Origin: Anoxybacillus amylolyticus
Lineage (GTDB): Bacteria; Bacillota; Bacilli; Bacillales; Anoxybacillaceae
DNA length: 64,000 bases
NCBI RefSeq assembly: GCF_001634285.1
Contig: NZ_CP015438.1
Span: 492,501-556,500 of the forward strand
Reading direction: 5' to 3'
Shown here piece by piece: positions 1 to 64,000 of the stretch (its first letter is position 1; each line of letters opens with the position of its first letter). The notes under the pieces were generated by a model, which saw only the letters and a list, made by a program, of their open reading frames with translations, was not told the origin of the DNA and made no database searches. The translations under genes and the position numbers were made by a program.

Positions 1-148
1 TTTTTGCGCTTATTGTCGGATTTTGCCGGACATTTGCCACAGAAACTTTTACCGATAAAGGATAGGTCTTTGTCGCCGCTTCCGCGGAAGCAAACGTTGA
101 ACCTAGCAAACTAGCTGCAATCATCGTAGAAGCAATCCACTTTTTCAC
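1..148 (-). CDS. Secreted SH3-domain protein, N-terminal part only (cell-wall hydrolase type)
   Basis: Only the first 49 codons lie in the window. A GTG start follows a strong ribosome site (CGGAGGGATA, 151-160). The product opens with two lysines, a hydrophobic stretch and an ASA-type signal peptidase site, so it is exported. After cleavage the sequence reads TKTYPLSVKVSVANVRQNP, which fits the beginning of a bacterial SH3 domain of the kind that precedes NlpC/P60 or amidase domains in Bacillaceae wall hydrolases. The catalytic domain is outside the window, so the enzyme class is inference. Confidence 0.6.
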   Translation of the reverse strand, partial: MKKWIASTMIAASLLGSTFASAEAATKTYPLSVKVSVANVRQNPTISAK

Positions 149-229
149 GCTATCCCTCCGTACCTTAATATTCTCTTATTTTTATAGTAACCGATTTTTG
201 TCGAAATTTCCAATCGGAAGAAAGTGCTA

Positions 230-256
230 AAAGGGTCCTATGACTGAGGACCCTTT
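230..256 (-). terminator. Terminator of the LCP gene
   Basis: AAAGGGTCCT and AGGACCCTTT form a perfect 10-bp stem around a 7-base loop, 16 bases past the stop codon of the minus-strand LCP gene. The U-run on the minus strand is short (TTTT), so termination may be imperfect. Confidence 0.6.
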
Positions 257-271
257 CCATTAAAAAACTAT

Positions 272-1306
272 TTAATTAGAAGTTTTGGAATTTTGTTCGC
301 TACTATTTTGTGTATAAGAGGTGTTTGTGTCTTTTTGTAATGCTTGTTTTAATGTTTCGTTAATTTCCGCCACCGATTGTTCATCTGGAATGTAGTAGTA
401 AATATGGTCAATGAAATCGTTATACCCTTTTAAATGTAGATTTTCCACAGGGACATCTTTCATTTTTTTGTATAAGTAAATAAACGACAACAAATCAGAA
501 GGTGGAATATTTGTTCGGACGTTGTCCCCTAAGTTGGCAATCACGTCATCAAGCTTCGGCAGAGAAGTGATTGACGTACTTTTGTCAATAATGGCTCTGA
601 GAACTTGTTTTTGCCGTTCGTTTCTCCCTAAATCTCCTTTAGGATCGGATTTTCGCATTCGTACGTATGCAAGCGCTTGGTTTCCGTTAAGCTCCATTTC
701 CCCTTTATGGAACGTATACCATTTTAATGATCTTGTCAGTTGAGCTTTAAAAGTAAATGGTACATCGACTTTCACTCCGCCAAGCGAGTCAACGATTTGT
801 TCAAATCCTTCAAAATTTGTTGTAATATAATAATCAATCGGCACGTCAATTAATTCGTTGACCGCGGCAATGGTTGCTTCAATGCCGCCATAGCTGTACG
901 AGTGCGTAATTTTATCTTTTCGCCCTTCTGCTGGAATGTAGACACGCGTGTCGCGCGGAATGCTTAGCACGTACACTTTTTTCGTTACCGGATTAACGGT
1001 TAACAACATAATAACGTCTGAGCGCCCTTTTTCATCATGGTATTGATTTTCGACACCAACGAGCAAAATTGTCATCGGGTCTTTTTTAATCTCAATGTTT
1101 TCATGGGGCTTCTTTTTCAATTTGGAAACATCTAAGGCAGCATATATTTTTTCGCTCGCTCGTTTCGCTTCGGAATAGATTTGGTAGGCGAAAACACTTC
1201 CGATACCAATGAGCAGCAAAAGGACAATCAAAAGAAAAGAGCGAAATCTTTTGTTTTTTTTCTTTTTCTTTTTAACAGTTTTCCTGTTTGTTCTTGAATC
1301 AATCAT
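272..1306 (-). CDS. LytR-CpsA-Psr family wall-polymer ligase, TagV/YvhJ-like
   Basis: LCP proteins move undecaprenyl-linked anionic polymers such as teichoic acid onto peptidoglycan at the outer membrane face. The 344-residue product has a very basic start (six lysines in a row), one membrane segment at about residues 22-42, then an extracellular LCP domain. Hallmarks visible are RSDVIMLL at about 95-102, SIPRDTRV at about 115-122 and LGRNERQKQ near two thirds. These residues coordinate the pyrophosphate lipid and magnesium in the family. The C-terminal tail is Asn/Ser/Thr rich. The start is set by AGAGGG upstream. The neighbour YvyE matches the B. subtilis yvhJ (tagV) locus, so TagV is the likeliest paralogue, but TagT/TagU cannot be excluded from sequence alone. 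Confidence 0.88.
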   Translation of the reverse strand: MIDSRTNRKTVKKKKKKNKRFRSFLLIVLLLLIGIGSVFAYQIYSEAKRASEKIYAALDVSKLKKKPHENIEIKKDPMTILLVGVENQYHDEKGRSDVIMLLTVNPVTKKVYVLSIPRDTRVYIPAEGRKDKITHSYSYGGIEATIAAVNELIDVPIDYYITTNFEGFEQIVDSLGGVKVDVPFTFKAQLTRSLKWYTFHKGEMELNGNQALAYVRMRKSDPKGDLGRNERQKQVLRAIIDKSTSITSLPKLDDVIANLGDNVRTNIPPSDLLSFIYLYKKMKDVPVENLHLKGYNDFIDHIYYYIPDEQSVAEINETLKQALQKDTNTSYTQNSSEQNSKTSN

Positions 1307-1395
1307 AAAAACCCTCTTTTCGGTTGAGAATCGGTCAATGTTTGTACCATCCTCCCATTTTATAAAAAATGAAAGATGGAGTAAATATCCTTTTT

Positions 1396-2034
1396 CTAAA
1401 GTGTTACTTCATTCTCCAAATACTCTGCCATTCCTTCGACAATCTCCACCCTCCCGTTCGTCAAATCGGTGATCCAGTCGATGAACGGTTGTTTGGCAGT
1501 TTCTTCGACGAATACGTCGATCTCGACGCGTTCGAGGTAACGGATGGCTTTGATTGGATAAATGGATGCGCGAAGCTCGTTTTCGACTTTGCCAAGCCAC
1601 GGGTAGTCGATGGTTAGGCGCATGATGCGCATGAGACGGCGTTCGACGATGCCCGCCGCCTTTAGTCCTTCGGAAACGGCTTTGCTGTAAGCGCGGACAA
1701 GCCCGCCGGCACCAAGCTTAATGCCGCCAAAGTAGCGCGTGACGACAGCGACCGTATCTTTCAATCCTTTTTTCTTTAATACGTCAAGCATCGGAACACC
1801 GGCAGTGCCGCTCGGTTCGCCATCATCGTTTGCTTTTTGAATATGGTCGTGTTCGCCAATGAGGTAGGCCGAGCAGTTATGCGTCGCATCCCAATGTCTT
1901 TTTTTAATCGTTTGAATGAATTGTATTGCTTCTTCTTCTGTCGTCGCCCGATTGACATAACAAATGAATCGCGATTTTTCCATCACGATTTCTGCTTCCC
2001 CGTACCCTTTGACAGTGTAGTACATTGGCAACAA
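1396..2034 (-). CDS. yvyE: YvyE, IMPACT/YigZ family protein
   Basis: The protein belongs to the UPF0029/IMPACT family, found in all domains of life and linked in eukaryotes to translation control; its bacterial role is not settled. The N-terminal domain shows the family signature (DDGEPSGTAGVPML, then VTRYFGGIKLGAGGLVRAYS), followed by a small C-terminal ferredoxin-like domain. I chose the TTG start because it gives MLPMYYTVKG, matching the B. subtilis start, and because AAGGGGTG lies 8 bases upstream; an ATG nine bases further in is badly spaced. It is followed on the same strand by the LCP gene and is divergent from degS, exactly as in B. subtilis. Confidence 0.9.
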   Translation of the reverse strand: MLPMYYTVKGYGEAEIVMEKSRFICYVNRATTEEEAIQFIQTIKKRHWDATHNCSAYLIGEHDHIQKANDDGEPSGTAGVPMLDVLKKKGLKDTVAVVTRYFGGIKLGAGGLVRAYSKAVSEGLKAAGIVERRLMRIMRLTIDYPWLGKVENELRASIYPIKAIRYLERVEIDVFVEETAKQPFIDWITDLTNGRVEIVEGMAEYLENEVTL

Positions 2035-2128
2035 ACGAAAAACACCCCTTATCGGCAACGTTCGACATTGCGACTTTTGTTCGAATGAAGAAAAATGTCT
2101 ATTTTCCTAATCTGTCCATAGAAAAACG

Positions 2129-2137
2129 TGCTATACT
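2129..2137 (+). promoter_or_regulatory. Possible extended -10 promoter for degS
   Basis: TGCTATACT fits an extended -10 element (TGnTATAAT) with no good -35. It lies about 180 bases before degS, leaving an AT-rich leader. Assigned by pattern and position only. Confidence 0.35.
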
Positions 2138-2266
2138 AAAAATACACGCATAAAACGGCGATAAAAACAATTACGCTTTTTCTATTATAAATCGACAACT
2201 TTTTTCCTTCAATAAAACTTTTCACCGGAAAAATTTATCGTTTTTTTATTATGCTAACTTAAGAAG

Positions 2267-2288
2267 CCCTTCTCTATAGCTAGAAGGG
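2267..2288 (+). promoter_or_regulatory. Hairpin in the degS leader
   Basis: CCCTTCT and AGAAGGG form a perfect 7-bp stem with an 8-base loop, about 30 bases before the degS start and ahead of its ribosome site (GGAGG at 2310-2314). No U-run follows, so it is not an evident terminator; its role is unknown. Confidence 0.35.
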
Positions 2289-2319
2289 TGAGGATTTCAC
2301 CAAACGTTGGAGGAACGTT

Positions 2320-3520
2320 ATGTCTTCATATAAAAAATTAAATGCTAAGGCATTGGATAAAATTGTCGAAAAAATGATTAATACCGTGCACGATAGCAAG
2401 GACGAAATTTTCCGAATTGGCGAGCAGTCGCGCCAAGAACATGACCGCTTGGTTAATGAACTAACGGAAACGAAACGGCGCGTCCAGCAAATTATTCAGG
2501 AAGCTGATCAATTAGAGGCGCAAGCGCGGCTTGCTCGGCAGCGTTTGTCGGCAGTAAATCGCCAATTTTCTCGTTACTCCGAAGAAGAAATTCGCGAAAC
2601 GTACGAAAAAGCCCACGACTTGCAAATGAAAGTGACGATGATTCGCGAACAAGAAAAGCAGTTGCGGTTGCGCCGCGACGAATTGGAACGCCGGCTTGCC
2701 GGGTTGAAAGAAACGATTCAGCGCGCCGACCATTTAATTGGACAAATTACGGTCGTATTGAACTATTTAACGAGCGATTTCCGCGAAGTGAGCGAATTTA
2801 TTGAAGGAGCGCGGCAAAAGCAAGAGTTTGGTCTGAAAATTATTGAAGCACAAGAAGAAGAGCGAAAGCGTCTGTCGCGTGAAATTCATGATGGACCTGC
2901 GCAGCTCCTTGCGCATGTGATGATGCGGTCGGATTTAATGGAGCGCATCATTCGTGAAAGGGGGGGCGGAAGAAGCGATTGTCGAAGTGCGTGATTTTAA
3001 AAAAATGGTTCGTTCTGCTCTTTACGAAGTGCGGCGAATTATATATGATTTAAGACCAATGGCGCTTGACGACTTAGGCTTAATTCCTACACTTCGTAAA
3101 TATTTGCAAACGATGGAGGAGTATAACAAAAAAACGCGCATTTCCTTTGTACATATCGGAGAAGAAAAACGGCTACCCGCTCGATTTGAAGTGGCTATTT
3201 TCCGCCTCGTGCAAGAATCGGTGCAAAACGCGCTGAAACATGCCGATGCATCGGAAATTGAAGTGAAAATGGAGATGAACAAACAGCATTTGTTTTTGCT
3301 AATAAGAGATAATGGCAAAGGATTTGATACGACAGAGAAAAAAGAAGATGCATTCGGCTTGCTCGGCATGAAAGAGCGGGTTGAGCTATTGGAAGGAACA
3401 ATGAACATACGCTCGCAAATTGGGGTCGGGACAACTATTTTTATTCAAATTCCACTCAATGCGGAGGCAACAGGAAGAAAGGGAGGAACGAGCGATGAAA
3501 ACGCGCATCGTCATTATTGA
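2320..3520 (+). pseudogene. degS: degS sensor kinase, frameshifted at a seven-G run
   Basis: DegS is the cytoplasmic histidine kinase that phosphorylates DegU and steers exoenzymes, motility and competence. The N-terminal coiled-coil sensor (about residues 1-180) and the HisKA_3 box REIHDGPAQ with phospho-His190 are intact. At residue 214-216 the frame breaks: positions 2960-2966 hold seven G where six would read RERGAEEA, matching B. subtilis DegS. As written, translation ends at 2994 after 224 residues. The other frame continues from there with the rest of the DHp region and the ATPase domain (VQNALKHA N-box, DNGKGFD, FGLLGMKERV) to 3520. With six G the product would be about 400 residues. 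It overlaps degU by 26 bases. The cause could be a sequencing error, a true mutation or a phase-variable tract. If real, this cell makes a kinase without its ATP-binding domain. Confidence 0.85.
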
Positions 3521-4175
3521 TGATCACCAACTATTCCGTGAAGGAGTTAAGCGCATTTTGCAATTTGAAGAACAATTTGAAGTAGTAGCAGAAGGGGCAG
3601 ATGGGAGAGAAGCGCTTGCCCTTGTAGAAAAATATCGTCCAGATATTGTCATTATGGATATTAACATGCCGCACACGAACGGAGTGGAAGCAACGCGCCA
3701 GTTGATTGATACGTACCCAGATACGAAAGTTGTCGTTCTTTCCATCCATGACGACGAAAATTATGTGATGCATGCGTTAAAAAGTGGAGCATCAGGCTAT
3801 TTATTAAAAGATATGGATGCGGATACGTTAGTCGAAGCGGTAAAAGTCGTAGCGGAAGGTGGCTCGTATTTGCATCCGCGTGTCACGCACAATTTAGTGA
3901 AAGAATATCGGCGACTTGCGGCTGGGGAAAACAAAAAAGAAGCGCCGGCAAAGCGCGAAGTATGCTTGCCTCTTCATTTGTTAACACGCCGAGAATGTGA
4001 AGTATTACAGCTATTAGCGGATGGAAAAAGCAACCGCGGCATCGGAGAAGCGCTTTTTATTAGCGAAAAGACGGTGAAAAACCACGTCAGCAACATTTTA
4101 CAAAAATTAAACGTCAGCGACCGGACGCAAGCGGTCGTCGTCGCGATAAAAAACGGCTGGGTCGAAGTTCGCTAG
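3495..4175 (+). CDS. degU: DegU response regulator
   Basis: DegU is a NarL/FixJ-type transcription factor. Phosphorylated it drives degradative enzymes, and unphosphorylated it supports competence; it also acts on flagellar and biofilm genes in Bacillus. The receiver domain (residues 1 to about 120) shows acidic D9/D10, phospho-acceptor D55 in VIMDINMP and the switch lysine in LLKD. A LuxR-type helix-turn-helix follows ([30 protein letters not shown]). Length is 226 residues against 229 in B. subtilis. The ATG chosen has GGGAGG 8 bases upstream; longer upstream reading lies inside degS. Intact despite the damaged partner gene, so it could still respond to other phosphate donors. Confidence 0.95.
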
Positions 4176-4178
4176 CGA

Positions 4179-4209
4179 AGGTTGTCGAATCGTTCGACAG
4201 CCTTTTTTA
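4179..4209 (+). terminator. Rho-independent terminator after degU
   Basis: AGGTTGTCGAA and TTCGACAGCCT form a stem (one G-U pair) with a 3-base loop followed by six T, starting 4 bases after the degU stop. Confidence 0.85.
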
Positions 4210-4239
4210 TTAAGACAGGAAAGCGTAAAATTTTGTAAT

Positions 4240-4417
4240 GGGGCAGAGAGCTGTCTAGTTCCAAGTGCCATCGGTGTGATGCGCTCTGCCCCTTCTTTCG
4301 GCGGCGACACACTGCGTTCGCTTCTTTGAAATATCAGCCCAAGCTTTGCTTGGGCTGAGCCTCGTCGGTGGGGCTTGTGCGCTCTTCGCCGATAGGCGGG
4401 CGCTTTGCGCTTTTCTT
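4240..4417 (+). repeat. Intergenic dispersed-repeat-like element
   Basis: The 309-base gap between degU and fakB carries no gene. It starts with GGGGCAGAG closing on CTCTGCCCC at 4284-4292, holds a perfect 9-bp hairpin AGCCCAAGC-ttt-GCTTGGGCT (4336-4356), and ends CGCTTTGCGCTTTTCTTA. The opening words AGCTGTCTAG and the GCGCTTTTCTT ending resemble, from memory, intergenic repeats scattered in many Bacillaceae genomes. No second copy is in this window, so repeat status is inference. Confidence 0.45.
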
Positions 4418-4484
4418 AATGCAATTTGTCCCATTTTTCGCTACAATAAAGCTTAGACACTATCGAATGAGGAAGGTACGAGCG

Positions 4485-5321
4485 ATGAAAACAGCGATTG
4501 TCACAGATAGTACGGCCTATATTCCGAAAGAAGTGCGGGAATCGTTGCGTATCCATATGATTCCGTTATGTGTGACGTTTGGCAACGAAACATACCGAGA
4601 AGAAGTGGATCTCAACGCCGAGCAGTTTTTTATCGAAGTGAAGCAGCATAAATATCTCCCGACGACATCGCAGCCGTCGACAGGGGCGTTTGTTGAACTG
4701 TTTGAGTCGCTAAGGGATTACGACGCCATCATTAGTATTCATTTATCGAGCGGCATTAGCGGGACGTACCAAGGGGCGGTGACCGCGGGAACGATGGTCG
4801 ATATTCCGGTGTATCCGTACGATTCGGAAATTAGCTGCATGGCGCAAGGATTTTATGTCATCGAAGCTGCTCAGATGGCGCTTGATGGAAAACGCCCGGA
4901 AGATATTATCGCGCGCTTAGATGAAATGAAAAAATCGCTTCGCGCTTATTTTATGGTCGATGACTTAATTCATTTGCAGCGCGGCGGGCGCTTAAGCGGT
5001 GCACAAGCGTTCATCGGCAGCCTCTTGCAAGTCAAGCCTTTATTGCATTTTGAAAACAAAGTGATCGTGCCGTTTGAAAAAGTGCGTACACGCAAAAAAG
5101 CGATAAACCGCATCGAGGAGTTGCTCGCGGAAGACGCAGCCAGCGGCGCACCGATAAAAGCAGCGATTATCCATGCGAACCGTTTAAAAGAGGCAACCGC
5201 GTGGAAAGATGAGCTTGCAGCGCAATATCCGAACGTCGATTTTACGATCAGCTATTTTGGTCCAGTCATCGGCACGCATTTAGGTGAAGGGGCACTTGGG
5301 CTTGCTTGGTATCGGCCATAA
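4485..5321 (+). CDS. fakB: DegV-family fatty-acid-binding protein (FakB type)
   Basis: DegV/FakB proteins bind a free fatty acid and present it to the kinase FakA, giving acyl phosphate for phospholipid synthesis. The 278-residue product starts with the family pattern TAIVTDSTAYIP, continues with TTSQPSTGAF (the conserved TSQPS loop that holds the carboxylate) and SSGISGTYQGA, and has the HLQRGGRLSG motif around residue 165. The ATG was chosen because its ribosome site (GAGGAAGG) is well placed and the family start is conserved; about 39 in-frame codons upstream lie in the repeat. In B. subtilis the same position, between degU and comFA, holds fakBA (yviA). Confidence 0.9.
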   Translation: MKTAIVTDSTAYIPKEVRESLRIHMIPLCVTFGNETYREEVDLNAEQFFIEVKQHKYLPTTSQPSTGAFVELFESLRDYDAIISIHLSSGISGTYQGAVTAGTMVDIPVYPYDSEISCMAQGFYVIEAAQMALDGKRPEDIIARLDEMKKSLRAYFMVDDLIHLQRGGRLSGAQAFIGSLLQVKPLLHFENKVIVPFEKVRTRKKAINRIEELLAEDAASGAPIKAAIIHANRLKEATAWKDELAAQYPNVDFTISYFGPVIGTHLGEGALGLAWYRP

Positions 5322-5399
5322 TGGCGTTCCTCTGTTGACGGAGGAGCGCCAAGCCCTTGGTTTTCATTGCTACCCATTATTTTTAGCAGGAGGGATACG

Positions 5400-6893
5400 A
5401 TGCGTTTTATGTATGATGGAACAAAGTTAGTTCCCGAACCATTAAGTGCGGTCAGGGGAGAAAAGGCGGTGCCGATCAGCCATATTGCCACCATCCCCAT
5501 CCGTGAACAAAATCCCTATTTTTCCGCTTCCTCTGAACTCCTTTCTTTTCTTGCCGGAAGGCAGCTTCTTCTCGAGGAACTTCCTTTTTCGCTCGAACAA
5601 ATTCAAGCTCACTATGAAAACGGGTATGTATCGTATCAAAAAGGCGTTGCCTCTACCGAACAAGGGCATCGTTGCATGCGGTGTGGAAACGATGTGCCTC
5701 ATTTATTTGCTTCCTTTTTTTGTGCCCGTTGTGAAACGGTATGCACGTATTGTCGAAAATGCGTGACGATGGGGCGAGTGAGTGAATGTACCCCGCTTGT
5801 TGTTTCTAACGTTCCACCGGAGCGCATCGTTTATCCTTATCCGCTCGTATGGACAGGGACGCTTTCGAAAGCGCAACAACAAGCCGCCGATGCGGTCGTA
5901 CAAGCCATTGAACAGCGCACGGAACTGCTCATTTGGGCGGTGTGCGGCGCAGGGAAAACGGAAGTATTGTTCCCCGGCATTAAACGAGCGTTAGAACGTG
6001 GTGAGCGCGTGTGCCTTGCCACCCCACGAACGGACGTCGTCCTCGAATTAGCTCCGCGCCTAAAACGAGCATTTCCATCGGTCCCGACGATCGCTTTATA
6101 CGGCGGTAGCGAAGAACGGAATAAGCAAGCGTCGCTCGTCATCGCCACTACCCATCAGCTGTTGCGATTTTACCGCGCGTTTGATGTCATGATTATGGAT
6201 GAAGTCGATGCGTTTCCGTATTCTGTCGAGCCAATGCTCGCATACGCTGCTGAAAAAGCGCGCACGGAAACGTCCACTCTCCTCTACTTAACCGCTACTC
6301 CCTCAGAAAACTGGCAGCGAGAAATCAAGCAGAACAAACGAGCTGCTGTCACGATCCCTGCTCGTTACCACGGCTATCCACTCCCTGTTCCTATGTTTGA
6401 ATGGTGCGGAAATTGGCGGAAAAAAGTAACCAAGGGGACGCTGCCAACGAATGTGCTCGCTTGGGTCGAAAAGCGGCTAGACGAGAAAAAACAAGCGTTT
6501 TTGTTTGTGCCCCATGTCGAGTTGTTGGAAAAAGTCGCCGCGATTTTGCAGCGGCTCGACCGCCGTATTGTCGGAGTGCATGCGGAAGATAAAGCGCGCA
6601 AAGAAAAAGTGCAGTCGTTTCGTGATGGTACTATTCCGCTTTTAGTGACGACGACCATTTTAGAGCGGGGAGTGACCGTTCCGAATATCGATGTGGCAGT
6701 GTTGGGGGCGGAAGACGATGTATTTACCGAAGGAGCGCTTGTACAAATCGCTGGAAGAGTGGGGCGCAGCGCCCAATATCCAAGTGGGGACGTTCGTTTT
6801 TTTCACTTCGGAAAAACGAGAGCGATGGTGAAGGCAAAGCAACATATTTGCCACATGAACGACGAAGCGAGAAAAAGGGGGGTATTGCGATGA
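5400..6893 (+). CDS. comFA: ComFA, DNA-uptake helicase
   Basis: ComFA is a membrane-associated superfamily 2 ATPase that helps pull transforming single-stranded DNA through the ComEC channel. The 497-residue protein has an N-terminal zinc module with cysteines at 92, 95, 108, 111, 115, 118 and 121. The helicase core follows: Walker A AVCGAGKT (about 181-188), DEVD box at 267-270, YLTATPS motif III, and GRVGRS motif VI near the end. The ATG follows AGGAGGG by 6 bases. Its last codons overlap comFC by ATGA. The B. subtilis comFB gene that normally separates the two is absent. A lone comF operon shows capacity, not proof, of competence. Confidence 0.95.
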   Translation: MRFMYDGTKLVPEPLSAVRGEKAVPISHIATIPIREQNPYFSASSELLSFLAGRQLLLEELPFSLEQIQAHYENGYVSYQKGVASTEQGHRCMRCGNDVPHLFASFFCARCETVCTYCRKCVTMGRVSECTPLVVSNVPPERIVYPYPLVWTGTLSKAQQQAADAVVQAIEQRTELLIWAVCGAGKTEVLFPGIKRALERGERVCLATPRTDVVLELAPRLKRAFPSVPTIALYGGSEERNKQASLVIATTHQLLRFYRAFDVMIMDEVDAFPYSVEPMLAYAAEKARTETSTLLYLTATPSENWQREIKQNKRAAVTIPARYHGYPLPVPMFEWCGNWRKKVTKGTLPTNVLAWVEKRLDEKKQAFLFVPHVELLEKVAAILQRLDRRIVGVHAEDKARKEKVQSFRDGTIPLLVTTTILERGVTVPNIDVAVLGAEDDVFTEGALVQIAGRVGRSAQYPSGDVRFFHFGKTRAMVKAKQHICHMNDEARKRGVLR

Positions 6894-7594
6894 CCGTTTG
6901 TTTGCTTTGCCATCAGCGCTATGAGCCGAAACTAGGATGGGGCGATTTTTTAACAGTGAAACAACTAGACGTATTGTGCGAGATGTGCCGCCGCTCGTTT
7001 TCGTTGCTTGACGGAGAACGTTGCCATCGGTGCGACCGGCCGTTTTCGCAAGTTGCAGAGTTATACCGCCACGGTGAGTTATGCGCGGATTGCCTCCGTT
7101 GGCAACAAGCAGACGAATGGCGCGATGTATTGACGAAAAATCGCTCGGTCTATGTGTACGATGAATGGATGAAAGATGTGGTGGCGCGTTGGAAGTTCCG
7201 CGGCGATTATGCGCTTGTCGAGGCGTTTCGCACGGATGTTTGCCACGAATTTTTCCGCCATTTTTCCCCAGATGTCGTGCTTGTACCGATTCCGTTGAGC
7301 AAGAAGCGGTTGTATGAGCGCGGCTTTAATCAAGCGAAATCGCTCGCTGAGTTGCTTTCCCTTCCTATCGCCGACGTATTAGAGCGCGTCGATTCCGAAA
7401 AGCAGTCGAAAAAGACGAAAATAGAGCGGCTGCGGACGGTTCAGTTTCGGCTATGTATCGATGAATGGCGGTGCGACCAATGCGTTATCATTGACGATCT
7501 TTACACGACGGGCTCGACCGTTTACCACGCTGCACGCCTTTTGAAACAAGCAGGCGCGCGTGACGTATTTTCTTTTACGCTTGTCCGTGCGTAA
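6890..7594 (+). CDS. comFC: ComFC, phosphoribosyltransferase-like competence protein
   Basis: ComFC (ComF in Gram-negatives) works with ComFA during DNA uptake. Its N-terminal zinc finger is formed by CLLC (4-7), CEMC (30-33), CHRC (45-48) and CADC (65-68). The type I phosphoribosyltransferase fold follows, with the PRPP loop VIIDDLYTTGST near residues 199-210. Length is 234 residues. The start codon overlaps the comFA stop (ATGA), indicating translational coupling. No terminator is visible before the sigma-D promoter just downstream, so some read-through into the flagellar operon is possible. Confidence 0.93.
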   Translation: MTVCLLCHQRYEPKLGWGDFLTVKQLDVLCEMCRRSFSLLDGERCHRCDRPFSQVAELYRHGELCADCLRWQQADEWRDVLTKNRSVYVYDEWMKDVVARWKFRGDYALVEAFRTDVCHEFFRHFSPDVVLVPIPLSKKRLYERGFNQAKSLAELLSLPIADVLERVDSEKQSKKTKIERLRTVQFRLCIDEWRCDQCVIIDDLYTTGSTVYHAARLLKQAGARDVFSFTLVRA

Positions 7595-7603
7595 TGAAAT
7601 CCA

Positions 7604-7631
7604 TAAACATTTACAGTCATCTTGCCGATAT
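7604..7631 (+). promoter_or_regulatory. Sigma-D promoter of the late flagellar operon
   Basis: TAAA, 16 bases, then a perfect GCCGATAT, matching the sigma-28/sigma-D consensus TAAA-N15/16-GCCGATAT. It sits in the gap after comFC, 36 bases before the next start codon. Confidence 0.8.
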
Positions 7632-7666
7632 AAAAAACAGTAAAGAATAAGAGTAGGTGGAAACCA

Positions 7667-9400
7667 ATGCAAATTTCCAATGAGTGGACTACTAACTTAC
7701 CGACGTACTACGATAAAGTGGATGAATTGCAAGAAGGAGAGACAGTCTTTGTCACAATTAAAGAAAAACTTGATCAGCAAGAAGCGATTGTAACGATAAA
7801 CGGTCAAGAAGTACGTGCTCGATTCCAAAATGGTGTGCCGGATACAGATAAAGTGGTTGTACAGATTGAGCGGGTGACTCAAGATACAGTGGAAGTGAAA
7901 GGATTAGTGCAGAAGCCATTTGCACAATGGACGGAAGGAAACGACTTAGCGAAATTAGAGCAGAAATTAAAAGCGCAAGGGGTTATCCTCACTGTTGAAG
8001 AAAAGGCAACGGTAAAAAATTTTTTGGAACAAACAAAAGGAACAACAAAATGGGCAACTATTGAGGTGCTTGTTGCTAAAAAACTTCCCCTAAAATCTAG
8101 CTACTTACGCGCCGTTCATGAAATGATGAATGGAAAACCATTGGGGGAATCGTTAGAAAAACTAGCAGAAGCGGTTCGTTTTCCTTTGAATGATAAGGAG
8201 GAAGGTTCAAGCAGCCATCATGATGTTGACTTGGATTTACCGACTGTTATGCGTGCAGAAGGGCTATCTCAGCCTTATGTGAACGAAGATTGGTTTGTTA
8301 GTCTTCCTACCCAGACAAAAGATGTCGTCGTTCGAGTAGTAACTGAAAAGATGGCGCAAGCGACAGATGAGTTTCGCAAAATGAAAAACGATGTAGGGAA
8401 TAAACTTGAAAAATCAATATCGTCGTTAACGAACGGTCAACTACGTGTGCAGCAAGGGAAGCTATGGATAGAAGCAGCTATCCACTCACTAGACCGAGCG
8501 ATTTTACATGGGGATTTTATGTTGTTTACAGATATGGGCACAGAAAAACAGTTGTTGCAAGCAAGTTCAAAGTTGGCAGAAGCGAAACAACTATTTACTT
8601 CTGGAAAACAGAAAGAGGCGTTAATACTCGTAAATGAAGTAAAAAAACTGATGGAAACGGTACGTTTTCAGCCATCTGATGTGAAAGTGAAGCACTTTAT
8701 TTCAGAAATAAAAGAAAAAACAAACGAAAATATGCCTATTCAGAAGCAGGTCGCTTCGCAATTGGAACGTTTGTTTAAAATGCCCGCCGAATCGTTTTCC
8801 GCTCGAAACACATTGGAGTACATGCGTCGCATTGGTCTTCAATATGAAAATGAATTAGCACAGATGGTTGAAAAGAGTGAGTCTATGCCACAGCATAATT
8901 TGAAATCATTATTACTTCAATTGTCGGAATCAGGGCAGAAGGCTGCGATTCCAGCCGAGAATATTATCGCTAATATAACAGGGCAACAATTAGCAAGTAA
9001 ATTTGATCCGAAAAGCCATGCACAAACGATGGTGTACCAAATCCCAGTCATGATGGATAATAAAATAGAAACCCTCCATGTTTACTTGAACTCACGAAAT
9101 GAACACGAGAAAGTGGATTGGCAAAATTGTAGCGTATATTTTGTGTTTGATACAGATAAATACGGTAAAGTAGGGTTGTTTTTACAGATGACAGAAAGAA
9201 ATATAGCTATTACTGTGAAAACGGATGCTAAAGAAGCCGAAGAAACGTTAAGAGAGTTAGTAGAATCAGCACAAGAAAATTTGCAGCAAATCGGCTACAA
9301 TATAAGTAAAATTTCTTTTACTAACATGACGGAGCAAATGCAATCCATGTCATCCATGAAAGAGGAGAATAGCGAGAAAGGATATGATGTGGTAGTATGA
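7667..9400 (+). CDS. YlqG/FliK-like flagellar protein (unproven)
   Basis: A 577-residue hydrophilic protein without signal peptide or membrane segment. The first 90 residues look like a small beta domain. The middle is helical and Lys/Glu/Gln rich. The last 150 residues (QIPVMMDNKIETLHVYLNSR, then VYFVFDTDKYGKVGLFLQMT) resemble the C-terminal core of FliK-type hook-length proteins and B. subtilis YlqG. The next gene, overlapping by 4 bases, encodes a stand-alone FlhB C-terminal domain, as ylqG-ylqH do in B. subtilis but at another locus. FliK normally switches FlhB from hook to filament export, so a role with the neighbour is reasonable but inferred. The sigma-D promoter lies just upstream; GTAGGTGG is the ribosome site. 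Confidence 0.65.
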   Translation: MQISNEWTTNLPTYYDKVDELQEGETVFVTIKEKLDQQEAIVTINGQEVRARFQNGVPDTDKVVVQIERVTQDTVEVKGLVQKPFAQWTEGNDLAKLEQKLKAQGVILTVEEKATVKNFLEQTKGTTKWATIEVLVAKKLPLKSSYLRAVHEMMNGKPLGESLEKLAEAVRFPLNDKEEGSSSHHDVDLDLPTVMRAEGLSQPYVNEDWFVSLPTQTKDVVVRVVTEKMAQATDEFRKMKNDVGNKLEKSISSLTNGQLRVQQGKLWIEAAIHSLDRAILHGDFMLFTDMGTEKQLLQASSKLAEAKQLFTSGKQKEALILVNEVKKLMETVRFQPSDVKVKHFISEIKEKTNENMPIQKQVASQLERLFKMPAESFSARNTLEYMRRIGLQYENELAQMVEKSESMPQHNLKSLLLQLSESGQKAAIPAENIIANITGQQLASKFDPKSHAQTMVYQIPVMMDNKIETLHVYLNSRNEHEKVDWQNCSVYFVFDTDKYGKVGLFLQMTERNIAITVKTDAKEAEETLRELVESAQENLQQIGYNISKISFTNMTEQMQSMSSMKEENSEKGYDVVV

Positions 9401-9648
9401 AAAATCGCTATAAACACTATTTTTCTGCTTTGGCTTGTTATGAGGGGGAAGTGAGTCGTCTAACAGAAACGACGAAGCGAACAATCGCAAAAGAAATCAT
9501 TGAAAAAGCTAATGAACGAAATATACCATTACCAAAAGACCGCTCTCTTGTCGAACATTTAGCCGAACATGAACATCGTGTTCCAGCACAACTTTATGCA
9601 GTTATTGGGGAAATTGTCCGTTTGATGAAACAGCTCGATCAAATGTAG
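9397..9648 (+). CDS. FlhB C-terminal-domain-like protein (YlqH type)
   Basis: The 83-residue protein matches the soluble C-terminal domain of the export-gate protein FlhB. It has an RYKHYFSALACYE start, a helix ending IIEKANERNIPLPKDRSLVEHL (compare the FlhB substrate-switch domain), and a C-terminal LYAVIGEIVRLMKQLD helix. There are no membrane segments. The NPTH self-cleavage motif is absent: the region before the helix reads SRLTETTKRTIAKEI. It therefore cannot autocleave like full FlhB; it may act as a decoy or partner at the export gate. Start overlaps the preceding stop (ATGA). Confidence 0.75.
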   Translation: MKNRYKHYFSALACYEGEVSRLTETTKRTIAKEIIEKANERNIPLPKDRSLVEHLAEHEHRVPAQLYAVIGEIVRLMKQLDQM

Positions 9649-9659
9649 GAGCGAAGGAT

Positions 9660-10097
9660 ATGGAAATCCAAAAAATAACAAAAACTAACATACTCAAACC
9701 AAGCTCAAAAGAAAAAACAACTGCTGCTTCTGTTACGTTTTCGGAAATGGTGGCAAAAAACGAAGAAAATTTTATGCACGAACGTTTTCACCAACTTACT
9801 CAACAAATTGAGGAACAAGGGAAAAAGTTGCTTGAGTCGCGTTCGATTGAAGATTTACGAAAATATAAACAACTGGTTAAATCCTTGCTGAACGATGTGG
9901 TAAAACATGGACTACAGCTATCTGAACAACGCGGATTTAACTGGATGGGGCGTCAGCGCATATTTAAGATTGTAAAAGAAGTGGATACAAAGCTGCTCGA
10001 ATTAACGAACAAGACGCTACAAAATGAACAAGAGGGAGTAGATTTGTTAACGGCCATTGGTGAAATCCAAGGATTAATTATTAATATTTATACGTAA
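9660..10097 (+). CDS. YaaR-like protein (DUF327)
   Basis: A 145-residue, fully helical soluble protein. The pattern SRSIEDLRKYKQLVKSLL, then RGFNWMGRQRIFKIVKEVD and IGEIQGLIINIYT is that of the YaaR/DUF327 family; B. subtilis YaaR has a similar length (146) but lies near the origin, not in the flagellar operon. The function of the family is not established. Its place between an FlhB-like protein and yvyF suggests a link to flagellar assembly here. Ribosome site GGAGCGAAGG lies directly ahead. Confidence 0.72.
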   Translation: MEIQKITKTNILKPSSKEKTTAASVTFSEMVAKNEENFMHERFHQLTQQIEEQGKKLLESRSIEDLRKYKQLVKSLLNDVVKHGLQLSEQRGFNWMGRQRIFKIVKEVDTKLLELTNKTLQNEQEGVDLLTAIGEIQGLIINIYT

Positions 10098-10142
10098 AAG
10101 GAATTTAGTGGCTAGCTATTTATGCTTTAGGGGGATGAGAAG

Positions 10143-10556
10143 ATGAATTTAGATAATTGTCCAAAATGTGGAGGTTTATTTGTAAAAAGCCAATTCCGCG
10201 ATATTTGTGAGGGATGTTATCGAGAAGAGGAAAAACAATTTGAAAAAGTGTACCACTATATAAGAAAACGGGAAAATCGAATGGCTACCATTCCTCAAGT
10301 AGTGGAAGGAACAGGAGTAGAAGAGGATTTAATTATTAAATTTATTAAATCAGGACGGCTACAACTTGCTAATTTTCCGAACTTAGGTTATCCATGTGGA
10401 CGATGCGGTACGATCATTCGGGAAGGGAAATTTTGTGTAAAATGTATGAAAGATTTGAATAAACAAATTGAGGTACTAAAACAAGAGGAAGAGCGGAAAA
10501 AAGAATCTCAGCACAAAAGAATATATTATACAAAGCAAAATGAGAAAGAAGATTAA
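10143..10556 (+). CDS. yvyF: YvyF, flagellar operon zinc-finger protein
   Basis: A 137-residue protein of the TIGR03826 type found next to flgM in Bacillales. Two zinc ribbons flank a helical middle: CPKCGG (6-11) with CEGC near residue 23, and CGRC with CVKC near residues 84-101. The middle (VVEGTGVEEDLIIKFIKSGRL) looks like a winged-helix or MerR-like turn. B. subtilis YvyF is reported to be in the flgM operon; its mechanism is not known to me. The C-terminal tail is strongly charged. The stop codon overlaps the predicted sigma-D promoter for flgM. Confidence 0.88.
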   Translation: MNLDNCPKCGGLFVKSQFRDICEGCYREEEKQFEKVYHYIRKRENRMATIPQVVEGTGVEEDLIIKFIKSGRLQLANFPNLGYPCGRCGTIIREGKFCVKCMKDLNKQIEVLKQEEERKKESQHKRIYYTKQNEKED

Positions 10557-10580
10557 AAAAGATTCTCAACATGTCGATAA
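10554..10580 (+). promoter_or_regulatory. Sigma-D promoter before flgM
   Basis: TAAA, 15 bases, then GTCGATAA (one change from GCCGATAA). It would let sigma-D drive expression of its own anti-sigma factor, the feedback known in B. subtilis. Confidence 0.6.
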
Positions 10581-10622
10581 TATAAGTAAGAAATAAAGGA
10601 CGGATATAAAGGAGGGAATGGT

Positions 10623-10886
10623 GTGCGAATTCATAACTTTTATTCCACAAAGATAGATCCTTATAAACTATACCCTAACAAGGCTTCCGTGAACGATAAG
10701 TCGAATCCAAAGAAAGACCAAGTAGAGATTTCAGAAGAAGCAAAAGAGTTACAACAAAATTCATCATGGATGTTGGAGCGGCAAAATAAAGTGCAAGCGC
10801 TAAAAGAACAAGTCCAAAGCGGAAGCTATAAAGTAGATGCATATGCGGTTGCCAAAAGTGTATACGATTTTTATTTTAACAAATAA
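10623..10886 (+). CDS. flgM: FlgM, anti-sigma-D factor
   Basis: FlgM binds and blocks sigma-D (sigma-28) until the hook-basal body is complete and FlgM is removed. The 87-residue product shows the typical features: a short disordered Lys/Asn-rich start, VEISEEAKELQQ, and the binding helices VQALKEQVQSGSYKVDAYAVAKSV. GTG is the start, with AAGGAGGG 6 bases upstream. An in-frame start further up would run into the promoter. It is followed by flgN at 29 bases. Confidence 0.93.
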   Translation: MRIHNFYSTKIDPYKLYPNKASVNDKSNPKKDQVEISEEAKELQQNSSWMLERQNKVQALKEQVQSGSYKVDAYAVAKSVYDFYFNK

Positions 10887-10915
10887 CACGTACCAGTTTA
10901 TATCGGAGGGATTTC

Positions 10916-11404
10916 ATGTCCGCCACACCGCTAGTTGATTTATTAGAAAAATATTTGACCGTGCACGAGCAATTGCTGCAATCATCTCGTAAAAAAACGG
11001 AGGTGCTAAAGAAAGGCGATACAGACGCCTTAATGACTATCGTCAAAGAAGAACAGAAAATATTGGCGATGATTAACCAAATGGAAAAAAAACGTATGGA
11101 ATTAATGACTGATTTTGCCCATGATTGTTTAGCGCAGGACCTGACGTTAACGGCATGTATCGAATTAGCTCCATCATCGGAACAGGTAGTATTAAAAAGG
11201 TTACAAGACCAACTGTTAGAGGTGATGGCAGAGTTAAAAGAAGTCAATGAGCTCAATCAGCAGCTTATTGAGCAATCATTGCAATTTGTCAATATGACGC
11301 TTCAATTAATTTTGCCACAGCCGCAAGAAATCAGCTATCGTCATCCTCATTCGACTTCTTTGCGGCAAGATAATAGCTGGACAATTTTTGACTCAAAAGC
11401 ATAG
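10916..11404 (+). CDS. flgN: FlgN, export chaperone for FlgK and FlgL
   Basis: FlgN-type chaperones keep hook-filament junction proteins soluble and bring them to the export gate. The 162-residue protein is entirely helical, with the pattern LLEKYLTVHEQLLQSSRKKTEVLKKGD at the start and a long second helix. The C-terminal region, expected to hold the junction proteins, ends with a loose Ser/Arg-rich tail. The genes for its two clients follow immediately. Corresponds in position and size to B. subtilis yvyG. Confidence 0.88.
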   Translation: MSATPLVDLLEKYLTVHEQLLQSSRKKTEVLKKGDTDALMTIVKEEQKILAMINQMEKKRMELMTDFAHDCLAQDLTLTACIELAPSSEQVVLKRLQDQLLEVMAELKEVNELNQQLIEQSLQFVNMTLQLILPQPQEISYRHPHSTSLRQDNSWTIFDSKA

Positions 11405-11428
11405 ATATTGGAAAGAGGGGAATAAATA

Positions 11429-13039
11429 ATGGGCTCAACGTTTCAAGGGCTGGAAATAGCAAAACGCGGCATGTTCACGCAACAAACGGCATTATATGTG
11501 ACAGGTCATAACATTGCGAATGCGAATACCCCTGGCTACTCGCGTCAACGTGTCAATTTTGTAGAAACAGAGCCGTATCCAGCCGCTTCGATGAACCGCC
11601 CGCAAATTCCTGGACAGATGGGGACTGGTGTGGAAGCCGGTTCTATTCAGCGGGTGAGGGAGAGCTTTTTAGATGTGCAGTACCGTGAGGAAAATAATAA
11701 GCTTGGGTATTGGGAAGCAAGAGCAGATGCTACTGCCAAAATGCAAGATATTATGAACGAACCTTCAGACAACGGGCTATCCAAAACGCTCGATCAATTC
11801 TGGCAGTCATTGCAAGATTTAAGTGCTAACCCTGAGAATGAAGGGGCTCGCTCCGTTGTTCGACAGCGTGGATTGGCGGTAGTGGAAACATTTCATTATT
11901 TGTATGATTCGCTATCACAAATTCAAAAAGACTTTGGCAACCAAATTGGTGTGACGATTACCCAAATCAACTCACTGACTGCACAAATTAGCAATATTAA
12001 CAAACAAATTAGTGAAATTGAGCCACACGGCTATTTGCCGAATGATTTATATGACGAAAGAGACCGACTCGTCGATCAGTTGTCAGAGCTTGTCAATGTA
12101 CGTGTGGAAAAAGTATCGAGTGGCGGAAACACATTAAAAATTGCCGAAGGAACGTACAATGTGTATTTAGTAGACAACAGCGGCAATCCGATTCTAGATG
12201 GCAGCGGCAATAAAATTTATCTAGTGCAAGGTAGTACTGTGAATTCACTTTCCATTCCGAGTCCGAATGGACAAGATATTGATGGAGATGGCGTGACAGA
12301 AACCCCCTCTGGTGATATCGACCAGATGCAAGTAGGGACAACGACTATACCGATTACCACTTTTTCATCGGGTAAATTGCTAGGTCTTGTGGAATCATTT
12401 GGGTATAAAGATTCATTAGGAAATACAAAAGGGATTTATCCGGAAATGGTTAGCCATTTGAACGATTTAGCCTACGCGTTCGGTACAGTATTTAACAAAG
12501 TTCATCAACAAGGATACGCATTAGATGGAAGTACAACGGGCATTGATTTTTTTAGTGGTTTGACAGCAACAGACGCTGCTAAAAACATTACATTATCTTC
12601 AGCGATTGACGATCTATCGAAAATTGCGGCATCTATTGATGGAACATCAGGAAACGGCAATAACGCTATCAACTTGGCGAATGTCGGAAAAATGTTGTTG
12701 TCGTCCAATTCCGTGAGCTTAGTTGGGACATCGACGATTTTAGATTTAACAACCCTTGGACTACCACTAACATCTGGGACGATCAAATCTAATTACGAAG
12801 GATGGATTGGAAAACTAGGAGTGGATGGGCAACAAGCAGAACGAATGAAAAATAATAGCGATACGTTAAAACAATCGGTCGACGGCCGCCGTCAATCGGC
12901 TAGTTCTGTCTCATTAGACGAGGAAATGACTAATATGATTAAATACCAGCATGCTTATAATGCAGCAGCGCGGCAAATTACGGTGATTGATCAAATGTTG
13001 GATAAAGTGATTAACGGAATGGGAATTGTAGGAAGGTAG
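11429..13039 (+). CDS. flgK: FlgK, hook-filament junction protein 1
   Basis: FlgK is exported and forms the first junction layer on the hook. The 536-residue protein begins with the conserved rod/hook motif QTALYVTGHNIANANTPGYS (about residues 19-38) and ends with the helical motif MIKYQHAYNAAARQITVIDQM. The middle is an expanded beta region with repeated GSGN/DGSGN turns. Slightly longer than the 507-residue B. subtilis protein. Ribosome site AAAGAGGGG. It is followed by flgL after 10 bases. Confidence 0.96.
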   Translation: MGSTFQGLEIAKRGMFTQQTALYVTGHNIANANTPGYSRQRVNFVETEPYPAASMNRPQIPGQMGTGVEAGSIQRVRESFLDVQYREENNKLGYWEARADATAKMQDIMNEPSDNGLSKTLDQFWQSLQDLSANPENEGARSVVRQRGLAVVETFHYLYDSLSQIQKDFGNQIGVTITQINSLTAQISNINKQISEIEPHGYLPNDLYDERDRLVDQLSELVNVRVEKVSSGGNTLKIAEGTYNVYLVDNSGNPILDGSGNKIYLVQGSTVNSLSIPSPNGQDIDGDGVTETPSGDIDQMQVGTTTIPITTFSSGKLLGLVESFGYKDSLGNTKGIYPEMVSHLNDLAYAFGTVFNKVHQQGYALDGSTTGIDFFSGLTATDAAKNITLSSAIDDLSKIAASIDGTSGNGNNAINLANVGKMLLSSNSVSLVGTSTILDLTTLGLPLTSGTIKSNYEGWIGKLGVDGQQAERMKNNSDTLKQSVDGRRQSASSVSLDEEMTNMIKYQHAYNAAARQITVIDQMLDKVINGMGIVGR

Positions 13040-13049
13040 GTGAAGAAGC

Positions 13050-13964
13050 ATGCGCGTAACACAAGGAATGTTGGCTTCTAATATGCTGAGAAATTTAAGC
13101 ACAAGCTACGCACAACTTGGAAAATATCAAGACCAACTATCGACGGGAAAAAAGATTAATCGACCTTCGGACGACCCGGTTGTGGCGATGAAAGGGATGG
13201 TGTACCGCACGAATTTAACTGAGGTACAGCAGTTTAAGCGTAACTTTTCGGAAGCGAATAGCTGGATTGATAATTCTGACTCGGCGCTTGATGAAGCGAC
13301 ACAAGTGTTACAAAGGATCCGCGAACTTGTTGTGCAGGCAAGCAACGACACATACGAATCAAGCCAAAGAGCCTCGATTGCTCAAGAAGTAAAGCAATTG
13401 ACAGATCATCTTGTCACTATTGCCAATACAAAAGTAGGAGATAAATATATTTTTAACGGAACAGATACACTAAAACAGCCGGTAGACTTGAATCAAACCC
13501 CACCTGTTGCACCAACGAACTCGCAACAAGTCAATATTGAGCTATCACAAGGAATTTATATACCGGTAAATGTGGATGCAACGAAAATATTTGGATATGA
13601 TACTACAGCAACGGCGGCAAACGGCAATAGATTATTTAGTGATCTGCAATTTTTAAACAACGACTTAAACGATCCGACGAAGTCAGGGAAAGACATTAAC
13701 CAATATCTTAGCTACATCGACAAGCATATAAATAATTTCCTAAGCGCCCGTGCGGAATTAGGGGCACGAATGAACCGCATAGAATTAATGGAAGATCGGG
13801 TCGACCAACAAGAGGTAATCGCTAATAAAATTTTATCCGATAATGAAGATGCTGATATCGAGCAAGTAATTACGGATTTAAAAACACAAGAAAGCGTACA
13901 TCGTGCCGCTCTCGGTGTCGGTGCCCGTATTATTCAGCCGACGCTTCTTGACTTTTTACGTTAA
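13050..13964 (+). CDS. flgL: FlgL, hook-filament junction protein 3
   Basis: FlgL forms the second junction layer, on which flagellin polymerises. The 304-residue protein shows the flagellin-like N-terminal coiled coil (RVTQGMLASNMLRNLSTSY, then KKINRPSDDPV) and a flagellin-like C-terminal helix (IEQVITDLKTQESVHRAALGVGARI). A short variable central domain lies between. Length agrees with the 298-residue B. subtilis homologue. A hairpin directly after the stop may reduce downstream expression. Confidence 0.95.
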   Translation: MRVTQGMLASNMLRNLSTSYAQLGKYQDQLSTGKKINRPSDDPVVAMKGMVYRTNLTEVQQFKRNFSEANSWIDNSDSALDEATQVLQRIRELVVQASNDTYESSQRASIAQEVKQLTDHLVTIANTKVGDKYIFNGTDTLKQPVDLNQTPPVAPTNSQQVNIELSQGIYIPVNVDATKIFGYDTTATAANGNRLFSDLQFLNNDLNDPTKSGKDINQYLSYIDKHINNFLSARAELGARMNRIELMEDRVDQQEVIANKILSDNEDADIEQVITDLKTQESVHRAALGVGARIIQPTLLDFLR

Positions 13965-13992
13965 GCTATCTTGTGAGGGCAAGATAGCTTTT
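13963..13992 (+). terminator. Partial terminator after flgL
   Basis: AAGCTATCTTG and CAAGATAGCTT form a perfect 11-bp stem with a 6-base loop, followed by TTCCTC (the stem itself ends in TT, giving TTTT). It overlaps the flgL stop and would attenuate rather than fully stop transcription into yviE-fliW-csrA. Confidence 0.6.
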
Positions 13993-14009
13993 CCTCTGGA
14001 GGGAGAAAG

Positions 14010-14591
14010 ATGCAGCTTCCGCAAATACGCTTGCAATCGACGTTTGCAAAAATCGCGATTCATACCACTCCGCCTGTGCAGGAAATAAAACAGCCGCCGG
14101 CAGAGTTAGAAATTACGCAACCGCCTGCCCAATTAACGATGGAAACCACTCCTTCAAAACTAACGATTGACCAAACAAAAGCATGGGAAGACATGGACTT
14201 AAAGCATATTTTCCGCCGCATTGAAGAATTTGCGCAAAAAGGGTATGAAGACTGGTTGGAAGGCATTGCCCGCGTATCTCGGCAAGGAGATGAGTTGATG
14301 AGAATTGAAGATGGCGGACAGCCGCTGGTCGAGCAAGCAAAAGAAAACAGCGACAAGCCAATGTATGAATTTAACATTGGGTGGATTCCATCTCTTTTTA
14401 GCGTCAAGACTAATTTTGAACCAGCAAAAGTGCATATTGACGTGAAGGTTCATAAGCCGATGGTTCAGGCGAAAGCGAATAAACCGATAATTCACTATAC
14501 ACCAGGAAAAGTAAACGTTGATTTGGCACAGCGAAATTCGTTGAAAATTGACTTTGTCAACATTGGTAATCAAGTAGAAATTTCTGTTTAA
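14010..14591 (+). CDS. yviE: YviE, flagellar operon protein (DUF6470)
   Basis: A 193-residue soluble protein matching B. subtilis YviE in size and position between flgL and fliW. The first 50 residues carry repeated PPxELEITQPPAxLTM-type strands, the middle is helical (DLKHIFRRIEEFAQKGYEDWL), and the end repeats short strands (VHKPMVQAKANKPIIHYTPGKVNVD). Repeated beta units at both ends suggest a small beta-rich fold. Its function is not known to me. Ribosome site GGAGGGAG. Confidence 0.85.
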   Translation: MQLPQIRLQSTFAKIAIHTTPPVQEIKQPPAELEITQPPAQLTMETTPSKLTIDQTKAWEDMDLKHIFRRIEEFAQKGYEDWLEGIARVSRQGDELMRIEDGGQPLVEQAKENSDKPMYEFNIGWIPSLFSVKTNFEPAKVHIDVKVHKPMVQAKANKPIIHYTPGKVNVDLAQRNSLKIDFVNIGNQVEISV

Positions 14592-14600
14592 AGGTGTGGG

Positions 14601-15041
14601 ATGATGAAACTCCGTACAAAATACCACGGTGAGGTGGAAGTTAATGGCACAGACATTTTTTATTTTTCAAACGGTATTCCAGGATTTTTAGACGAAAAAC
14701 AGTTTGTTTTGTTGCCGATTGAGGATACCCCTTTTATTATTTTACAGTCGGTGAAGACACCAGTACTTGGATTTGCAATGATTGACCCGTTTTTGTATTT
14801 TCCAGACTACGATATTGAACTGGATGAGCAAACTATCGAACGGCTTGAACTTTCGTCTGAACGTGATGTGGCAGTATACGTTATTTTAACGGTTGCTGAT
14901 CCGTTTGAGAATACAACTGCTAACTTACAGGCACCGATTGTTGTAAACCGTGCAAAAAAATTAGGCAAGCAGGTGATTCTAACGAATACACCTTACCGAA
15001 CGAAGCACCGGTTATTTCCTGAAAAAGCAGGAGCTAAGTAA
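14601..15041 (+). CDS. fliW: FliW, flagellar assembly factor and CsrA antagonist
   Basis: FliW binds either cytoplasmic flagellin or CsrA, releasing hag mRNA from CsrA only when flagellin is being exported. The 146-residue protein has the family start TKYHGEVEV, IFYFSNGIPGFLDEKQFVLLP and the C-terminal NLQAPIVVNRAKKLGKQVI. B. subtilis FliW has 143 residues. The first ATG is used; a second ATG follows at once and could serve equally. csrA comes 15 bases later and hag is just beyond, giving the full three-part switch in one place. Confidence 0.95.
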   Translation: MMKLRTKYHGEVEVNGTDIFYFSNGIPGFLDEKQFVLLPIEDTPFIILQSVKTPVLGFAMIDPFLYFPDYDIELDEQTIERLELSSERDVAVYVILTVADPFENTTANLQAPIVVNRAKKLGKQVILTNTPYRTKHRLFPEKAGAK

Positions 15042-15056
15042 AAGGAGGCGAGAAAA

Positions 15057-15305
15057 GTGCTTGTACTAACGCGTAGATTACATGAAGCGATTCAAATCGG
15101 CGGGGAGATTGAGATTATTGTTCTTTCTATCCAAGGCGATCAAGTAAAGCTAGGAATCAATGCTCCGAAACATGTCGATATTCACCGCAAAGAAATCTAC
15201 CTCGCTATCCAAGCGGAAAATAGTGAAGCGTCTCTCGCCTCGAAAACCGTTTTACATGAATTACAAAGCCATCTGAAAAAACTAGAAAGGGGGGAGAACG
15301 AATGA
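15057..15305 (+). CDS. csrA: CsrA, translational repressor of flagellin
   Basis: CsrA is a dimeric RNA-binding protein that covers the ribosome site of hag. The 82-residue protein starts with [15 protein letters not shown], contains the RNA-contact strand [19 protein letters not shown], and carries a C-terminal extension of about 20 residues ([16 protein letters not shown]) that is somewhat longer than in B. subtilis (74 residues). That extension is where FliW binds in B. subtilis. The start is GTG with AAAGGAGG upstream. The stop overlaps the following small gene by 4 bases. Confidence 0.95.
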
Positions 15306-15487
15306 GTCTTAGCATCGGCGGAGTGCAAGTTCAAGGGGTGATTGCGCGCGTGGTCGAAGACAATAAACAAATTGCCGAACAAGCGCTGAATGAAATCATT
15401 AATAGACATAAGGACGACCCAGCGCACAACATCAAAGAGATTCAACAACCATCTCCATTTTCACAATTTCTTGACATTAAAATCTAA
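15302..15487 (+). CDS. Small protein of 61 residues between csrA and hag, unknown
   Basis: The start overlaps the csrA stop (ATGA) and GGGGGGAG stands 6 bases ahead, so translation with csrA is likely. The protein opens [21 protein letters not shown], is helical in the middle and ends in [11 protein letters not shown]. No membrane segment or cysteine is present. I do not recognise it. Position, coupling and codon use like its neighbours support a real gene; a role in the FliW-CsrA-Hag switch is only a guess. Confidence 0.65.
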
Positions 15488-15506
15488 TTTTTTTACAAAA
15501 AAACTA

Positions 15507-15535
15507 TTAAACTTTTAAATAACTAATCCGATAAT
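15507..15535 (+). promoter_or_regulatory. Sigma-D promoter of hag
   Basis: TTAAA (15507-15511), 16 bases, then CCGATAAT (15528-15535). This is the expected class for flagellin. It leaves a leader of about 85-90 bases. Confidence 0.8.
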
Positions 15536-15585
15536 AAAAGTGAACGCAGGTAAGAAAGGCGGCCGACTTTCGAAACTGCAGCCAA

Positions 15586-15620
15586 CCACACGGACGTGGA
15601 AAAAACACATTCAAGGAGGA
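15586..15620 (+). promoter_or_regulatory. CsrA-binding leader of hag
   Basis: CCAC-acggac-GTGG (15586-15599) puts GGA in a hairpin loop, the classic CsrA target. The second GGA target lies in the ribosome site AAGGAGGA (15613-15620). The two-site layout agrees with the B. subtilis hag leader. Confidence 0.72.
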
Positions 15621-15627
15621 AAAAACA

Positions 15628-16443
15628 ATGAGAATCAATCATAATATTGCAGCTCTTAACACTTACCGCCAACTAACATCGGGTACAAGCGCAGCAGCTA
15701 AAAACATGGAGAAGTTATCTTCTGGTCTTCGCATCAACCGTGCCGGCGATGACGCAGCAGGTCTTGCGATCTCTGAAAAAATGCGCGGTCAAATTCGCGG
15801 GTTAGATATGGCTGCGAAAAACTCTCAAGATGCGATTTCTTTAATCCAAACTGCAGAGGGCGCATTGAATGAAACTCATGCGATTCTTCAACGCATGCGT
15901 GAACTAGCAGTTCAAGGTGGTAACGATACAAACACAACTGCAGACCGCAACAACATTCAAGACGAGTTAAATCAATTATTGTCTGAAATCGACCGCATTT
16001 CTAACACAACACAATTTAACACTAAAAACTTGTTAGACGGTTCATTTATTGGCACATTCCAAGTAGGTGCAAATGATAATCAAATTATTTCATTGTCTAT
16101 TAACTCAATGAGCACTGGTTCAGGCGCTCTTAATGTGGCTGGTATTTCTGTTGGTTCAAACGCTTTATCGAGCCAAGCTATTGCATCGATTGATAACGCA
16201 ATTAGCGCGGTGTCTAAAGAACGTTCTAAACTTGGTGCATATCAAAACCGTCTAGAGCACACTATTAACAACTTGTCAACATCATCGGAGAACTTGACTG
16301 CTGCTGAATCTCGCATCCGCGATGTAGACATGGCAAAAGAAATGATGGAATTCACGAAGAACAACATCCTTACTCAAGCAGCACAAGCGATGCTTGCGCA
16401 AGCTAACCAACAACCACAAGGCGTTCTTCAATTACTTCGCTAA
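15628..16443 (+). CDS. hag: Flagellin
   Basis: Flagellin polymerises into the filament. The 271-residue protein has conserved D0/D1 helices at both ends (MRINHNIAALNTYRQL, SSGLRINRAGDDAAGLAISE, and NILTQAAQAMLAQANQQPQG to LLR) but a very short variable part (about residues 140-195), smaller than the 304-residue B. subtilis protein. The surface segment is rich in Ser, Thr and Asn and could accept O-linked sugars, which fits the glycan genes downstream. Strong ribosome site and typical highly-expressed codon choice. CsrA and FliW probably control its translation. Confidence 0.97.
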   Translation: MRINHNIAALNTYRQLTSGTSAAAKNMEKLSSGLRINRAGDDAAGLAISEKMRGQIRGLDMAAKNSQDAISLIQTAEGALNETHAILQRMRELAVQGGNDTNTTADRNNIQDELNQLLSEIDRISNTTQFNTKNLLDGSFIGTFQVGANDNQIISLSINSMSTGSGALNVAGISVGSNALSSQAIASIDNAISAVSKERSKLGAYQNRLEHTINNLSTSSENLTAAESRIRDVDMAKEMMEFTKNNILTQAAQAMLAQANQQPQGVLQLLR

Positions 16444-16452
16444 TATAACCAA

Positions 16453-16528
16453 GTCCCTCTTTTTAGAAGAGGGACGTTTAAAAAAGTATCGTGTCTTTCC
16501 TACGATAAGAATGACACGATATTTTTTT
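16453..16528 (+). terminator. Double terminator after hag
   Basis: First hairpin GTCCCTCT/AGAGGGAC (16453-16475); second TATCGTGTC (16487-16495) with GACACGATA (16513-16521) followed by seven T. Together they should stop most hag transcription before the glycan island. Confidence 0.85.
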
Positions 16529-16558
16529 AAACGAGTTAATTAAAAAGGGATGTGTGCC

Positions 16559-18505
16559 ATGAAGCCATTACTATCGTTATGTATAATTGTGAGAAATGAA
16601 GAGAAGGTATTACAACGTTGTCTTGATTCCGTGCATGGTATTGTCGATGAAATTATTATTGTTGATACTGGGTCAACTGATTCCACAAAAGAAATTGCTC
16701 TAAAGTATGTAGATAAAATATATGATTTTGAGTGGACAAATAGCTTTGCGGATGCCCGAAATTATGCACAAAATCAAGCAAGCGGGGAATGGATTTTAGT
16801 TCTTGATGCAGATGAGTATGTTGATAGGGAGAGCCTGCAACAACTAATGACAATATTAAAAAACTCAAAGGAAAATATAGATGGTTATGATGTGACAATC
16901 TATAACTTCATGGGTACGTATGGGGAGCGTGTCCTTCAGCATAAAAGTACAAGAATATATCGGAATAGCCCTCATATTCGCTATTATCGCTCCATTCACG
17001 AACAACTACAAAAAAATGGTAATCATGAATTAACGACAGAAATGATTCCTTTTATTATTTATCATTCAGGATATATGACTCAAACTGTCAAAGAAAAGAG
17101 AAAGAATGAACGTAATGCCCCGTTAATTGAAAAGGAATTGAATTTTTCTAATAGTAAAGGTTTTGATTACTTTAATTTGGCAAATGAGTACCTCTCTAAA
17201 GCTGAGGTAGAAGAAGCTCTAAAGTATTACCTAATGGCTTATAAGTTGAAACCTGATTTTAGATTTAGTTGGGTTTCAATTTGTATTGTGCAAATTATTT
17301 TGTGTTTGAAATATTTAGAAAGATTTAATGATGCGTTAAATGTTATAAGCGATGCCGAGCATATTTACAGTGAAACTCCTGATTTCAAATATTTAAGAGG
17401 CGAAATTTATTATTTGCAGCATAGATACGATGACGCCTTAGAAGTTTTATCAGAGCTAGTAAACAATAAACATAAGTATCAAAAATTTATAAAGAGTATC
17501 GAGTATTTAGAGTATGATCCGCATATTTTACTTGGGCATATTTATAAACATAAAGGAAATCTACAAGAAGCCGTCCATCATTATACGAGTGCATTGTCTA
17601 TAAATAATAAGAGTTACGAATCCTTATATCATGTTTTAGGCTTGTTGGCTAAATGTCATTCTGGAGATGAGGTTATCCAATTTTTAGAAAGACGAAATTG
17701 GTTTACTAATGAAAGGGATATATTGCTTTTATTAAGAGTTGCTCTTAACTTAGGCCTAGAAGCGATTACTGAATATTATGTTTCAAAGTTAAAAGAAGAA
17801 TACGTTAGAAAAGGATTCGAAATTAAACTAAATATTTTAAAAGGAGAATATGAAGAAGCAATTACACAATTACTAAATGGTTCTTTATATTCTTTAGAAA
17901 CTTATATAAAAAATGGTTGCTTAGATTTGTACGATGTTTTGATTGCTTCATTAATTTCCGGAAGATTAGAGGTTGTTCAATTGCTAATCACTATAGTTGG
18001 AGATGAAAAGGAAAGAGAGTTTTTGAAATTTATTATTCAAGACTCGGATTGCGTTCCGGAACAAAGTTTTTATCTTCATTTAATCGAGCGAACCATTCAA
18101 CTGCAAAAATATGACCTATTCGAGCAATTAATTGGTTTGCGAAATCAATTTAGCAACAAAATTAATCTTTATCTTGGACATTTGCTGCATCGTTATGAAT
18201 TTATTGAAGTAGCTCTTGGATTTTACCAAAGCATTGAAGACTTCAATGCTTTGGATGCAGATGGTTTTGTTAATATAGTTGAAGGCCTAGCCATGAAGGA
18301 ACAGTTTGCAGAAGCCATTCAATATGGGTTGTTAGCCATCAATCTCGGTCATCATGATTTTCGATTATATAAATATGTGTTGGAACTGATGAAACTAAGT
18401 GGGATGCAAGAAGAACGCCTTACTATTTTACAGGAGGCTAAAAACATTTACCCTGACAGCAAATGGCTTATACAGCAGAGGGAATTAAGAGGGAGACTTA
18501 TATGA
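16559..18505 (+). CDS. Family 2 glycosyltransferase with TPR-like C-terminus
   Basis: The N-terminal 230 residues form a GT-A fold of family 2: SLCIIVRNEEKVLQRCLDS, IIIVDTGSTDSTKEIA, then the metal-binding VLDADEY. Such domains use nucleotide sugars. The remaining 400 residues are helical repeats of TPR type (LKYYLMAYKLKP, LLGHIYKHKGNLQEAVHHYTSALS), usually protein-binding. There is no membrane segment. This layout is common in protein glycosyltransferases. I start at the second ATG because AAAAAGGG is adjacent to the first and 9 bases from the second. It is the first gene after hag, so flagellin is the obvious candidate target. Its N-terminal domain is paralogous to the last gene of the island. 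Base composition is more AT-rich than the flagellar genes. Confidence 0.82.
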   Translation: MKPLLSLCIIVRNEEKVLQRCLDSVHGIVDEIIIVDTGSTDSTKEIALKYVDKIYDFEWTNSFADARNYAQNQASGEWILVLDADEYVDRESLQQLMTILKNSKENIDGYDVTIYNFMGTYGERVLQHKSTRIYRNSPHIRYYRSIHEQLQKNGNHELTTEMIPFIIYHSGYMTQTVKEKRKNERNAPLIEKELNFSNSKGFDYFNLANEYLSKAEVEEALKYYLMAYKLKPDFRFSWVSICIVQIILCLKYLERFNDALNVISDAEHIYSETPDFKYLRGEIYYLQHRYDDALEVLSELVNNKHKYQKFIKSIEYLEYDPHILLGHIYKHKGNLQEAVHHYTSALSINNKSYESLYHVLGLLAKCHSGDEVIQFLERRNWFTNERDILLLLRVALNLGLEAITEYYVSKLKEEYVRKGFEIKLNILKGEYEEAITQLLNGSLYSLETYIKNGCLDLYDVLIASLISGRLEVVQLLITIVGDEKEREFLKFIIQDSDCVPEQSFYLHLIERTIQLQKYDLFEQLIGLRNQFSNKINLYLGHLLHRYEFIEVALGFYQSIEDFNALDADGFVNIVEGLAMKEQFAEAIQYGLLAINLGHHDFRLYKYVLELMKLSGMQEERLTILQEAKNIYPDSKWLIQQRELRGRLI

Positions 18506-20574
18506 AAACAAGTATCATTATTCTCACTCATAATCAACTTGACTATACAAAGCAATGTATCGAAAGCATTAGAAAATACACAAACGAAAAAAGCTATGAA
18601 ATCATTGTTGTTGACAACCACTCTACTGATGGAACAGTAGAGTGGTTGAAACAACAACGCGACATCCAAGCCATTTTTAATGATGAAAATTTGGGGTTTC
18701 CGAAAGGCTGCAATCAAGGAATAGAGATTGCATCAGGAGATAATATTCTGCTTTTAAATAACGACACAGTCGTAACGAAAAATTGGCTTGATAATTTGTT
18801 AATATGCCTGTATAGTTCTGATGATATTGGGGCGGTCGGACCCATAACCAACTCGGCAGCATATTATTCAACGATTCCGGTGAACTATACATCGATTGAT
18901 GAAATGCATCGGTTTGCCGCAGGCTATAATGTTTCTAACCCTAATAAATGGGAAGAAAGGTTAAAATTAATTGGTTTTTGCATGTTAATGAAAAGAGAGG
19001 CTGTAAATAGAGTAGGATTTCTTGATGAACAGTTTACGCCGGGGAATTTTGAGGATGACGATTACTCGGTCCGCTTACGCAAAGCAGGATACCGTTTGAT
19101 GCTCTGTAAAGATACGTTTATTCACCACTACGGAAGTGTATCGTGGAAAAAGGATGTTAATGCCTATTCTCGCGTTTTGACTGAAAATGAGAAGAAGTTT
19201 AAGGAAAAATGGGGAACAGATTCGAATTCATATCGAGTGGACTGTGAAATGGTGGAATGCATAAAGGCGCGTAAAGACGAAGCACTTTGTGTGCTTCATA
19301 TTGGTGCTGGATCAGGCGGTACTTTGTTGAAAGTGAAAAATGAGTATCCACTTGCCCAATTATATGGTGTTGAGAAAAATCCATTTTCAATTGAAGAGGC
19401 AAGCAGGTTCGCGATCATGACTGACAGCTTTGAGCATCATGACATCATTGATCGGGAGTTTGATGCCATTTTATTTAGCGGCGACACTTTTTTGCTAGAT
19501 AAAAGGCTGCTTCAATTTATTGTAAGGCATCTTAAAGAGAATGGATTGTTTATTGCGAAGCTTCCTAATATTGGCCATTGCTTAGTGATACAGGACTTAT
19601 TAGACGGCGGTAACCCTGTTTTGGATCGTAATATGTACAGTTTTTCACAAATTTACTACCTGTTAAAAGAAGCGGGATTCCGAACCTCTATCTCTGGACT
19701 AAAGCCTTTTATTAGCGACAGCCAGCAGCATTTTATGGATCAGTTAGCGACTATATATGGAGATAGTGTTCGTCCGATGCTGGAGTCCAGCTACTTTTTA
19801 GTGGCTGCACAGTTTGAAAATCGTCAACTCTTATCCTTACTAGATGAGCTTATGTCTGGGAAAAACGTATGGGCAGAATTACAGAATTATTTGCCAGAAC
19901 AAATTATTACCACAATTAAAGAAAATAATCATAATTCATTGGATGTATTGAATCGATTGGCAATTGAAAATTTTGCAGCTGGACATCATGAACATGTTTT
20001 ACCTTATTTGCACGCTGCTTTTGAAATGGAACCAGATCATGCGGATACCCTTTATAATTTAGCTTTTGTGCTGAATTCGTATGGAGAGAAAGAATTGGCT
20101 AACCGATATTTGTCCTTCATTAAAAATCCGGATGAAGAGGTTCAAAAGTTGTTTGAGGAAATTAATGAAAAGCCGCTGAAAAACGTTCAAACGCTTACAT
20201 TTTTGTTGCGTCGATTGGAGTTCGAGGTTGATTTAGAAGAAACGAAACAAGCAATTGTGCAGGAATTAAGGGGAAATGAAATTGATGAAACGCTTATAAA
20301 AGAAGTATTGAACACATGCATCATCGACAAAATTAAAGTGCTTCAGTCCCTTGCGATAATTTGTTTTGAGCACGGGTTGCACGAACATGTTTTGCCTTAT
20401 TTTCATGTTGCTTACGACCTTGATCCAACGAATGGAGATACTCTTTACAATTTAGGTTATGTACTGCTTTATTATGGGGAATACGAATTGGCAGAAAGAT
20501 TCTTACAGCAAATTCAGCAGCCTGATGAACAAGTATTAGATTTATTAAAGGTTGCAAGAGGAGAGTCTTTGTAA
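18502..20574 (+). CDS. Three-part protein: glycosyltransferase, methyltransferase-like domain, TPR pair
   Basis: The 690-residue protein begins with a family 2 glycosyltransferase (SIIILTHNQLDYTKQCIE, IIVVDNHSTDGTVEWL, LLLNNDTVV; about residues 1-250), of the rhamnosyltransferase-like type. A class I SAM-methyltransferase-like region follows (LHIGAGSGGTLLKVK at about 275-289, later FDAILFSGD and LKENGLFIAKLPN). The C-terminal 200 residues hold two similar TPR blocks, HHEHVLPYLHAAFEMEPDHA and LHEHVLPYFHVAYDLDP, evidently an internal duplication. The start overlaps the previous stop (ATGA). It may both add and methylate a sugar on a protein target, but whether the middle domain is active cannot be told. 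Confidence 0.8.
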   Translation: MKTSIIILTHNQLDYTKQCIESIRKYTNEKSYEIIVVDNHSTDGTVEWLKQQRDIQAIFNDENLGFPKGCNQGIEIASGDNILLLNNDTVVTKNWLDNLLICLYSSDDIGAVGPITNSAAYYSTIPVNYTSIDEMHRFAAGYNVSNPNKWEERLKLIGFCMLMKREAVNRVGFLDEQFTPGNFEDDDYSVRLRKAGYRLMLCKDTFIHHYGSVSWKKDVNAYSRVLTENEKKFKEKWGTDSNSYRVDCEMVECIKARKDEALCVLHIGAGSGGTLLKVKNEYPLAQLYGVEKNPFSIEEASRFAIMTDSFEHHDIIDREFDAILFSGDTFLLDKRLLQFIVRHLKENGLFIAKLPNIGHCLVIQDLLDGGNPVLDRNMYSFSQIYYLLKEAGFRTSISGLKPFISDSQQHFMDQLATIYGDSVRPMLESSYFLVAAQFENRQLLSLLDELMSGKNVWAELQNYLPEQIITTIKENNHNSLDVLNRLAIENFAAGHHEHVLPYLHAAFEMEPDHADTLYNLAFVLNSYGEKELANRYLSFIKNPDEEVQKLFEEINEKPLKNVQTLTFLLRRLEFEVDLEETKQAIVQELRGNEIDETLIKEVLNTCIIDKIKVLQSLAIICFEHGLHEHVLPYFHVAYDLDPTNGDTLYNLGYVLLYYGEYELAERFLQQIQQPDEQVLDLLKVARGESL

Positions 20575-22187
20575 TGAATGACAAAAAAATTGCCTTTATT
20601 TGTTGTGTTAATAATCGAGCTTTATATGAAGAATCTGTACGGTATGTAAAATCTCTTCATGTGCCAGTGGGATATGAAATTGAATTAATTGCTATCGAAG
20701 GTGCTTACAGTATCACTTCAGGATACAATCAAGGAATGAGGCAGACAGATGCAAAGTATAAAGTGTATTTGCATCAGGATGTGTTTATAGTTAACAAAAA
20801 TTTCTTATATGATATTATTGCTCTTTTTGAAAAGTATCCTAAATTAGGGTTGATTGGAGTAGCTGGGGCTAAAACAATTCCAAAAAACGGTGTTTGGTGG
20901 GAGAGCACGCAACGATTTGGCAAGGTTTATGACAGTCATACTGGGGAAATGAAGTTATTAAGTTTTAAAGATACAGAACTAGATTATGAACCTGTTCAAG
21001 CGATCGATGGTTTAATAATGGTTACTCAATACGACATTCCATGGCGGGATGATTTGTTTACGGGCTGGCATTTTTATGACCTTTCGCAATGTCAAGAGTT
21101 TTGGCTAGCGGGTTACGAGGTAGGGATTGTACGCCAAAATGAGCCATGGTGCATACACGATTGCGGTATAGTGAATGTGAAAAATGGTTTTGATAAGTAT
21201 AGAAGAAAATTTATGGACGTCTATGGAGAAGAAGTCCGGAGATTAAATAAACAGTTTTTGCCTCTTGTGAGTGTGTTAATCCCTACTTATAATCGTCCGT
21301 ATTATTTTGAACTTGCTTTACAAAGCGTACTAAATCAAACTTATGAAAATATTGAGATCATTGTGTGCGATGATAGTACAAATGATGGGGTGAAAAATGT
21401 AATAGAGCCTTATTTAAAGAAATACAGTCACATTAAATACTATAGAAATGATCCGCCATTGGTAGCCGGAAATTTTGATCGCTGTTTTGAGTTAGCTAAA
21501 GGTCAATATATTAATTATTTAATGGATGACGATTTGTTTCATCCAGAAAAAATAGAAAAGATGATTCAGTATTTTGAAACTCATAAAGATGTGATACTTG
21601 TTACATCGTATAGAAAATTGATTGACGAAAACGGATATGAGCTACCTGATTTGCCAACTACTAAGAAACTTTTTTATGAAGATACGATTATTGACGGAAA
21701 AGTACTGGGAGATTATATGCTTAAAAATAACGTTAATGCCATAGGGGAGCCAACGACTGTGCTATTTAAAAAGCAACATTTGTGCGAGACCTTTGGGCAT
21801 ATTAATGGCCGAAGAGTCCCAATACTTAATGATTTGACATCGTGGATATTGCTCTTAGAGAAAGGAAAGGCTGTATATATATCTGAACCATTAAGTTACT
21901 TTAGGCAACATCCCGGTCAAAATCAAAAATCATTAAAGTTTGCCAAGAATGCGATAGGAGATTGGATATACTTAATAACACAATCGCGTAACAAAGGTTT
22001 TTTAGCAGTTGAAACGGATTATAAGCTGGCATTGAATAACGTGCTCAAAACGGCTCACTATGTCCTACAATTGTATATTAATGAGTCTCAAACAAATTTG
22101 CTTGATTACGAAGAATTGAAGTCCAACTTTGAAATACTAACTACTGAAATTGTAGGAAACGTTCAAAAAACCGATATTCAATGTTAG
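20574..22187 (+). CDS. Tandem glycosyltransferase (StrF-like plus family 2)
   Basis: The 537-residue protein contains two transferase-like domains. The first (1-230) starts KKIAFICCVNNRALYEES and has VYLHQDVFI and GLIMVTQYDIPWRDDLFTGW, a pattern of the StrF-like glycosyltransferase group. The second (about 235-460) is a clear family 2 domain: VSVLIPTYNRPYYFELALQS, IIVCDDSTNDG and YLMDDDLFHPEKI with the metal-binding aspartates. It ends with a helical tail. The start shares one base with the previous stop (TAATG), so it belongs to the same transcript. Two domains suggest two linkages or a processive role; the sugars are unknown. Confidence 0.82.
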   Translation: MNDKKIAFICCVNNRALYEESVRYVKSLHVPVGYEIELIAIEGAYSITSGYNQGMRQTDAKYKVYLHQDVFIVNKNFLYDIIALFEKYPKLGLIGVAGAKTIPKNGVWWESTQRFGKVYDSHTGEMKLLSFKDTELDYEPVQAIDGLIMVTQYDIPWRDDLFTGWHFYDLSQCQEFWLAGYEVGIVRQNEPWCIHDCGIVNVKNGFDKYRRKFMDVYGEEVRRLNKQFLPLVSVLIPTYNRPYYFELALQSVLNQTYENIEIIVCDDSTNDGVKNVIEPYLKKYSHIKYYRNDPPLVAGNFDRCFELAKGQYINYLMDDDLFHPEKIEKMIQYFETHKDVILVTSYRKLIDENGYELPDLPTTKKLFYEDTIIDGKVLGDYMLKNNVNAIGEPTTVLFKKQHLCETFGHINGRRVPILNDLTSWILLLEKGKAVYISEPLSYFRQHPGQNQKSLKFAKNAIGDWIYLITQSRNKGFLAVETDYKLALNNVLKTAHYVLQLYINESQTNLLDYEELKSNFEILTTEIVGNVQKTDIQC

Positions 22188-22269
22188 AGTGCAGATATTG
22201 TCTAAAGATTCCTAATCCACATCAGCTTTTTAAAATTAGCATATGTTCAATTTGAGAAATAAATATATA

Positions 22270-22291
22270 TAAGTTGCAATAAAGAATTTCC
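22270..22291 (+). repeat. Short sequence shared with the 47-kb repeat
   Basis: TAAGTTGCAATAAAGAATTT and following CC match 19 of 22 bases with 47234-47255. It lies in the 224-base AT-rich gap before the formyltransferase gene; otherwise that gap shows no gene. Confidence 0.45.
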
Positions 22292-22411
22292 GATTTTTCG
22301 TTTCCGTTTTTATCTCAATACGAGCTGATATGGTATAACGTGGAAGGTAGTAAGCTGGATGTAAAACAAAATTAGATGACGATTTACTTATAAAAAGGGG
22401 TCGACTTGTAA

Positions 22412-23281
22412 TTGAAAAAATATCTTTTCGTTGGAAACAGGGTTGGGGTTTTGAAATTTTTAATAGAATCTGGGTATCACATCGAGAAAATACTTATTCC
22501 TACTTTCAACTATGTTCAAACATACCTAGATAAAACAGGTACAAAATATGAAATATTTCATAATAAAAACGAGCTTTTATCAAAAATTATAAATACAGAT
22601 TTTGATGTTTTAGTCTCAAATGGTTGCCCATTTATACTGCCTGTTTCCCAGCTCAAAAAAGGGCATCAGATCTTTGTTAATATTCATCCCTCATACTTGC
22701 CGGATTTAAGGGGGAAAAGCCCGATTAATGGAGCGATCCTGTTTAATAAAGATCCGGGGGCGACATGCCATATAATGGATGATGATATTGATTCAGGTGA
22801 TATTATTTCACAAGTTAAATTTCATTATAGTGATGATTTAGACTTAGGATTGCTATATAAACTATGTTTTATCGCTGAAGTTGACGCGTTTAAAGAAGCT
22901 ATTCGAGTGAACTTTTCCCCGAAAAAATCACAGATAATTGGAGAGAACTATATTTATTTTTCAAGTTCTCACAGCGATTTACTCATCAATTTTGATGATA
23001 GTGCTGAGAAGATTTGCAAGCAAGTCAAGGCTTTTGGCGTTAGATCGCAGGGGGCACGATTTACTTTCAAAAATCAAGAGTTTATTGTATTAGAAGCGCG
23101 TGTTATTACAAACAAGTATCTTTTGTCAAAATTAGATGATTATAAAAACTTACAGATAGCGTTTATTTATGACGATAACATTGTCTTTAGAAAGGATGGT
23201 AAGTTTGTAAAATTCGGAAAAATTATAGGAAAGATACATTATTTGGAGGAAGGCGACATATTGAAAAATGAGTTTAAATAG
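22412..23281 (+). CDS. Sugar N-formyltransferase-like protein
   Basis: The 289-residue protein has the formyltransferase fold shared with Met-tRNA formyltransferase. The catalytic triad is visible: Asn90 and His92 in FVNIHPSYLP, and Asp127 in DDDIDSGDII. LPDLRGKSPINGAI forms the substrate loop. It would transfer formyl from 10-formyl-tetrahydrofolate. With an aminotransferase and rmlAB nearby, the likely acceptor is a dTDP-amino-deoxy sugar, as in the VioF/FdtF group; the exact sugar is inference. The C-terminal 90 residues resemble the OB-type domain of this family. A TTG start with AAAAAGGGG upstream is used. The gene is flanked by repeat sequence on both sides and is more AT-rich than its surroundings, suggesting a separate insertion. 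Confidence 0.78.
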   Translation: MKKYLFVGNRVGVLKFLIESGYHIEKILIPTFNYVQTYLDKTGTKYEIFHNKNELLSKIINTDFDVLVSNGCPFILPVSQLKKGHQIFVNIHPSYLPDLRGKSPINGAILFNKDPGATCHIMDDDIDSGDIISQVKFHYSDDLDLGLLYKLCFIAEVDAFKEAIRVNFSPKKSQIIGENYIYFSSSHSDLLINFDDSAEKICKQVKAFGVRSQGARFTFKNQEFIVLEARVITNKYLLSKLDDYKNLQIAFIYDDNIVFRKDGKFVKFGKIIGKIHYLEEGDILKNEFK

Positions 23282-23330
23282 AACAGCAATTTTGTTTATG
23301 TATATACATGCAACTGGGGAGTTTAACTTG

Positions 23331-23500
23331 TTTTTTCGACTGTCGGAGGCAAGCCAAAGGCTTGCCTGCGTTACGCGTTCGCGTGATAGAGAACCGAACA
23401 ACGAGCCGCTTCCCAGACAAATTTATTTGTCTGGGAAGCGGTGTTGTTGGGTCGCTCGAAAGTCGAAAAATGTTAACACTTCAATGTGCATTTATATAGG
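23331..23500 (+). repeat. Structured repeat element, copy 1
   Basis: A gene-free block in the glycan island. It starts TTTTTTCGACTGTCGG and ends AGTCGAAAAATG-TTAACACTTCAATGTGC-ATTTATATAG, which also ends the copy near 47.4 kb. Inside are hairpins AGGCAAGCC/GGCTTGCCT, TTACGC-gttc-GCGTGA, and a perfect 17-bp stem at 23406-23441 that is absent from the other copy. The arms TTTTTCGACT and AGTCGAAAAA can close the whole unit. No protein is encoded that I can support. Confidence 0.7.
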
Positions 23501-23514
23501 AAGCGGGGATGTTT

Positions 23515-24216
23515 GTGAAAATAGCAATTATGCAGCCTTATTTATTTCCCTATATTGGATATTTTCAGCTTATCCACACTGTTGATGTATTTGTGTTATA
23601 TGATGATGTTCAGTTTATTAAAAAGGGATGGATTCATAGGAATAGGCTGTTAGTCAACGACAAAGACTATCTATTTACATTAAGTTTGCAAAAATCGCCA
23701 AGAGAAACGATTATTAAAGAAAAATTTTTTTCCGACCAGTTTGATTATGAAAAAGGAAAGCTATTGCAATTAATTGAGCATAGCTATCGGAAAGCCCCCT
23801 TTTTTAACGAGGTGTATCCTCTTATACAGCATATTATAAGCCATCAGGATCGAAATGTATGCTCTTTTATATATCAATCGTTAGTAGCGATTTGTGGTTA
23901 TTTGGAAATAAAGACTCGTTTTATTTTTTCGTCTGAAATCAATAAAAATAATGCGTTAAAAGGTCAGGAAAAAATTATCGAAATTAATAAATTATTGAAA
24001 TCTGATTGCTATATTAATCCTATCGGGGGTACAGAGCTTTATTCTAAAGCGAGATTTAGGGAAGAAGGTTTAGAGCTTTATTTTTTAAAACCTAAACTAA
24101 TACAATATAAACAATTCGGTGCTGAATTTATTCCATGGTTGTCGATCATTGATGTGTTAATGTTTAATTCCAAAGATATCGTGAAAAATTTTCTTAATGA
24201 GTACCAATTAATTTAG
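23515..24216 (+). CDS. WbqC-like protein
   Basis: The 233-residue product begins KIAIMQPYLFPYIGYFQLI, followed by DDVQFIKKGWIHRN, the signature of the WbqC family. Such proteins recur in O-antigen and dTDP-amino-sugar clusters, but their reaction is not established to my knowledge. A GTG start is preferred, since it gives the standard MKIAIMQP beginning and GCGGGG sits 6 bases upstream; the ATG two codons earlier is possible. Its ribosome site lies at the very end of the repeat, so the repeat provides part of its leader. Confidence 0.82.
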   Translation: MKIAIMQPYLFPYIGYFQLIHTVDVFVLYDDVQFIKKGWIHRNRLLVNDKDYLFTLSLQKSPRETIIKEKFFSDQFDYEKGKLLQLIEHSYRKAPFFNEVYPLIQHIISHQDRNVCSFIYQSLVAICGYLEIKTRFIFSSEINKNNALKGQEKIIEINKLLKSDCYINPIGGTELYSKARFREEGLELYFLKPKLIQYKQFGAEFIPWLSIIDVLMFNSKDIVKNFLNEYQLI

Positions 24217-24247
24217 TATAAACTAAAACAGTGAGGAATCAGTTTGG

Positions 24248-25360
24248 ATGGAAAAAATTCCTTTTTTAAAGCCGAACTTAATAACATTAGATTCATATAA
24301 ACACTATATTCTAGAAATAGACAATAGTAAAATTTACACGAATTACGGTCCATTAAACGACAAGTTTGAAAAGAGAATTTTAAGCGAATATTTCAATGAT
24401 TCAGGGGCTGTAACCACTGTAAATAATGCGACGCTAGGATTGATTTTGGCGATTTCTCAGCTGAAACGACCTCAGGGCAAATATGCTCTTATGCCAAGTT
24501 TTACATTTTCCGCGACGCCTTTAGCTGCTATGTGGTGTGGATTAGAACCTTATTTTATCGATATAAATGAAGATGATTGGTTTATGAACGAAACACAACT
24601 GGAAGAAGTGTTGCATCAACTGGGAGATGAAGTGGCGGTTGTTGTTCCATATGCTACATTTGGGAACTATTTAGATCTTTCTTATTACCAGCAGCTACAT
24701 CAATCGGGTATTCCAGTGGTTGTAGATGCGGCGCCTTGCTTTGGTACTACCTATAATGGACAACATATCGGTCAGGGTTTCGGTGGGGCGGTTGTCTTTA
24801 GTTTCCACGCTACGAAATCTTTTGGAATTGGTGAAGGTGGATTAATCTATAGCTATGATCAAGAGTTAGTAAAAAATATTAGGATTGCCGCTAATTTTGG
24901 TTATTATGGAAAGCGGGAGTCGATTGCGTTCGGACTTAACGGAAAAATGTCTGAATATTTCGCGGCGATCGGATTAGCTACATTAGATGTGTACCAGCAA
25001 AAAATTTCACAAAGAGAACAACTTTATAATATTTATCTTGAGGAAATAATAGAAGCAGGCCTATTGCAGCAAGGATGGGGTGTTCAAACAACGAAGGGGA
25101 GAATACCTTTTCAATTTTTTTCAATATTGTGTCCTCAAGATGAGCAGAATACGTTTTATATAGAAAAATTTGAACATCACAATATTCAAACTGTTTCTTA
25201 TTTTTCTCCAGCCTGTCATCAGCAAAAGCAGTTCATGAATTGTCCATGCGCCGATCTTATGGTAACAAATGAAGTGACAAAGCGGGTTCTAAGTCTTCCG
25301 TTTTGGGAAGAGATGGATCGGTCTATTGTTAGGCGCATTGTCCATACAATTGTGAAGTGA
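24248..25360 (+). CDS. DegT/DnrJ/EryC1-type sugar aminotransferase
   Basis: PLP-dependent enzymes of this family aminate keto-sugars bound to nucleotides. The 370-residue protein shows the substrate loop TNYGPLNDKFE, MPSFTFSATPLAAMW, PLP-contact Asp160 in VVVDAAPCFG, and the Schiff-base lysine Lys190 in FHATKSFGIGEGG. With rmlA and rmlB downstream, dTDP-4-keto-6-deoxyglucose is a likely substrate, giving a 4-amino sugar for the formyltransferase. 3-aminotransferases look similar, so the position of the amino group is not fixed. 23 bases separate it from rmlA. Confidence 0.85.
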   Translation: MEKIPFLKPNLITLDSYKHYILEIDNSKIYTNYGPLNDKFEKRILSEYFNDSGAVTTVNNATLGLILAISQLKRPQGKYALMPSFTFSATPLAAMWCGLEPYFIDINEDDWFMNETQLEEVLHQLGDEVAVVVPYATFGNYLDLSYYQQLHQSGIPVVVDAAPCFGTTYNGQHIGQGFGGAVVFSFHATKSFGIGEGGLIYSYDQELVKNIRIAANFGYYGKRESIAFGLNGKMSEYFAAIGLATLDVYQQKISQREQLYNIYLEEIIEAGLLQQGWGVQTTKGRIPFQFFSILCPQDEQNTFYIEKFEHHNIQTVSYFSPACHQQKQFMNCPCADLMVTNEVTKRVLSLPFWEEMDRSIVRRIVHTIVK

Positions 25361-25383
25361 ATAATTGGTAGGAGGCTATATAA

Positions 25384-26127
25384 ATGAAAGGCATCATTCT
25401 CGCCGGTGGGACGGGATCCCGCCTTTATCCGCTAACGAAAGTAACAAATAAACATTTGCTTCCAGTTGGCAAATATCCGATGATTTACCATGCCATTTAT
25501 AAACTGAAAGAGGCTAATATTACTGATATTTTAATTGTGACTGGCCGTGAACATATGGGGGACGTTGTTAATCTTTTAGGCAGTGGTTCTGAATTTGATG
25601 TTCAGTTTACGTATAAAGTGCAGGACCAGGCTGGTGGAATTGCGCAAGCGTTAGGGTTATGTGAAGCATTTGTCGGCAATGATTTAATGACAGTTATTTT
25701 GGGAGATAACGTATTTTCTGATAGTATTGTGCAATATGTTAAAAATTTTAAAGAACAAGGGGCGGGAGCGAAAATTTTAATTAAAGAGGTAGAGGATCCT
25801 GAGCGATTTGGTGTTCCTGAACTCGAAGGCAATCGTATTAAGAGTATAGAAGAAAAGCCAAAGAAGCCGAAAAGCCGTTATGCGGTAACGGGAATTTATA
25901 TGTACGATGCAAAAGTATTTGACATTATTAAAGCATTAAAGCCATCGGCACGAGGAGAACTGGAAATTACCGACGTAAATAACGCCTATATTGAGAGAAA
26001 TGAGTTAACGTATGACGTTTTGGATGGATGGTGGACGGATGCCGGTACGCATTCATCTTATTTGCGGGCCAATGAACTTGCAAAAGATGTTGATTTTGGC
26101 GGTTTGTTTAATAAAAACATGAAATAA
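25384..26127 (+). CDS. rmlA: Glucose-1-phosphate thymidylyltransferase
   Basis: RmlA makes dTDP-glucose, the first step to dTDP-rhamnose and dTDP-amino sugars. The 247-residue protein has the nucleotide-binding start GIILAGGTGSRLYPLT, the sugar-site VILGDNVF and the EKPKKPKS segment. It is the short form (about 245 residues, like B. subtilis SpsI), lacking the C-terminal allosteric extension of the 290-residue enzymes. AGGAGG lies at the right distance. First of four adjacent rml genes. Confidence 0.94.
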   Translation: MKGIILAGGTGSRLYPLTKVTNKHLLPVGKYPMIYHAIYKLKEANITDILIVTGREHMGDVVNLLGSGSEFDVQFTYKVQDQAGGIAQALGLCEAFVGNDLMTVILGDNVFSDSIVQYVKNFKEQGAGAKILIKEVEDPERFGVPELEGNRIKSIEEKPKKPKSRYAVTGIYMYDAKVFDIIKALKPSARGELEITDVNNAYIERNELTYDVLDGWWTDAGTHSSYLRANELAKDVDFGGLFNKNMK

Positions 26128-26143
26128 TCGAAGGATGAATGGC

Positions 26144-26707
26144 ATGAGGGTGATTCAAACAATATTTGACGGTGTATTTGTATTGGAGCCTACAGTTTAC
26201 AAAGATGAGCGCGGTTTTTTTATGGAAAGTTATAATGAACAAACATTTCGTAAACTAGGTTTTGATATCCAGTTTGTGCAAGATAACCATTCTCTTTCTG
26301 TAAAAACGGGAACAATTCGAGGGTTACACTATCAACTAAATCCGAAAGCCCAAACAAAACTCGTTCGTGTGACTCGTGGTGTTATTTATGATGTGATCGT
26401 TGATATTCGTAAAGGCTCACCGACGTTTGGGAAATGGCAAGGATTTATTTTGAGTGCGGACAATAAACGGCAATTGTTAGTTCCTAAAGGATTTGCACAC
26501 GGTTTTTGTACGTTGATAGAAAACACAGAAGTTCAATATAAAGTTGACGAATATTATTCTCTTGAGCATGATCGGGGAATTCTTTGGAATGATCCGGCAT
26601 TAGGGATTGATTGGCCAGTAACGAATCCTGTTCTTTCGGAAAAAGACGCAAATCATCCATTGTTAGCCGATGCAGAAATGAATTTTGTGTGGGAGAGAAC
26701 TCTATGA
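26144..26707 (+). CDS. rmlC: dTDP-4-dehydrorhamnose 3,5-epimerase
   Basis: RmlC epimerises C3 and C5 of dTDP-4-keto-6-deoxyglucose. The 187-residue cupin protein shows DERGFFMESYNEQTF, the active-site strand TIRGLHYQ with its histidine, VDIRKGSPTFG and LVPKGFAHGF. The second ATG is chosen because GAAGG touches the first one and is 9 bases from the second. The 3' end overlaps rmlB (ATGA). Confidence 0.94.
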   Translation: MRVIQTIFDGVFVLEPTVYKDERGFFMESYNEQTFRKLGFDIQFVQDNHSLSVKTGTIRGLHYQLNPKAQTKLVRVTRGVIYDVIVDIRKGSPTFGKWQGFILSADNKRQLLVPKGFAHGFCTLIENTEVQYKVDEYYSLEHDRGILWNDPALGIDWPVTNPVLSEKDANHPLLADAEMNFVWERTL

Positions 26708-27735
26708 ATCTTTTAGTAACTGGTGGAGCAGGCTTTATCGGCAGCAATTTTGTCCGTTATATGTTGAATAAATATCCTGAATATAAAATCGTTAATTACG
26801 ACTTATTAACTTATGCTGGTAATTTAGAAAATTTAAAAGATATTCAAGAACATCCACGATATGTCTTTGTTAAGGGTGATATTAGAAACGATCAACTTGT
26901 TGATTATATTGTAAAGTCTCACCATATTGATGTGATTGTTAATTTCGCTGCTGAATCGCATGTGGATCGCAGTATTTCCGACCCAAATGTTTTCGTTAAA
27001 ACAAACGTATTGGGGACTCAAGTATTGTTAGATGTCGCGAGGGCGAACAATATTCAAAAGTATGTCCAAATTTCTACGGATGAAGTGTACGGCAGTCTAG
27101 GAGATACAGGGTATTTCACGGAAGAGACGCCGCTTGCTCCAAACAGCCCTTACTCAGCAAGCAAGGCAAGTGCGGATTTGCTTGTAAGGGCATATCATGA
27201 AACATATGGATTAAATGTGAATATTACACGTTGCTCGAATAACTATGGACCATATCATTTTCCTGAAAAGCTTATTCCATTAATGATAACAAACGCATTG
27301 GAAGGAAAAGAACTTCCTATTTATGGCGACGGCCAAAACATTCGTGATTGGCTCCATGTAAAAGATCATTGTGCAGCTATTGATTTAGTTATCCATAAAG
27401 GTAAACCAGGAGAAGTATATAATATCGGCGGGCATAATGAACGGACAAATAACGAAATAGTCCATTTAATTGTTGAAAAACTTGGGGTTTCCAGGTCGTT
27501 AATTAAATATGTAGCGGATCGTCCAGGGCATGACCGTCGCTATGCAATCGATTCTACAAAAATTATGACAGAACTCGGATGGAAACCACAATATACGTTT
27601 GACAAAGGAATTGAGGAAACGATTCAATGGTACATCAATAACCCAGATTGGTGGAAACGCATTAAGTCTGGAGAATATATGGCTTATTATCAAAAGCAAT
27701 ATGGTGAAAGAGAATGGGTAAACAAAAAATATTAG
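26704..27735 (+). CDS. rmlB: dTDP-glucose 4,6-dehydratase
   Basis: RmlB converts dTDP-glucose to the 4-keto-6-deoxy intermediate, the branch point between rhamnose and amino sugars. The 343-residue SDR protein has VTGGAGFIGSNFV, FAAESHVDRSI, STDEVYG and the catalytic YSASK. Length is typical. Its start overlaps rmlC and its end overlaps rmlD by 22 bases, so all three are co-translated. Confidence 0.96.
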   Translation: MNLLVTGGAGFIGSNFVRYMLNKYPEYKIVNYDLLTYAGNLENLKDIQEHPRYVFVKGDIRNDQLVDYIVKSHHIDVIVNFAAESHVDRSISDPNVFVKTNVLGTQVLLDVARANNIQKYVQISTDEVYGSLGDTGYFTEETPLAPNSPYSASKASADLLVRAYHETYGLNVNITRCSNNYGPYHFPEKLIPLMITNALEGKELPIYGDGQNIRDWLHVKDHCAAIDLVIHKGKPGEVYNIGGHNERTNNEIVHLIVEKLGVSRSLIKYVADRPGHDRRYAIDSTKIMTELGWKPQYTFDKGIEETIQWYINNPDWWKRIKSGEYMAYYQKQYGEREWVNKKY

Positions 27736-28574
27736 TTACTGGTGCGAAAGGACAATTTGGCACAGAGATGGTCAAATTGTTAAAAGACATGGAATATGAA
27801 ATATATGGATATGGACGAACAGAACTTGATATAACGGATTTTCAGCAAGTGAAGAGTGTGATTGACCATATCCATCCTAGTGTTGTTATTCATGCTGCTG
27901 CTTATACAAAGGTAGATGCGGCAGAGTCCGAACCAGACCAAGCATTTTTAGTGAATGCATACGGAACAAGAAACATAGCCGTAGCGTCAGAACGTATAGG
28001 TGCTAAGTTTGTTTATATAAGTACCGATTATGTGTTTGACGGCACCGCCAACGTACCTTATAACGAGTTTGCTTTTACGAATCCGATAAGTGTATATGGA
28101 AAAAGCAAACTGGCCGGTGAACAGTTTGTAAGAGACCTTCATTCTAAATTTTTTATTATTCGAACATCGTGGGTTTACGGAAAACATGGAAATAATTTTG
28201 TGAAAGCAATGTTAACACTAGCGCAAGAAAAAAGAGAACTGTTCGTGGTTGATGATCAAATTGGATGCCCAACTTATGCGGTTGATTTGGCTAGCTACAT
28301 TTTCCAACTGATTCAGACTGAAAAATATGGAGTCTATCATATTTCTAATTCAGGACACTGTTCTTGGTATGAATTTGCAAAAGCCATTTTCGAACAGGCT
28401 AATGTTAATATAGTAGTTAATCCTTGTAAAACGAAAGACTATCCAAGACCTGCTCAACGCCCTGCGTATTCTGTATTGGATCATATGGCTCTGCGATTAA
28501 ATGGATTTAAGGAATTAAGACATTGGTGCGAGGCATTAAAGGAATTTATGAACGTTTATGGGGTGAAACCTTGA
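27714..28574 (+). CDS. rmlD: dTDP-4-dehydrorhamnose reductase
   Basis: RmlD reduces the keto group to give dTDP-L-rhamnose using NAD(P)H. The 286-residue protein has ILVTGAKGQFGTEM at the start, HAAAYTKVDAAES, STDYVFDG and the catalytic YGKSK, then RTSWVYG. The end overlaps the next glycosyltransferase (TTGA). Presence of all four rml genes means the island can supply rhamnose by itself. Confidence 0.95.
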   Translation: MGKQKILVTGAKGQFGTEMVKLLKDMEYEIYGYGRTELDITDFQQVKSVIDHIHPSVVIHAAAYTKVDAAESEPDQAFLVNAYGTRNIAVASERIGAKFVYISTDYVFDGTANVPYNEFAFTNPISVYGKSKLAGEQFVRDLHSKFFIIRTSWVYGKHGNNFVKAMLTLAQEKRELFVVDDQIGCPTYAVDLASYIFQLIQTEKYGVYHISNSGHCSWYEFAKAIFEQANVNIVVNPCKTKDYPRPAQRPAYSVLDHMALRLNGFKELRHWCEALKEFMNVYGVKP

Positions 28575-29638
28575 CAACATTAGCGTTAGTCATGATTGTA
28601 AAAAATGAAGAACGGCATCTTAGCCGTTGTCTGCAAAGTGTGAAAGATATTGTCGATGAGATGGTGATTGTCGATACAGGATCTACAGATCGTACAAAGG
28701 AAATCGCTTATGCATTTGGTGCGAAAGTATTCGATTTTGAATGGATAAATGATTTTTCCGCAGCTCGGAATTACGCCATTAAAAAGTCCACAAGTGACTG
28801 GAATTTAGTATTGGATGCAGATGAATATATAATGAATAACTGCGGAAGCAGGATACGTACCTTTATAGAAAAAAACGAAAGAGTAATTGGTCGGATTAAA
28901 AGAATTGATGAGTTTATTCAAGATGGAGAGAAAAGATATGCTCAGTCTTATTTATCTCGGTTGTTGCCTAAAGGTGTAAAATATGTCGGAAGAGTTCATG
29001 AGCAGGTAGAGTCCGATTTACCAAGACAAAACTTGGATATCGAAGTGTATCATGACGGATACGTTTATACAGATAAAACGGGACGAAACCTCAAGTTGTT
29101 GTTGCTGGAATTAGAAAGAGATCCTCTTAATGATTACGTTTTGTATCAAGTAGGAAAACAATACAAGTTGCGACAACAACTGCGACAAGCGGAGTTGTAT
29201 TTTGAAAAGAGCTACCATCTTGTCCCATTGAAATCATGGTACCGCCATAGTTTAATTATTGATTATTTATATACGATTATAGGAAATAAATCGTTTGAGA
29301 GAGGTTTACAATTAATTGAAACAGAGCGGGATCGATTTGCTGATTCTCCAGATTTTCATTTCGCATGCGGTTTATTTTATATGGACTTAATTTTTAGCGA
29401 TGTTAATAAATATATTCACTTATTTCCGCTCATTGAGCAAACTTTTCTTCGATGTTTAGAAATAGGAGATACAGATAAATACGATAGTGTAAAAGGGACA
29501 GGAAGCTTCCTTGCTTCTTATAATTTAGGTGTATTCCATGAGGTTCTTGGTAATATGAATAAAGCTATTTCATTCTATCAACAAGCAGCGAGCCAACAAT
29601 ATGAAAAAGCTATGGAACGATTGAAAGTTTTGAGTTAA
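28571..29638 (+). CDS. Family 2 glycosyltransferase with TPR tail
   Basis: The 355-residue protein starts at a TTG overlapping the rmlD stop, giving TLALVMIVKNEERHLSRCLQ. VIVDTGSTDRTKEIAYAFG and VLDADEYIM mark the GT-A domain; helical repeats of TPR type fill the last 150 residues. The catalytic part is clearly paralogous to the first gene of the island (both have IVDTGSTD.TKEIA and FDFEW.N.F..ARNYA), so the island is bracketed by two related enzymes. It probably adds a sugar made by the rml genes to a protein or growing glycan. Transcription ends at the palindrome just beyond. Confidence 0.82.
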   Translation: MTTLALVMIVKNEERHLSRCLQSVKDIVDEMVIVDTGSTDRTKEIAYAFGAKVFDFEWINDFSAARNYAIKKSTSDWNLVLDADEYIMNNCGSRIRTFIEKNERVIGRIKRIDEFIQDGEKRYAQSYLSRLLPKGVKYVGRVHEQVESDLPRQNLDIEVYHDGYVYTDKTGRNLKLLLLELERDPLNDYVLYQVGKQYKLRQQLRQAELYFEKSYHLVPLKSWYRHSLIIDYLYTIIGNKSFERGLQLIETERDRFADSPDFHFACGLFYMDLIFSDVNKYIHLFPLIEQTFLRCLEIGDTDKYDSVKGTGSFLASYNLGVFHEVLGNMNKAISFYQQAASQQYEKAMERLKVLS

Positions 29639-29666
29639 GTACATTTTTTGAAAATAACAGATTCTA

Positions 29667-29700
29667 TACTAAAGAGCCTATCTATGTAGGCTCTTTAGTA
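29667..29700. terminator. Long palindrome after the glycan island
   Basis: TACTAAAGAGCCTA and TAGGCTCTTTAGTA form a perfect 14-bp stem with a 6-base loop. No T-run follows on the plus strand, so stopping power is uncertain, but position between two operons supports a terminator or boundary. The rest of the 265-base gap is AT-rich with no gene. Confidence 0.6.
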
Positions 29701-29858
29701 TGGAATATACGTTCGTATCCGTGTTATAGCTAACGTTTCGCAACCTTTGCATAATATGAGACGTTTTTTAAATATCATTGAATAAAAATGATTTATTTCA
29801 ACTAACGGGTTGTTTTTGTTTTTTCCTCATCTTCCCCTTCACAACCCTTCATTTTGAT

Positions 29859-29866
29859 CCGATATA
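29859..29866 (+). promoter_or_regulatory. Sigma-D -10 element before flaG
   Basis: CCGATATA is a very good sigma-D -10; the -35 region (around 29839) has no clear TAAA. Transcription would start about 30 bases before the flaG start codon. Confidence 0.5.
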
Positions 29867-29903
29867 AGAAGTAGGAAGTGTTTATACAAAGGAGCGAACT
29901 AAG

Positions 29904-30278
29904 GTGACCATCGACCGTATTTCTTCACAACCTTCTTTTTCGTTTTCGGATATAAGCAGCCAAAAGGCTTCAAATGCGGTGCCGGTGCAACAGACAGACG
30001 ATCAGCCGAAAGCGGAGGAGCAGAAAGAGACGAAAGAATCTTCCAAGGAGTTATCAAAAGATCAGCTGGAGCACATTATTAAAGGCATGAATGAGTTTTT
30101 GCAGCCGAGCCAGACATCGTTGAAGTTTGAGCTGCATGATGAACTGAAAGAATATTATGTGCAAATTGTCGATGAGCGGACGAAAGAAGTCATTCGCGAA
30201 ATTCCGCCGAAAAAGCTGTTGGATATGTATGCAGCGATGATGGAGTTTGTTGGGTTAATTGTCGATAAGAAAATTTAA
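29904..30278 (+). CDS. flaG: FlaG family protein
   Basis: FlaG proteins are associated with filament length and motility. The 124-residue product has a disordered Ser/Gln/Glu-rich start (about residues 1-55) and the conserved C-terminal domain with LKFELHDELKEYYVQIVDERTKEVIREIPPKK. B. subtilis YvyC has the same place before fliD. GTG start with AAAGGAG upstream. Base composition returns here to that of the other flagellar genes, marking the end of the island. Confidence 0.9.
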   Translation: MTIDRISSQPSFSFSDISSQKASNAVPVQQTDDQPKAEEQKETKESSKELSKDQLEHIIKGMNEFLQPSQTSLKFELHDELKEYYVQIVDERTKEVIREIPPKKLLDMYAAMMEFVGLIVDKKI

Positions 30279-30289
30279 AGGAGGGAACG

Positions 30290-31783
30290 ATGGTGAGCAC
30301 AATGCGCATTAGCGGCTTGGCGAGCGGCATGGACATTGACAAACTTGTCAGCGATTTAATGAAGGCCGAACGCATGCCGCTTGATAAACTAAAACAGAAA
30401 AAACAAATATTAGAATGGCAGCGCGATGATTATCGTTCGATGAATACGTTGCTGCAAGATTTAGATAGCTATATTTTTAATAATTTAACATTGCAGAGCA
30501 GCATGATGAAAAAGAAAGCAGTGAGTTCAGATGAAAGTGTTGTTACTGCAACGGCAAATTCTTCTGCAGCGAATATTAGCACAAATTTAACGGTCACGAA
30601 AGTCGCCACAGCAGCAACTTGGGTCTCTCCAGCTGCTTCTAGTTATACACCAAGCGGCACAGATACGACATTGAAAATTAACGTAACAAACGGTGACGGG
30701 ACGAGTCCGACAAACCCTGTGACGATTACGATCGCAGCCAATTCGTCATTAGATGCTGTTATCTCTCAATTAAACAGCAATAGCGACCTTGGCATTACTG
30801 TATTCCGCGATACGCAGACAGGGAAAATTTCGATTACAAAGAAAGATACGGGAGCAGCGGCAAGTTTAGTGATGGGGGACGCAACAACGGCTTCGTTTTT
30901 CCAACAGCTCGGGTTTACAGGTGCTGCAAATGGTACAGAATTGACGGGGAAAACGGCAGGGGAGGATGCACAATTTACGATTAATGGCCTTGCGACAACT
31001 CGCTCAACGAACACGTTTACGATTAACAACGTGACATATACGCTTAAAAAAGCGGGAACAGCAACGGTTACGACTACAACAGATACCGATACAATATTCA
31101 ATGCAGTCAAAGGCTTCGTCGACAAATATAACGAAATTATCGGTAAAATTAATGACAAACTATCGGAGGAACGTTACCGCGATTATCAGCCGCTGACGGA
31201 TGAGCAAAAACAGGCGATGTCAGAGAAACAAGTCGAGCTTTGGGAAGCAAAAGCGAAAAGCGGTCTTCTTCGTCGTGATTCGATTTTATCCGGCGGCTTA
31301 AGCCAAATGCGGCTTGATGTCTACAGCAAAGTAAGCGATCCAACGATCAATTCAAATTACGATACCCTTTCGGAAATCGGGATTACGACATCAAGCAATT
31401 ATCGTGACAACGGAAAACTAATCATCGATGAAACGAAATTGCGGGCAGCGATTGAAAAAGACCCAAATTCAATATATCAATTATTTAATGCAAACGGCAC
31501 AACTTTTGATACAAAAGGCATCGCCCGCCGTCTACGTGACACGATTAAAAGCACGATCGGTAAAATCGAACAAAAAGCTGGCCGGACGGTTTGGACGAAC
31601 CAACAGTTTTCGATTGGCCGTGATTTGAATCAACTTAATAGCCAAATCGATGCGTTTAACAATCGCTTAAAGCAAATCGAAGACCGCTACTATCGGCAGT
31701 TTACAGCGATGGAGAAAGCGATTAATAAAGCGAATTCGCAAAGTGCGTACTTAATGAACGCCTTTGGGGGCGGAACGAAATAA
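30290..31783 (+). CDS. fliD: FliD, filament cap protein
   Basis: FliD caps the filament tip and guides flagellin insertion. The 497-residue protein has the N-terminal motif MRISGLASGMDIDKLVSDLM, a Ser/Thr-rich beta middle (about 90-270) and the C-terminal coiled coil with RRLRDTIKST and KQIEDRYYRQFTAMEKAI. Length equals that of B. subtilis FliD (498). Good ribosome site AGGAGGG. It is followed by the chaperones fliS and fliT. Confidence 0.96.
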   Translation: MVSTMRISGLASGMDIDKLVSDLMKAERMPLDKLKQKKQILEWQRDDYRSMNTLLQDLDSYIFNNLTLQSSMMKKKAVSSDESVVTATANSSAANISTNLTVTKVATAATWVSPAASSYTPSGTDTTLKINVTNGDGTSPTNPVTITIAANSSLDAVISQLNSNSDLGITVFRDTQTGKISITKKDTGAAASLVMGDATTASFFQQLGFTGAANGTELTGKTAGEDAQFTINGLATTRSTNTFTINNVTYTLKKAGTATVTTTTDTDTIFNAVKGFVDKYNEIIGKINDKLSEERYRDYQPLTDEQKQAMSEKQVELWEAKAKSGLLRRDSILSGGLSQMRLDVYSKVSDPTINSNYDTLSEIGITTSSNYRDNGKLIIDETKLRAAIEKDPNSIYQLFNANGTTFDTKGIARRLRDTIKSTIGKIEQKAGRTVWTNQQFSIGRDLNQLNSQIDAFNNRLKQIEDRYYRQFTAMEKAINKANSQSAYLMNAFGGGTK

Positions 31784-31801
31784 TAAAAAGGAGTGTTGCC
31801 A

Positions 31802-32203
31802 ATGGCTACAAATAATCCATATCAATCGTATCAAGCCAATGCGGTGCAGACGGCATCGCCGGGTGAGTTAACGCTTATGCTTTATAACGGTTGCTTGAAA
31901 TTTATTAAGATGGCGCGCAAAGCGATGGAGGAAAACAATGTCGGAGAGCGCCATACGAATTTATTAAAGGCGCAAAAAATTATTCAAGAACTGATGGTCA
32001 CGCTCAATATGGACTATGAAGTGGCGAAGTCGATGATGACGATGTACGACTATATCTATCGCCGGCTAGTGGAAGCGAATATTAAAAGCGATGCGGCGAT
32101 TTTGGACGAAGTCGAAGGCTATGTGACAGAATTCCGCGATACGTGGAAGCAAGTGATCCAATTAAATCGCCAGCGGCAATATGCGCAAGGTGGGCAAGCG
32201 TAG
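31802..32203 (+). CDS. fliS: FliS, flagellin export chaperone
   Basis: FliS binds the C-terminus of flagellin and prevents early polymerisation. The 133-residue helical protein has the typical NPYQSYQANAVQTASPGELTLMLYNG start and a YDYIYRRLVEANIKSD helix. The ATG is chosen because AAAAGGAG is 8 bases upstream and it restores the standard length of 133. Its stop shares one base with the GTG of fliT. Confidence 0.96.
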   Translation: MATNNPYQSYQANAVQTASPGELTLMLYNGCLKFIKMARKAMEENNVGERHTNLLKAQKIIQELMVTLNMDYEVAKSMMTMYDYIYRRLVEANIKSDAAILDEVEGYVTEFRDTWKQVIQLNRQRQYAQGGQA

Positions 32204-32556
32204 TGAGCGTCGTAGCGGAATTATGGAATGTCACGAAAGAGTTGTATGCGCTGCTCGAAAAGCCGGTTGTTAAAGAAGCGCGCGAGGAAACGATTGCGGC
32301 GATCGAGCAGCTGCTTAAGCGGCGAGGCGAGCTAATCGAACAGCTGTCGCCGCCGTATAGCGAGGAAGAGCAGCAGCTCGGGCGAGAGATGGTCGCTCTC
32401 AATCAAACGATTGCACAAAAGCTCACGCAACTCAAGCAGCAAATCCAGCAAGACTTAAAAGCGTTGAAACAAAAAAAGAAAGCGAACCAAAACTACACGA
32501 ACCCGTATCAAGAAGCCTTTTCGATGGACGGGATGTTTTATGATAAAAAAAGGTAG
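32203..32556 (+). CDS. fliT: FliT-like export chaperone
   Basis: The 117-residue protein is helical, Gln/Lys/Glu rich, and ends with a flexible basic tail (QKKKANQNYTNPYQEAF). Position directly after fliS and size (113 in B. subtilis) identify it as FliT, the chaperone for FliD. The GTG start overlaps the fliS stop (TAGTG). Sequence conservation in this family is low, so assignment leans on location. Confidence 0.82.
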   Translation: MSVVAELWNVTKELYALLEKPVVKEAREETIAAIEQLLKRRGELIEQLSPPYSEEEQQLGREMVALNQTIAQKLTQLKQQIQQDLKALKQKKKANQNYTNPYQEAFSMDGMFYDKKR

Positions 32557-32565
32557 GTTATAAAT

Positions 32566-32955
32566 ATGGTCAAATTAACTCCGGAGCAATTAGCCGTCGT
32601 CCGCCAATATGCGGCGCTGCTTGACACGATGGAAGAAGGATTTGCTTATGTGGTGGAAAGTTTTCAAAATTATGAGCGGACACAAGCCGATGTCGTATTA
32701 GCCGATATTTTTACGGCGCTTGGACAAATTGATATGACGAACCAGCAGTCGCTTGCTTCTTTTTTTGCGGAAGATCAGGCGATCATGGCCGAAATTGAGT
32801 GGTTTTCCGCTGTCACCGATGAAGCATGGAAGCTAGATGGCAAATTGAACGATCCAAATGCGAAGCAACACATTGTTGAAAATTATTTAGCCCCAGCGTT
32901 CGAAGCGTGGAAAACGAATATAATGGATCACTTGCGTCAATACGTTGAGCAATAA
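32566..32955 (+). CDS. Unknown acidic helical protein in the fliDST operon
   Basis: A 129-residue, strongly acidic, all-helical soluble protein without cysteine, signal or membrane segment. It starts KLTPEQLAVVRQYAALLDTM and contains a Trp-rich middle (EIEWFSAVTDEAWKLDGKL). It follows fliT by 9 bases and precedes the operon terminator, so it is co-transcribed. I do not recognise the family. Size and helix content resemble export chaperones, which is a weak hint only. Confidence 0.7.
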   Translation: MVKLTPEQLAVVRQYAALLDTMEEGFAYVVESFQNYERTQADVVLADIFTALGQIDMTNQQSLASFFAEDQAIMAEIEWFSAVTDEAWKLDGKLNDPNAKQHIVENYLAPAFEAWKTNIMDHLRQYVEQ

Positions 32956-32963
32956 TTTTCTAG

Positions 32964-32999
32964 GAAGCTGACCTCAATATGCGAAGTCAGCTTCTTTTA
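32964..32999 (+). terminator. Terminator of the fliD operon
   Basis: GAAGCTGAC and GTCAGCTTC form a 9-bp perfect stem with a 13-base loop followed by TTTTAT. Confidence 0.85.
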
Positions 33000-33033
33000 T
33001 GCAATTGGTAGCTTATAAGATGGGAGTGTAATT

Positions 33034-33666
33034 ATGTTGGATAAAAAATGGTTGTACCATATTACTCACTACAGCAATCTCCCATCCATTTTTGGTCATG
33101 GAGGGCTAGTAGCGTATAGCATGATAAAAAGAAATCATGTCCCCTATATCGATATTGCGCATGCACGAATACAAGATAAAAGATCAACGACGTTTGTCCC
33201 ACTTCCTCCATATGGTACTTTACATGACTATGTTCCTTTCTACTTTGCTCCTAAGTCCCCTATGTTGTATGCTATTCATAAAGGTCGTGTAGAAGGATAC
33301 GAGAAAGGACAGGATGAGATTGTTTACCTTGTATCGAGGATCGATCTTATTCGTCGTAGTGGATTAGCTTATATGTTTACGGACGGTCATGCCATTATGG
33401 GCTTTACAGATTTTTATAACGATTTAATGGATTTAAATAAAATCGATTGGGAAGTTATGCGATCGCAATTTTGGTTTGATACGGAAGAAGACCCTGACCG
33501 GAAAAGAAGAAGGCAAGCAGAGTTTTTAGTTCATCAATTCGTTCCAGTGGAATTGATTGTCGGGATTGCGGTTAAACATAATGGGATCAAGCAGACGGTA
33601 GAGGAATTCCTTCAACAATGTCATCATTATAAACAAGTAGTTATCCGCCCACATTGGTACTATTGA
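33034..33666 (+). CDS. darT: DarT-type DNA ADP-ribosyltransferase toxin
   Basis: DarT uses NAD to attach ADP-ribose to a base of single-stranded DNA, blocking replication; the system defends against phage. The 210-residue protein has the family layout: YHITHYSNLPSIFGHGGL at the start, candidate NAD-binding Arg50, then GTLHDYVPFYFAPKSPMLY, and the catalytic glutamate, probably Glu163, in RRQAEFLVHQFVP. All key positions seem present, so the toxin should be active. The gene is 14 bases ahead of its antitoxin and lies between the fliD operon and an HD-GYP gene, where B. subtilis has neither, so it is accessory. GGGAGTG is the ribosome site. Confidence 0.88.
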   Translation: MLDKKWLYHITHYSNLPSIFGHGGLVAYSMIKRNHVPYIDIAHARIQDKRSTTFVPLPPYGTLHDYVPFYFAPKSPMLYAIHKGRVEGYEKGQDEIVYLVSRIDLIRRSGLAYMFTDGHAIMGFTDFYNDLMDLNKIDWEVMRSQFWFDTEEDPDRKRRRQAEFLVHQFVPVELIVGIAVKHNGIKQTVEEFLQQCHHYKQVVIRPHWYY

Positions 33667-33680
33667 GAGGGGAGATGAAA

Positions 33681-34718
33681 ATGATCATTTTAAAACAAGG
33701 GAATCTACTGGAAGATGATGCCGAAGCGCTTGTGAATACAGTGAATTGTGTCGGTGTGATGGGAAAAGGAATTGCTTTGCAATTTAAACAAGCTTATCCC
33801 GAAATGTTTTCTGAATATGAAAAAGCTTATCGACGTGGAGAGTTACAGCCGGGGAAAATGCATGTTTTTATAAGAGACTCTTTTTTTCCACCAAAATATA
33901 TTATTAATTTTCCAACGAAACGCCATTGGAAAAATAAATCACGGATAGAGGATATTGAATTAGGATTAGCGGATTTAGTAAAAGTTATTGAAAAACTTGG
34001 TATTCGCTCAATCGCTATTCCACCGCTTGGGTGTGGAAATGGGGGATTGGATTGGGAAGAAGTACGTCGAAAAATTGAAGCGGTTTTCGAATCATTGCCG
34101 AATATCGAAGTATATTTATATGAGCCGGCTGAAAGCCCAGCTCCCGATCAAGTAATGATTCGCACCAATCCCCCAAAGATGACGAGAGCAAGAGCGTTGT
34201 TATTGATGCTAATGAATGATTACTCGATTCCAGGGTATAAATTGTCACTGCTTGAAGTACAAAAATTAGCCTATTTTCTCCAAGCGGTTGGGGAGCCACT
34301 GAAGTTACGATTTGAAAAAAGCAAATACGGTCCATATGCCGAAAACTTAAACCACGTATTAATTCGTTTAGATGGTCACTTTATTCGCGGTTTTGGCGAC
34401 CGGAGTCGGGAGGCAGAAATATATTTAATGCCGAGCGCTGTCCAAAAAGCAGAGCAATATTTGCAAGGAGATTCGGAAGCCTATGGTCGTTTGCGAAAAG
34501 TGCGAGATATTATTCAAGGGTTTGAAACACCGTATGGATTAGAGTTGCTTTCTACGGTGCATTGGGTAGTGAAAGAAAATACGAATATACAAGATGATAT
34601 TCAGTTAATTGTAGAAAAAGTGCATAGTTGGAACGAGCGGAAGCGTAGAATATTTAAGAAGGAACATATTCAAAAAGCTTGGTGGCATTTGAAAGAGATT
34701 GGAATGCTGGAGAAGTAA
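33681..34718 (+). CDS. darG: DarG-type macrodomain antitoxin
   Basis: DarG removes ADP-ribose from DNA and also binds DarT. The 345-residue protein has an N-terminal macrodomain (1 to about 150) with ALVNTVNCVGVMGKGIALQFK and SIAIPPLGCGNGGLDW forming the ADP-ribose pocket. The C-terminal half (KLSLLEVQKLAYFLQA, FEKSKYGPYAENLNHVL) resembles the SocA/Panacea type antitoxin domain and is where the toxin is bound in DarG proteins. I start at the second ATG because GAGAGGGGA is 7 bases from it and only 1-2 bases from the first. A terminator follows directly. Confidence 0.88.
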   Translation: MIILKQGNLLEDDAEALVNTVNCVGVMGKGIALQFKQAYPEMFSEYEKAYRRGELQPGKMHVFIRDSFFPPKYIINFPTKRHWKNKSRIEDIELGLADLVKVIEKLGIRSIAIPPLGCGNGGLDWEEVRRKIEAVFESLPNIEVYLYEPAESPAPDQVMIRTNPPKMTRARALLLMLMNDYSIPGYKLSLLEVQKLAYFLQAVGEPLKLRFEKSKYGPYAENLNHVLIRLDGHFIRGFGDRSREAEIYLMPSAVQKAEQYLQGDSEAYGRLRKVRDIIQGFETPYGLELLSTVHWVVKENTNIQDDIQLIVEKVHSWNERKRRIFKKEHIQKAWWHLKEIGMLEK

Positions 34719-34745
34719 AGGAGCCCCACTAGCAGGAGCTCCTTT
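34717..34745. terminator. Bidirectional terminator between darG and the HD-GYP gene
   Basis: AAAGGAGC and GCTCCTTT form an 8-bp perfect stem overlapping the darG stop and touching the stop of the convergent gene. T-rich ends exist on both strands but are short. Confidence 0.65.
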
Positions 34746-35536
34746 CATATCGCCTTTACAATCGTCACATTCATTTCTTTCCGCAAGTCGATTTCGTATG
34801 GGCTTTTGAGTTCTTCGCCGTATGGGTCTTGGATGATGCGGACGATGGGGCGCAGCGGAAACTCAGGGAACACTTTTGCGACGACGCCGGTGTAGCCGGT
34901 ATTTAAAACGACGGTAGTAGCTACTGGGTAGATGGCGACATGCGAAAGAAATGTTTTAATTAATTCATAATCGAATAAAATGTTACCAGCGGCGGATAGA
35001 TACTCCGCTGCTTCGTGCGGCGAATATTGCTTACGGTGGTAGCGCGCCGATATGAGTGCATCAAATACGTCGGCAATCGCTACTATTTTCGCGTATTCAT
35101 GCATTCCTTTTCCTTTTATGCCCCGTGGATAGCCACTCCCGTCATAGCGTTCATGATGTTGTAGCGCACAATACGCAGAAGCGAGCGAAATGTTGTCTTG
35201 GTCTTTTAACATGTTAAAGCCAAGGACGGTGTGCTGATGAAGAATCGTTCGCTCCTCCGGCGTTAAAAACCCTTTTTTCCGCCAAAGTTCTTCCGGAATT
35301 TGCGTCATGCCGATATCAAACAATAGTGCGCCAATCCCAAGGTCAAACAGTTGCTCTGTCCGATATCCTTTCGCTACGCCAATCACCGCCGCGATTGTTG
35401 CGACATTGACTGCATGGTGGAAAAAATAACCGTTAGAAACCACTAAATCGGACAGTTGAATCATCAACTCTTGGCGGTTTAATACGTCTTCTAATATTTG
35501 CTTAAAAATATGTTGATACGCTTTCCCTAAAAGGCC
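34745..35536 (-). pseudogene. HD-GYP domain protein, C-terminal part, cut by an insertion sequence
   Basis: This part encodes about 263 residues of an HD-GYP domain, the class that hydrolyses cyclic di-GMP. It has FHHAVNVATIAAVIG, ALQHHERYDGSGYPRGIKG and ADVFDALISARYHRKQYS. The HD site itself is unusual: the usual LLHDIGK reads LLFDIGM here, so the metal-binding histidine and the lysine are replaced, suggesting weak or no activity even before disruption. A C-terminal beta domain follows. Joining it to the fragment at 37078-37384, with one GGCC copy and the insertion removed, restores the frame as SSFDLEGLLGKAYQHIF. It has no start of its own; a longer minus-strand reading upstream only runs through the insertion sequence. 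Confidence 0.9.
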
Positions 35537-37077
35537 GGTGAAAAAGTACACTCTAAAGCAGGGGTTTACGGGGCTTATGTCGAAAAAGGAGGAAAAATCG
35601 TTGGAATGGAGCGTGAATGGATCATGAAAGCCCCCAAAAACCCTTCGACCCAGCCTCGGTTGTTTCAAGTCATCGACATGGAGGACCTGGTTCCCCCACA
35701 TCATATCCTGCGCCAAATCAACGAAGCGGTTGACTTTTCCGTCATTCACGATTGGGTGGCTCCCCTGTACACGGAAAAAACGGGTCGCCCGGCGGCGGAT
35801 CCGGAACGGCTGCTTCGCCTGATGCTGCTCTCGTATTTGTTTGATCACTCCGAGCGGGAGTTGTATGAGATCCTCCCGATGCATGCCGGATACCTGTGGT
35901 TTTGCGGTCTTGACTTTGAATCCGTGCTCCATCCCGACCCGCATCATCCCACGCTTCCGGATCGAACGACGCTCGTGAAAACACGGAAACGCTGGCGTCA
36001 ACACGGAATCTTTGATCGGCTGATGACCTACGTGGTGGACCAGTGCATCGCGGCGGGGCTGGTCTCTCCGGATGTCTATGCGGCGGCTGATGGCACCCAA
36101 GTGCGGGCGAATGCTTCGATCCACAGCTTGCGGGAGATCAAGCTCGCTCCGGTGGAGACGTTGGAAGACTACCTGGCCCGCACCGCTCGGGAAGATGAAC
36201 AGACCGAGTCCCCGGAGGCTGACCGGGATCCCGATGACGATCCGCCTTCTCCGTCTCCCCAATCAGGAGAGCGCGCCCATGCCGAAGAACGAGGAAACTT
36301 CCGTGGAACCACGTTTTCCAATCAAACCCATCGAAGCGTGACGGATCCGGATGCTCGGTTGTACAAGAAAGGCAAAGGGCAGGAAGCGTATCCTCGGTAT
36401 TTGGTACACGATGTCATCGATGTCCGGTCACGCGTCATTTTATCTCGAAAAGTGAGCGTGGCCACCGGAACGGCGGAACGGGAGACGAGTTTGGAGCAGC
36501 TGGCTTCGATTCGATTCCGCCACCCGTCGATCACGATCCGGACCTTGTCCGCGGACAAAGCATATGGCACCACGGAGTATTTGGAAGCGCTCTTCGCCCA
36601 AGGCATTACGCCGCTCGTGTCGCTGCGCCGCAAGGAGATGGAGGAGATTCCAACCTGGAAGCGCCGGGCGAAGGATCCCGCTCAGGAAGCACAACGCCAG
36701 GCGAAAGTCCGAGAAGTTCAGATTCGCAACCAAGCGAGGCTCATTCAGCAACAGGGCGGTTATCGATCTATTCAAGCCCTTCGCACGCGTTGTGAGCATG
36801 TGTTCGCCGAAGGGAAGGAATGTCATGGGCTGGACCGGGCCCGAAGCCGGGGCCTGGACGCCATGGAAGAACAGGCGCTGTTGACCGCCGTCGTGCAAAA
36901 TCTGAAGCGATTGTGCCGGTTTCGAAAAAAACGAGGGGGGACCGGCTCTTTGGCGTGCGCAAAAACGGAATTTGGAGCAGGAAGTCCTGCTCGTCCTCCC
37001 GTCCTTTGGCGCCAAATGGCGGGGAGAATGGTCTCCAAAATTCGACATGAGGGAAGTCTATGCCCCATTAATTCACC
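35537..37077 (+). mobile_element. IS1182-type insertion sequence
   Basis: A 1541-bp element of higher G+C than its surroundings splits the HD-GYP gene. The four bases GGCC occur at both sides (35533-35536 and 37078-37081) as the probable target duplication, and the ends begin GGTGAA and finish TTCACC as short inverted termini; beyond six bases the match is poor. Removal with one GGCC restores the interrupted reading frame, which fixes the borders. The family is assigned from the transposase. Confidence 0.88.
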
Positions 37078-37087
37078 GGCCTTCTAA
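35606..37087 (+). CDS. IS1182-family transposase
   Basis: The 493-residue protein has the family start STQPRLFQVIDMEDLVPPHH and an N-terminal helical domain. The DDE nuclease core shows YAAADGTQVRA (first Asp), TLSADKAYGTTEYLEALF (second Asp) and TRCEHVFAEGKECHG (Glu). An acidic, proline-rich insert lies at about residues 195-230. The stop codon lies 8-10 bases outside the element, in host DNA, so the C-terminus depends on the insertion site; a G-run at 36935-36940 makes an undetected frameshift near the end conceivable. Codon use is much more G+C-rich than neighbouring genes, indicating recent arrival, perhaps from a Geobacillus-like source. Confidence 0.9.
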   Translation: MEREWIMKAPKNPSTQPRLFQVIDMEDLVPPHHILRQINEAVDFSVIHDWVAPLYTEKTGRPAADPERLLRLMLLSYLFDHSERELYEILPMHAGYLWFCGLDFESVLHPDPHHPTLPDRTTLVKTRKRWRQHGIFDRLMTYVVDQCIAAGLVSPDVYAAADGTQVRANASIHSLREIKLAPVETLEDYLARTAREDEQTESPEADRDPDDDPPSPSPQSGERAHAEERGNFRGTTFSNQTHRSVTDPDARLYKKGKGQEAYPRYLVHDVIDVRSRVILSRKVSVATGTAERETSLEQLASIRFRHPSITIRTLSADKAYGTTEYLEALFAQGITPLVSLRRKEMEEIPTWKRRAKDPAQEAQRQAKVREVQIRNQARLIQQQGGYRSIQALRTRCEHVFAEGKECHGLDRARSRGLDAMEEQALLTAVVQNLKRLCRFRKKRGGTGSLACAKTEFGAGSPARPPVLWRQMAGRMVSKIRHEGSLCPINSPAF

Positions 37088-37384
37088 ATCAAACGACGAC
37101 ACACGTTTCATGAACGATTTTTCATTAATGAGTGACGTCATCGTTTCATATACTTTCTTAACTGCCTGTTTCCGAATCGTAGAGTTTAGCATCGGCCATG
37201 CGGTAATATCGAACGTATATACATCATCAATATACAAATATTGCACGCCTTTTTGCCGCAGCGCCCGAATGTAAAGGTCGGTTAATTTTACTCCTTTTGA
37301 CAATAAAATAGCGCCATTAGCGCTATAAATATCGACAGCCAACATATCGCCATTTTTTACTTCTGAGATGTGCACTTTGCGCAT
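37078..37384 (-). pseudogene. HD-GYP domain protein, N-terminal part
   Basis: The first 102 residues of the interrupted gene. It starts MRKVHISEVKNGDMLAVDIYS with GGAG upstream, then a small beta domain (GAILLSKGVKLTDLYIRALRQKGVQYLYIDD) typical of the N-terminus of Bacillales HD-GYP proteins. The frame runs into the insertion at ...FDLEG and stops two codons later. The stretch could still be transcribed as a short product; function is doubtful. Confidence 0.88.
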
Positions 37385-37497
37385 CGATAAACACTCCGTA
37401 TATAGTAAAATAGAACTAGCATATTCAAACAATTACCTAAGTAGATATTACCACATAATTGCGTGTGTTTCACAAAATTTTCAAAAAAACATTCGAC

Positions 37498-37533
37498 GTT
37501 TGAAGAAGGATTTTGTAGGGTATTGTAGAATTA
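37498..37533 (+). promoter_or_regulatory. Overlapping sigma-B and sigma-H promoters of hpf
   Basis: Sigma-B: GTTTGA (37498-37503), 14 bases, GGGTAT (37518-37523). Sigma-H: GAAGGATTT (37505-37513), 11 bases, GTAGAATTA (37525-37533). Both are close to consensus and interleaved. In B. subtilis, yvyD (hpf) is known to be driven by these two sigma factors. Confidence 0.72.
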
Positions 37534-37569
37534 TATATATAACCTTTGATTAAAGGAGGCATACAGCGT

Positions 37570-38118
37570 ATGAAGTACAACATTCGCGGTGAAAACATTG
37601 AGGTGACCCAAGCATTGCGGGAGTATGTCGAAAAAAAAATCGGCAAATTAGAGCGTTATTTTGAATCTACGGAAGGAGTAACTGTACACGTTAATTTAAA
37701 AGTATATAATGATAAACAAGCAAAAATTGAAGTGACGATTCCGATGCCACAATTAGTGTTGCGCGCCGAAGAACGCCACGATGATATGTATGCGGCAATC
37801 GATTTAGTAGCCGATAAATTAGAACGCCAAATTCGCAAACATAAAACAAAAGTGAACCGAAAATGGCGGGATAAAGATACGAAGCATGTGTTTGCGCCAA
37901 ATGATGCGCCGGCAACGGCAGTCGAAACGGAAGAAGAAGAATTCGAACTCGTCCGGACGAAGCGATTCAGCTTAAAACCGATGGACAGCGAAGAAGCGAT
38001 TTTGCAAATGAATATGCTCGGTCATAACTTCTTCGTCTTTACCAACGCCGAAACAAACCGGACAAACATCGTCTACCGCCGGAAAGACGGTCGGTACGGC
38101 TTAATTGAAACGAACTAA
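37570..38118 (+). CDS. hpf: Ribosome hibernation promoting factor, long form
   Basis: Long HPF joins 70S ribosomes into inactive 100S dimers in stationary phase or stress. The 182-residue protein has the N-terminal ribosome-binding domain (KYNIRGENIEVTQALREYVEKKIGKLERYF) and, after a charged linker (about 105-125), the C-terminal dimerisation domain (VRTKRFSLKPMDSEEAILQMNMLGHNFFVF). ATG with AAAGGAGG. Matches B. subtilis YvyD (189 residues) in position before secA. The stress promoters described above fit this role. Confidence 0.95.
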   Translation: MKYNIRGENIEVTQALREYVEKKIGKLERYFESTEGVTVHVNLKVYNDKQAKIEVTIPMPQLVLRAEERHDDMYAAIDLVADKLERQIRKHKTKVNRKWRDKDTKHVFAPNDAPATAVETEEEEFELVRTKRFSLKPMDSEEAILQMNMLGHNFFVFTNAETNRTNIVYRRKDGRYGLIETN

Positions 38119-38124
38119 CGCACA

Positions 38125-38153
38125 CACCCTCTGTCGCTTTTCGACAGAGGGTG
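38125..38153 (+). terminator. Hairpin after hpf
   Basis: CACCCTCTGTCG and CGACAGAGGGTG form a perfect 12-bp stem with a 5-base loop. No T-run follows; instead TGCTATACT overlaps its end and could be an extended -10 promoter for the next gene. It may act as a weak terminator or mRNA 3' end protector. Confidence 0.55.
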
Positions 38154-38184
38154 CTATACTACTATTGGAAGGAGGTGAGGGAGG

Positions 38185-38679
38185 ATGGAGGCCATTTTGC
38201 GCGAAATTTTAGCGAAAGTGACCAATATTGAAAGTGGTTTTTTGTCTTTTCAAGAAGAAGTGCGCGACCGATTTGCCCAGATTGACAAGCGATTCGAGCA
38301 GATCGATGAGAGGTTTGCGCAGATCGATGAGAGGTTTGCGCAGATCGATGAGAGGTTTGCTCAGATCGATGAACGGTTCGCTAACATGGAAACTCGATTA
38401 GTTGCGCTTGAAAATGAGATGAAAGAAACAAACAAGCGCATCAGCCATCTTGAGAAAGAAATGCGTGATGTCAAGACACGTCTTGAACAAGTAGAAACCC
38501 AATTAGGTGAGGTAAAAGAAACCGTTCAACGACTAGAAGTTCAATTAGCAGATGACGTACATGCGTTATTGCAAAGCATTTATAGAAAGATCGATGAAAA
38601 AGGATTTGAAATCTATGCTCTTAACAAACGCCTGTTGCGAGTAGAAGCAACGATCGAACAATTGCAATCGCAAGTGTAA
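38185..38679 (+). CDS. Coiled-coil protein with heptad repeats, unknown
   Basis: A 164-residue protein that is almost wholly coiled coil. Residues 29-70 are six consecutive seven-residue units: RFAQIDK, RFEQIDE, three RFAQIDE, RFANMET. Further heptads follow (RISHLEKEMRDVKTRLEQVETQ). No signal peptide or membrane segment is seen. Similar proteins of variable heptad number occur widely in Bacillaceae and are often left unnamed; the function is unknown. Good ribosome site (GGAGGTGAGGGAGG). It stands alone between hpf and secA with its own terminator. Confidence 0.8.
   Translation: MEAILREILAKVTNIESGFLSFQEEVRDRFAQIDKRFEQIDERFAQIDERFAQIDERFAQIDERFANMETRLVALENEMKETNKRISHLEKEMRDVKTRLEQVETQLGEVKETVQRLEVQLADDVHALLQSIYRKIDEKGFEIYALNKRLLRVEATIEQLQSQV
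38269..38394 (+). repeat. 21-bp tandem repeat inside the coiled-coil gene
   Basis: Six 21-base units. Units 3 and 4 (38311-38331 and 38332-38352) are identical, and unit 5 differs in two bases. Since 21 is a multiple of 3, copy-number change would lengthen or shorten the coiled coil without a frameshift. Confidence 0.85.
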
Positions 38680-38684
38680 CCAAT

Positions 38685-38712
38685 CCAGCGAGAACGCTGG
38701 CTTTTCTTTTTT
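38685..38712 (+). terminator. Terminator before secA
   Basis: CCAGCG-agaa-CGCTGG followed by CTTTTCTTTTTT. Confidence 0.85.
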
Positions 38713-38744
38713 CCACTTTATCCCCACTCCTTTCCGCGTCTTAG

Positions 38745-38773
38745 TTGTCACCTATTCCTGTAAATGATATGAT
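38745..38773 (+). promoter_or_regulatory. Sigma-A promoter of secA
   Basis: TTGTCA, 17 bases, TATGAT; close to consensus, 36 bases before the secA start. Confidence 0.7.
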
Positions 38774-38809
38774 GTAAATTAGTGATTCTATAATTAAGGG
38801 GCGTTCAGT

Positions 38810-41317
38810 ATGCTTGGAGTATTAAAAAAGGTGTTTGACCCAAACAAACGCCAAATTCATCGATTAGAAAAAATTGCAGAGCAAGTCGATGCGCTCGGTC
38901 CGGAAATGGCAAACCTTTCTGATGAACAGTTGCGCCAAAAAACGGAAGAATTTAAAGCGCGCTATCAACAGGGCGAGTCGCTTGATGATTTATTAGTTGA
39001 AGCGTTTGCCGTCGTGCGCGAAGGAGCGAAGCGCGTCCTTGGCTTATATCCATACAAAGTGCAAATTATGGGCGGGGTCGTCCTCCATGAAGGCAATATT
39101 GCCGAAATGAAAACAGGGGAAGGAAAAACGTTAACGGCAACGATGCCGGTCTATTTAAATGCACTTACCGGTAAAGGTGTGCACGTCGTTACCGTGAACG
39201 AATACCTCGCGAGCCGCGACGCAACGGAAATGGGGCGGTTGTACGAATTTTTAGGGTTAACCGTTGGCTTAAATTTAACGGGCATGTCACAGGAAGAAAA
39301 ACAAGCGGCGTATAATGCCGATATTACGTACGGAACGAACAACGAATTCGGTTTTGACTATTTGCGTGACAACATGGTGCTTTATAAAGAGCATATGGTG
39401 CAGCGTCCGCTTCATTTTGCCGTCATCGACGAAGTTGACTCGATTTTAATTGACGAAGCACGCACGCCGCTTATTATCTCCGGAACGGCGCAAAAATCGA
39501 CGAAATTGTATATTCAAGCGAATGCGTTCGTCCGCACGTTGAAAAAAGACGTCGACTATACGTACGACGAAAAAACAAAAAGCGTCCAGCTGACGGAAGA
39601 AGGCATTACGAAAGCAGAGCGGGCGTTTGGCATTGACAACTTGTTTGACTTGAAACATGTGACGTTGAACCATCACATTAACCAAGCGTTAAAAGCACAT
39701 GTGACGATGCACCGCGATGTTGATTACGTCGTTGAAGACGGAAAAGTCGTGATTGTTGACCCATTTACTGGTCGTTTGATGCGTGGCCGCCGCTACAGTG
39801 ACGGCTTGCATCAAGCGATTGAAGCGAAAGAAGGACTCGAAATTCAAAACGAGTCGATGACGCTCGCGACGATTACGTTCCAAAACTACTTCCGCATGTA
39901 CGAAAAACTAGCGGGAATGACCGGTACGGCGAAAACGGAAGAGGAAGAGTTTCGCAACATTTACAACATGCAAGTCGTCGTCATTCCGACAAACCGGCCG
40001 GTTATTCGTGAAGACCGTCCAGACTTAATTTATAAAACGATGGAAGGAAAGTTCCGCGCCGTCGTCGACGATATTGCGGAGCGCCACGCGAAAGGGCAGC
40101 CGGTGCTCGTCGGGACGGTGGCGATTGAAACGTCGGAATTAATTTCCAATATGTTGAAAAAACGCGGCATTCCGCATAACGTATTAAACGCGAAAAACCA
40201 TGCGAAAGAAGCGGAGATTATCGCACAGGCGGGCCAAAAAGGCGCGGTGACGATCGCAACGAACATGGCCGGACGCGGAACGGATATTAAGCTTGGTGAA
40301 GGCGTGAAAGAACTTGGTGGATTGGCCGTTATCGGTACGGAGCGGCACGAAAGCCGCCGGATTGACAACCAATTGCGTGGGCGTTCTGGGCGCCAAGGCG
40401 ACCCGGGGGTATCGCAATTTTACTTGTCGCTTGAAGATGAATTGATGCGCCGCTTCGGTTCAGAAAACTTAATGGCGATGATGGATCGGTTAGGCATGGA
40501 CGACTCGCAGCCGATTCAAAGTAAAATGGTGACAAAAGCGGTCGAATCAGCACAAAAACGGGTCGAAGGCAACAACTTCGATGCGCGCAAGCAGTTGTTG
40601 CAGTACGACGATGTGTTGCGTGAGCAGCGCGAAATTATTTACCGTCAACGCTTTGAAGTGCTCGATTCGGAAAACTTGCGCGGCATCGTCGAAAAAATGA
40701 TTCAATCCGTCATTGAACGGATCGTGAACGCGCATACGCCGAGTGAAGAAATGCCGGAAGATTGGGATTTAAAAGGCATTATCGACTATGTCAACGCGAA
40801 CCTTTTACCAGAAGGCGATGTTACAATCAATGACTTGCGCGGCAAAGAGCCGGAAGAAATGATCGAACTTATTTGGCAAAAAGTAAAAATGCGCTATGAC
40901 GAAAAAGAAGCGCAAATCGCACCAGAGCAAATGCGCGAGTTTGAGCGCGTCATCGTCCTTCGCGCCGTCGATATGAAATGGATGGATCATATTGATGCGA
41001 TGGAACAACTGCGCCAAGGGATTCACTTGCGGGCGTATGGTCAAGTTGACCCGCTCCGTGAGTACCAAATGGAAGGATACGCGATGTTTGAAGCGATGAT
41101 TGCCTCGATCGAAGAGGAAGTCGCAAAATACATTATGAAAGCAGAAATTCATAGCAACCTTGAGCGGCAAGAAGTCGCCAAAGGCGAAGCCGTCCATCCG
41201 AAAGACGATGAAGGAGAAGTGAAGAAAAAGCCGGTGCGCAAAGCGATGGATATCGGACGAAACGACCCGTGCATTTGCGGCAGCGGCAAAAAGTATAAAA
41301 ACTGTTGTGGACGATAA
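38810..41317 (+). CDS. secA: SecA, preprotein translocase ATPase
   Basis: SecA drives secretory proteins through SecYEG. The 835-residue protein carries Walker A MKTGEGKT (100-107), the DEAD-type [19 protein letters not shown] box, [13 protein letters not shown], and the second ATPase lobe with [10 protein letters not shown] and the [10 protein letters not shown] motif. The C-terminal zinc and SecB-type tail reads [13 protein letters not shown]. Length equals that of B. subtilis SecA (841). It is followed by prfB, the usual Bacillales pair. Confidence 0.98.
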
Positions 41318-41394
41318 GTGAGGGAATTTCCCTCGCTTTCGTTATGTTGCGTTCGTTGGAACGTTTGAATACAATAATGCTTGAGGTGAACGTC

Positions 41395-42505
41395 ATGTTT
41401 GATTTAGTAGAAGTGAAGCAAGAGTTAGAAAAAATGGCTAAGCGATTAGCGGATATTAGGGGGTCTCTTTGACCTCGATGCAAAAGAAGCGCGCATTCAA
41501 GCGCTAGAAGAACAAATGGCCGCGCCAAACTTTTGGGATGACCAAAAAGCAGCACAAGCGGTCATTAGCGAGGCAAATGCGCTGAAAGAGTTAGTCGGCG
41601 AGTTTCGCGCGCTAGAGGAGCGGTTTGACAACTTAGAAGTGACGTATGAACTTGTTAAAGAAGAGCCGGATGAGGACTTGCAGCAAGAGCTTGTGGCAGA
41701 GGCGAAAAAGCTCGCGAAAGATTTTAGCGAATTTGAACTTCAACTATTATTAAACGAGCCGTACGATAAAAACAACGCAATTTTAGAACTGCATCCAGGG
41801 GCAGGCGGTACGGAATCGCAAGACTGGGGCTCAATGCTTTTGCGCATGTATACGAGATGGGCGGAGAAAAAAGGCTTTAAAGTCGAAACGCTCGACTATT
41901 TACCAGGCGAAGAGGCGGGTATTAAAAGCGTGACGCTTTTAATTAAAGGGTATAACGCTTACGGCTATTTAAAAGCGGAAAAAGGAGTACATCGGCTTGT
42001 GCGCATTTCGCCGTTTGATGCCTCAGGACGCCGCCATACGTCGTTTGTGTCGTGCGAAGTGATGCCAGAGTTTGATGATGATATTGAAGTGGAAATTCGT
42101 CCGGACGAAATCAAAGTTGATACGTACCGTTCAAGTGGAGCTGGCGGTCAGCACGTCAATACGACCGATTCGGCTGTTCGCATTACCCATCTTCCGACCG
42201 GTATTGTCGTGACGTGCCAATCGGAGCGGTCGCAAATTAAAAACCGCGAAAAAGCGATGAATATGTTGAAAGCGAAGCTCTATCAAAAGAAAATGGAAGA
42301 GCAGCAAGCCGAGCTTGCCGAGATTCGCGGCGAGCAAAAAGAAATCGGCTGGGGCAGTCAAATTCGCTCGTACGTATTCCATCCGTATTCGCTTGTCAAA
42401 GACCATCGCACGAACACCGAAGTCGGCAACGTTCAAGCGGTCATGGACGGCGAAATTGACGTTTTTATCGATGCGTATTTACGTTCGAAACTAAAACAAG
42501 GGTGA
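41395..42505 (+). CDS. prfB: Peptide chain release factor 2, with programmed +1 frameshift
   Basis: RF2 reads UGA and UAA stops. The first 25 codons (from ATG at 41395, ribosome site GAGGTGAA) end at an in-frame TGA at 41470-41472; skipping one base continues as GACCTCGAT through 344 further codons, for 369 residues. The GGQ catalytic loop ([10 protein letters not shown]) and FWDD...ALEE helical domain are present; [13 protein letters not shown] is the family signature. The internal stop is the normal autoregulatory device of this gene, not damage: less RF2 gives more frameshifting. Length agrees with 366 in B. subtilis. Confidence 0.97.
41458..41473 (+). promoter_or_regulatory. RF2 recoding site
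   Basis: AGGGGG (internal Shine-Dalgarno), TCT, CTT TGA C. The slippery CUU before UGA and the SD-like stretch 3 bases upstream of it are the standard elements for +1 frameshifting. Confidence 0.95.
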
Positions 42506-42526
42506 TCCATTGGGATCGCCTTTTTT
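42501..42526 (+). terminator. Terminator after prfB
   Basis: GGTGATCC pairs with GGATCGCC (one G-U pair), loop of 4, followed by six T; the stem begins within the prfB stop region. Confidence 0.85.
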
Positions 42527-42574
42527 GTTAAGAAAAATGATAGTGTGCCTGTATATTCTCTGCCGGTCAAAGCA

Positions 42575-42635
42575 ATTGGTTCCTCCCATGTCTAAAGACG
42601 GGCTACACCCCGCACGGGTTTTCTCCGGTTGTAGT
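42575..42635 (-). repeat. Possible remnant of an IS200/IS605 end
   Basis: In the 240-base gap between prfB and yvjA, the minus strand reads CCGGAGAAAACCCGTGCGGGG, then TGTAGCCCGTCTTTAGACATGGGAGGAA (split here for length). The CCC/GTCTTTAGAC/GGG-type hairpin followed by AGGAA resembles the right end, and the omega RNA 3' end, of IS605-group elements. No tnpA or tnpB is present. Assigned from memory of such ends, so uncertain. Confidence 0.4.
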
Positions 42636-42747
42636 TTGTAAGTCAAACTTCTTCTCTTTATTCTAGTAACACATTATTGCATTAATTAGATGGCATTTAC
42701 TTGCCAAAACGGGCATGCTATACTCACAAAGGAAAGGTGGGAAAAGC

Positions 42748-43611
42748 ATGGGAAAAAAAAGAGGAAAAACGTTGCCTCCAACGATGGAAACAATCATCGA
42801 ATATGCCTACATACTCATGGGTTCTGCGATTGTCGCGGTGGCGTTTAACGTCTTTTTACTGCCAAACCGCGTCGCTTCCGGCGGGGTGAGCGGACTTAGT
42901 ACGATTTTGCATGCGACACTTGGCTGGCAGCCGGCGTATGTGCAGTGGGCGTTTAACATTCCGCTCTTCATCGCGGGGGTCGTATTGCTCGGCCGGCAGT
43001 TTGGGGCGAAAACGCTTGTCGGCACGATTTTTTTGCCGTTTGTCGTCTATTTAACAAAAGATATCGAACCAGCGACGCATGACCCGCTGCTTGGTTCACT
43101 ATTTGGCGGCATAGGTGTCGGTATCGGACTCGGGATTGTTTTTCGCGGTAAAGCATCGACCGGCGGAACGGACTTAGCAGCGCAAATTATTCATAAATAT
43201 ACGGGATTGTCGTTAGGCACGTGCGTCATTTTAATTGATGGGCTCATTGTCTTAACAGCAGCGATTGTGTTTGATATTGAACGAGCATTATATGCACTTA
43301 TTGGCTTATTTGTCACAAGCAAAACGATCGACTTCGTTCAAGTCGGTTTCGGTTATTCGAAAATGGCGATGATTATTACGAACAAAGAAGAAGAAGTGCG
43401 CGAAGCGATTTTACATAAAATTAACCGCGGGGTAACGAAATTGTCAGGATTTGGCGGTTATACCGAACATGAACGCCCTGTGCTGATGTGCGTCGTCGAG
43501 CAAACGGAGTTCACAAAATTGAAACAATTGGTGAAAAGCATTGATCCATCAGCGTTTGTCGTCGTTATGGACGCCGCTGAGGTGCTTGGCGAAGGATTTA
43601 AACGTGCGTAA
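42748..43611 (+). CDS. yvjA: YitT family membrane protein (YvjA)
   Basis: The 287-residue protein has about five to six membrane segments in the first 200 residues (YAYILMGSAIVAVAFNVFLL, IPLFIAGVVLLG, LFGGIGVGIGLGIVF, CVILIDGLIVLTAAIVF) and a soluble C-terminal DUF2179 domain (SKMAMIITNKEEEVREAIL). The family signature LPNRVASGGVSGLS is present. The transported or sensed molecule is unknown. The start is the ATG preceded by AAAGGTGG; longer reading is unsupported. Order prfB-yvjA-cccB-ftsEX equals B. subtilis. Confidence 0.9.
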   Translation: MGKKRGKTLPPTMETIIEYAYILMGSAIVAVAFNVFLLPNRVASGGVSGLSTILHATLGWQPAYVQWAFNIPLFIAGVVLLGRQFGAKTLVGTIFLPFVVYLTKDIEPATHDPLLGSLFGGIGVGIGLGIVFRGKASTGGTDLAAQIIHKYTGLSLGTCVILIDGLIVLTAAIVFDIERALYALIGLFVTSKTIDFVQVGFGYSKMAMIITNKEEEVREAILHKINRGVTKLSGFGGYTEHERPVLMCVVEQTEFTKLKQLVKSIDPSAFVVVMDAAEVLGEGFKRA

Positions 43612-43672
43612 AAAATGCAAAAATCGGGTATAATAGAAGCGTATGCAATTTTCTATAGGGGGGAGTCCGTTC

Positions 43673-43996
43673 ATGAAAGGAAAACTCATCGGCCTATTCG
43701 TAGGCGCATCACTTGTACTAGCTGCTTGTGGCGGGGGGAATAGTGCAAGCGATAATAAAGATAACAGCGGCTCGACTGCTTCTGCAGCAGAGCAAATTTT
43801 CCAGCAAAACTGTGCTAGCTGCCACGGCCAAAACTTAGAAGGAAAAGTAGGACCGAATCTTCAAAAAGTCGGCAGCAAATACTCCAAAGACGAAATTAAA
43901 CAAATTATTGAAAAAGGACGCGGCGGCATGCCAGCTGGCGTCATTCAAGGCGATGATGTCGACAAAGTCGCGGAATGGTTAGCTTCCAAAAAATAA
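43673..43996 (+). CDS. cccB: Cytochrome c-551, lipoprotein
   Basis: A small electron carrier on the outer membrane face. The 107-residue precursor has a lipobox LVLAAC (lipidation at the cysteine), a Ser/Asn/Gly-rich linker, and one c-type haem site CASCH, with methionine in GGMPAGV as the likely sixth ligand. ATG with GGGGGGAG upstream. B. subtilis CccB has the same architecture and position. A TATAAT lies 39 bases upstream without a clear -35. Confidence 0.94.
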
Positions 43997-44004
43997 GCGA
44001 CAAG

Positions 44005-44037
44005 CAATCCAGTGCCATTTGGTACTGGATTGTTTTT
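44005..44037 (+). terminator. Terminator after cccB
   Basis: CAATCCAGT and ACTGGATTG form a 9-bp perfect stem with a 10-base loop and five T after it. Confidence 0.88.
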
Positions 44038-44171
44038 ATTTTGAAATATAACTGTAAACAAAAAATGTATCGAACCGTGTTATAATATGTCTTGTGGAAT
44101 TTTGTATAAATAGCGCGAGAATGATCGAATGATTGTTTCAATGACGATTTTACAAAATAAGGTGATGAATA

Positions 44172-44858
44172 ATGATCGAAATGAAAGATGTATATAAAAC
44201 ATACCCAAACGGCGTGATAGCCTTAAATGGCATTAGCGTCCGCATTAAACAAGGCGAATTTGTCTACGTCGTGGGTCCGAGCGGTGCAGGGAAATCGACG
44301 TTTATTAAAATGATGTACCGCGAAGAAAAGCCAACGAGTGGCTCGATTATGATTAATGGGGTGAACTTGGCGAAAATGAAGGATAGCCGGGTGCCGCTTT
44401 TACGCCGTCATATTGGTGTTGTATTCCAAGATTTTAAATTACTTCCCAAGCTAACGGTATATGAAAATGTAGCGTTTGCTTTGGAAGTAATTGAAGAATC
44501 CCCAAAAGTGATTAAAAAGAAAGTGATGGAAGTATTAGATTTAGTTGGATTAAAACATAAAGCCCGCTTTTATCCGAACGAGCTTTCGGGCGGGGAGCAA
44601 CAGCGCGTATCTATCGCTCGTTCGATTGTCAACTCGCCCAAAATCGTCATTGCGGACGAGCCGACAGGAAACTTAGACCCCGAAAACTCATGGGGCATTA
44701 TGGAGCTGTTTGAAACGATTAATGACCGAGGCACGACGATTGTGATGGCAACCCATAACCGTGAAATTGTCAATACGATAAAAAAGCGCGTCATTGCGAT
44801 TGAAAGTGGAAAAATTGTCCGTGATGAGGCAAGGGGGGAATACGGCTATGAGAATTAA
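44172..44858 (+). CDS. ftsE: FtsE, ATP-binding part of FtsEX
   Basis: FtsEX is an ABC-type signalling complex that couples the cytoplasm to peptidoglycan hydrolases. The 228-residue protein has Walker A GPSGAGKST (35-43), signature LSGGEQQR, Walker B VIADEPTGNLD and the H-loop ATHNRE. Overlaps ftsX by 11 bases. The putative hydrolase partner is encoded just after ftsX. Confidence 0.97.
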   Translation: MIEMKDVYKTYPNGVIALNGISVRIKQGEFVYVVGPSGAGKSTFIKMMYREEKPTSGSIMINGVNLAKMKDSRVPLLRRHIGVVFQDFKLLPKLTVYENVAFALEVIEESPKVIKKKVMEVLDLVGLKHKARFYPNELSGGEQQRVSIARSIVNSPKIVIADEPTGNLDPENSWGIMELFETINDRGTTIVMATHNREIVNTIKKRVIAIESGKIVRDEARGEYGYEN

Positions 44859-45741
44859 TACCCTCCGCCGCCATATGCGCGAAAGTGTAAAAAGTCTCGG
44901 GAGAAATGGCTGGATGACGTTTGCGTCCATTAGTGCAGTGACAGTGACGCTGTTGCTTGTCGGCGTGTTTCTTGTCATTATGATGAACATGAACCATTTT
45001 GCGAACAAAATCGAAAGCGATGTCGAAATTCGCGTATATATTGACGTGACGGCAAGCGAAAAAGATAAGCAAGCGTTAAAAGCGCAAATTGAGGCAGTTC
45101 CAGGAGTCAAAGATGTGCAATATTCGTCCAAAGAGCAAGAGCTGCAAAACCTAATTAAAAGTTTTGGAGAAGAAGGAGCGTCGTTCCGCCTTTTTGAACA
45201 AGACAACCCGTTAAGCGACGTATACGTCGTTAAAGCAGCGAAACCAGAAGACATAGCAAAAATCGCCAAAAAAATAGAAGCGTTTCCTTTTGCTCATAAA
45301 GTGAAGTACGGCCAAGGGCAAGTGGAGAAGCTATTTAGTACATTAAAAGTTGCGCGAAATGTTGGGATTGGCTTAATTGTCGGTCTTTTGTTCACGGCGA
45401 TGTTTTTAATCTCGAACACAATTAAAATTACGATTTTTGCGCGCCGGCGTGAAATTGAGATTATGAGATTAGTAGGTGCGACGAACGGATTTATTCGCTG
45501 GCCGTTTTTCTTAGAAGGATTGTGGCTTGGGGTGATTGGAGCCGTCGTACCGATTGCGTTCATTTCATTCGTGTACTATAACCTTTATGCATTTTTAAAG
45601 CCGAAGGTAACCGTTCCGTTTTTGCAGTTGCTTCCTGTTGACCCGTTTATGTGGCAAGTTAGCGCCATTTTATTGGCGTTAGGGGCATGCATTGGTGTTT
45701 GGGGAAGTATGATGTCCGTCCGGAAATTTTTAAAAGTTTAA
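44848..45741 (+). CDS. ftsX: FtsX, membrane part of FtsEX
   Basis: The 297-residue protein has four membrane segments: one near residues 22-46 (MTFASISAVTVTLLLVGVFL), an extracellular domain (about 50-165) that contacts the hydrolase, then three segments in the C-terminal half (GLIVGLLFTAMFLI, LGVIGAVVPIAFISFVYY, AILLALGACIGVWGS). The start is the ATG giving MRINTLRRHMRESVKSLGRN, preceded by AAGGGGGG. Confidence 0.96.
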   Translation: MRINTLRRHMRESVKSLGRNGWMTFASISAVTVTLLLVGVFLVIMMNMNHFANKIESDVEIRVYIDVTASEKDKQALKAQIEAVPGVKDVQYSSKEQELQNLIKSFGEEGASFRLFEQDNPLSDVYVVKAAKPEDIAKIAKKIEAFPFAHKVKYGQGQVEKLFSTLKVARNVGIGLIVGLLFTAMFLISNTIKITIFARRREIEIMRLVGATNGFIRWPFFLEGLWLGVIGAVVPIAFISFVYYNLYAFLKPKVTVPFLQLLPVDPFMWQVSAILLALGACIGVWGSMMSVRKFLKV

Positions 45742-45762
45742 TAGAGAAAGGGGAACAAAGTT

Positions 45763-47022
45763 GTGAAGCAAAGAGTAATGTCACTAGCGGTAGCGGCCGT
45801 ACTTGGGATGACGAGCTTTTCTTACCCGGCAAATGCGGTGAGCAATCGAGAAATTCAGCAAAAACGAAGCGCGATTAATAACATCCAGTCGAAACAGTCT
45901 TCCATCCAAAGTGAAATAAAGAAAGCAGATCAACAAATCGAACAGATAAAGACGCAGCAAGCGCAGCTGGCAACGGAAATGGAAAAATTGGACATGGAAG
46001 TATCAGAAACGAGTGCAAAAATCCGCAACGTTTCCCAAACGATTAATGACACAAAGAAAGATATTGAAGCGTTGAAACACCAAATTGCGGAAGTAGAGGC
46101 ACGCATTGAGAAACGGAATGAGCTACTGAAAGAGCGGGTACGTTCGTTACAGTTAAGTGGTGGGCTCATTAGCTATTTAGACGTATTGCTTGGTTCGCAA
46201 AGCTTTGGCGACTTTATCGACCGGATTAGCGCGGTGACGACGATTTTTGAAGCGGACAAGCAAATTATTCAGGAGCAAGAAGAAGATAAAGCGTTGAAAG
46301 CGAAGAAGGAAAATGAATTAACGTCGAAATTGACGACGCTGCAAAATGATTTGCAAGAGTTAGAGCAATTAAAACAAACGTTAAATCAGCAAATGAACGA
46401 AAAAGAGCAGCTTATGGCGCAATTAAAACAGCAGGAGCAAAGCATTAACGAAGAAAAATTATCGTTAGCGGAAGAGCAAGAGTTGTTGGAAAAACAAGAA
46501 GCGGCTATTCGTTCACAACTTCAGCAACTATTAATTAAAAAGCAGCAAGAACAAGCAGCCCAACAATCACCATCATCGTCTAATCATTCGAATAGCGGTG
46601 GAAACGTCCCTCCGGTAACTGACGGTGTGTTCATGCGTCCAGCCAATGGTCCGATTACCTCAGGATTTGGTCCGCGTGGCGGGGAGTTCCATTATGGGGT
46701 GGATATTGGCAAGCGCGCGCCAGAAGTTCCAGTCGTCGCAGCAGCCGATGGTGTCGTGTTCCGTTCCTACTATTCTCGTAGTTATGGAAACGTCGTATTT
46801 ATTACGCATGTGATTGATGGGCAAGTATATACAACTGTCTATGCCCACTTAGAATCGCGGCTTGTCAGCGAAGGGCAGACGGTAAGCAAAGGACAGATCA
46901 TCGGTTACATGGGCAATACAGGTCAATCAGAAGGGTCGCACCTTCATTTTGAATTGCATCGTGGCCCGTGGAATGCTGCAAAATCGAACGCGGTCAATCC
47001 GTTAAGCTATATTAATTTTTAA
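45763..47022 (+). CDS. Secreted coiled-coil M23 peptidase, EnvC/PcsB-like partner of FtsEX
   Basis: The 419-residue protein has a signal peptide (basic start, hydrophobic core, cut near NAVS at about residue 25), a long coiled coil (about 30-250, Gln/Lys/Glu rich), a Ser/Asn linker, and a C-terminal LytM domain. The zinc ligands are present: HYGVDIG (His, Asp) and HLHFELHR (His-x-His), so it is likely an active endopeptidase, unlike EnvC proteins that only activate amidases. Location directly after ftsEX and the coiled coil suggest that FtsX controls it, as for PcsB or CwlO; this is inference. GTG start with AAAGGGG. Confidence 0.88.
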   Translation: MKQRVMSLAVAAVLGMTSFSYPANAVSNREIQQKRSAINNIQSKQSSIQSEIKKADQQIEQIKTQQAQLATEMEKLDMEVSETSAKIRNVSQTINDTKKDIEALKHQIAEVEARIEKRNELLKERVRSLQLSGGLISYLDVLLGSQSFGDFIDRISAVTTIFEADKQIIQEQEEDKALKAKKENELTSKLTTLQNDLQELEQLKQTLNQQMNEKEQLMAQLKQQEQSINEEKLSLAEEQELLEKQEAAIRSQLQQLLIKKQQEQAAQQSPSSSNHSNSGGNVPPVTDGVFMRPANGPITSGFGPRGGEFHYGVDIGKRAPEVPVVAAADGVVFRSYYSRSYGNVVFITHVIDGQVYTTVYAHLESRLVSEGQTVSKGQIIGYMGNTGQSEGSHLHFELHRGPWNAAKSNAVNPLSYINF

Positions 47023-47071
47023 ATGTTGTAGAGATACAAAAAGAATAAAAATTAAATGAATAGTATAAAAA

Positions 47072-47121
47072 TACACAATTTGTCTAGATCGCTATGACGA
47101 CAAGTTGTGTATTTTTTTTTT
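47072..47121 (+). terminator. Terminator after the M23 peptidase gene
   Basis: TACACAATTTGTC pairs with GACAAGTTGTGTA (13 bp, one G-U) and is followed by ten T. Confidence 0.92.
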
Positions 47122-47160
47122 CAAGGATTAGGTTATCAATTTTATTAAAAACAATCCGTG

Positions 47161-47192
47161 GTGCTAGTTGAGTGCTAGCGCTCAACTAGCAC
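47161..47192. repeat. Perfect inverted repeat with 12-bp arms
   Basis: GTGCTAGTTGAG and CTCAACTAGCAC flank TGCTAGCG. No T-run follows. The 444-base gap here has no gene; it holds the peptidase terminator, this repeat and the structured repeat at 47234-47440. The inner GCTAGC repeats the arm motif GCTAG. Confidence 0.75.
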
Positions 47193-47233
47193 AAATGTTA
47201 CAAGCGAATATGCCAACAATATACCATCTATAA

Positions 47234-47440
47234 TAAGTTGTAGCAAAGAATTTCCACGCTATTTCCTTCGTACAGGTGTGTTAATTATCCAATTAACAGC
47301 GCTCGATTCCTCGCTTTTCTGCCTTAGTCGGCAAGCAAACGGGCTTGACTGCGTCACGTGTTCGCGTGACAGAGAACCGAACAACGAGCAGCCCGACAGT
47401 CGAAAAATGTTAACACTTCAATGTGCATTTATATAGTAAG
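47234..47440 (+). repeat. Structured repeat element, copy 2
   Basis: Shares with 23350-23500 the blocks GCAAGC...GGCTTG, TCACGT-gttc-GCGTGA, AGAGAACCGAACAACGAGC, and AGTCGAAAAATGTTAACACT followed by TCAATGTGCATTTATATAG. Its left part (47234-47255) matches 22270-22291. Base changes in the small hairpin keep pairing (TTACGC/GCGTGA against TCACGT/GCGTGA). It lacks the 17-bp stem insert of copy 1. Confidence 0.7.
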
Positions 47441-47461
47441 CCCGCTTGAAACTAACGGGCT
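47439..47461 (-). terminator. Weak terminator of the minus-strand membrane gene
   Basis: AGCCCG and CGGGCT form a 6-bp stem with an 11-base loop directly beyond the stop codon; the minus-strand tail is only moderately T-rich. Confidence 0.4.
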
Positions 47462-47466
47462 CTGCT

Positions 47467-48294
47467 TTACTCTTTAGTTGAGCTTCGGAGCGGGATTTCG
47501 TCCCTTCTTGTCTTGGTCAGATAGAGGACCAAGCTCAAAATAGTTATGAGGAAGATCGCACTGGTTCCTATCGTACCTAGACCAAGGCCACCTTCATGTC
47601 GCGGCTGTGACAAGTAGTCGCCAAGAGAGGCACCTAGAGGGCGGGTCAAGATATAGGCGCTCCAGAAGGCAAGCACTGCATTCATTTTAAAGAAATAGTA
47701 AGCGATGGTGATTACACCGATCAATGCGGCGAACATAAGCGCTGCCTCCCAGTAACCTAAGTGGAGACCCTCTGCTGTGAGATCACCGGCTGCAGTACCT
47801 AGGGCAAAGGTAAACAAGATGGCCAACCAGTAAAATGCTTCTCGCCTGACCGTGTAAATAGAGTGAATAGATAGTGTTTTTTCACTTACGTACCAAGCCG
47901 CAAAAGTCAAAAGCAGTGCGACGGTGAAGACGATGGTAGTAGTTTCAAGAGTGACGCCAAGGTTGTCCACAAGATTGTCGGAGATGAGCGTACCGACAAT
48001 GCTGATCAGGACAACCGCAAGCCAGTAGATTCTTGGAACGTACTTTCTGGACCTGAACTGGAAGAACAGAGTGATAAGTAAGAGACTACTCATGACAAAG
48101 GTCGTGTTAGTCAAGCCTAGGTTCAAGTTCCCATTTAGGAAATCCGCGGCTGTTTCTCCCACGGTAGTTGTCAAGATTTTAATAATCCAGAAGAAGAGCG
48201 TGATTTTTGGAACCTTGCTCCATATCTGATAATCTTGTCGCGTATTGTCCGTCATGTTATGAGAAATGGATCGGTTTGTTGTCAATGAATTCAT
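47467..48294 (-). CDS. Four-repeat membrane protein (COG4705 type)
   Basis: A 275-residue integral membrane protein with about eight segments. Four copies of a motif stand out, each one helix followed by a turn with a conserved Gly and Asp: KILTTTVGETAADFL, VVLISIVGTLISDNL, ILFTFALGTAAGDLT and YILTRPLGASLGDYL. This is the layout of the uncharacterised COG4705 group; substrate unknown, though acidic residues within repeated helices suggest an ion or small-solute path. It interrupts the usual ftsX-ctpB neighbourhood on the opposite strand beside a repeat, so it is probably acquired. AAGGAG touches the ATG; a TTG nine bases on (48285) has better spacing and may be the true start. Confidence 0.72.
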   Translation of the reverse strand: MNSLTTNRSISHNMTDNTRQDYQIWSKVPKITLFFWIIKILTTTVGETAADFLNGNLNLGLTNTTFVMSSLLLITLFFQFRSRKYVPRIYWLAVVLISIVGTLISDNLVDNLGVTLETTTIVFTVALLLTFAAWYVSEKTLSIHSIYTVRREAFYWLAILFTFALGTAAGDLTAEGLHLGYWEAALMFAALIGVITIAYYFFKMNAVLAFWSAYILTRPLGASLGDYLSQPRHEGGLGLGTIGTSAIFLITILSLVLYLTKTRRDEIPLRSSTKE

Positions 48295-48318
48295 CTCCTT
48301 TTCATGATTTGTTTTGAT

Positions 48319-48332
48319 TCATCATTTGATGA
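48319..48332. promoter_or_regulatory. Small inverted repeat upstream of the membrane gene
   Basis: TCATCA-tt-TGATGA, 25 bases ahead of the minus-strand start, could be an operator. The rest of the 453-base gap to ctpB has no convincing gene. Confidence 0.35.
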
Positions 48333-48612
48333 CTGTTGTTAAAAGACAGGGACTTTACGTGAATATGCTAATATGTTTTGATGAGATTTATCTAGAAACC
48401 TAATGAAATCTAAATGAAAAGCCCATGAAAAAAATGTTTAAAAAACTTTTCACTGCTCTGGGATGAGCATCCATTCACTCATCTCAGCATTTTTCAGCAA
48501 AGAGTTCTTTCTATGGTGATAGTGATGGAAGTGATAATGGCAGATATGAAGTCCTTCTTAATAAAATTGTTTGAGCAGGACAGTAATTGATGCAAGAAGT
48601 CAGCTATACGAG

Positions 48613-48641
48613 TTGAGAAAATCGAGCGAACGGTGTAAACT
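48613..48641 (+). promoter_or_regulatory. Possible sigma-A promoter of ctpB
   Basis: TTGAGA, 17 bases, TAAACT. A leader of about 100 bases follows, including an imperfect GC-rich hairpin around 48690-48724 with TTTCC after it. Confidence 0.45.
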
Positions 48642-48747
48642 GGTAGTGCGTGTATCATATTTTGTACAAGCCAAACATATAATGACGATAAAGGGCATCG
48701 CACGGTGGTGTGGTGCCTTTCCTTGCATGGTGTAGGGAGGAGAAACG

Positions 48748-50196
48748 ATGAAGAAGCAAACGGTAGCACTATTAATGGCATTATCGATGGTAATCGGGGC
48801 AGGCGGAACGTATGCTGGCATGCAATTTGCTGAACGGAAGACGGACAATGCGTTGATTTTTCCATCGGAGCAAACAACGAAATCGATGACGAAAAGCGAG
48901 GAGGAAGAATTAAAAAAAGTTCAGAAAGCATATGAACTCATTAAAAGTCGGTATGTGCAAAAAGTAGATGACAAAAAACTAGTAGAAGGCGCCATCCAAG
49001 GGATGATTCAGACGCTCGACGACCCGTATTCTGTCTACATGGATGAAGAAACGGCGCATCAATTTAACGACTCGCTTAACTCTTCCTTTGAAGGAATCGG
49101 TGCGGAAGTGAGCATGGTCGACGGAAAGGTGACGATCGTTGCCCCGTTTAAAAACTCTCCGGCGGAAAAGGCAGGGCTAAAGCCGAACGACCAAATTTTA
49201 AAAGTGGACGGGAAAAGCTTAGAAGGGCTTGATTTGTACGAAGCAGTCTTAAAAATTCGCGGGAAAAAAGGAACGACTGTTCATTTAGACATTTTGCGCC
49301 CTGGAGTGAAAGACATTATTAAAGTGAGCGTCGTCCGTGATGAAATTCCGATTGAAACGGTGTACGATTCAGTGAAAACGTACAATGGCAAAAAAATTGG
49401 CTATTTAGAAATTACGTCGTTCTCGGAAAATACAGCGCAAGATTTTCAAAAGAAATTGGCGAAATTAGAAAAAGAAAAAATTGCGGGGCTCATTCTTGAT
49501 GTTCGCGGCAATCCTGGCGGCTATTTGCAAAGCGTCGAAGAAATTTTAAAACAGTTCATTCCAAAAGATAAACCGTACGTCCAAATTGAAGAACGAAACG
49601 GGAATAAGCAACAATTTTACTCCGACTTACCAGCGAAAAAGCCGTACCCGATCGTCGTGCTCATTGATAAAGGCAGTGCGTCGGCTTCTGAAATTTTAGC
49701 CGGTGCGATGAAAGAAGCGGGCGGCTACAAATTAGTCGGGGAAACGTCGTTCGGGAAAGGAACGGTACAACAAGCCATCCCGATGGGCGATGGCAGCAAC
49801 ATTAAACTGACGCTCTATAAATGGCTGACTCCGGATGGACATTGGATTCATAAAAAAGGAATCAAACCAGATATTACGGTCCAACAACCAGATTATTTCC
49901 ATGCGACGCCGATTCATATCGAAAAACCACTTGCATATGACATGAACAACGAACAAATTAAAAGCGCGCAGCAAATGTTAAAAGGGCTTGGATTTGACCC
50001 AGGAAGGGAAGACGGTTATTTTAGCAAACAAACGGAACGAGCGGTGAAATCGTTCCAACAAGCAAATAAATTGCCGGTTACCGGAAAAATCGACAACCAA
50101 ACTGCCAAACTGCTCGAAACAAAAGTATTGCAAGCTGTCCGCGACGACCAAAACGATGCTCAATTAAAAGCAGCGATAAAAGCATTGTTTGAATAA
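48748..50196 (+). CDS. ctpB: CtpB-type S41 carboxy-terminal processing protease
   Basis: In B. subtilis CtpB is a secreted PDZ protease that cleaves SpoIVFA in the sigma-K checkpoint of sporulation. The 482-residue protein has a signal/anchor (TVALLMALSMVIGAGGTYAG), a PDZ domain (about 115-195), the S41 core with catalytic Ser in KGSASASEILAG and Lys in FGKGTVQQA, and a C-terminal peptidoglycan-binding domain (about 405-460). Length matches the 480-residue B. subtilis YvjB. Ribosome site GGGAGGAG. Confidence 0.93.
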   Translation: MKKQTVALLMALSMVIGAGGTYAGMQFAERKTDNALIFPSEQTTKSMTKSEEEELKKVQKAYELIKSRYVQKVDDKKLVEGAIQGMIQTLDDPYSVYMDEETAHQFNDSLNSSFEGIGAEVSMVDGKVTIVAPFKNSPAEKAGLKPNDQILKVDGKSLEGLDLYEAVLKIRGKKGTTVHLDILRPGVKDIIKVSVVRDEIPIETVYDSVKTYNGKKIGYLEITSFSENTAQDFQKKLAKLEKEKIAGLILDVRGNPGGYLQSVEEILKQFIPKDKPYVQIEERNGNKQQFYSDLPAKKPYPIVVLIDKGSASASEILAGAMKEAGGYKLVGETSFGKGTVQQAIPMGDGSNIKLTLYKWLTPDGHWIHKKGIKPDITVQQPDYFHATPIHIEKPLAYDMNNEQIKSAQQMLKGLGFDPGREDGYFSKQTERAVKSFQQANKLPVTGKIDNQTAKLLETKVLQAVRDDQNDAQLKAAIKALFE

Positions 50197-50217
50197 TGAT
50201 TGTTTTTCATCACGCAA

Positions 50218-50253
50218 AAAGAAGCGCAACCGAGCGGCGCTTCTTTCTTTTTT
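50218..50253. terminator. Bidirectional terminator between ctpB and racA
   Basis: AAAGAAGCGC and GCGCTTCTTT form a perfect 10-bp stem with a 9-base loop; T-rich on the plus strand, and shorter TTTTTGCG on the minus. Confidence 0.85.
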
Positions 50254-50301
50254 TGAAAAATCGTTTGCTCACCATTTTCATGACGAGGCAGCGAAGTTCG
50301 G

Positions 50302-50787
50302 TTATACAAACATCCCCATAATTCGGCTGACGCCTCGCCGCTTCGGTAGCTTCGGCGCGTCGTCGGCTTGTTTAGTTTGTTCTTCTAACAAGGCAAGGCG
50401 TTGTTCGAGTTGACGGATATACGCATGAAGTTCTTCAATTTCTTTGCGGTGCTGCAACAGCTGAAATGAGACGACTTCGTCCGCTTTTTGTTCTAGCTGC
50501 CGTTCGACGCGGTGCAGGCGGGCGGTGAATTTGTCTAGGTGCGGTTGAATGTAGGTGGAGAAAAACGTGTCTGGGCATAACGCGTGTTCGTCTTCCAACT
50601 CCATTTCTTCGAGCGCGGCACCGTGTTCAAATTTGATTTGTTCAAGCAACGTAATCGTTTCTGCATCAAAGACGTAATGACCAGCCTCATTTTTTTGGCA
50701 CGGAATATTGTACTTTTTCACCCAACGCTGCACCGTTTTCGGCGATACCCCGAGCCGTTTTGCGACATTGCTCGTTTTGATTTCCAT
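50302..50787 (-). CDS. racA: RacA-like polar chromosome anchoring protein
   Basis: RacA ties the origin region to the cell pole via DivIVA during sporulation. The 161-residue protein starts with a MerR-like helix-turn-helix (SNVAKRLGVSPKTVQRWVKKYNIP, then NEAGHYVFDAETI) and continues as a coiled coil (about 90-140). It ends with a short basic amphipathic piece (RRGVSRIMGMFV). B. subtilis RacA has 184 residues and the same opening. It is convergent with ctpB and divergent from minJ. Other small MerR-type coiled-coil proteins could look alike, hence not full certainty. Confidence 0.8.
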   Translation of the reverse strand: MEIKTSNVAKRLGVSPKTVQRWVKKYNIPCQKNEAGHYVFDAETITLLEQIKFEHGAALEEMELEDEHALCPDTFFSTYIQPHLDKFTARLHRVERQLEQKADEVVSFQLLQHRKEIEELHAYIRQLEQRLALLEEQTKQADDAPKLPKRRGVSRIMGMFV

Positions 50788-50981
50788 CAGTCGTTCCTCC
50801 TTTTCGTTTCTTTCTGTATATCATTTTTCCATCGAGTGCCTATTTCCTTTCTGTTTGACAAAACTAGTGGTCATTCGGCAAAGAAAGTGGAAATACGCCA
50901 ATATACGAAAAATATATGCAGGGAGTTGGCGGATTTGCTAGAATAAATAGATAAGAGACGTTTGCCATCGGAGGTGGGAAA

Positions 50982-52172
50982 ATGGCGTCGGTATGGGGCA
51001 TGGAATTGATTGCTAGTATTGGACGAGGATTAGCACAGCCGTTTTTGTATTACGGCATATTGCTTGTGGCGTTTGTCGGATGGCGTCGGGTGAAGCGAGA
51101 GCGCCGGTCTTTCCATATTCGCGTCTATGATTGGTTGCATGAAAGTAAGTTTTTTTGGCGGAGCGGGCTTGGCATCGGGCTTTTGCTTTCGCTTATCATC
51201 GTAATTGTAGGAATCGTCATTCCGACAGACGGGGTGTTGCTGCTTTTTTACGTGACAGCCTTGCTCGGGTTGACGTTACAACTAAGGCTATTGTCCCCTG
51301 CGTATACGGTGGGGGGGACGATGATAGCTATAGCGGTATTAACAAAATACGAAAAAACAAAGCCGTTTTTTGCTGCTTATTTTCCAGAGCTAAAAGAAAT
51401 GAACGTGGCGTCAATGGCGCTCCTATTAGCCCTTCTTTTACTAGCGGAATCGTGGCTTATTTTGCGAAACGGTGCGGAAGGGACGTCGCCGCAACTAACG
51501 AAAGGAAAGCGCGGATTAGTCGTCGGGGAGCATTGGGCAGAGCGGCTTTGGCTTGTGCCGGTATTGTTGCCAGTGCCAAATGGAGTGCTTGCGCCTTTCT
51601 CATGGTGGCCGTTGCTCCCTGCTGGAGATGGTGCTTATTCGCTTCTATTTGTGCCGTTTTTGCTTGGGTTTTCGCAGCGCGTCCAAGGGATGCAGCCGCA
51701 GCTTTCGATTTGGCTGACAGGGAAGCGCGTCTGTTTACTTGGACTTATCGTTGGCGTGTTAGCGCTTGCTAGCTATTGGTACGGGGTGCTTGCGATTGTT
51801 GCGGCGGCTGTTGCATTATTTGGACGGGAGTGGCTTGCGTTTTGGCAACATACACAAGACCGAGCGCAACCGCCGCATTTTGCGCACCGGGCGCACGGGC
51901 TCGTCATTTTAGGTATTCTTCCTGGGTCAAAGGCGGAAAAAATGGCGTTAAAAATCGGCGAAATCATTGTCAAGGTGAACGGAACACCAGTGAACACAGA
52001 AGAAGAGTTTTACGAAGCGCTCCAGCCTAACCGTGCCTATTGCAAGCTAGAAGTGTTGGACGAAAACGGAGAAATTCGCTTTGTTCAAGGGGCGCTATAC
52101 GAAGACGAACACCATGAGCTTGGGTTATTGTTTGTACGAGATCGGGAAAAATGGACATCGGAAGCGGTGTAG
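50982..52172 (+). CDS. minJ: MinJ, PDZ-type division-site protein
   Basis: MinJ links DivIVA to MinCD at poles and septa and is needed for septum disassembly and swarming in B. subtilis. The 396-residue protein has about eight membrane segments in the first 290 residues and a C-terminal PDZ domain (LVILGILPGSKAEKMALKIGEIIVKVNG at roughly 305-335). It corresponds to B. subtilis YvjD (397 residues), found after ctpB in that genome too. GGAGGTGGG ribosome site; a TGCTAGAAT 43 bases upstream may be an extended -10. Confidence 0.9.
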   Translation: MASVWGMELIASIGRGLAQPFLYYGILLVAFVGWRRVKRERRSFHIRVYDWLHESKFFWRSGLGIGLLLSLIIVIVGIVIPTDGVLLLFYVTALLGLTLQLRLLSPAYTVGGTMIAIAVLTKYEKTKPFFAAYFPELKEMNVASMALLLALLLLAESWLILRNGAEGTSPQLTKGKRGLVVGEHWAERLWLVPVLLPVPNGVLAPFSWWPLLPAGDGAYSLLFVPFLLGFSQRVQGMQPQLSIWLTGKRVCLLGLIVGVLALASYWYGVLAIVAAAVALFGREWLAFWQHTQDRAQPPHFAHRAHGLVILGILPGSKAEKMALKIGEIIVKVNGTPVNTEEEFYEALQPNRAYCKLEVLDENGEIRFVQGALYEDEHHELGLLFVRDREKWTSEAV

Positions 52173-52188
52173 AGAAGGAGTTTTTTAT

Positions 52189-52410
52189 ATGTGGTTTATC
52201 ATTGCCTTAATTGTACCGTTTTTATTAGTGTTGTTATTTACGCGCGTGACGTACAACCATTATGTCGGGACGTTGTTGACTGCCGCGTTGTTAGTCGCTT
52301 CTTACATTAAGGGGTATACGAACGAGTGGTATGAAATTTTTGCAGACATCGCCTCGACAATGGCAGGGTTTTTAGTGGCAGAGAAAATGGTGCGAAATAT
52401 AAAAAAGTGA
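52189..52410 (+). CDS. csbA: CsbA family small membrane protein
   Basis: A 73-residue protein with two or three membrane segments (FIIALIVPFLLVLLFTRV, YVGTLLTAALLVASYI). CsbA of B. subtilis (76 residues) is a sigma-B-controlled protein of unknown role immediately upstream of uvrB, as here. No sigma-B promoter is visible in the 16 bases before it, so it probably shares the minJ transcript. AGAAGGAG ribosome site. Confidence 0.88.
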   Translation: MWFIIALIVPFLLVLLFTRVTYNHYVGTLLTAALLVASYIKGYTNEWYEIFADIASTMAGFLVAEKMVRNIKK

Positions 52411-52411
52411 C

Positions 52412-52443
52412 GTGCTTTCCGGTGGGGGAGGCACTTTTTTTTT
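52412..52443 (+). terminator. Terminator after csbA
   Basis: GTGCTTTCC pairs imperfectly with GGGGAGGCAC and is followed by nine T. Confidence 0.75.
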
Positions 52444-52452
52444 GAGGAAAAA

Positions 52453-52466
52453 CGAATGTCAGTTCG
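52453..52466. promoter_or_regulatory. LexA (SOS) box of uvrBA
   Basis: CGAAT-GTCA-GTTCG differs by one base from the Gram-positive SOS consensus CGAAC-N4-GTTCG. uvrBA is a known LexA target in B. subtilis. The core promoter around it is not clear to me. Confidence 0.72.
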
Positions 52467-52539
52467 TATTTTTGTGCATCTTACTGTTGGATATGATACA
52501 ATGAAACATAGGATAAATGCGCATAGGAGGATTGGTGCA

Positions 52540-54516
52540 GTGAACGATCGGTTTGAGTTAGTGTCTGCCTATGAGCCGCGCGGCGATCAGCCGCAAGCGA
52601 TTGAAAAACTTGTCGAAGGGATTCAGCGTGGAGTCAAGCACCAAACGTTATTAGGAGCAACTGGAACGGGAAAAACATTTACGATTTCCAACGTCATTCA
52701 ACGAGTGAATAAACCGACGCTTGTGATCGCACATAATAAAACGCTCGCAGGGCAATTATATAGCGAATTGAAAGAATTTTTTCCGAACAACGCGGTCGAA
52801 TATTTCGTGAGCTACTACGATTATTATCAGCCGGAAGCGTATGTACCGCAGACGGATACGTACATCGAAAAAGATGCAAGCATTAACGATGAAATTGATA
52901 AACTTAGGCACTCAGCGACATCGGCGCTATTTGAACGGCGCGATGTCATTATTGTCGCGAGCGTATCATGCATCTATGGCTTAGGATCGCCGGAAGAATA
53001 CCGAGAATTGGTCGTTTCGCTTCGCGTCGGCATGGAAATCGAACGGAATGAATTATTGCGCCGCCTTGTCGATGTGCAATATGCACGCAACGACATTGAT
53101 TTTCAGCGCGGAACGTTTCGTGTGCGCGGCGACGTCGTCGAAATTTTTCCAGTGTCACGCGATGAGCATTGCATTCGCATCGAATTTTTCGGTGATGAAA
53201 TTGACCGGATTCGTGAAGTCGATGCACTGACAGGCGAAGTGATTGGTGAGCGGGAACATGTAGCAATTTTCCCAGCTTCGCACTTCGTCACGCGCGAAGA
53301 AAAACTCAAGCTCGCCATTGAAAACATTGAACAGGAACTACAAGAGCGGCTCGAGGAGTTGAGAGCGCAAGGCAAACTATTAGAAGCGCAGCGGTTGGAA
53401 CAGCGGACGCGCTATGATTTAGAAATGATGCGGGAAATGGGCTTTTGTTCCGGGATTGAGAACTACTCCCGCCACTTAACGCTCCGTCCGCCTGGTTCGA
53501 CGCCGTATACGCTGCTTGACTACTTCCCAGACGATTTTCTTATCGTCATTGATGAATCGCACGTGACGGTGCCGCAAATTCGTGGGATGTATAACGGAGA
53601 TAAAGCGCGGAAACAAGTGCTTGTTGACCATGGCTTCCGCCTACCATCCGCACTCGATAACCGACCGTTGACGTTTGATGAGTTTGAACAAAAAATCAAT
53701 CAAGCCATTTACGTATCCGCAACCCCAGGACCGTACGAACTAGAACACTGTCCGGAAGTCGTCGAGCAAATTATCCGTCCGACGGGTCTTCTTGACCCGA
53801 CGATTGATGTCCGTCCAATTGGTGGGCAAATTGACGATTTAGTCAGCGAAATTCACGAACGCATCCAGCGGAATGAACGGACGCTCGTGACGACATTGAC
53901 GAAAAAAATGGCAGAAGATTTGACCGACTATTTAAAAGACATTGGCATAAAAGTCGCATACTTGCATTCGGAAATTAAAACATTAGAACGGATTGAAATT
54001 ATTCGCGACTTGCGATTAGGGAAATACGACGTGCTCGTCGGCATTAACTTATTACGCGAAGGGCTAGATATTCCAGAAGTATCGCTTGTGGCAATTTTAG
54101 ATGCTGATAAAGAAGGATTTTTGCGTTCAGAGCGTTCGCTTATCCAAACAATTGGCCGCGCGGCGCGCAACGCGAACGGGCATGTGATTATGTACGCGGA
54201 TACGATCACCAAATCGATGGAAATCGCGATGAACGAAACGAAGCGGCGCCGAGCGATACAAGAAGCGTACAACCGCGAACATGGCATCGTTCCACAAACG
54301 ATTAAAAAAGAAGTTCGTGATTTGATTCGGGCGACATATGCTGCGGAGCAGCAAGAACCATATGAAGCAAAACAAGCGCAAAAGCTAACGAAAAAAGAAC
54401 GAGAAAAACTTATTGCCAATATAGAAAAAGAAATGAAAGAAGCGGCGAAAGCGTTGGATTTCGAACGCGCTGCGGAACTGCGTGACTTACTGTTTGAACT
54501 AAAAGCGGAAAGGTGA
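52540..54516 (+). CDS. uvrB: UvrB, excinuclease subunit B
   Basis: UvrB checks DNA damage and recruits UvrC. The 658-residue protein has Walker A GATGTGKT (39-46), the beta-hairpin region [25 protein letters not shown]-like [34 protein letters not shown] and QTIGRAARN. The C-terminal UVR domain ([22 protein letters not shown]) binds UvrC. GTG start chosen for homology ([12 protein letters not shown]) and AGGAGG 9 bases ahead; a 28-codon extension upstream is not supported. uvrA follows after 5 bases. Confidence 0.98.
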
Positions 54517-54521
54517 GAACG

Positions 54522-57386
54522 ATGGCACTAGATAAAATCATTATTAAAGGGGCGCGGGCGCACAATTTAAAAAACATTGACGTCGAAATTCCGCGCGATC
54601 AGCTTGTCGTGCTGACGGGCTTATCCGGCTCGGGGAAATCGTCGCTTGCGTTTGATACGATTTACGCCGAAGGGCAGCGTCGCTATGTCGAGTCGCTTTC
54701 GGCGTATGCTCGCCAATTTTTAGGACAAATGGATAAACCGGATGTCGACGCGATTGAAGGGTTGTCCCCTGCCATTTCGATTGACCAAAAAACGACGAGC
54801 CGTAACCCGCGTTCAACAGTCGGGACGGTGACAGAAATTTACGATTATTTGCGCCTTTTGTTTGCCCGCATCGGCAGACCTGTTTGTCCGACGCATGGCA
54901 TTGAGATTACGTCGCAAACGATTGAACAAATGGTGGACCGCATTTTATCATATCCAGAGCGAACAAAAATCCAAGTATTAGCACCGGTTGTTTCTGGGCG
55001 GAAAGGGACGCATGCGAAAACGCTTGAAGACATGAAAAAACAAGGATACGTACGTGTACGCATCGACGGGGAAATGCGGGAACTAACGGATGACATTCTT
55101 CTAGAAAAAAATAAAAAACATTCTATAGAAATTGTCGTCGATCGCCTTGTTGTAAAAGAAGGCATTGCTTCGCGCCTAGCCGATTCGCTTGAGACGGCGT
55201 TAAAATTAGCCGATGGAAAAGTGATTATCGACGTCATCGGGGAAGAAGAGCTGCTATTTAGCGAACACCACGCATGTCCGCATTGTGGCTTTTCCATCGG
55301 CGATTTAGAGCCGCGCCTTTTTTCGTTCAACAGCCCATACGGTGCTTGCCCAGAATGCGATGGCTTAGGGGCGAAATTAGAAGTCGACCGCGATTTAGTC
55401 ATTCCAAACGAGGAGTTGACGCTCCGTGAGCACGCGATTGCGCCGTGGGAGCCGCAAAGCTCGCAATATTATCCGCAACTATTAGAAGCGGTATGCCGCC
55501 ATTACGATATCGATATGGACATGCCGGTAAAAGAACTGCCGAAAGAGCAGCTCGATCGCTTGCTATATGGCAGCAACGGCGAAAAAATTTATTTTCGCTA
55601 TGAAAATGATTTTGGCCAAGTTCGCGAAAACTACATCGAATTTGAAGGCGTCATTCCTAACATTGAACGTCGCTATCGTGAAACGAGTTCCGATTATGTT
55701 CGCGAACAAATGGAAAAATATATGGCAGAACAATCATGTCCGACATGTAAAGGCAACCGGCTGAAGAAAGAAAGCTTAGCCGTATTCATCGGCGGCAAAC
55801 ATATTGGAGAAGTGACGGCGTTTTCTGTCACCGAAGCGCTCGAGTTTTTCCGAACGCTCAAGCTGAGTGAAAAAGAACAAAAAATCGCCCATATGATTTT
55901 GCGTGAAATTATCGAACGGCTTGGCTTTTTGCAAAACGTCGGTCTCGACTATTTGACGTTAAACCGTTCAGCTGGCACGCTTTCCGGTGGGGAAGCGCAG
56001 CGCATTCGCTTAGCGACGCAAATCGGTTCGCGCTTGACAGGAGTATTGTATATTTTGGACGAGCCGTCGATTGGACTGCATCAGCGCGATAATGACCGAT
56101 TAATTGCGACGCTAAAAAGCATGCGTGACATTGGCAATACGCTCATCGTCGTTGAACATGACGAAGATACGATGCTCGCAGCAGATTATTTGATTGATAT
56201 TGGACCAGGTGCTGGCATTCACGGTGGGCAAGTTGTTGCTGCCGGAACACCGCAAGAAGTCATGAACGACCCGAACTCACTCACTGGACAATATTTATCA
56301 GGAAAGAAATTTATTCCATTGCCTACGGAGCGTCGCCAGCCAGATGGACGTTGGCTTGAAATTATTGGTGCTAAAGAAAACAATTTAAAAAACGTGTCCG
56401 TGAAAATTCCGCTCGGGACGTTTATTGCGGTAACGGGTGTGTCCGGCTCAGGGAAAAGTACGCTTGTGAACGAAATTTTGCATAAAGCGCTCGCGCAAAA
56501 ATTGCAGCGTGCCAAAGCCAAACCGGGAGAGCACAAAGAAATTCGTGGCATCGAACATTTAGAGAAAGTTATCGATATCGACCAGTCGCCAATCGGACGG
56601 ACACCCCGTTCAAACCCAGCGACGTACACGGGCGTCTTTGATGACATTCGTGAAGTGTTTGCGGCGACGAATGAAGCGAAAGTACGTGGCTATCAAAAAG
56701 GAAGATTCAGTTTTAATGTGAAAGGCGGGCGCTGTGAAGCGTGCCGTGGCGATGGGATCATTAAAATCGAAATGCACTTTTTGCCAGATGTGTACGTTCC
56801 ATGTGAAGTATGCCACGGCAAACGATATAACCGCGAAACGCTCGAAGTGAAATATAAAGACAAAAATATCGCCGAAGTGCTAGAGATGACGGTCGAAGAT
56901 GCACTTGCGTTTTTTGAAAATATCCCGAAAATTAAGCGGAAATTACAGACGATTTACGATGTCGGCTTAGGGTATATTCAACTTGGCCAGCCGGCGACGA
57001 CTTTATCCGGCGGCGAAGCGCAGCGGGTGAAGCTCGCTTCCGAATTGCACCGCCGCTCCAACGGTCGGACGCTGTACATTTTGGATGAACCAACGACCGG
57101 GCTGCACGTCGATGACATCGCCCGTTTGTTAAAAGTGTTGCAGCGGCTTGTCGATAACGGCGATACGGTGTTGGTGATTGAGCATAATCTCGATGTGATC
57201 AAGACCGCCGACTATATTATTGACCTTGGACCAGAAGGCGGAGACCAAGGCGGGCAAATTGTGGCGGTTGGAACGCCGGAAGAAGTAGCACAAGTCGAAC
57301 GTTCCCATACTGGTCGTTATTTGCAGCCGATTTTAGCGCGCGACCGCGAACGAATGCACGCTTTGTACGAAGTGCCGAGCAGATAA
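54522..57386 (+). CDS. uvrA: UvrA, excinuclease subunit A
   Basis: UvrA loads UvrB on DNA lesions. The 954-residue protein has two ABC ATPase modules with Walker [10 protein letters not shown] and GVSGSGKST and two LSGGEAQR signatures. Zinc modules are CPHC...CPEC near residue 252 and CEAC...CEVC near residue 738. ATG with GGTGAGAAC; complete, ending at a clear terminator. Confidence 0.98.
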
Positions 57387-57405
57387 TGCTCGGCGTCTTT
57401 TCTTT
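57374..57405 (+). terminator. Terminator of uvrBA
   Basis: GCCGAGC-agataat-GCTCGGC followed by GTCTTTTCTTT; the stem includes the last uvrA codons. Confidence 0.82.
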
Positions 57406-57472
57406 AGACCAACAAGTCCCTCTTTCACGGGTAGGGAGTCATCTTCTTGTTTATAATCGTTCTGATGTTTGA

Positions 57473-57498
57473 TGAAACTTTTTCTTATGCGTATCGTA
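57473..57498 (+). promoter_or_regulatory. Sigma-W promoter of the yvl operon
   Basis: TGAAAC, exactly 16 bases, CGTA: the full consensus for the envelope-stress factor sigma-W, 33 bases ahead of the first gene. The B. subtilis yvlABCD operon is a sigma-W target. Confidence 0.85.
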
Positions 57499-57530
57499 TG
57501 TATAAGTAACAACGAAAGGGGATGGAACGA

Positions 57531-57860
57531 ATGGAAGGGAATAAACTCATTGCAGCGTTATGTTATTTTAGTGTGTTGTTCGCTCCGTTTTTATTTCCGC
57601 TCATCGTCTATTTTGTGACAAAGCAGGCGCGCGTCAAGCAACATGCGAAAGCGTCGTTTTTGTCGCACTGCATTCCGGTAGCGCTGTTTGTCTTTAGCGC
57701 TATAATGGTCATCGTCCTTGGCATGAGTCAAAACGACGCCTTTTTCGGCTGGTGGCTGCTCGGAGCGTTAGGTGGAGGGCTTGCGCATGTCATTGTTGCC
57801 GTTTGGAATATTATAAAAGGGATTAAAGTATTGCAGGAAACAGGAGGAAATTACCAATGA
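57531..57860 (+). CDS. DUF4870-type membrane protein (YvlA-like)
   Basis: A 109-residue protein with three membrane segments (AALCYFSVLFAPFLFPLIVYF, CIPVALFVFSAIMVIVLGM, LLGALGGGLAHVIVAVWNII), the Tic20-like DUF4870 layout. The second ATG is chosen because AAAGGGG touches the first. First gene of an operon that resembles B. subtilis yvlABCD but lacks yvlB. The sigma-W promoter implies a response to envelope stress; molecular role unknown. Confidence 0.78.
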   Translation: MEGNKLIAALCYFSVLFAPFLFPLIVYFVTKQARVKQHAKASFLSHCIPVALFVFSAIMVIVLGMSQNDAFFGWWLLGALGGGLAHVIVAVWNIIKGIKVLQETGGNYQ

Positions 57861-58051
57861 AAACATTAGTTCGTCCGCTGCATGACCGGGTGTTGGCAGG
57901 GGTATTAAGTGGCATTGCGCAATATGTGCAAATGGATGCGACGGTCGTTCGGCTCCTTTTTGTCGCACTTCTTCTAATAACAGGGGTGATGCCGTTTGCT
58001 TTTTTATACGTATTGGCGATTTTCATCATTCCAAATGAGGTGAAATCATGA
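57857..58051 (+). CDS. PspC-domain small membrane protein (YvlC-like)
   Basis: A 64-residue protein with the PspC signature (RPLHDRVLAGVLSGIAQYVQMDATVVRLLF) followed by one membrane segment. PspC domains take part in phage-shock type envelope stress responses. Start and stop overlap the neighbours by 4 bases each (ATGA), so the three genes are translated together. Length matches YvlC (65). Confidence 0.88.
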   Translation: MKTLVRPLHDRVLAGVLSGIAQYVQMDATVVRLLFVALLLITGVMPFAFLYVLAIFIIPNEVKS

Positions 58052-58392
58052 GATGGATAGCGCATATTATCGTCAATGCTGTACTGTTATTGGCTCTTGC
58101 CGGTTATTTTCAGTCGATTCATTTATCAGGTATCGGCGCTGCGCTAGTCGCTAGTTTTTTGCTGTCGGTATTAAATATTGTAGTGAAGCCTGTCCTTATT
58201 TTGCTTACGCTTCCGGTAACCGTTTTAACGTTCGGGTTATTTTTATTTGTGATTAACGCCATCACCCTTTGGCTAACGTCATGGTTGATGGGAGATTTGT
58301 TTACGATTGACGGATTTGGCGCTGCTTTGTTTGCTTCCTTAGCGATTTCCCTTTTCCATATGGTTATTGATGCGATCAGTAACAATGATTAA
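58048..58392 (+). CDS. yvlD: Phage holin family 4-type membrane protein (YvlD)
   Basis: A 114-residue protein with four membrane segments ([67 protein letters not shown]). In spite of the family name it is not phage-borne; the group is common in Bacillales stress operons. Last gene of the operon, followed by a terminator. Confidence 0.88.
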
Positions 58393-58426
58393 AACGTTCC
58401 GCTTTGGCGTGAACGTTTTCTTTTTT
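58391..58426 (+). terminator. Terminator after yvlD
   Basis: AAAACGTTC and GAACGTTTT form a 9-bp stem with an 11-base loop followed by CTTTTTT. Confidence 0.88.
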
Positions 58427-58477
58427 CACACGTACGCGGAAAAGTGTTACAATGAAGAAAGCAAAGGAGGGGTTTGT

Positions 58478-59413
58478 GTGCCAAAAGTGCGGACGAAAGA
58501 TTTAATCGAAAAATTTCAATTAGAGCTGATTAGCGGGGCGGAGGGAATTCACCGTCCGATTACGACAAGCGACTTGTCCCGTCCCGGCATTGAAATGGCC
58601 GGTTATTTTGCCTATTATCCAGCGGAGCGGATTCAATTATTAGGGAAAACGGAACTTTCGTTTTTTGAGAAATTAAATCCGCGTGAAAAGAAAATTCGGA
58701 TGGAAAAGCTTTGTACAGACATTACGCCCGGCATTATTGTATCGCGTGGGTTAGAGGTGCCGATGGAGCTAATCGAGGCATCAGAGCGGCATTCGGTTCC
58801 AGTGATGCGTTCAACGATGAAAACGACGCGCCTTTCGAGCCGGTTGACGAACTTTTTAGAAAGCAAGCTCGCGCCGACGACAGCTGTTCACGGTGTATTA
58901 GTCGATGTATATGGGGTTGGCGTATTGATTACCGGAAAAAGTGGGGTCGGTAAAAGCGAAACGGCGCTTGAATTAGTGAAACGCGGACATCGGCTCGTGG
59001 CGGACGACTGTGTGGAAATTCGACAAGAAGACGAAGGGGTGCTCGTCGGCAGTGCACCAGAACTTATTGAGCATTTACTAGAAATTCGTGGTCTTGGCAT
59101 TATTAATATGATGACGCTGTTTGGCGCCGGAGCGGTTCGGACGCATAAACGGATTTCGTTAGTCATTGATTTAGAGCTTTGGGATCCGAACAAACAATAT
59201 GACCGATTAGGGCTTGAAGAAGAAAAAGTAAAAATTATTGATACCAACGTGACAAAACTGACGATTCCAGTTCGCCCTGGTCGCAACTTGGCGGTCATTA
59301 TTGAAGTGGCAGCGATGAATTTCCGCTTGAAGCGAATGGGGGTTAACGCTGCGGAAGAATTTTCTGCACGGCTTACAGATGCAATTGAAGACGGGGAACA
59401 CGATTACGAATAA
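58478..59413 (+). CDS. hprK: HPr kinase/phosphorylase
   Basis: HprK phosphorylates HPr on Ser46 and sets carbon catabolite control through CcpA. The 311-residue protein has an N-terminal domain (1-130) and a C-terminal kinase domain with Walker [21 protein letters not shown] and the signature [14 protein letters not shown] start with AAAGGAGGGG gives [13 protein letters not shown] as in B. subtilis (310 residues). First gene of the hprK-lgt-yvoD-ppaX-yvoF operon. Confidence 0.97.
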
Positions 59414-59427
59414 AGGGGGAGAAGTTG

Positions 59428-60237
59428 TTGGAGGCATCGATTCAGCCATTAGATCGCGTATTTTTGCATCTTGGTCCGATTACGATTTATTGGTACGGGG
59501 TTATTATCGGTACTGGCGTATTGTTAGGATTGTGGCTTGCGACAAGGGAAGCTGTCCGGCGCGGGCTATCGAAAGAAACGTTTGTTGACCTTGTGTTGCT
59601 GGCAGTGCCGATTGCGATTATATGCGCGCGTGCCTATTATGTCTTGTTTGAATGGGAATATTATTCGCGGCACCTTTGGGATATCCCGAAAATCTGGGAA
59701 GGAGGGCTAGCGATCCACGGTGGGCTTATCGGGGCGATCGTGACAGGCATTGTGTTTGCGAAACGGCGCAGGCTATCGTTTTGGAAGCTCGCAGATATTG
59801 CAGCACCAAGCATTATTTTAGGACAGGCGATCGGCCGCTGGGGAAACTTTATGAATCAGGAAGCGCACGGCGGACCAGTGACGAGAGAGTTTTTAGAACG
59901 GTTGCATTTGCCAGATTTTATTATTAACCAAATGTATATTGATGGGCAATATTATCATCCGACGTTTTTGTACGAATCGATTTGGAATATTACAGGGTTT
60001 TGCTTGCTTCTTTTGCTTCGTCGTGTCAATTTGCGGCGCGGGGAGCTGTTTTTAAGCTACCTTATTTGGTATTCGATCGGCCGTTTCTTTATTGAAGGAA
60101 TGCGCACCGATAGTTTAATGTTGACGGCCCATCTTCGCATTGCCCAAGTGATGTCGATTTCGTTGATTTTGCTTGCCGTAAGCATTTGGATTGTCCGGAG
60201 AGCAAAAGGATTAGCGGAGGAGCGTTATTTAGACTAG
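59428..60237 (+). CDS. lgt: Prolipoprotein diacylglyceryl transferase
   Basis: Lgt attaches diacylglycerol to the lipobox cysteine of lipoproteins, such as the cytochrome encoded upstream. The 269-residue membrane protein has about seven segments, the signature [19 protein letters not shown] with its essential arginine, and [10 protein letters not shown]. Two TTG codons follow AAAGGGGGA; the second, 7 bases away, is chosen, but the first is nearly as good. The order hprK-lgt is conserved. Confidence 0.95.
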
Positions 60238-60254
60238 AAAAGGAGAGAACGAGG

Positions 60255-61190
60255 TTGTTGGAGACGATCAAAAAAGGATTGGATGTGGGTGTCAAAACGA
60301 CGTGGACGCTTGGTAAAATCATTTTCCCAGTTACGCTAATCGTATCGTTATTGCAGCATACGCCAATTTTGCAATGGCTCATAAAACTTGTAGCGCCATT
60401 GATGGGATGGATCGGCTTGCCCGGCGATGCGGCGATTCCGCTTGTACTTGGGAATTTTTTAAATTTATATGCGGGAATCGGTGCGATCTTGACGCTTCAT
60501 TTGACGGTGAAAGAAGTGTTGATTTTAGCTGTCATGCTGTCGTTTTCACACAACTTGCTTGTCGAAGTGACTGTTGCGGGGAAAGTCGGAGTCAACGTTG
60601 TGTTAGCGGTAGCTGTTCGTGTAAGCTTAGCGATCGTCTCTGCTTTTTTCATTCATCTTGCTTGGCAAGGCGGAAACGACATCGCCCAGTACGGCTTTAT
60701 TTCTAATTCAGGGGAACAACTCACGAGTTGGAGCGATGTCATTCTCGCTGGTGTTCAAAAAGCGTTTGTTGGTATCGTTCAATTAGCGATGATCGTCATT
60801 CCATTAATGGTCGGCATTCAAGTGCTAAAAGATTTGAAATGGCTTGACGTATTCTCTCGCTGGATGGCTCCGGTCACGAAAGTGCTTGGGATGAAAGAAA
60901 ATACGTCGATGACGCTGGCGGCAGGGCTTTTATTCGGGCTGGCGTATGGAGCAGGAGTGATGATTCAAGCGGTAAAAGAAGACGGCGTATCGAAAAAAGA
61001 TGTCACGCTCGCGTTCCTTTTTCTTTCCGCTTGTCATGCTGTTGTCGAAGACACGTTATTGTTCGTGCCGCTCGGCATTCCGGTATGGCCGCTGTTGCTC
61101 ATTCGCCTCACAACGGCTATTATATTGACGGTTGCCGCTAGCTTCACTTGGAATCGCATTGTACAAACGAGAAGAAAGGAAGCTGTTTGA
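60255..61190 (+). CDS. yvoD: Nucleoside-recognition (Gate) domain membrane protein, YvoD
   Basis: A 311-residue protein with about eight membrane segments in two halves. Each half carries a Gate-type helix pair ([20 protein letters not shown], and [23 protein letters not shown]). Such proteins resemble nucleoside transporters and spore maturation proteins; the substrate is unknown. A TTG start is used with AAAGGAG 9 bases upstream. Location between lgt and ppaX equals B. subtilis yvoD. Confidence 0.87.
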
Positions 61191-61843
61191 TGAATATTCG
61201 CACGATTTTATTTGATTTAGACGGCACGTTAATCGACACAAACGAGCTCATTATTCAGTCGTTTTTACATACGTTAGAAACGTACTATCCGGGAAAATAT
61301 AAGCGGGAAGATGTGCTACCGTTTATCGGTCCGCCGCTGTATGATACGTTTGTTTCGCTTGATCGCGATGAAGCGCACGTGCAAGAAATGATTGCGACAT
61401 ACCGCGCCTTTAATCATGCGCAGCACGATGCGCTGGTGAGGGAATACGAAACGGTGTACGAAACGATTGCGGCATTGCACCGAAATGGTTTTCGCTTAGG
61501 GGTCGTGACGACGAAAATTAATGCGACGGCGATCATGGGATTAAAGCGGACGAAACTCGATCCGTTTTTCCATTGTGTCGTCGGGCTTGATGATGTAAAA
61601 AACGCTAAACCGCACCCAGAGCCGATTTTAAAGGCGCTTGAATTGCTCGATTCTAAACCGGAAGAAGCGCTCATGGTTGGCGATAATTATCACGATATTT
61701 TAGCCGGGAAACAAGCGGGAACAAAAACGGCTGGGGTCGCATGGGCGATTAAAGGACGGGAATACTTAGAAAAGTATGAGCCGGATTTTATGCTCGAAAA
61801 AATGAGCGATTTATTGCGCATTGTAGGGGTGGAATCAGTTTGA
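61190..61843 (+). CDS. ppaX: Pyrophosphatase PpaX
   Basis: PpaX hydrolyses pyrophosphate made when HprK removes phosphate from HPr, so it complements hprK upstream. The 217-residue HAD-family protein has nucleophile motif [20 protein letters not shown] as motif [10 protein letters not shown] with the motif III lysine, and MVGDNYHDI as motif IV. The start shares one base with the previous stop (TGATG). B. subtilis PpaX has 216 residues. Confidence 0.95.
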
Positions 61844-62340
61844 GACGAACGACGAAATATCCGGTATCGGGTGCGAATTCGCTTTGGCAAATTTATCGGA
61901 CGGTTTCCTTTTGGAAAGTGTTTAAAAATGTCATCGTCATTCAAATCGGGCGCTATACGCCGTTTATGTCACTAAAAAATTGGCTATACCGTACGTTTCT
62001 AGGTATGGAAATTGGCGAGAAAACAGCGCTTGCTTTTATGGTCATGCCGGATATTATGTTTCCCGAAAAAATCAAAATCGGAAACCATTCGATTATCGGC
62101 TACAATACGACGATTTTAGCGCACGAATATTTGATTAATGAATATCGACTCGGTCCGGTCGTCATCGGCGATGAAGTGATGATCGGCGCTAACACAACAA
62201 TTTTGCCCGGCGTGACGATCGGTGACCGTGCGGTTGTCGGCGCTGGCACGCTCGTTCATAAAGACGTACCGGCCGGCGCTTTCGTAGCCGGCAATCCGAT
62301 GCGCGTCATCCGCCAGCAAGAGATGCATTCTAACCAATAG
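61840..62340 (+). CDS. yvoF: Hexapeptide-repeat acyltransferase, YvoF
   Basis: A 166-residue left-handed beta-helix protein of the maltose/galactoside acetyltransferase type, with repeated hexads ([42 protein letters not shown]) and the catalytic histidine in AHEY or LVHKD. The acceptor is unknown. TTG start overlapping ppaX (TTGA). The final gene of the operon, followed by a terminator that begins in its last codons. Confidence 0.88.
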
Positions 62341-62357
62341 GTAGAATGCATTTTTTT
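62323..62357 (+). terminator. Terminator after yvoF
   Basis: ATGCATTCTA and TAGAATGCAT form a perfect 10-bp stem with a 9-base loop, then seven T. Confidence 0.9.
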
Positions 62358-62429
62358 AAGGTAAGAAAGTATTAGAATCTTGAATCGATGTCTAGCTTCG
62401 AACTCACATCCTCCTCCGCTTTTTTATAG

Positions 62430-62458
62430 TTGACGTATGTCAAAAGGAAGAGTAAACT
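62430..62458 (+). promoter_or_regulatory. Sigma-A promoter of the his operon
   Basis: TTGACG, 17 bases, TAAACT. The -35 is part of an inverted repeat TTGAC-gtat-GTCAA (62430-62443) that could be an operator. No T-box or leader peptide for histidine was seen in the 60-base leader. Confidence 0.65.
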
Positions 62459-62521
62459 ACAAGTAACTTCACTTCTCTACCATATTAGCAAACTAAAGTA
62501 TTTTAAAAAGGACGTGTGGAC

Positions 62522-63700
62522 ATGTCAAAGTTATTTACATTTGAAAAACCGCTCGGCATGCGCGATACATTGCCGTTTTTATATAAAGTCAAAAAACGTG
62601 TCCGTCAAGCGATGACGAACGAAATTGAACAATGGGGATACGAGTTTATTGAAACGCCGACATTAGAATATTACGAAACGGTCGGTTCGGCTTCGGCGAT
62701 CGCGGACCATCAATTGTTTAAACTTTTGGATCAACAAGGGCATACGCTTGTGTTGCGCCCTGATATGACAGCACCAATCGCCCGTTTAGCCGCTTCTCGT
62801 CTTTACCAGCATGGCAATCCGCTTCGCTTGGCGTACCATGCGAACGTGTTCCGCGCCCAGCAACGCGAAGGCGGCCGTCCGGCAGAGTTTGAACAAATCG
62901 GCGTTGAGTGCATCGGTGATGGCACTGTGACCGCTGATGCCGAAGTGATTCGCTTGATGATCGCCGCGTTAGAAAAAACAGGGTTGGAGCGGTTTGCAGT
63001 GGCGGTTGGGCATATCGGCTACGTCAATGCGCTGTTCGTCGACATTTTAGGCAATGAAGAACGGGCGAACGTGTTGCGCCGCTTTTTATATGAAAAAAAT
63101 TACGTCGGCTACCGCAACCATGTCAAATCGTTGCCGCTTTCATCGATCGATCAGCAACGGCTATTAAAGCTACTTGAACTGCGTGGGGATGCTAAAGTGC
63201 TTGCGAGCGCCCGCGAACTAGTACAGACGGAGGCGGGGATAAAAGCGGTCGAAGAACTTGCGGAGCTATGGAACGCCCTCCGATTGTTTGGCGTAGCGGA
63301 TACGGTAAAAATGGATATGACGCTCGTCAGCCATATGAGCTATTACACTGGCATTTTGTTTGAAGTATATGCCGACGGCGTCGGTTTTCCGCTTGGAAAC
63401 GGGGGACGTTACGATGAGCTGCTTGAAAAATTTTCGTGCAAAGCGCCGGCGACTGGGTTTGGTATTCGCCTCGATCGCCTCATTGAAGCATTGCCAGAAG
63501 CAGCGGTCGAAAGCGAGATCGAATGCATCGTGTTCAGCCAAGAACGGTTTGCCGAGGCGATTGAATTGGCGAATGAAAAGCGGCGCGATGGCAAAAAAGT
63601 CGTGTTGCAACATATCGCCGGCATTCGGGATATTGATGCTTACAGCAAACGCTATGGAGCGATCACCTATTTGCTCGGTCGAGCGGGAAAGGAGGAATAA
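62522..63700 (+). CDS. hisZ: HisZ, regulatory subunit of ATP phosphoribosyltransferase
   Basis: HisZ is a histidyl-tRNA synthetase-like protein without aminoacylation activity that pairs with short HisG and gives feedback control by histidine. The 392-residue protein shows class II synthetase motifs ([59 protein letters not shown]). ATG is chosen with AAAAAGG 9 bases ahead; an earlier GTG is too close to it. hisG follows 4 bases later. Confidence 0.96.
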
Positions 63701-63704
63701 GGCG

Positions 63705-64000
63705 ATGTTGACGATTGCGATGCCGAAAGGACGCATTTTTGAAGAAGCGCTCGAATTGTTGCGCAAAGCAGGTTATGCGCTTCCGCCTGAATTTGCGGAA
63801 TCACGCAAATTGATGATTGACATTCCCGAAGAAGATATGCGTTTTATTTTGGCAAAACCGATGGATGTCGTCACTTATGTCGAACATGGGGTAGCGGATT
63901 TAGGGATTGCGGGAAAAGACGTATTGCTCGAAGAAGAGCGTGACGTATATGAATTGTTGGATTTGCACATTAGCCAATGCCGTTTGGCGGTGGCGGGTCT
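63705..64000 (+). CDS. hisG: ATP phosphoribosyltransferase catalytic subunit, start only
   Basis: HisG joins ATP and PRPP, the first step of histidine synthesis. 98 complete codons are visible before the window ends. The start [17 protein letters not shown], then [21 protein letters not shown], is that of the short HisG that needs HisZ, whose gene precedes it. GGAGG 11 bases upstream of ATG. Confidence 0.96.

Follow-up and report, generated by a model that had tools for sequence, protein, structure and literature searches.

Which glycan is specified by the eleven genes that lie between the flagellin gene hag and flaG in Anoxybacillus amylolyticus, and to what is it attached? In the 64,000-nucleotide stretch of DNA analysed here (the window), hag (15628..16443, + strand) encodes a flagellin of 271 amino acids, the probable acceptor, and flaG (29904..30278, +), which is followed by fliD and fliS, forms the right-hand boundary of the island. 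The interval of 13.5 kb is occupied by eleven co-directional ORFs arranged head to tail on the + strand (16559-29638). The start at 16559 is that of the earlier note, and the ribosome site, judged by eye, is better there.

Layout of the island and its likely function

In 1 kb windows, the G+C content of the island is 0.29-0.39, versus 0.41-0.43 immediately upstream and 0.42-0.46 immediately downstream. The ORF map and these values confirmed that eleven AT-rich genes fill the hag-flaG gap. The earlier note had also expected a short gap between hag and the fliD operon, which was not borne out: of 40 relatives, 29 had both ends of the hag-flaG gap in the stretch, and in these the gap measured anything from 517 bp to >19 kb.

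Pfam and NCBIfam scans gave the following domains in gene order: GT2 and TPR (GTa); GT2, a weak methyltransferase domain and TPR (GTb); PF13712 and GT2 (GTc); formyltransferase (Fmt); WbqC; DegT aminotransferase; RmlA; RmlC; RmlB; RmlD; and GT2 (GTd). The rmlACBD, formyltransferase and aminotransferase domains agree with the genes for dTDP-rhamnose and an apparent formylated amino sugar that had been recognised from the letters. The four transferases also stood; their TPR-like tails, previously assigned to two of them, occur on three, that of the last gene being weak (one repeat, below the Pfam cut-off).

Downstream of hag are two stem-loops (16453..16529, +; -37.1 kcal/mol and z -8.7 for the stretch 16444-16530), of which the second closes with a U run. 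They probably terminate the hag transcript, and the island is therefore likely to be transcribed more weakly or from a separate promoter. A hairpin of 20 pairs lies between the island and flaG (29662..29705, +; -28.5 kcal/mol, z -9.3). Promoter-like sites were not in excess in 15200-30400 (47 versus a shuffle mean of 56.1), and no Rfam family was matched in the window.

Surface polymers often contain rhamnose and acylated amino sugars, and the genome has a second rmlACBD set, some 40-46 kb before the window, which adjoins a PF02397 lipid-carrier sugar transferase. The sugars of the island could go to a surface polysaccharide or secondary cell-wall polymer, the place beside hag being due to chance. 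We regard this as extremely improbable: as had been noted, the Pfam/NCBIfam scans of the island detected neither a flippase nor a polymerase nor a lipid-carrier transferase; the lipid-carrier transferase cluster has rml genes of its own; GTa is a GmaR homologue; and members of several genera carry the same gene frame between hag and flaG. On the sequence evidence we consider it likely that the eleven genes form a modular, GmaR-type island for flagellin O-glycosylation, in which the end sugar is exchanged on a conserved core. The original reading as a flagellin glycosylation island is thus supported by its place and content, which are those of the published Geobacillus islands, by the full-length homology of GTa to GmaR, and by the recurrence of the frame in the family.

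The transferases and the start of the glycan

GmaR is the flagellin O-GlcNAc transferase of Listeria, described as a thermosensor and antirepressor (PMC9638930). GTa (16559..18505, +), which has a GT2 domain, TPR and a C-terminal domain, aligns with it across the GT, TPR, linker and C-terminal domains (E 2.2e-52 for the GT domain; E 1.9e-50 for residues 149-641). GTa is therefore a predicted flagellin O-GlcNAc transferase that would start the glycan. The GmaR structures PDB 22ao, 7x9r and 7x9s were used, and residue numbers were mapped by hand count. The ring-closing contacts H286, E293 and R589 are kept in GTa as H291, E298 and R605, and R617 is replaced by K638. Among the nine island copies of GTa, R589 is kept in 9/9 and H286 in 8/9, while the E293/R617 pair reads E/K in four, Q/E in two, and K/E, L/K and E/Q in one each; a Paenibacillus homologue keeps none of the four contacts. 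GTa differs from GmaR in sitting in an island with further sugars, and also at the MogR-contacting N545, which is Q560 in GTa; none of the ten aligned sequences has N there (Q, R or S are found). Searches for MogR gave 0/1, 0/398 and 0/41 matches, and no control genome matched either.

We tentatively suggest that the 'antirepressor' C-terminal region of GmaR may originally have let an ancient class of flagellin O-GlcNAc transferases dock onto flagellin, and that Listeria would later have recruited it to bind MogR. In thermophiles the same fold would start a flagellin glycan that is exchangeable, and it may still link glycosylation to flagellar gene control via another partner. The analysis also places GmaR beside other flagellin-linked transferases, which keep the C-terminal domain but not the MogR contact.

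The arrangement of a GT2 domain followed by helices is also seen in SunS, an S-glycosyltransferase acting on a peptide. However, with the SunS model TIGR04195 the scores of GTa and GTd (80 and 86 bits) fall far below the cut-off of 350.

A recognisable flagellar gene was present in the flanks of only 16 of the 79 fetched GTa loci, many of them short contigs, which indicates that, taken as a class, GT2-TPR genes serve other acceptors too. The genome also has a third GT2-TPR paralogue, adjoining a collagen-like ORF with GPV repeats, and another locus (L156) has a GTa-like ORF near an ORF of this kind; transferases of this class thus seem to act on several different acceptors. The acceptor of this island might likewise be a protein other than Hag that is exported, or displayed, together with the flagellum or spore, such as FliD or a collagen-like coat protein. 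In our judgement this is very improbable, since GTa lies directly 3' of hag, is homologous to GmaR from end to end, and occurs in step with the flagellin type. Hag, the product of the sole flagellin gene found in the genome (two PF00669 matches, the weaker one in the ORF 13050-13964, flgL by position), is the acceptor that we prefer.

GTb (18502..20574, +) is a predicted rhamnosyltransferase/O-methyltransferase, whose methyltransferase domain scores below the Pfam cut-off. It goes with the rml genes in the family islands: among ten other loci, at least 0.9 of its length was covered in 7/7 with rml genes, and it was absent or a stump in 3/3 without them. GTc (20574..22187, +) is predicted to add further rhamnose and/or the terminal amino sugar, as gene order and its two transferase modules suggest. 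GTd (28571..29638, +), with a GT2 domain related to those of GmaR and SunS, is the last gene of the GmaR-type islands, whether rhamnose genes are present or not; it belongs to the common core and is perhaps a second initiating transferase.

In the proposed order of steps, GTa would put GlcNAc on Ser/Thr of newly made Hag in the cytoplasm. GTb would then add rhamnose from the dTDP-L-rhamnose made by RmlABCD and perhaps O-methylate it, GTc would act next, and the glycosylated flagellin would be exported. The cassette between GTc and the rml genes would be swapped among strains, resulting in different end sugars on one conserved core.

The sugar cassette and the end sugar

Qui4N (viosamine) is the probable end sugar; it would be made by the aminotransferase from the RmlB product and N-acylated by Fmt and/or WbqC. 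The rhamnose genes are rmlA (25384..26127, +; glucose-1-phosphate thymidylyltransferase), rmlC (26135..26707, +; dTDP-4-dehydrorhamnose 3,5-epimerase), rmlB (26704..27735, +; dTDP-glucose 4,6-dehydratase, start inferred, the scans having begun one codon earlier) and rmlD (27714..28574, +; dTDP-4-dehydrorhamnose reductase), of which rmlC and rmlB score above their NCBIfam cut-offs.

Fmt (22412..23281, +; TTG start) is a divergent sugar N-formyltransferase. It matches solved sugar formyltransferases weakly, and the VioF-type model NF005755 at 38.8 bits, below the cut-off of 238. Within the formyltransferase domain it keeps the N-H-D pattern (VNIHPSYLP ... DDDIDSGDII, aligned with 3tqq); we take Asn-x-His ... 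Asp to be the active-site pattern of sugar N-formyltransferases. The gene is flanked by dispersed repeat B (22263..22373, +; 11 other genome matches at 82-98%) and by dispersed palindromic repeat A (23301..23498, +), which has imperfect terminal inverted repeats; a 161-base query matched 18 other copies along its full length at 85-94% and another at 77%, besides shorter pieces. With repeats landed on both sides of fmt, the cassette could be partly decayed and the cell could make only a GlcNAc-rhamnose core; decay products do occur in a relative (G014, with stumps of GTb and rmlD). This is unlikely, as all eleven reading frames are open over the expected length and the N-H-D pattern of Fmt is intact.

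The earlier note had left the WbqC gene unnamed. Its product (23509..24216, +; PF08889, 225.7 bits versus a gathering cut-off of 21.3) is predicted to perform an N-acylation (aminoacyl) step on the amino sugar. Pfam suggests a glycine transferase. A sequence search of the PDB revealed no relative (best E 0.49), and the predicted reaction thus rests on family lore and gene context. In 13 WbqC neighbourhoods, from 14 matches outside this genome, an ORF best-matching the island aminotransferase was present every time, in some cases weakly, and none contained an ORF with Fmt as best match. A WbqC-Fmt pair making an N-formyl-aminoacyl sugar is accordingly a guess. Viral contigs searched with the WbqC sequence alone yielded nothing confirmed; a profile search of them yielded 19 loci, used solely for alignment.

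The DegT/DnrJ aminotransferase (24248..25360, +) is a predicted dTDP-Qui4N (viosamine) synthase. Its best match in the library is the 4-aminotransferase DesI (TIGR04427, 170.7 bits versus a cut-off of 650), and it lies below the cut-off of all seven NCBIfam models matched. Among structures, 3ju7 comes first and then 2po3, which we take to be a 4-aminotransferase of the CalS13 type. An aminotransferase 80-83% identical to it adjoins a NeuD/PglB/VioB-type acetyltransferase gene in A. tepidamans DSM 16325; in another relative (G022) it belongs to a cassette that also contains ATP-grasp and methyltransferase genes. Depending on the strain, one aminotransferase is thus found in a cassette with an acetyltransferase, with ATP-grasp and methyltransferase genes, or with a formyltransferase and WbqC, an observation that is new here.

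These matches bear on an alternative, in which Fuc3N or Qui3N would be the end sugar; a 3-amino sugar of this kind has been predicted for Geobacillus PSS1 and demonstrated in Clostridioides difficile. One family island (G028) has FdtA, a formyltransferase and a different aminotransferase in the same slot; the window's own aminotransferase, however, shares only 25% identity with that enzyme, scores best with the 4-aminotransferase DesI, and has a counterpart in the sister island that adjoins the acetyltransferase. The domain scans found no FdtA in the island. This absence does not prove a 4-amino sugar, since C. difficile type B, whose locus has no FdtA gene, nevertheless makes Fuc3N (PMC5207245, PMC5207246). 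Altogether we find a 3-amino sugar unlikely, and retain Qui4N.

Spread in the family and comparison with known systems

GmaR-type islands occupy the hag-flaG gap in at least 9/41 family genomes (this one and 8 of 40 others), and were also found at two named loci, in G. zalihae and A. tepidamans DSM 16325. The number is a lower bound because of broken contigs, GTa presence being undecidable in six genomes (G003, G007, G013, G016, G029 and G036). Maf (PF01973, named MptE-like in the Pfam copy used) is present in 13/41 genomes and in 0/9 of those with GmaR-type islands. Initiation by Maf was rejected for this genome, which has no PF01973. The comparison of hag-flaG intervals called for earlier thus revealed the same frame with other cassettes in eight further genomes of several genera; that the exchangeable cassette lies between GTa and GTd is new here. 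Farther away, in one clostridial genome (G783), the flagellin gene precedes a pair of GT2 genes resembling GTa/GTd, then a GTb/GTc fusion, then GTc. A Clostridioides MAG gave no GTb match. The GTb/GTc fusion at locus L222 has no rml gene within its 20 kb, although rml genes are present elsewhere in that genome.

The neighbouring flagellins vary along with island presence. Their middle is 109-111 residues long in 10/10 places beside islands, versus 5/23 without GTa; 10 of the 43 places (41 genomes and the two named loci) were left out, as a whole neighbouring flagellin was not recovered, and at six loci (L116-L121) a more divergent flagellin next to flaG, scoring under the thresholds applied, was set aside. 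Seven Ser/Thr columns are near-fixed in island-linked flagellins and two go the other way, relative to nine short flagellins without GTa picked by length. Such co-variation can arise from linkage and shared ancestry alone. The variable segment is indeed short, as first described; its supposed Ser/Thr richness was dropped, the fraction of 0.216 lying within the 0.14-0.27 of relatives' flagellins. The seven positions and the mutual exclusion of GTa and Maf are concrete predictions; residues 103, 127, 143, 160, 163, 174 and 182 of Hag are the foremost candidate sites for the glycan.

The island is of a known kind. Flagellin glycosylation islands of the same place and content were published for Geobacillus in 2016 (De Maayer and Cowan, PMC5109656), with rml genes in Type V and Maf only in Types I-IV. 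Ours resembles Type V in its place (flaA2 to flaG there), similar size (13.4 and 15.8 kb there), G+C drop, transferases with nucleotide-sugar genes, rmlABCD and lack of Maf. One of the two Type V strains, PSS1, has a formyltransferase, as here; it differs in having FdtA and FdtB (3-amino sugar), where our island has a DesI-like aminotransferase and WbqC. The main text of PMC5109656 does not contain WbqC, TPR or tetratricopeptide, and none of the papers in the collection searched combined GmaR, glycosyltransferase and Geobacillus. What is added here is the full-length GmaR homology of the first transferase, which suggests how the chain starts; the bracketing of the cassette by GTa and GTd, which suggests how the end sugar is exchanged between species on an apparently fixed core; and the family distribution of GmaR-type islands, Maf, and GTb with rhamnose genes.

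The viosamine island of Pseudomonas syringae specifies a modified viosamine-rhamnose-rhamnose on flagellin (PMC3927599), similar to our prediction. It is Gram-negative, has other genes (fgt1, fgt2, vioT), and its abstract does not name GlcNAc. The type B glycan of C. difficile is Fuc3N-Rha-Rha3OMe-GlcNAc-Ser, and fliC is followed there by GT1, GT2 (with methyltransferase), GT3 and an FdtB-like gene (PMC5207245, PMC5207246). Matched by domains only, both loci have, in this order, flagellin, a GlcNAc transferase (predicted in our case), a GT2 with methyltransferase, a third GT, acylation gene(s) and an aminotransferase; both also have rhamnose genes and an acylated amino sugar, again predicted in our case, as end residue. 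In type B, however, the rml genes precede fliC and the Fuc3N carries taurine-Ala-Gly, whereas our island has a formyltransferase and WbqC and a predicted 4-amino sugar. As the gene order is largely that of type B, the predicted glycan is GlcNAc, (O-methyl)rhamnose and an acylated 4-amino sugar on Ser/Thr, which provides a proposed order of steps for a GlcNAc-rhamnose-amino-sugar flagellin glycan in a thermophilic Gram-positive bacterium.

Gene content and setting of the island

The gap between hag (15628-16443) and flaG (29904-30278) was found to be filled by eleven co-directional ORFs (16559-29638, + strand), several of which overlap by a few bases, and the G+C content drops to 0.29-0.39 across them. 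The AT-rich eleven-gene island described in the earlier note is thus present, as are the dTDP-rhamnose genes ascribed to it. Domain searches gave, in order, GTa (GT2 with TPR), GTb (GT2, a weak methyltransferase match and TPR), GTc (PF13712 and GT2), a formyltransferase (Fmt), a WbqC-domain protein, a DegT aminotransferase, RmlA, RmlC, RmlB and RmlD, and finally GTd (GT2). Two stem-loops lie 3' of hag, and as the second ends in a U run, transcription of hag and the island is probably partly separated. Between GTd and flaG there is also a hairpin of 20 pairs (29662-29705) that lacks a U run. The genome is 3.16 Mb in three contigs, the window being on the chromosomal contig C1, and its two PF00669 matches are hag and an upstream ORF, flgL by position.

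Two dispersed repeats were observed around fmt. Repeat A, palindromic and about 198 bp (23301-23498, between fmt and wbqC), has imperfect terminal inverted repeats (TATATACATGCA / TGCATTTATATA), and the full 161-base query aligns with 18 more copies (85-94%), spread over the chromosome and the two smaller contigs. It resembles a non-autonomous mobile element. Repeat B, about 110 bp (22263-22373), lies 5' of fmt and has 11 other matches. The two are <2 kb apart at four of the six places inspected.

Of 36 Geobacillus strains studied by De Maayer and Cowan (PMC5109656), 18 had islands at the same place, falling into five types, so the present island is another case of an already published kind. 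It resembles Type V in its place, its rmlABCD genes and its lack of Maf; one Type V strain also has FdtA, FdtB and a formyltransferase (PMC5109656). The island is real and of a known kind, and it is its variant of parts that is informative.

Related islands in the Anoxybacillaceae

With fixed thresholds, GmaR-type islands were found in this genome, in at least 8 of the 40 other family genomes (a lower bound, some being on broken contigs) as well as at two further, named loci, those of G. zalihae and A. tepidamans DSM 16325. These islands begin with GTa and end with GTd; GTd is whole in 7 of 10 other loci, covered to 0.8 in G. zalihae and to one fifth in genome G022, and the A. tepidamans DSM 16325 contig stops short of its position. 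Wherever rml genes are present in the other loci (seven cases), GTb is at least 0.9 complete; in the three that lack them (G001, G008 and G014) it is missing or reduced to a stump. PF01973 (Maf) occurs in 13 of the 41 family genomes and in none of the nine bearing GTa.

The comparison of hag-flaG intervals proposed earlier did reveal alternative gene sets. G028 carries FdtA, a formyltransferase and a different DegT aminotransferase; T. altinsuensis (G040) carries CDP-glucose 4,6-dehydratase, RfbH, a C-methyltransferase and a split transketolase. In G022, ATP-grasp and methyltransferase genes accompany an aminotransferase 80% identical to that of the window, and in A. tepidamans DSM 16325 a NeuD/PglB/VioB acetyltransferase accompanies one 82-83% identical. 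As the acyl-group genes change beside a nearly identical aminotransferase, what is exchanged is suggested to be the acyl group carried by a single amino sugar. No Fmt or WbqC relatives were found in the other hag-flaG stretches examined, at the thresholds used. The G008 cassette (locus L102, 15474-18250) encodes a CDP-glycerol glycerophosphotransferase and a glycerol-3-phosphate cytidylyltransferase, so its flagellin may bear glycerol phosphate on GlcNAc.

The island of G014 (locus L008, 9279-12814) retains only GTa, stumps of GTb and rmlD, and GTd, as if by an internal deletion. In G022 a DarT-type ADP-ribosyltransferase and a macro-domain protein lie between island and flaG (locus L014, 17567-19256), probably a DarTG toxin-antitoxin pair; we infer that the 'appr-1-p' macro protein mentioned in the 2016 Geobacillus paper (PMC5109656) may be the same thing.

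Flagellin as the probable acceptor

It is very probable, from gene content and position, that the island serves flagellin glycosylation. The flagellin segment between the conserved ends measures 109-111 residues at 10 of 10 places with GTa, against 5 of 23 without. When the set was sorted by the type of first transferase, flagellin type was linked to the island, unlike in PMC5109656, whose authors saw no relation of flagellin type to the presence of an island. The earlier note had described the variable segment as Ser/Thr rich; total Ser/Thr content, however, does not clearly differ with and without GTa. In a column test of ten flagellins with GTa against nine short ones without, seven middle columns (103, 127, 143, 160, 163, 174 and 182) carried Ser/Thr in nine or more of the ten former and in no more than half of the latter, and two columns showed the opposite trend. 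Position 127 is Thr in 10/10 and Asn or Asp in 9/9, respectively. None of 2000 label shuffles reached seven columns, but these ignore descent, and flagellins with GTa resemble one another more closely over their whole length (mean identity 0.86 versus 0.70 between sets). Given also the linkage of hag to the island, the columns reflect joint inheritance and are candidate sites, no more.

Other acceptors seem to be served by GT2-TPR genes too, as a flagellar gene flanks GTa in only 16 of 79 fetched loci and a third paralogue (L207; 404158-405240 of C1) adjoins a collagen-like ORF with GPV repeats, with which it may form another transferase-acceptor pair. Also speaking against the flagellin reading, a second rmlACBD set in the genome adjoins a PF02397 transferase.

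The hag gene of the window is uninterrupted. In six loci of relatives (L144, L024, L026, L102, L104 and L007) a group I intron (Rfam RF00028, 8 matches in 6 loci) interrupts hag near residue 236, with a second at the end of the C-terminal piece in L102 and L104 and LAGLIDADG endonuclease ORFs nearby in L104 and L026.

Predicted glycan and comparison with known systems

PDB structures of Listeria GmaR were matched by GTa, 22ao across the GT domain (E 2.2e-52) and 7x9r across residues 149-641 (E 1.9e-50). GmaR is a flagellin GlcNAc transferase whose C-terminal part also binds the MogR repressor (PMC9638930). As a GmaR homologue, GTa would be the starter, and GlcNAc is likely to be the first sugar. 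By our own count of GmaR numbering on the printed alignment, the ring-closing contacts H286, E293 and R589 are kept in GTa, R617 is Lys, and the MogR-binding N545 is Gln. All nine island copies compared retain R589 and eight retain H286; the E293/R617 pair is variable, its charges being exchanged in G001, and position 545 is Q or R in 9/9; a Paenibacillus homologue keeps none of these residues. A MogR search gave no match in this genome, the 41 family genomes or a draw of 398, control genomes also giving none, and a literature search found no paper joining GmaR, glycosyltransferase and Geobacillus.

There is a good chance that GTb adds the rhamnose. For the aminotransferase, DesI was the best NCBIfam model, far under its cut-off, and the best PDB matches were 3ju7 and 2po3. 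Given RmlB and the lack of FdtA, the simplest product would be dTDP-Qui4N; this is not proof, as C. difficile is described as making Fuc3N without FdtA at its locus (PMC5207245, PMC5207246). We somewhat favor Qui4N over a 3-amino sugar at the end, and formyl and/or aminoacyl substitution of it appears rather more plausible than not. The N-H-D pattern of formyltransferases is conserved in Fmt. Of 397 genomes of the order, 15 (counting this one) have a WbqC relative; 13 of 14 neighborhoods were fetched, and all 13 contain an aminotransferase-like ORF, two (L151, L160) being at flagellar loci.

In Anaerosolibacter (G783, clostridial; locus L222) a flagellin gene is followed, in the same order, by two GT2 genes like GTa/GTd, then a fusion of GTb and GTc (58% to GTb over 303 residues), then a GTc (50%). 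No rml gene was found in this stretch; a set elsewhere in that genome adjoins another GTb relative (L223). A GTb search of a Clostridioides MAG (G781) gave no match. The P. syringae flagellin glycan is reported as modified viosamine-rhamnose-rhamnose (PMC3927599), and that of C. difficile type B as Fuc3N-Rha-Rha3OMe-GlcNAc-Ser, where GlcNAc is added by GT1 and two rhamnoses by GT2, which has a methyltransferase domain, and where GT3 is assigned to the end group (PMC5207245, PMC5207246). Likened by domains rather than by protein alignment, the present island has like parts to the C. difficile locus as there described, in the same order, the rml genes excepted.
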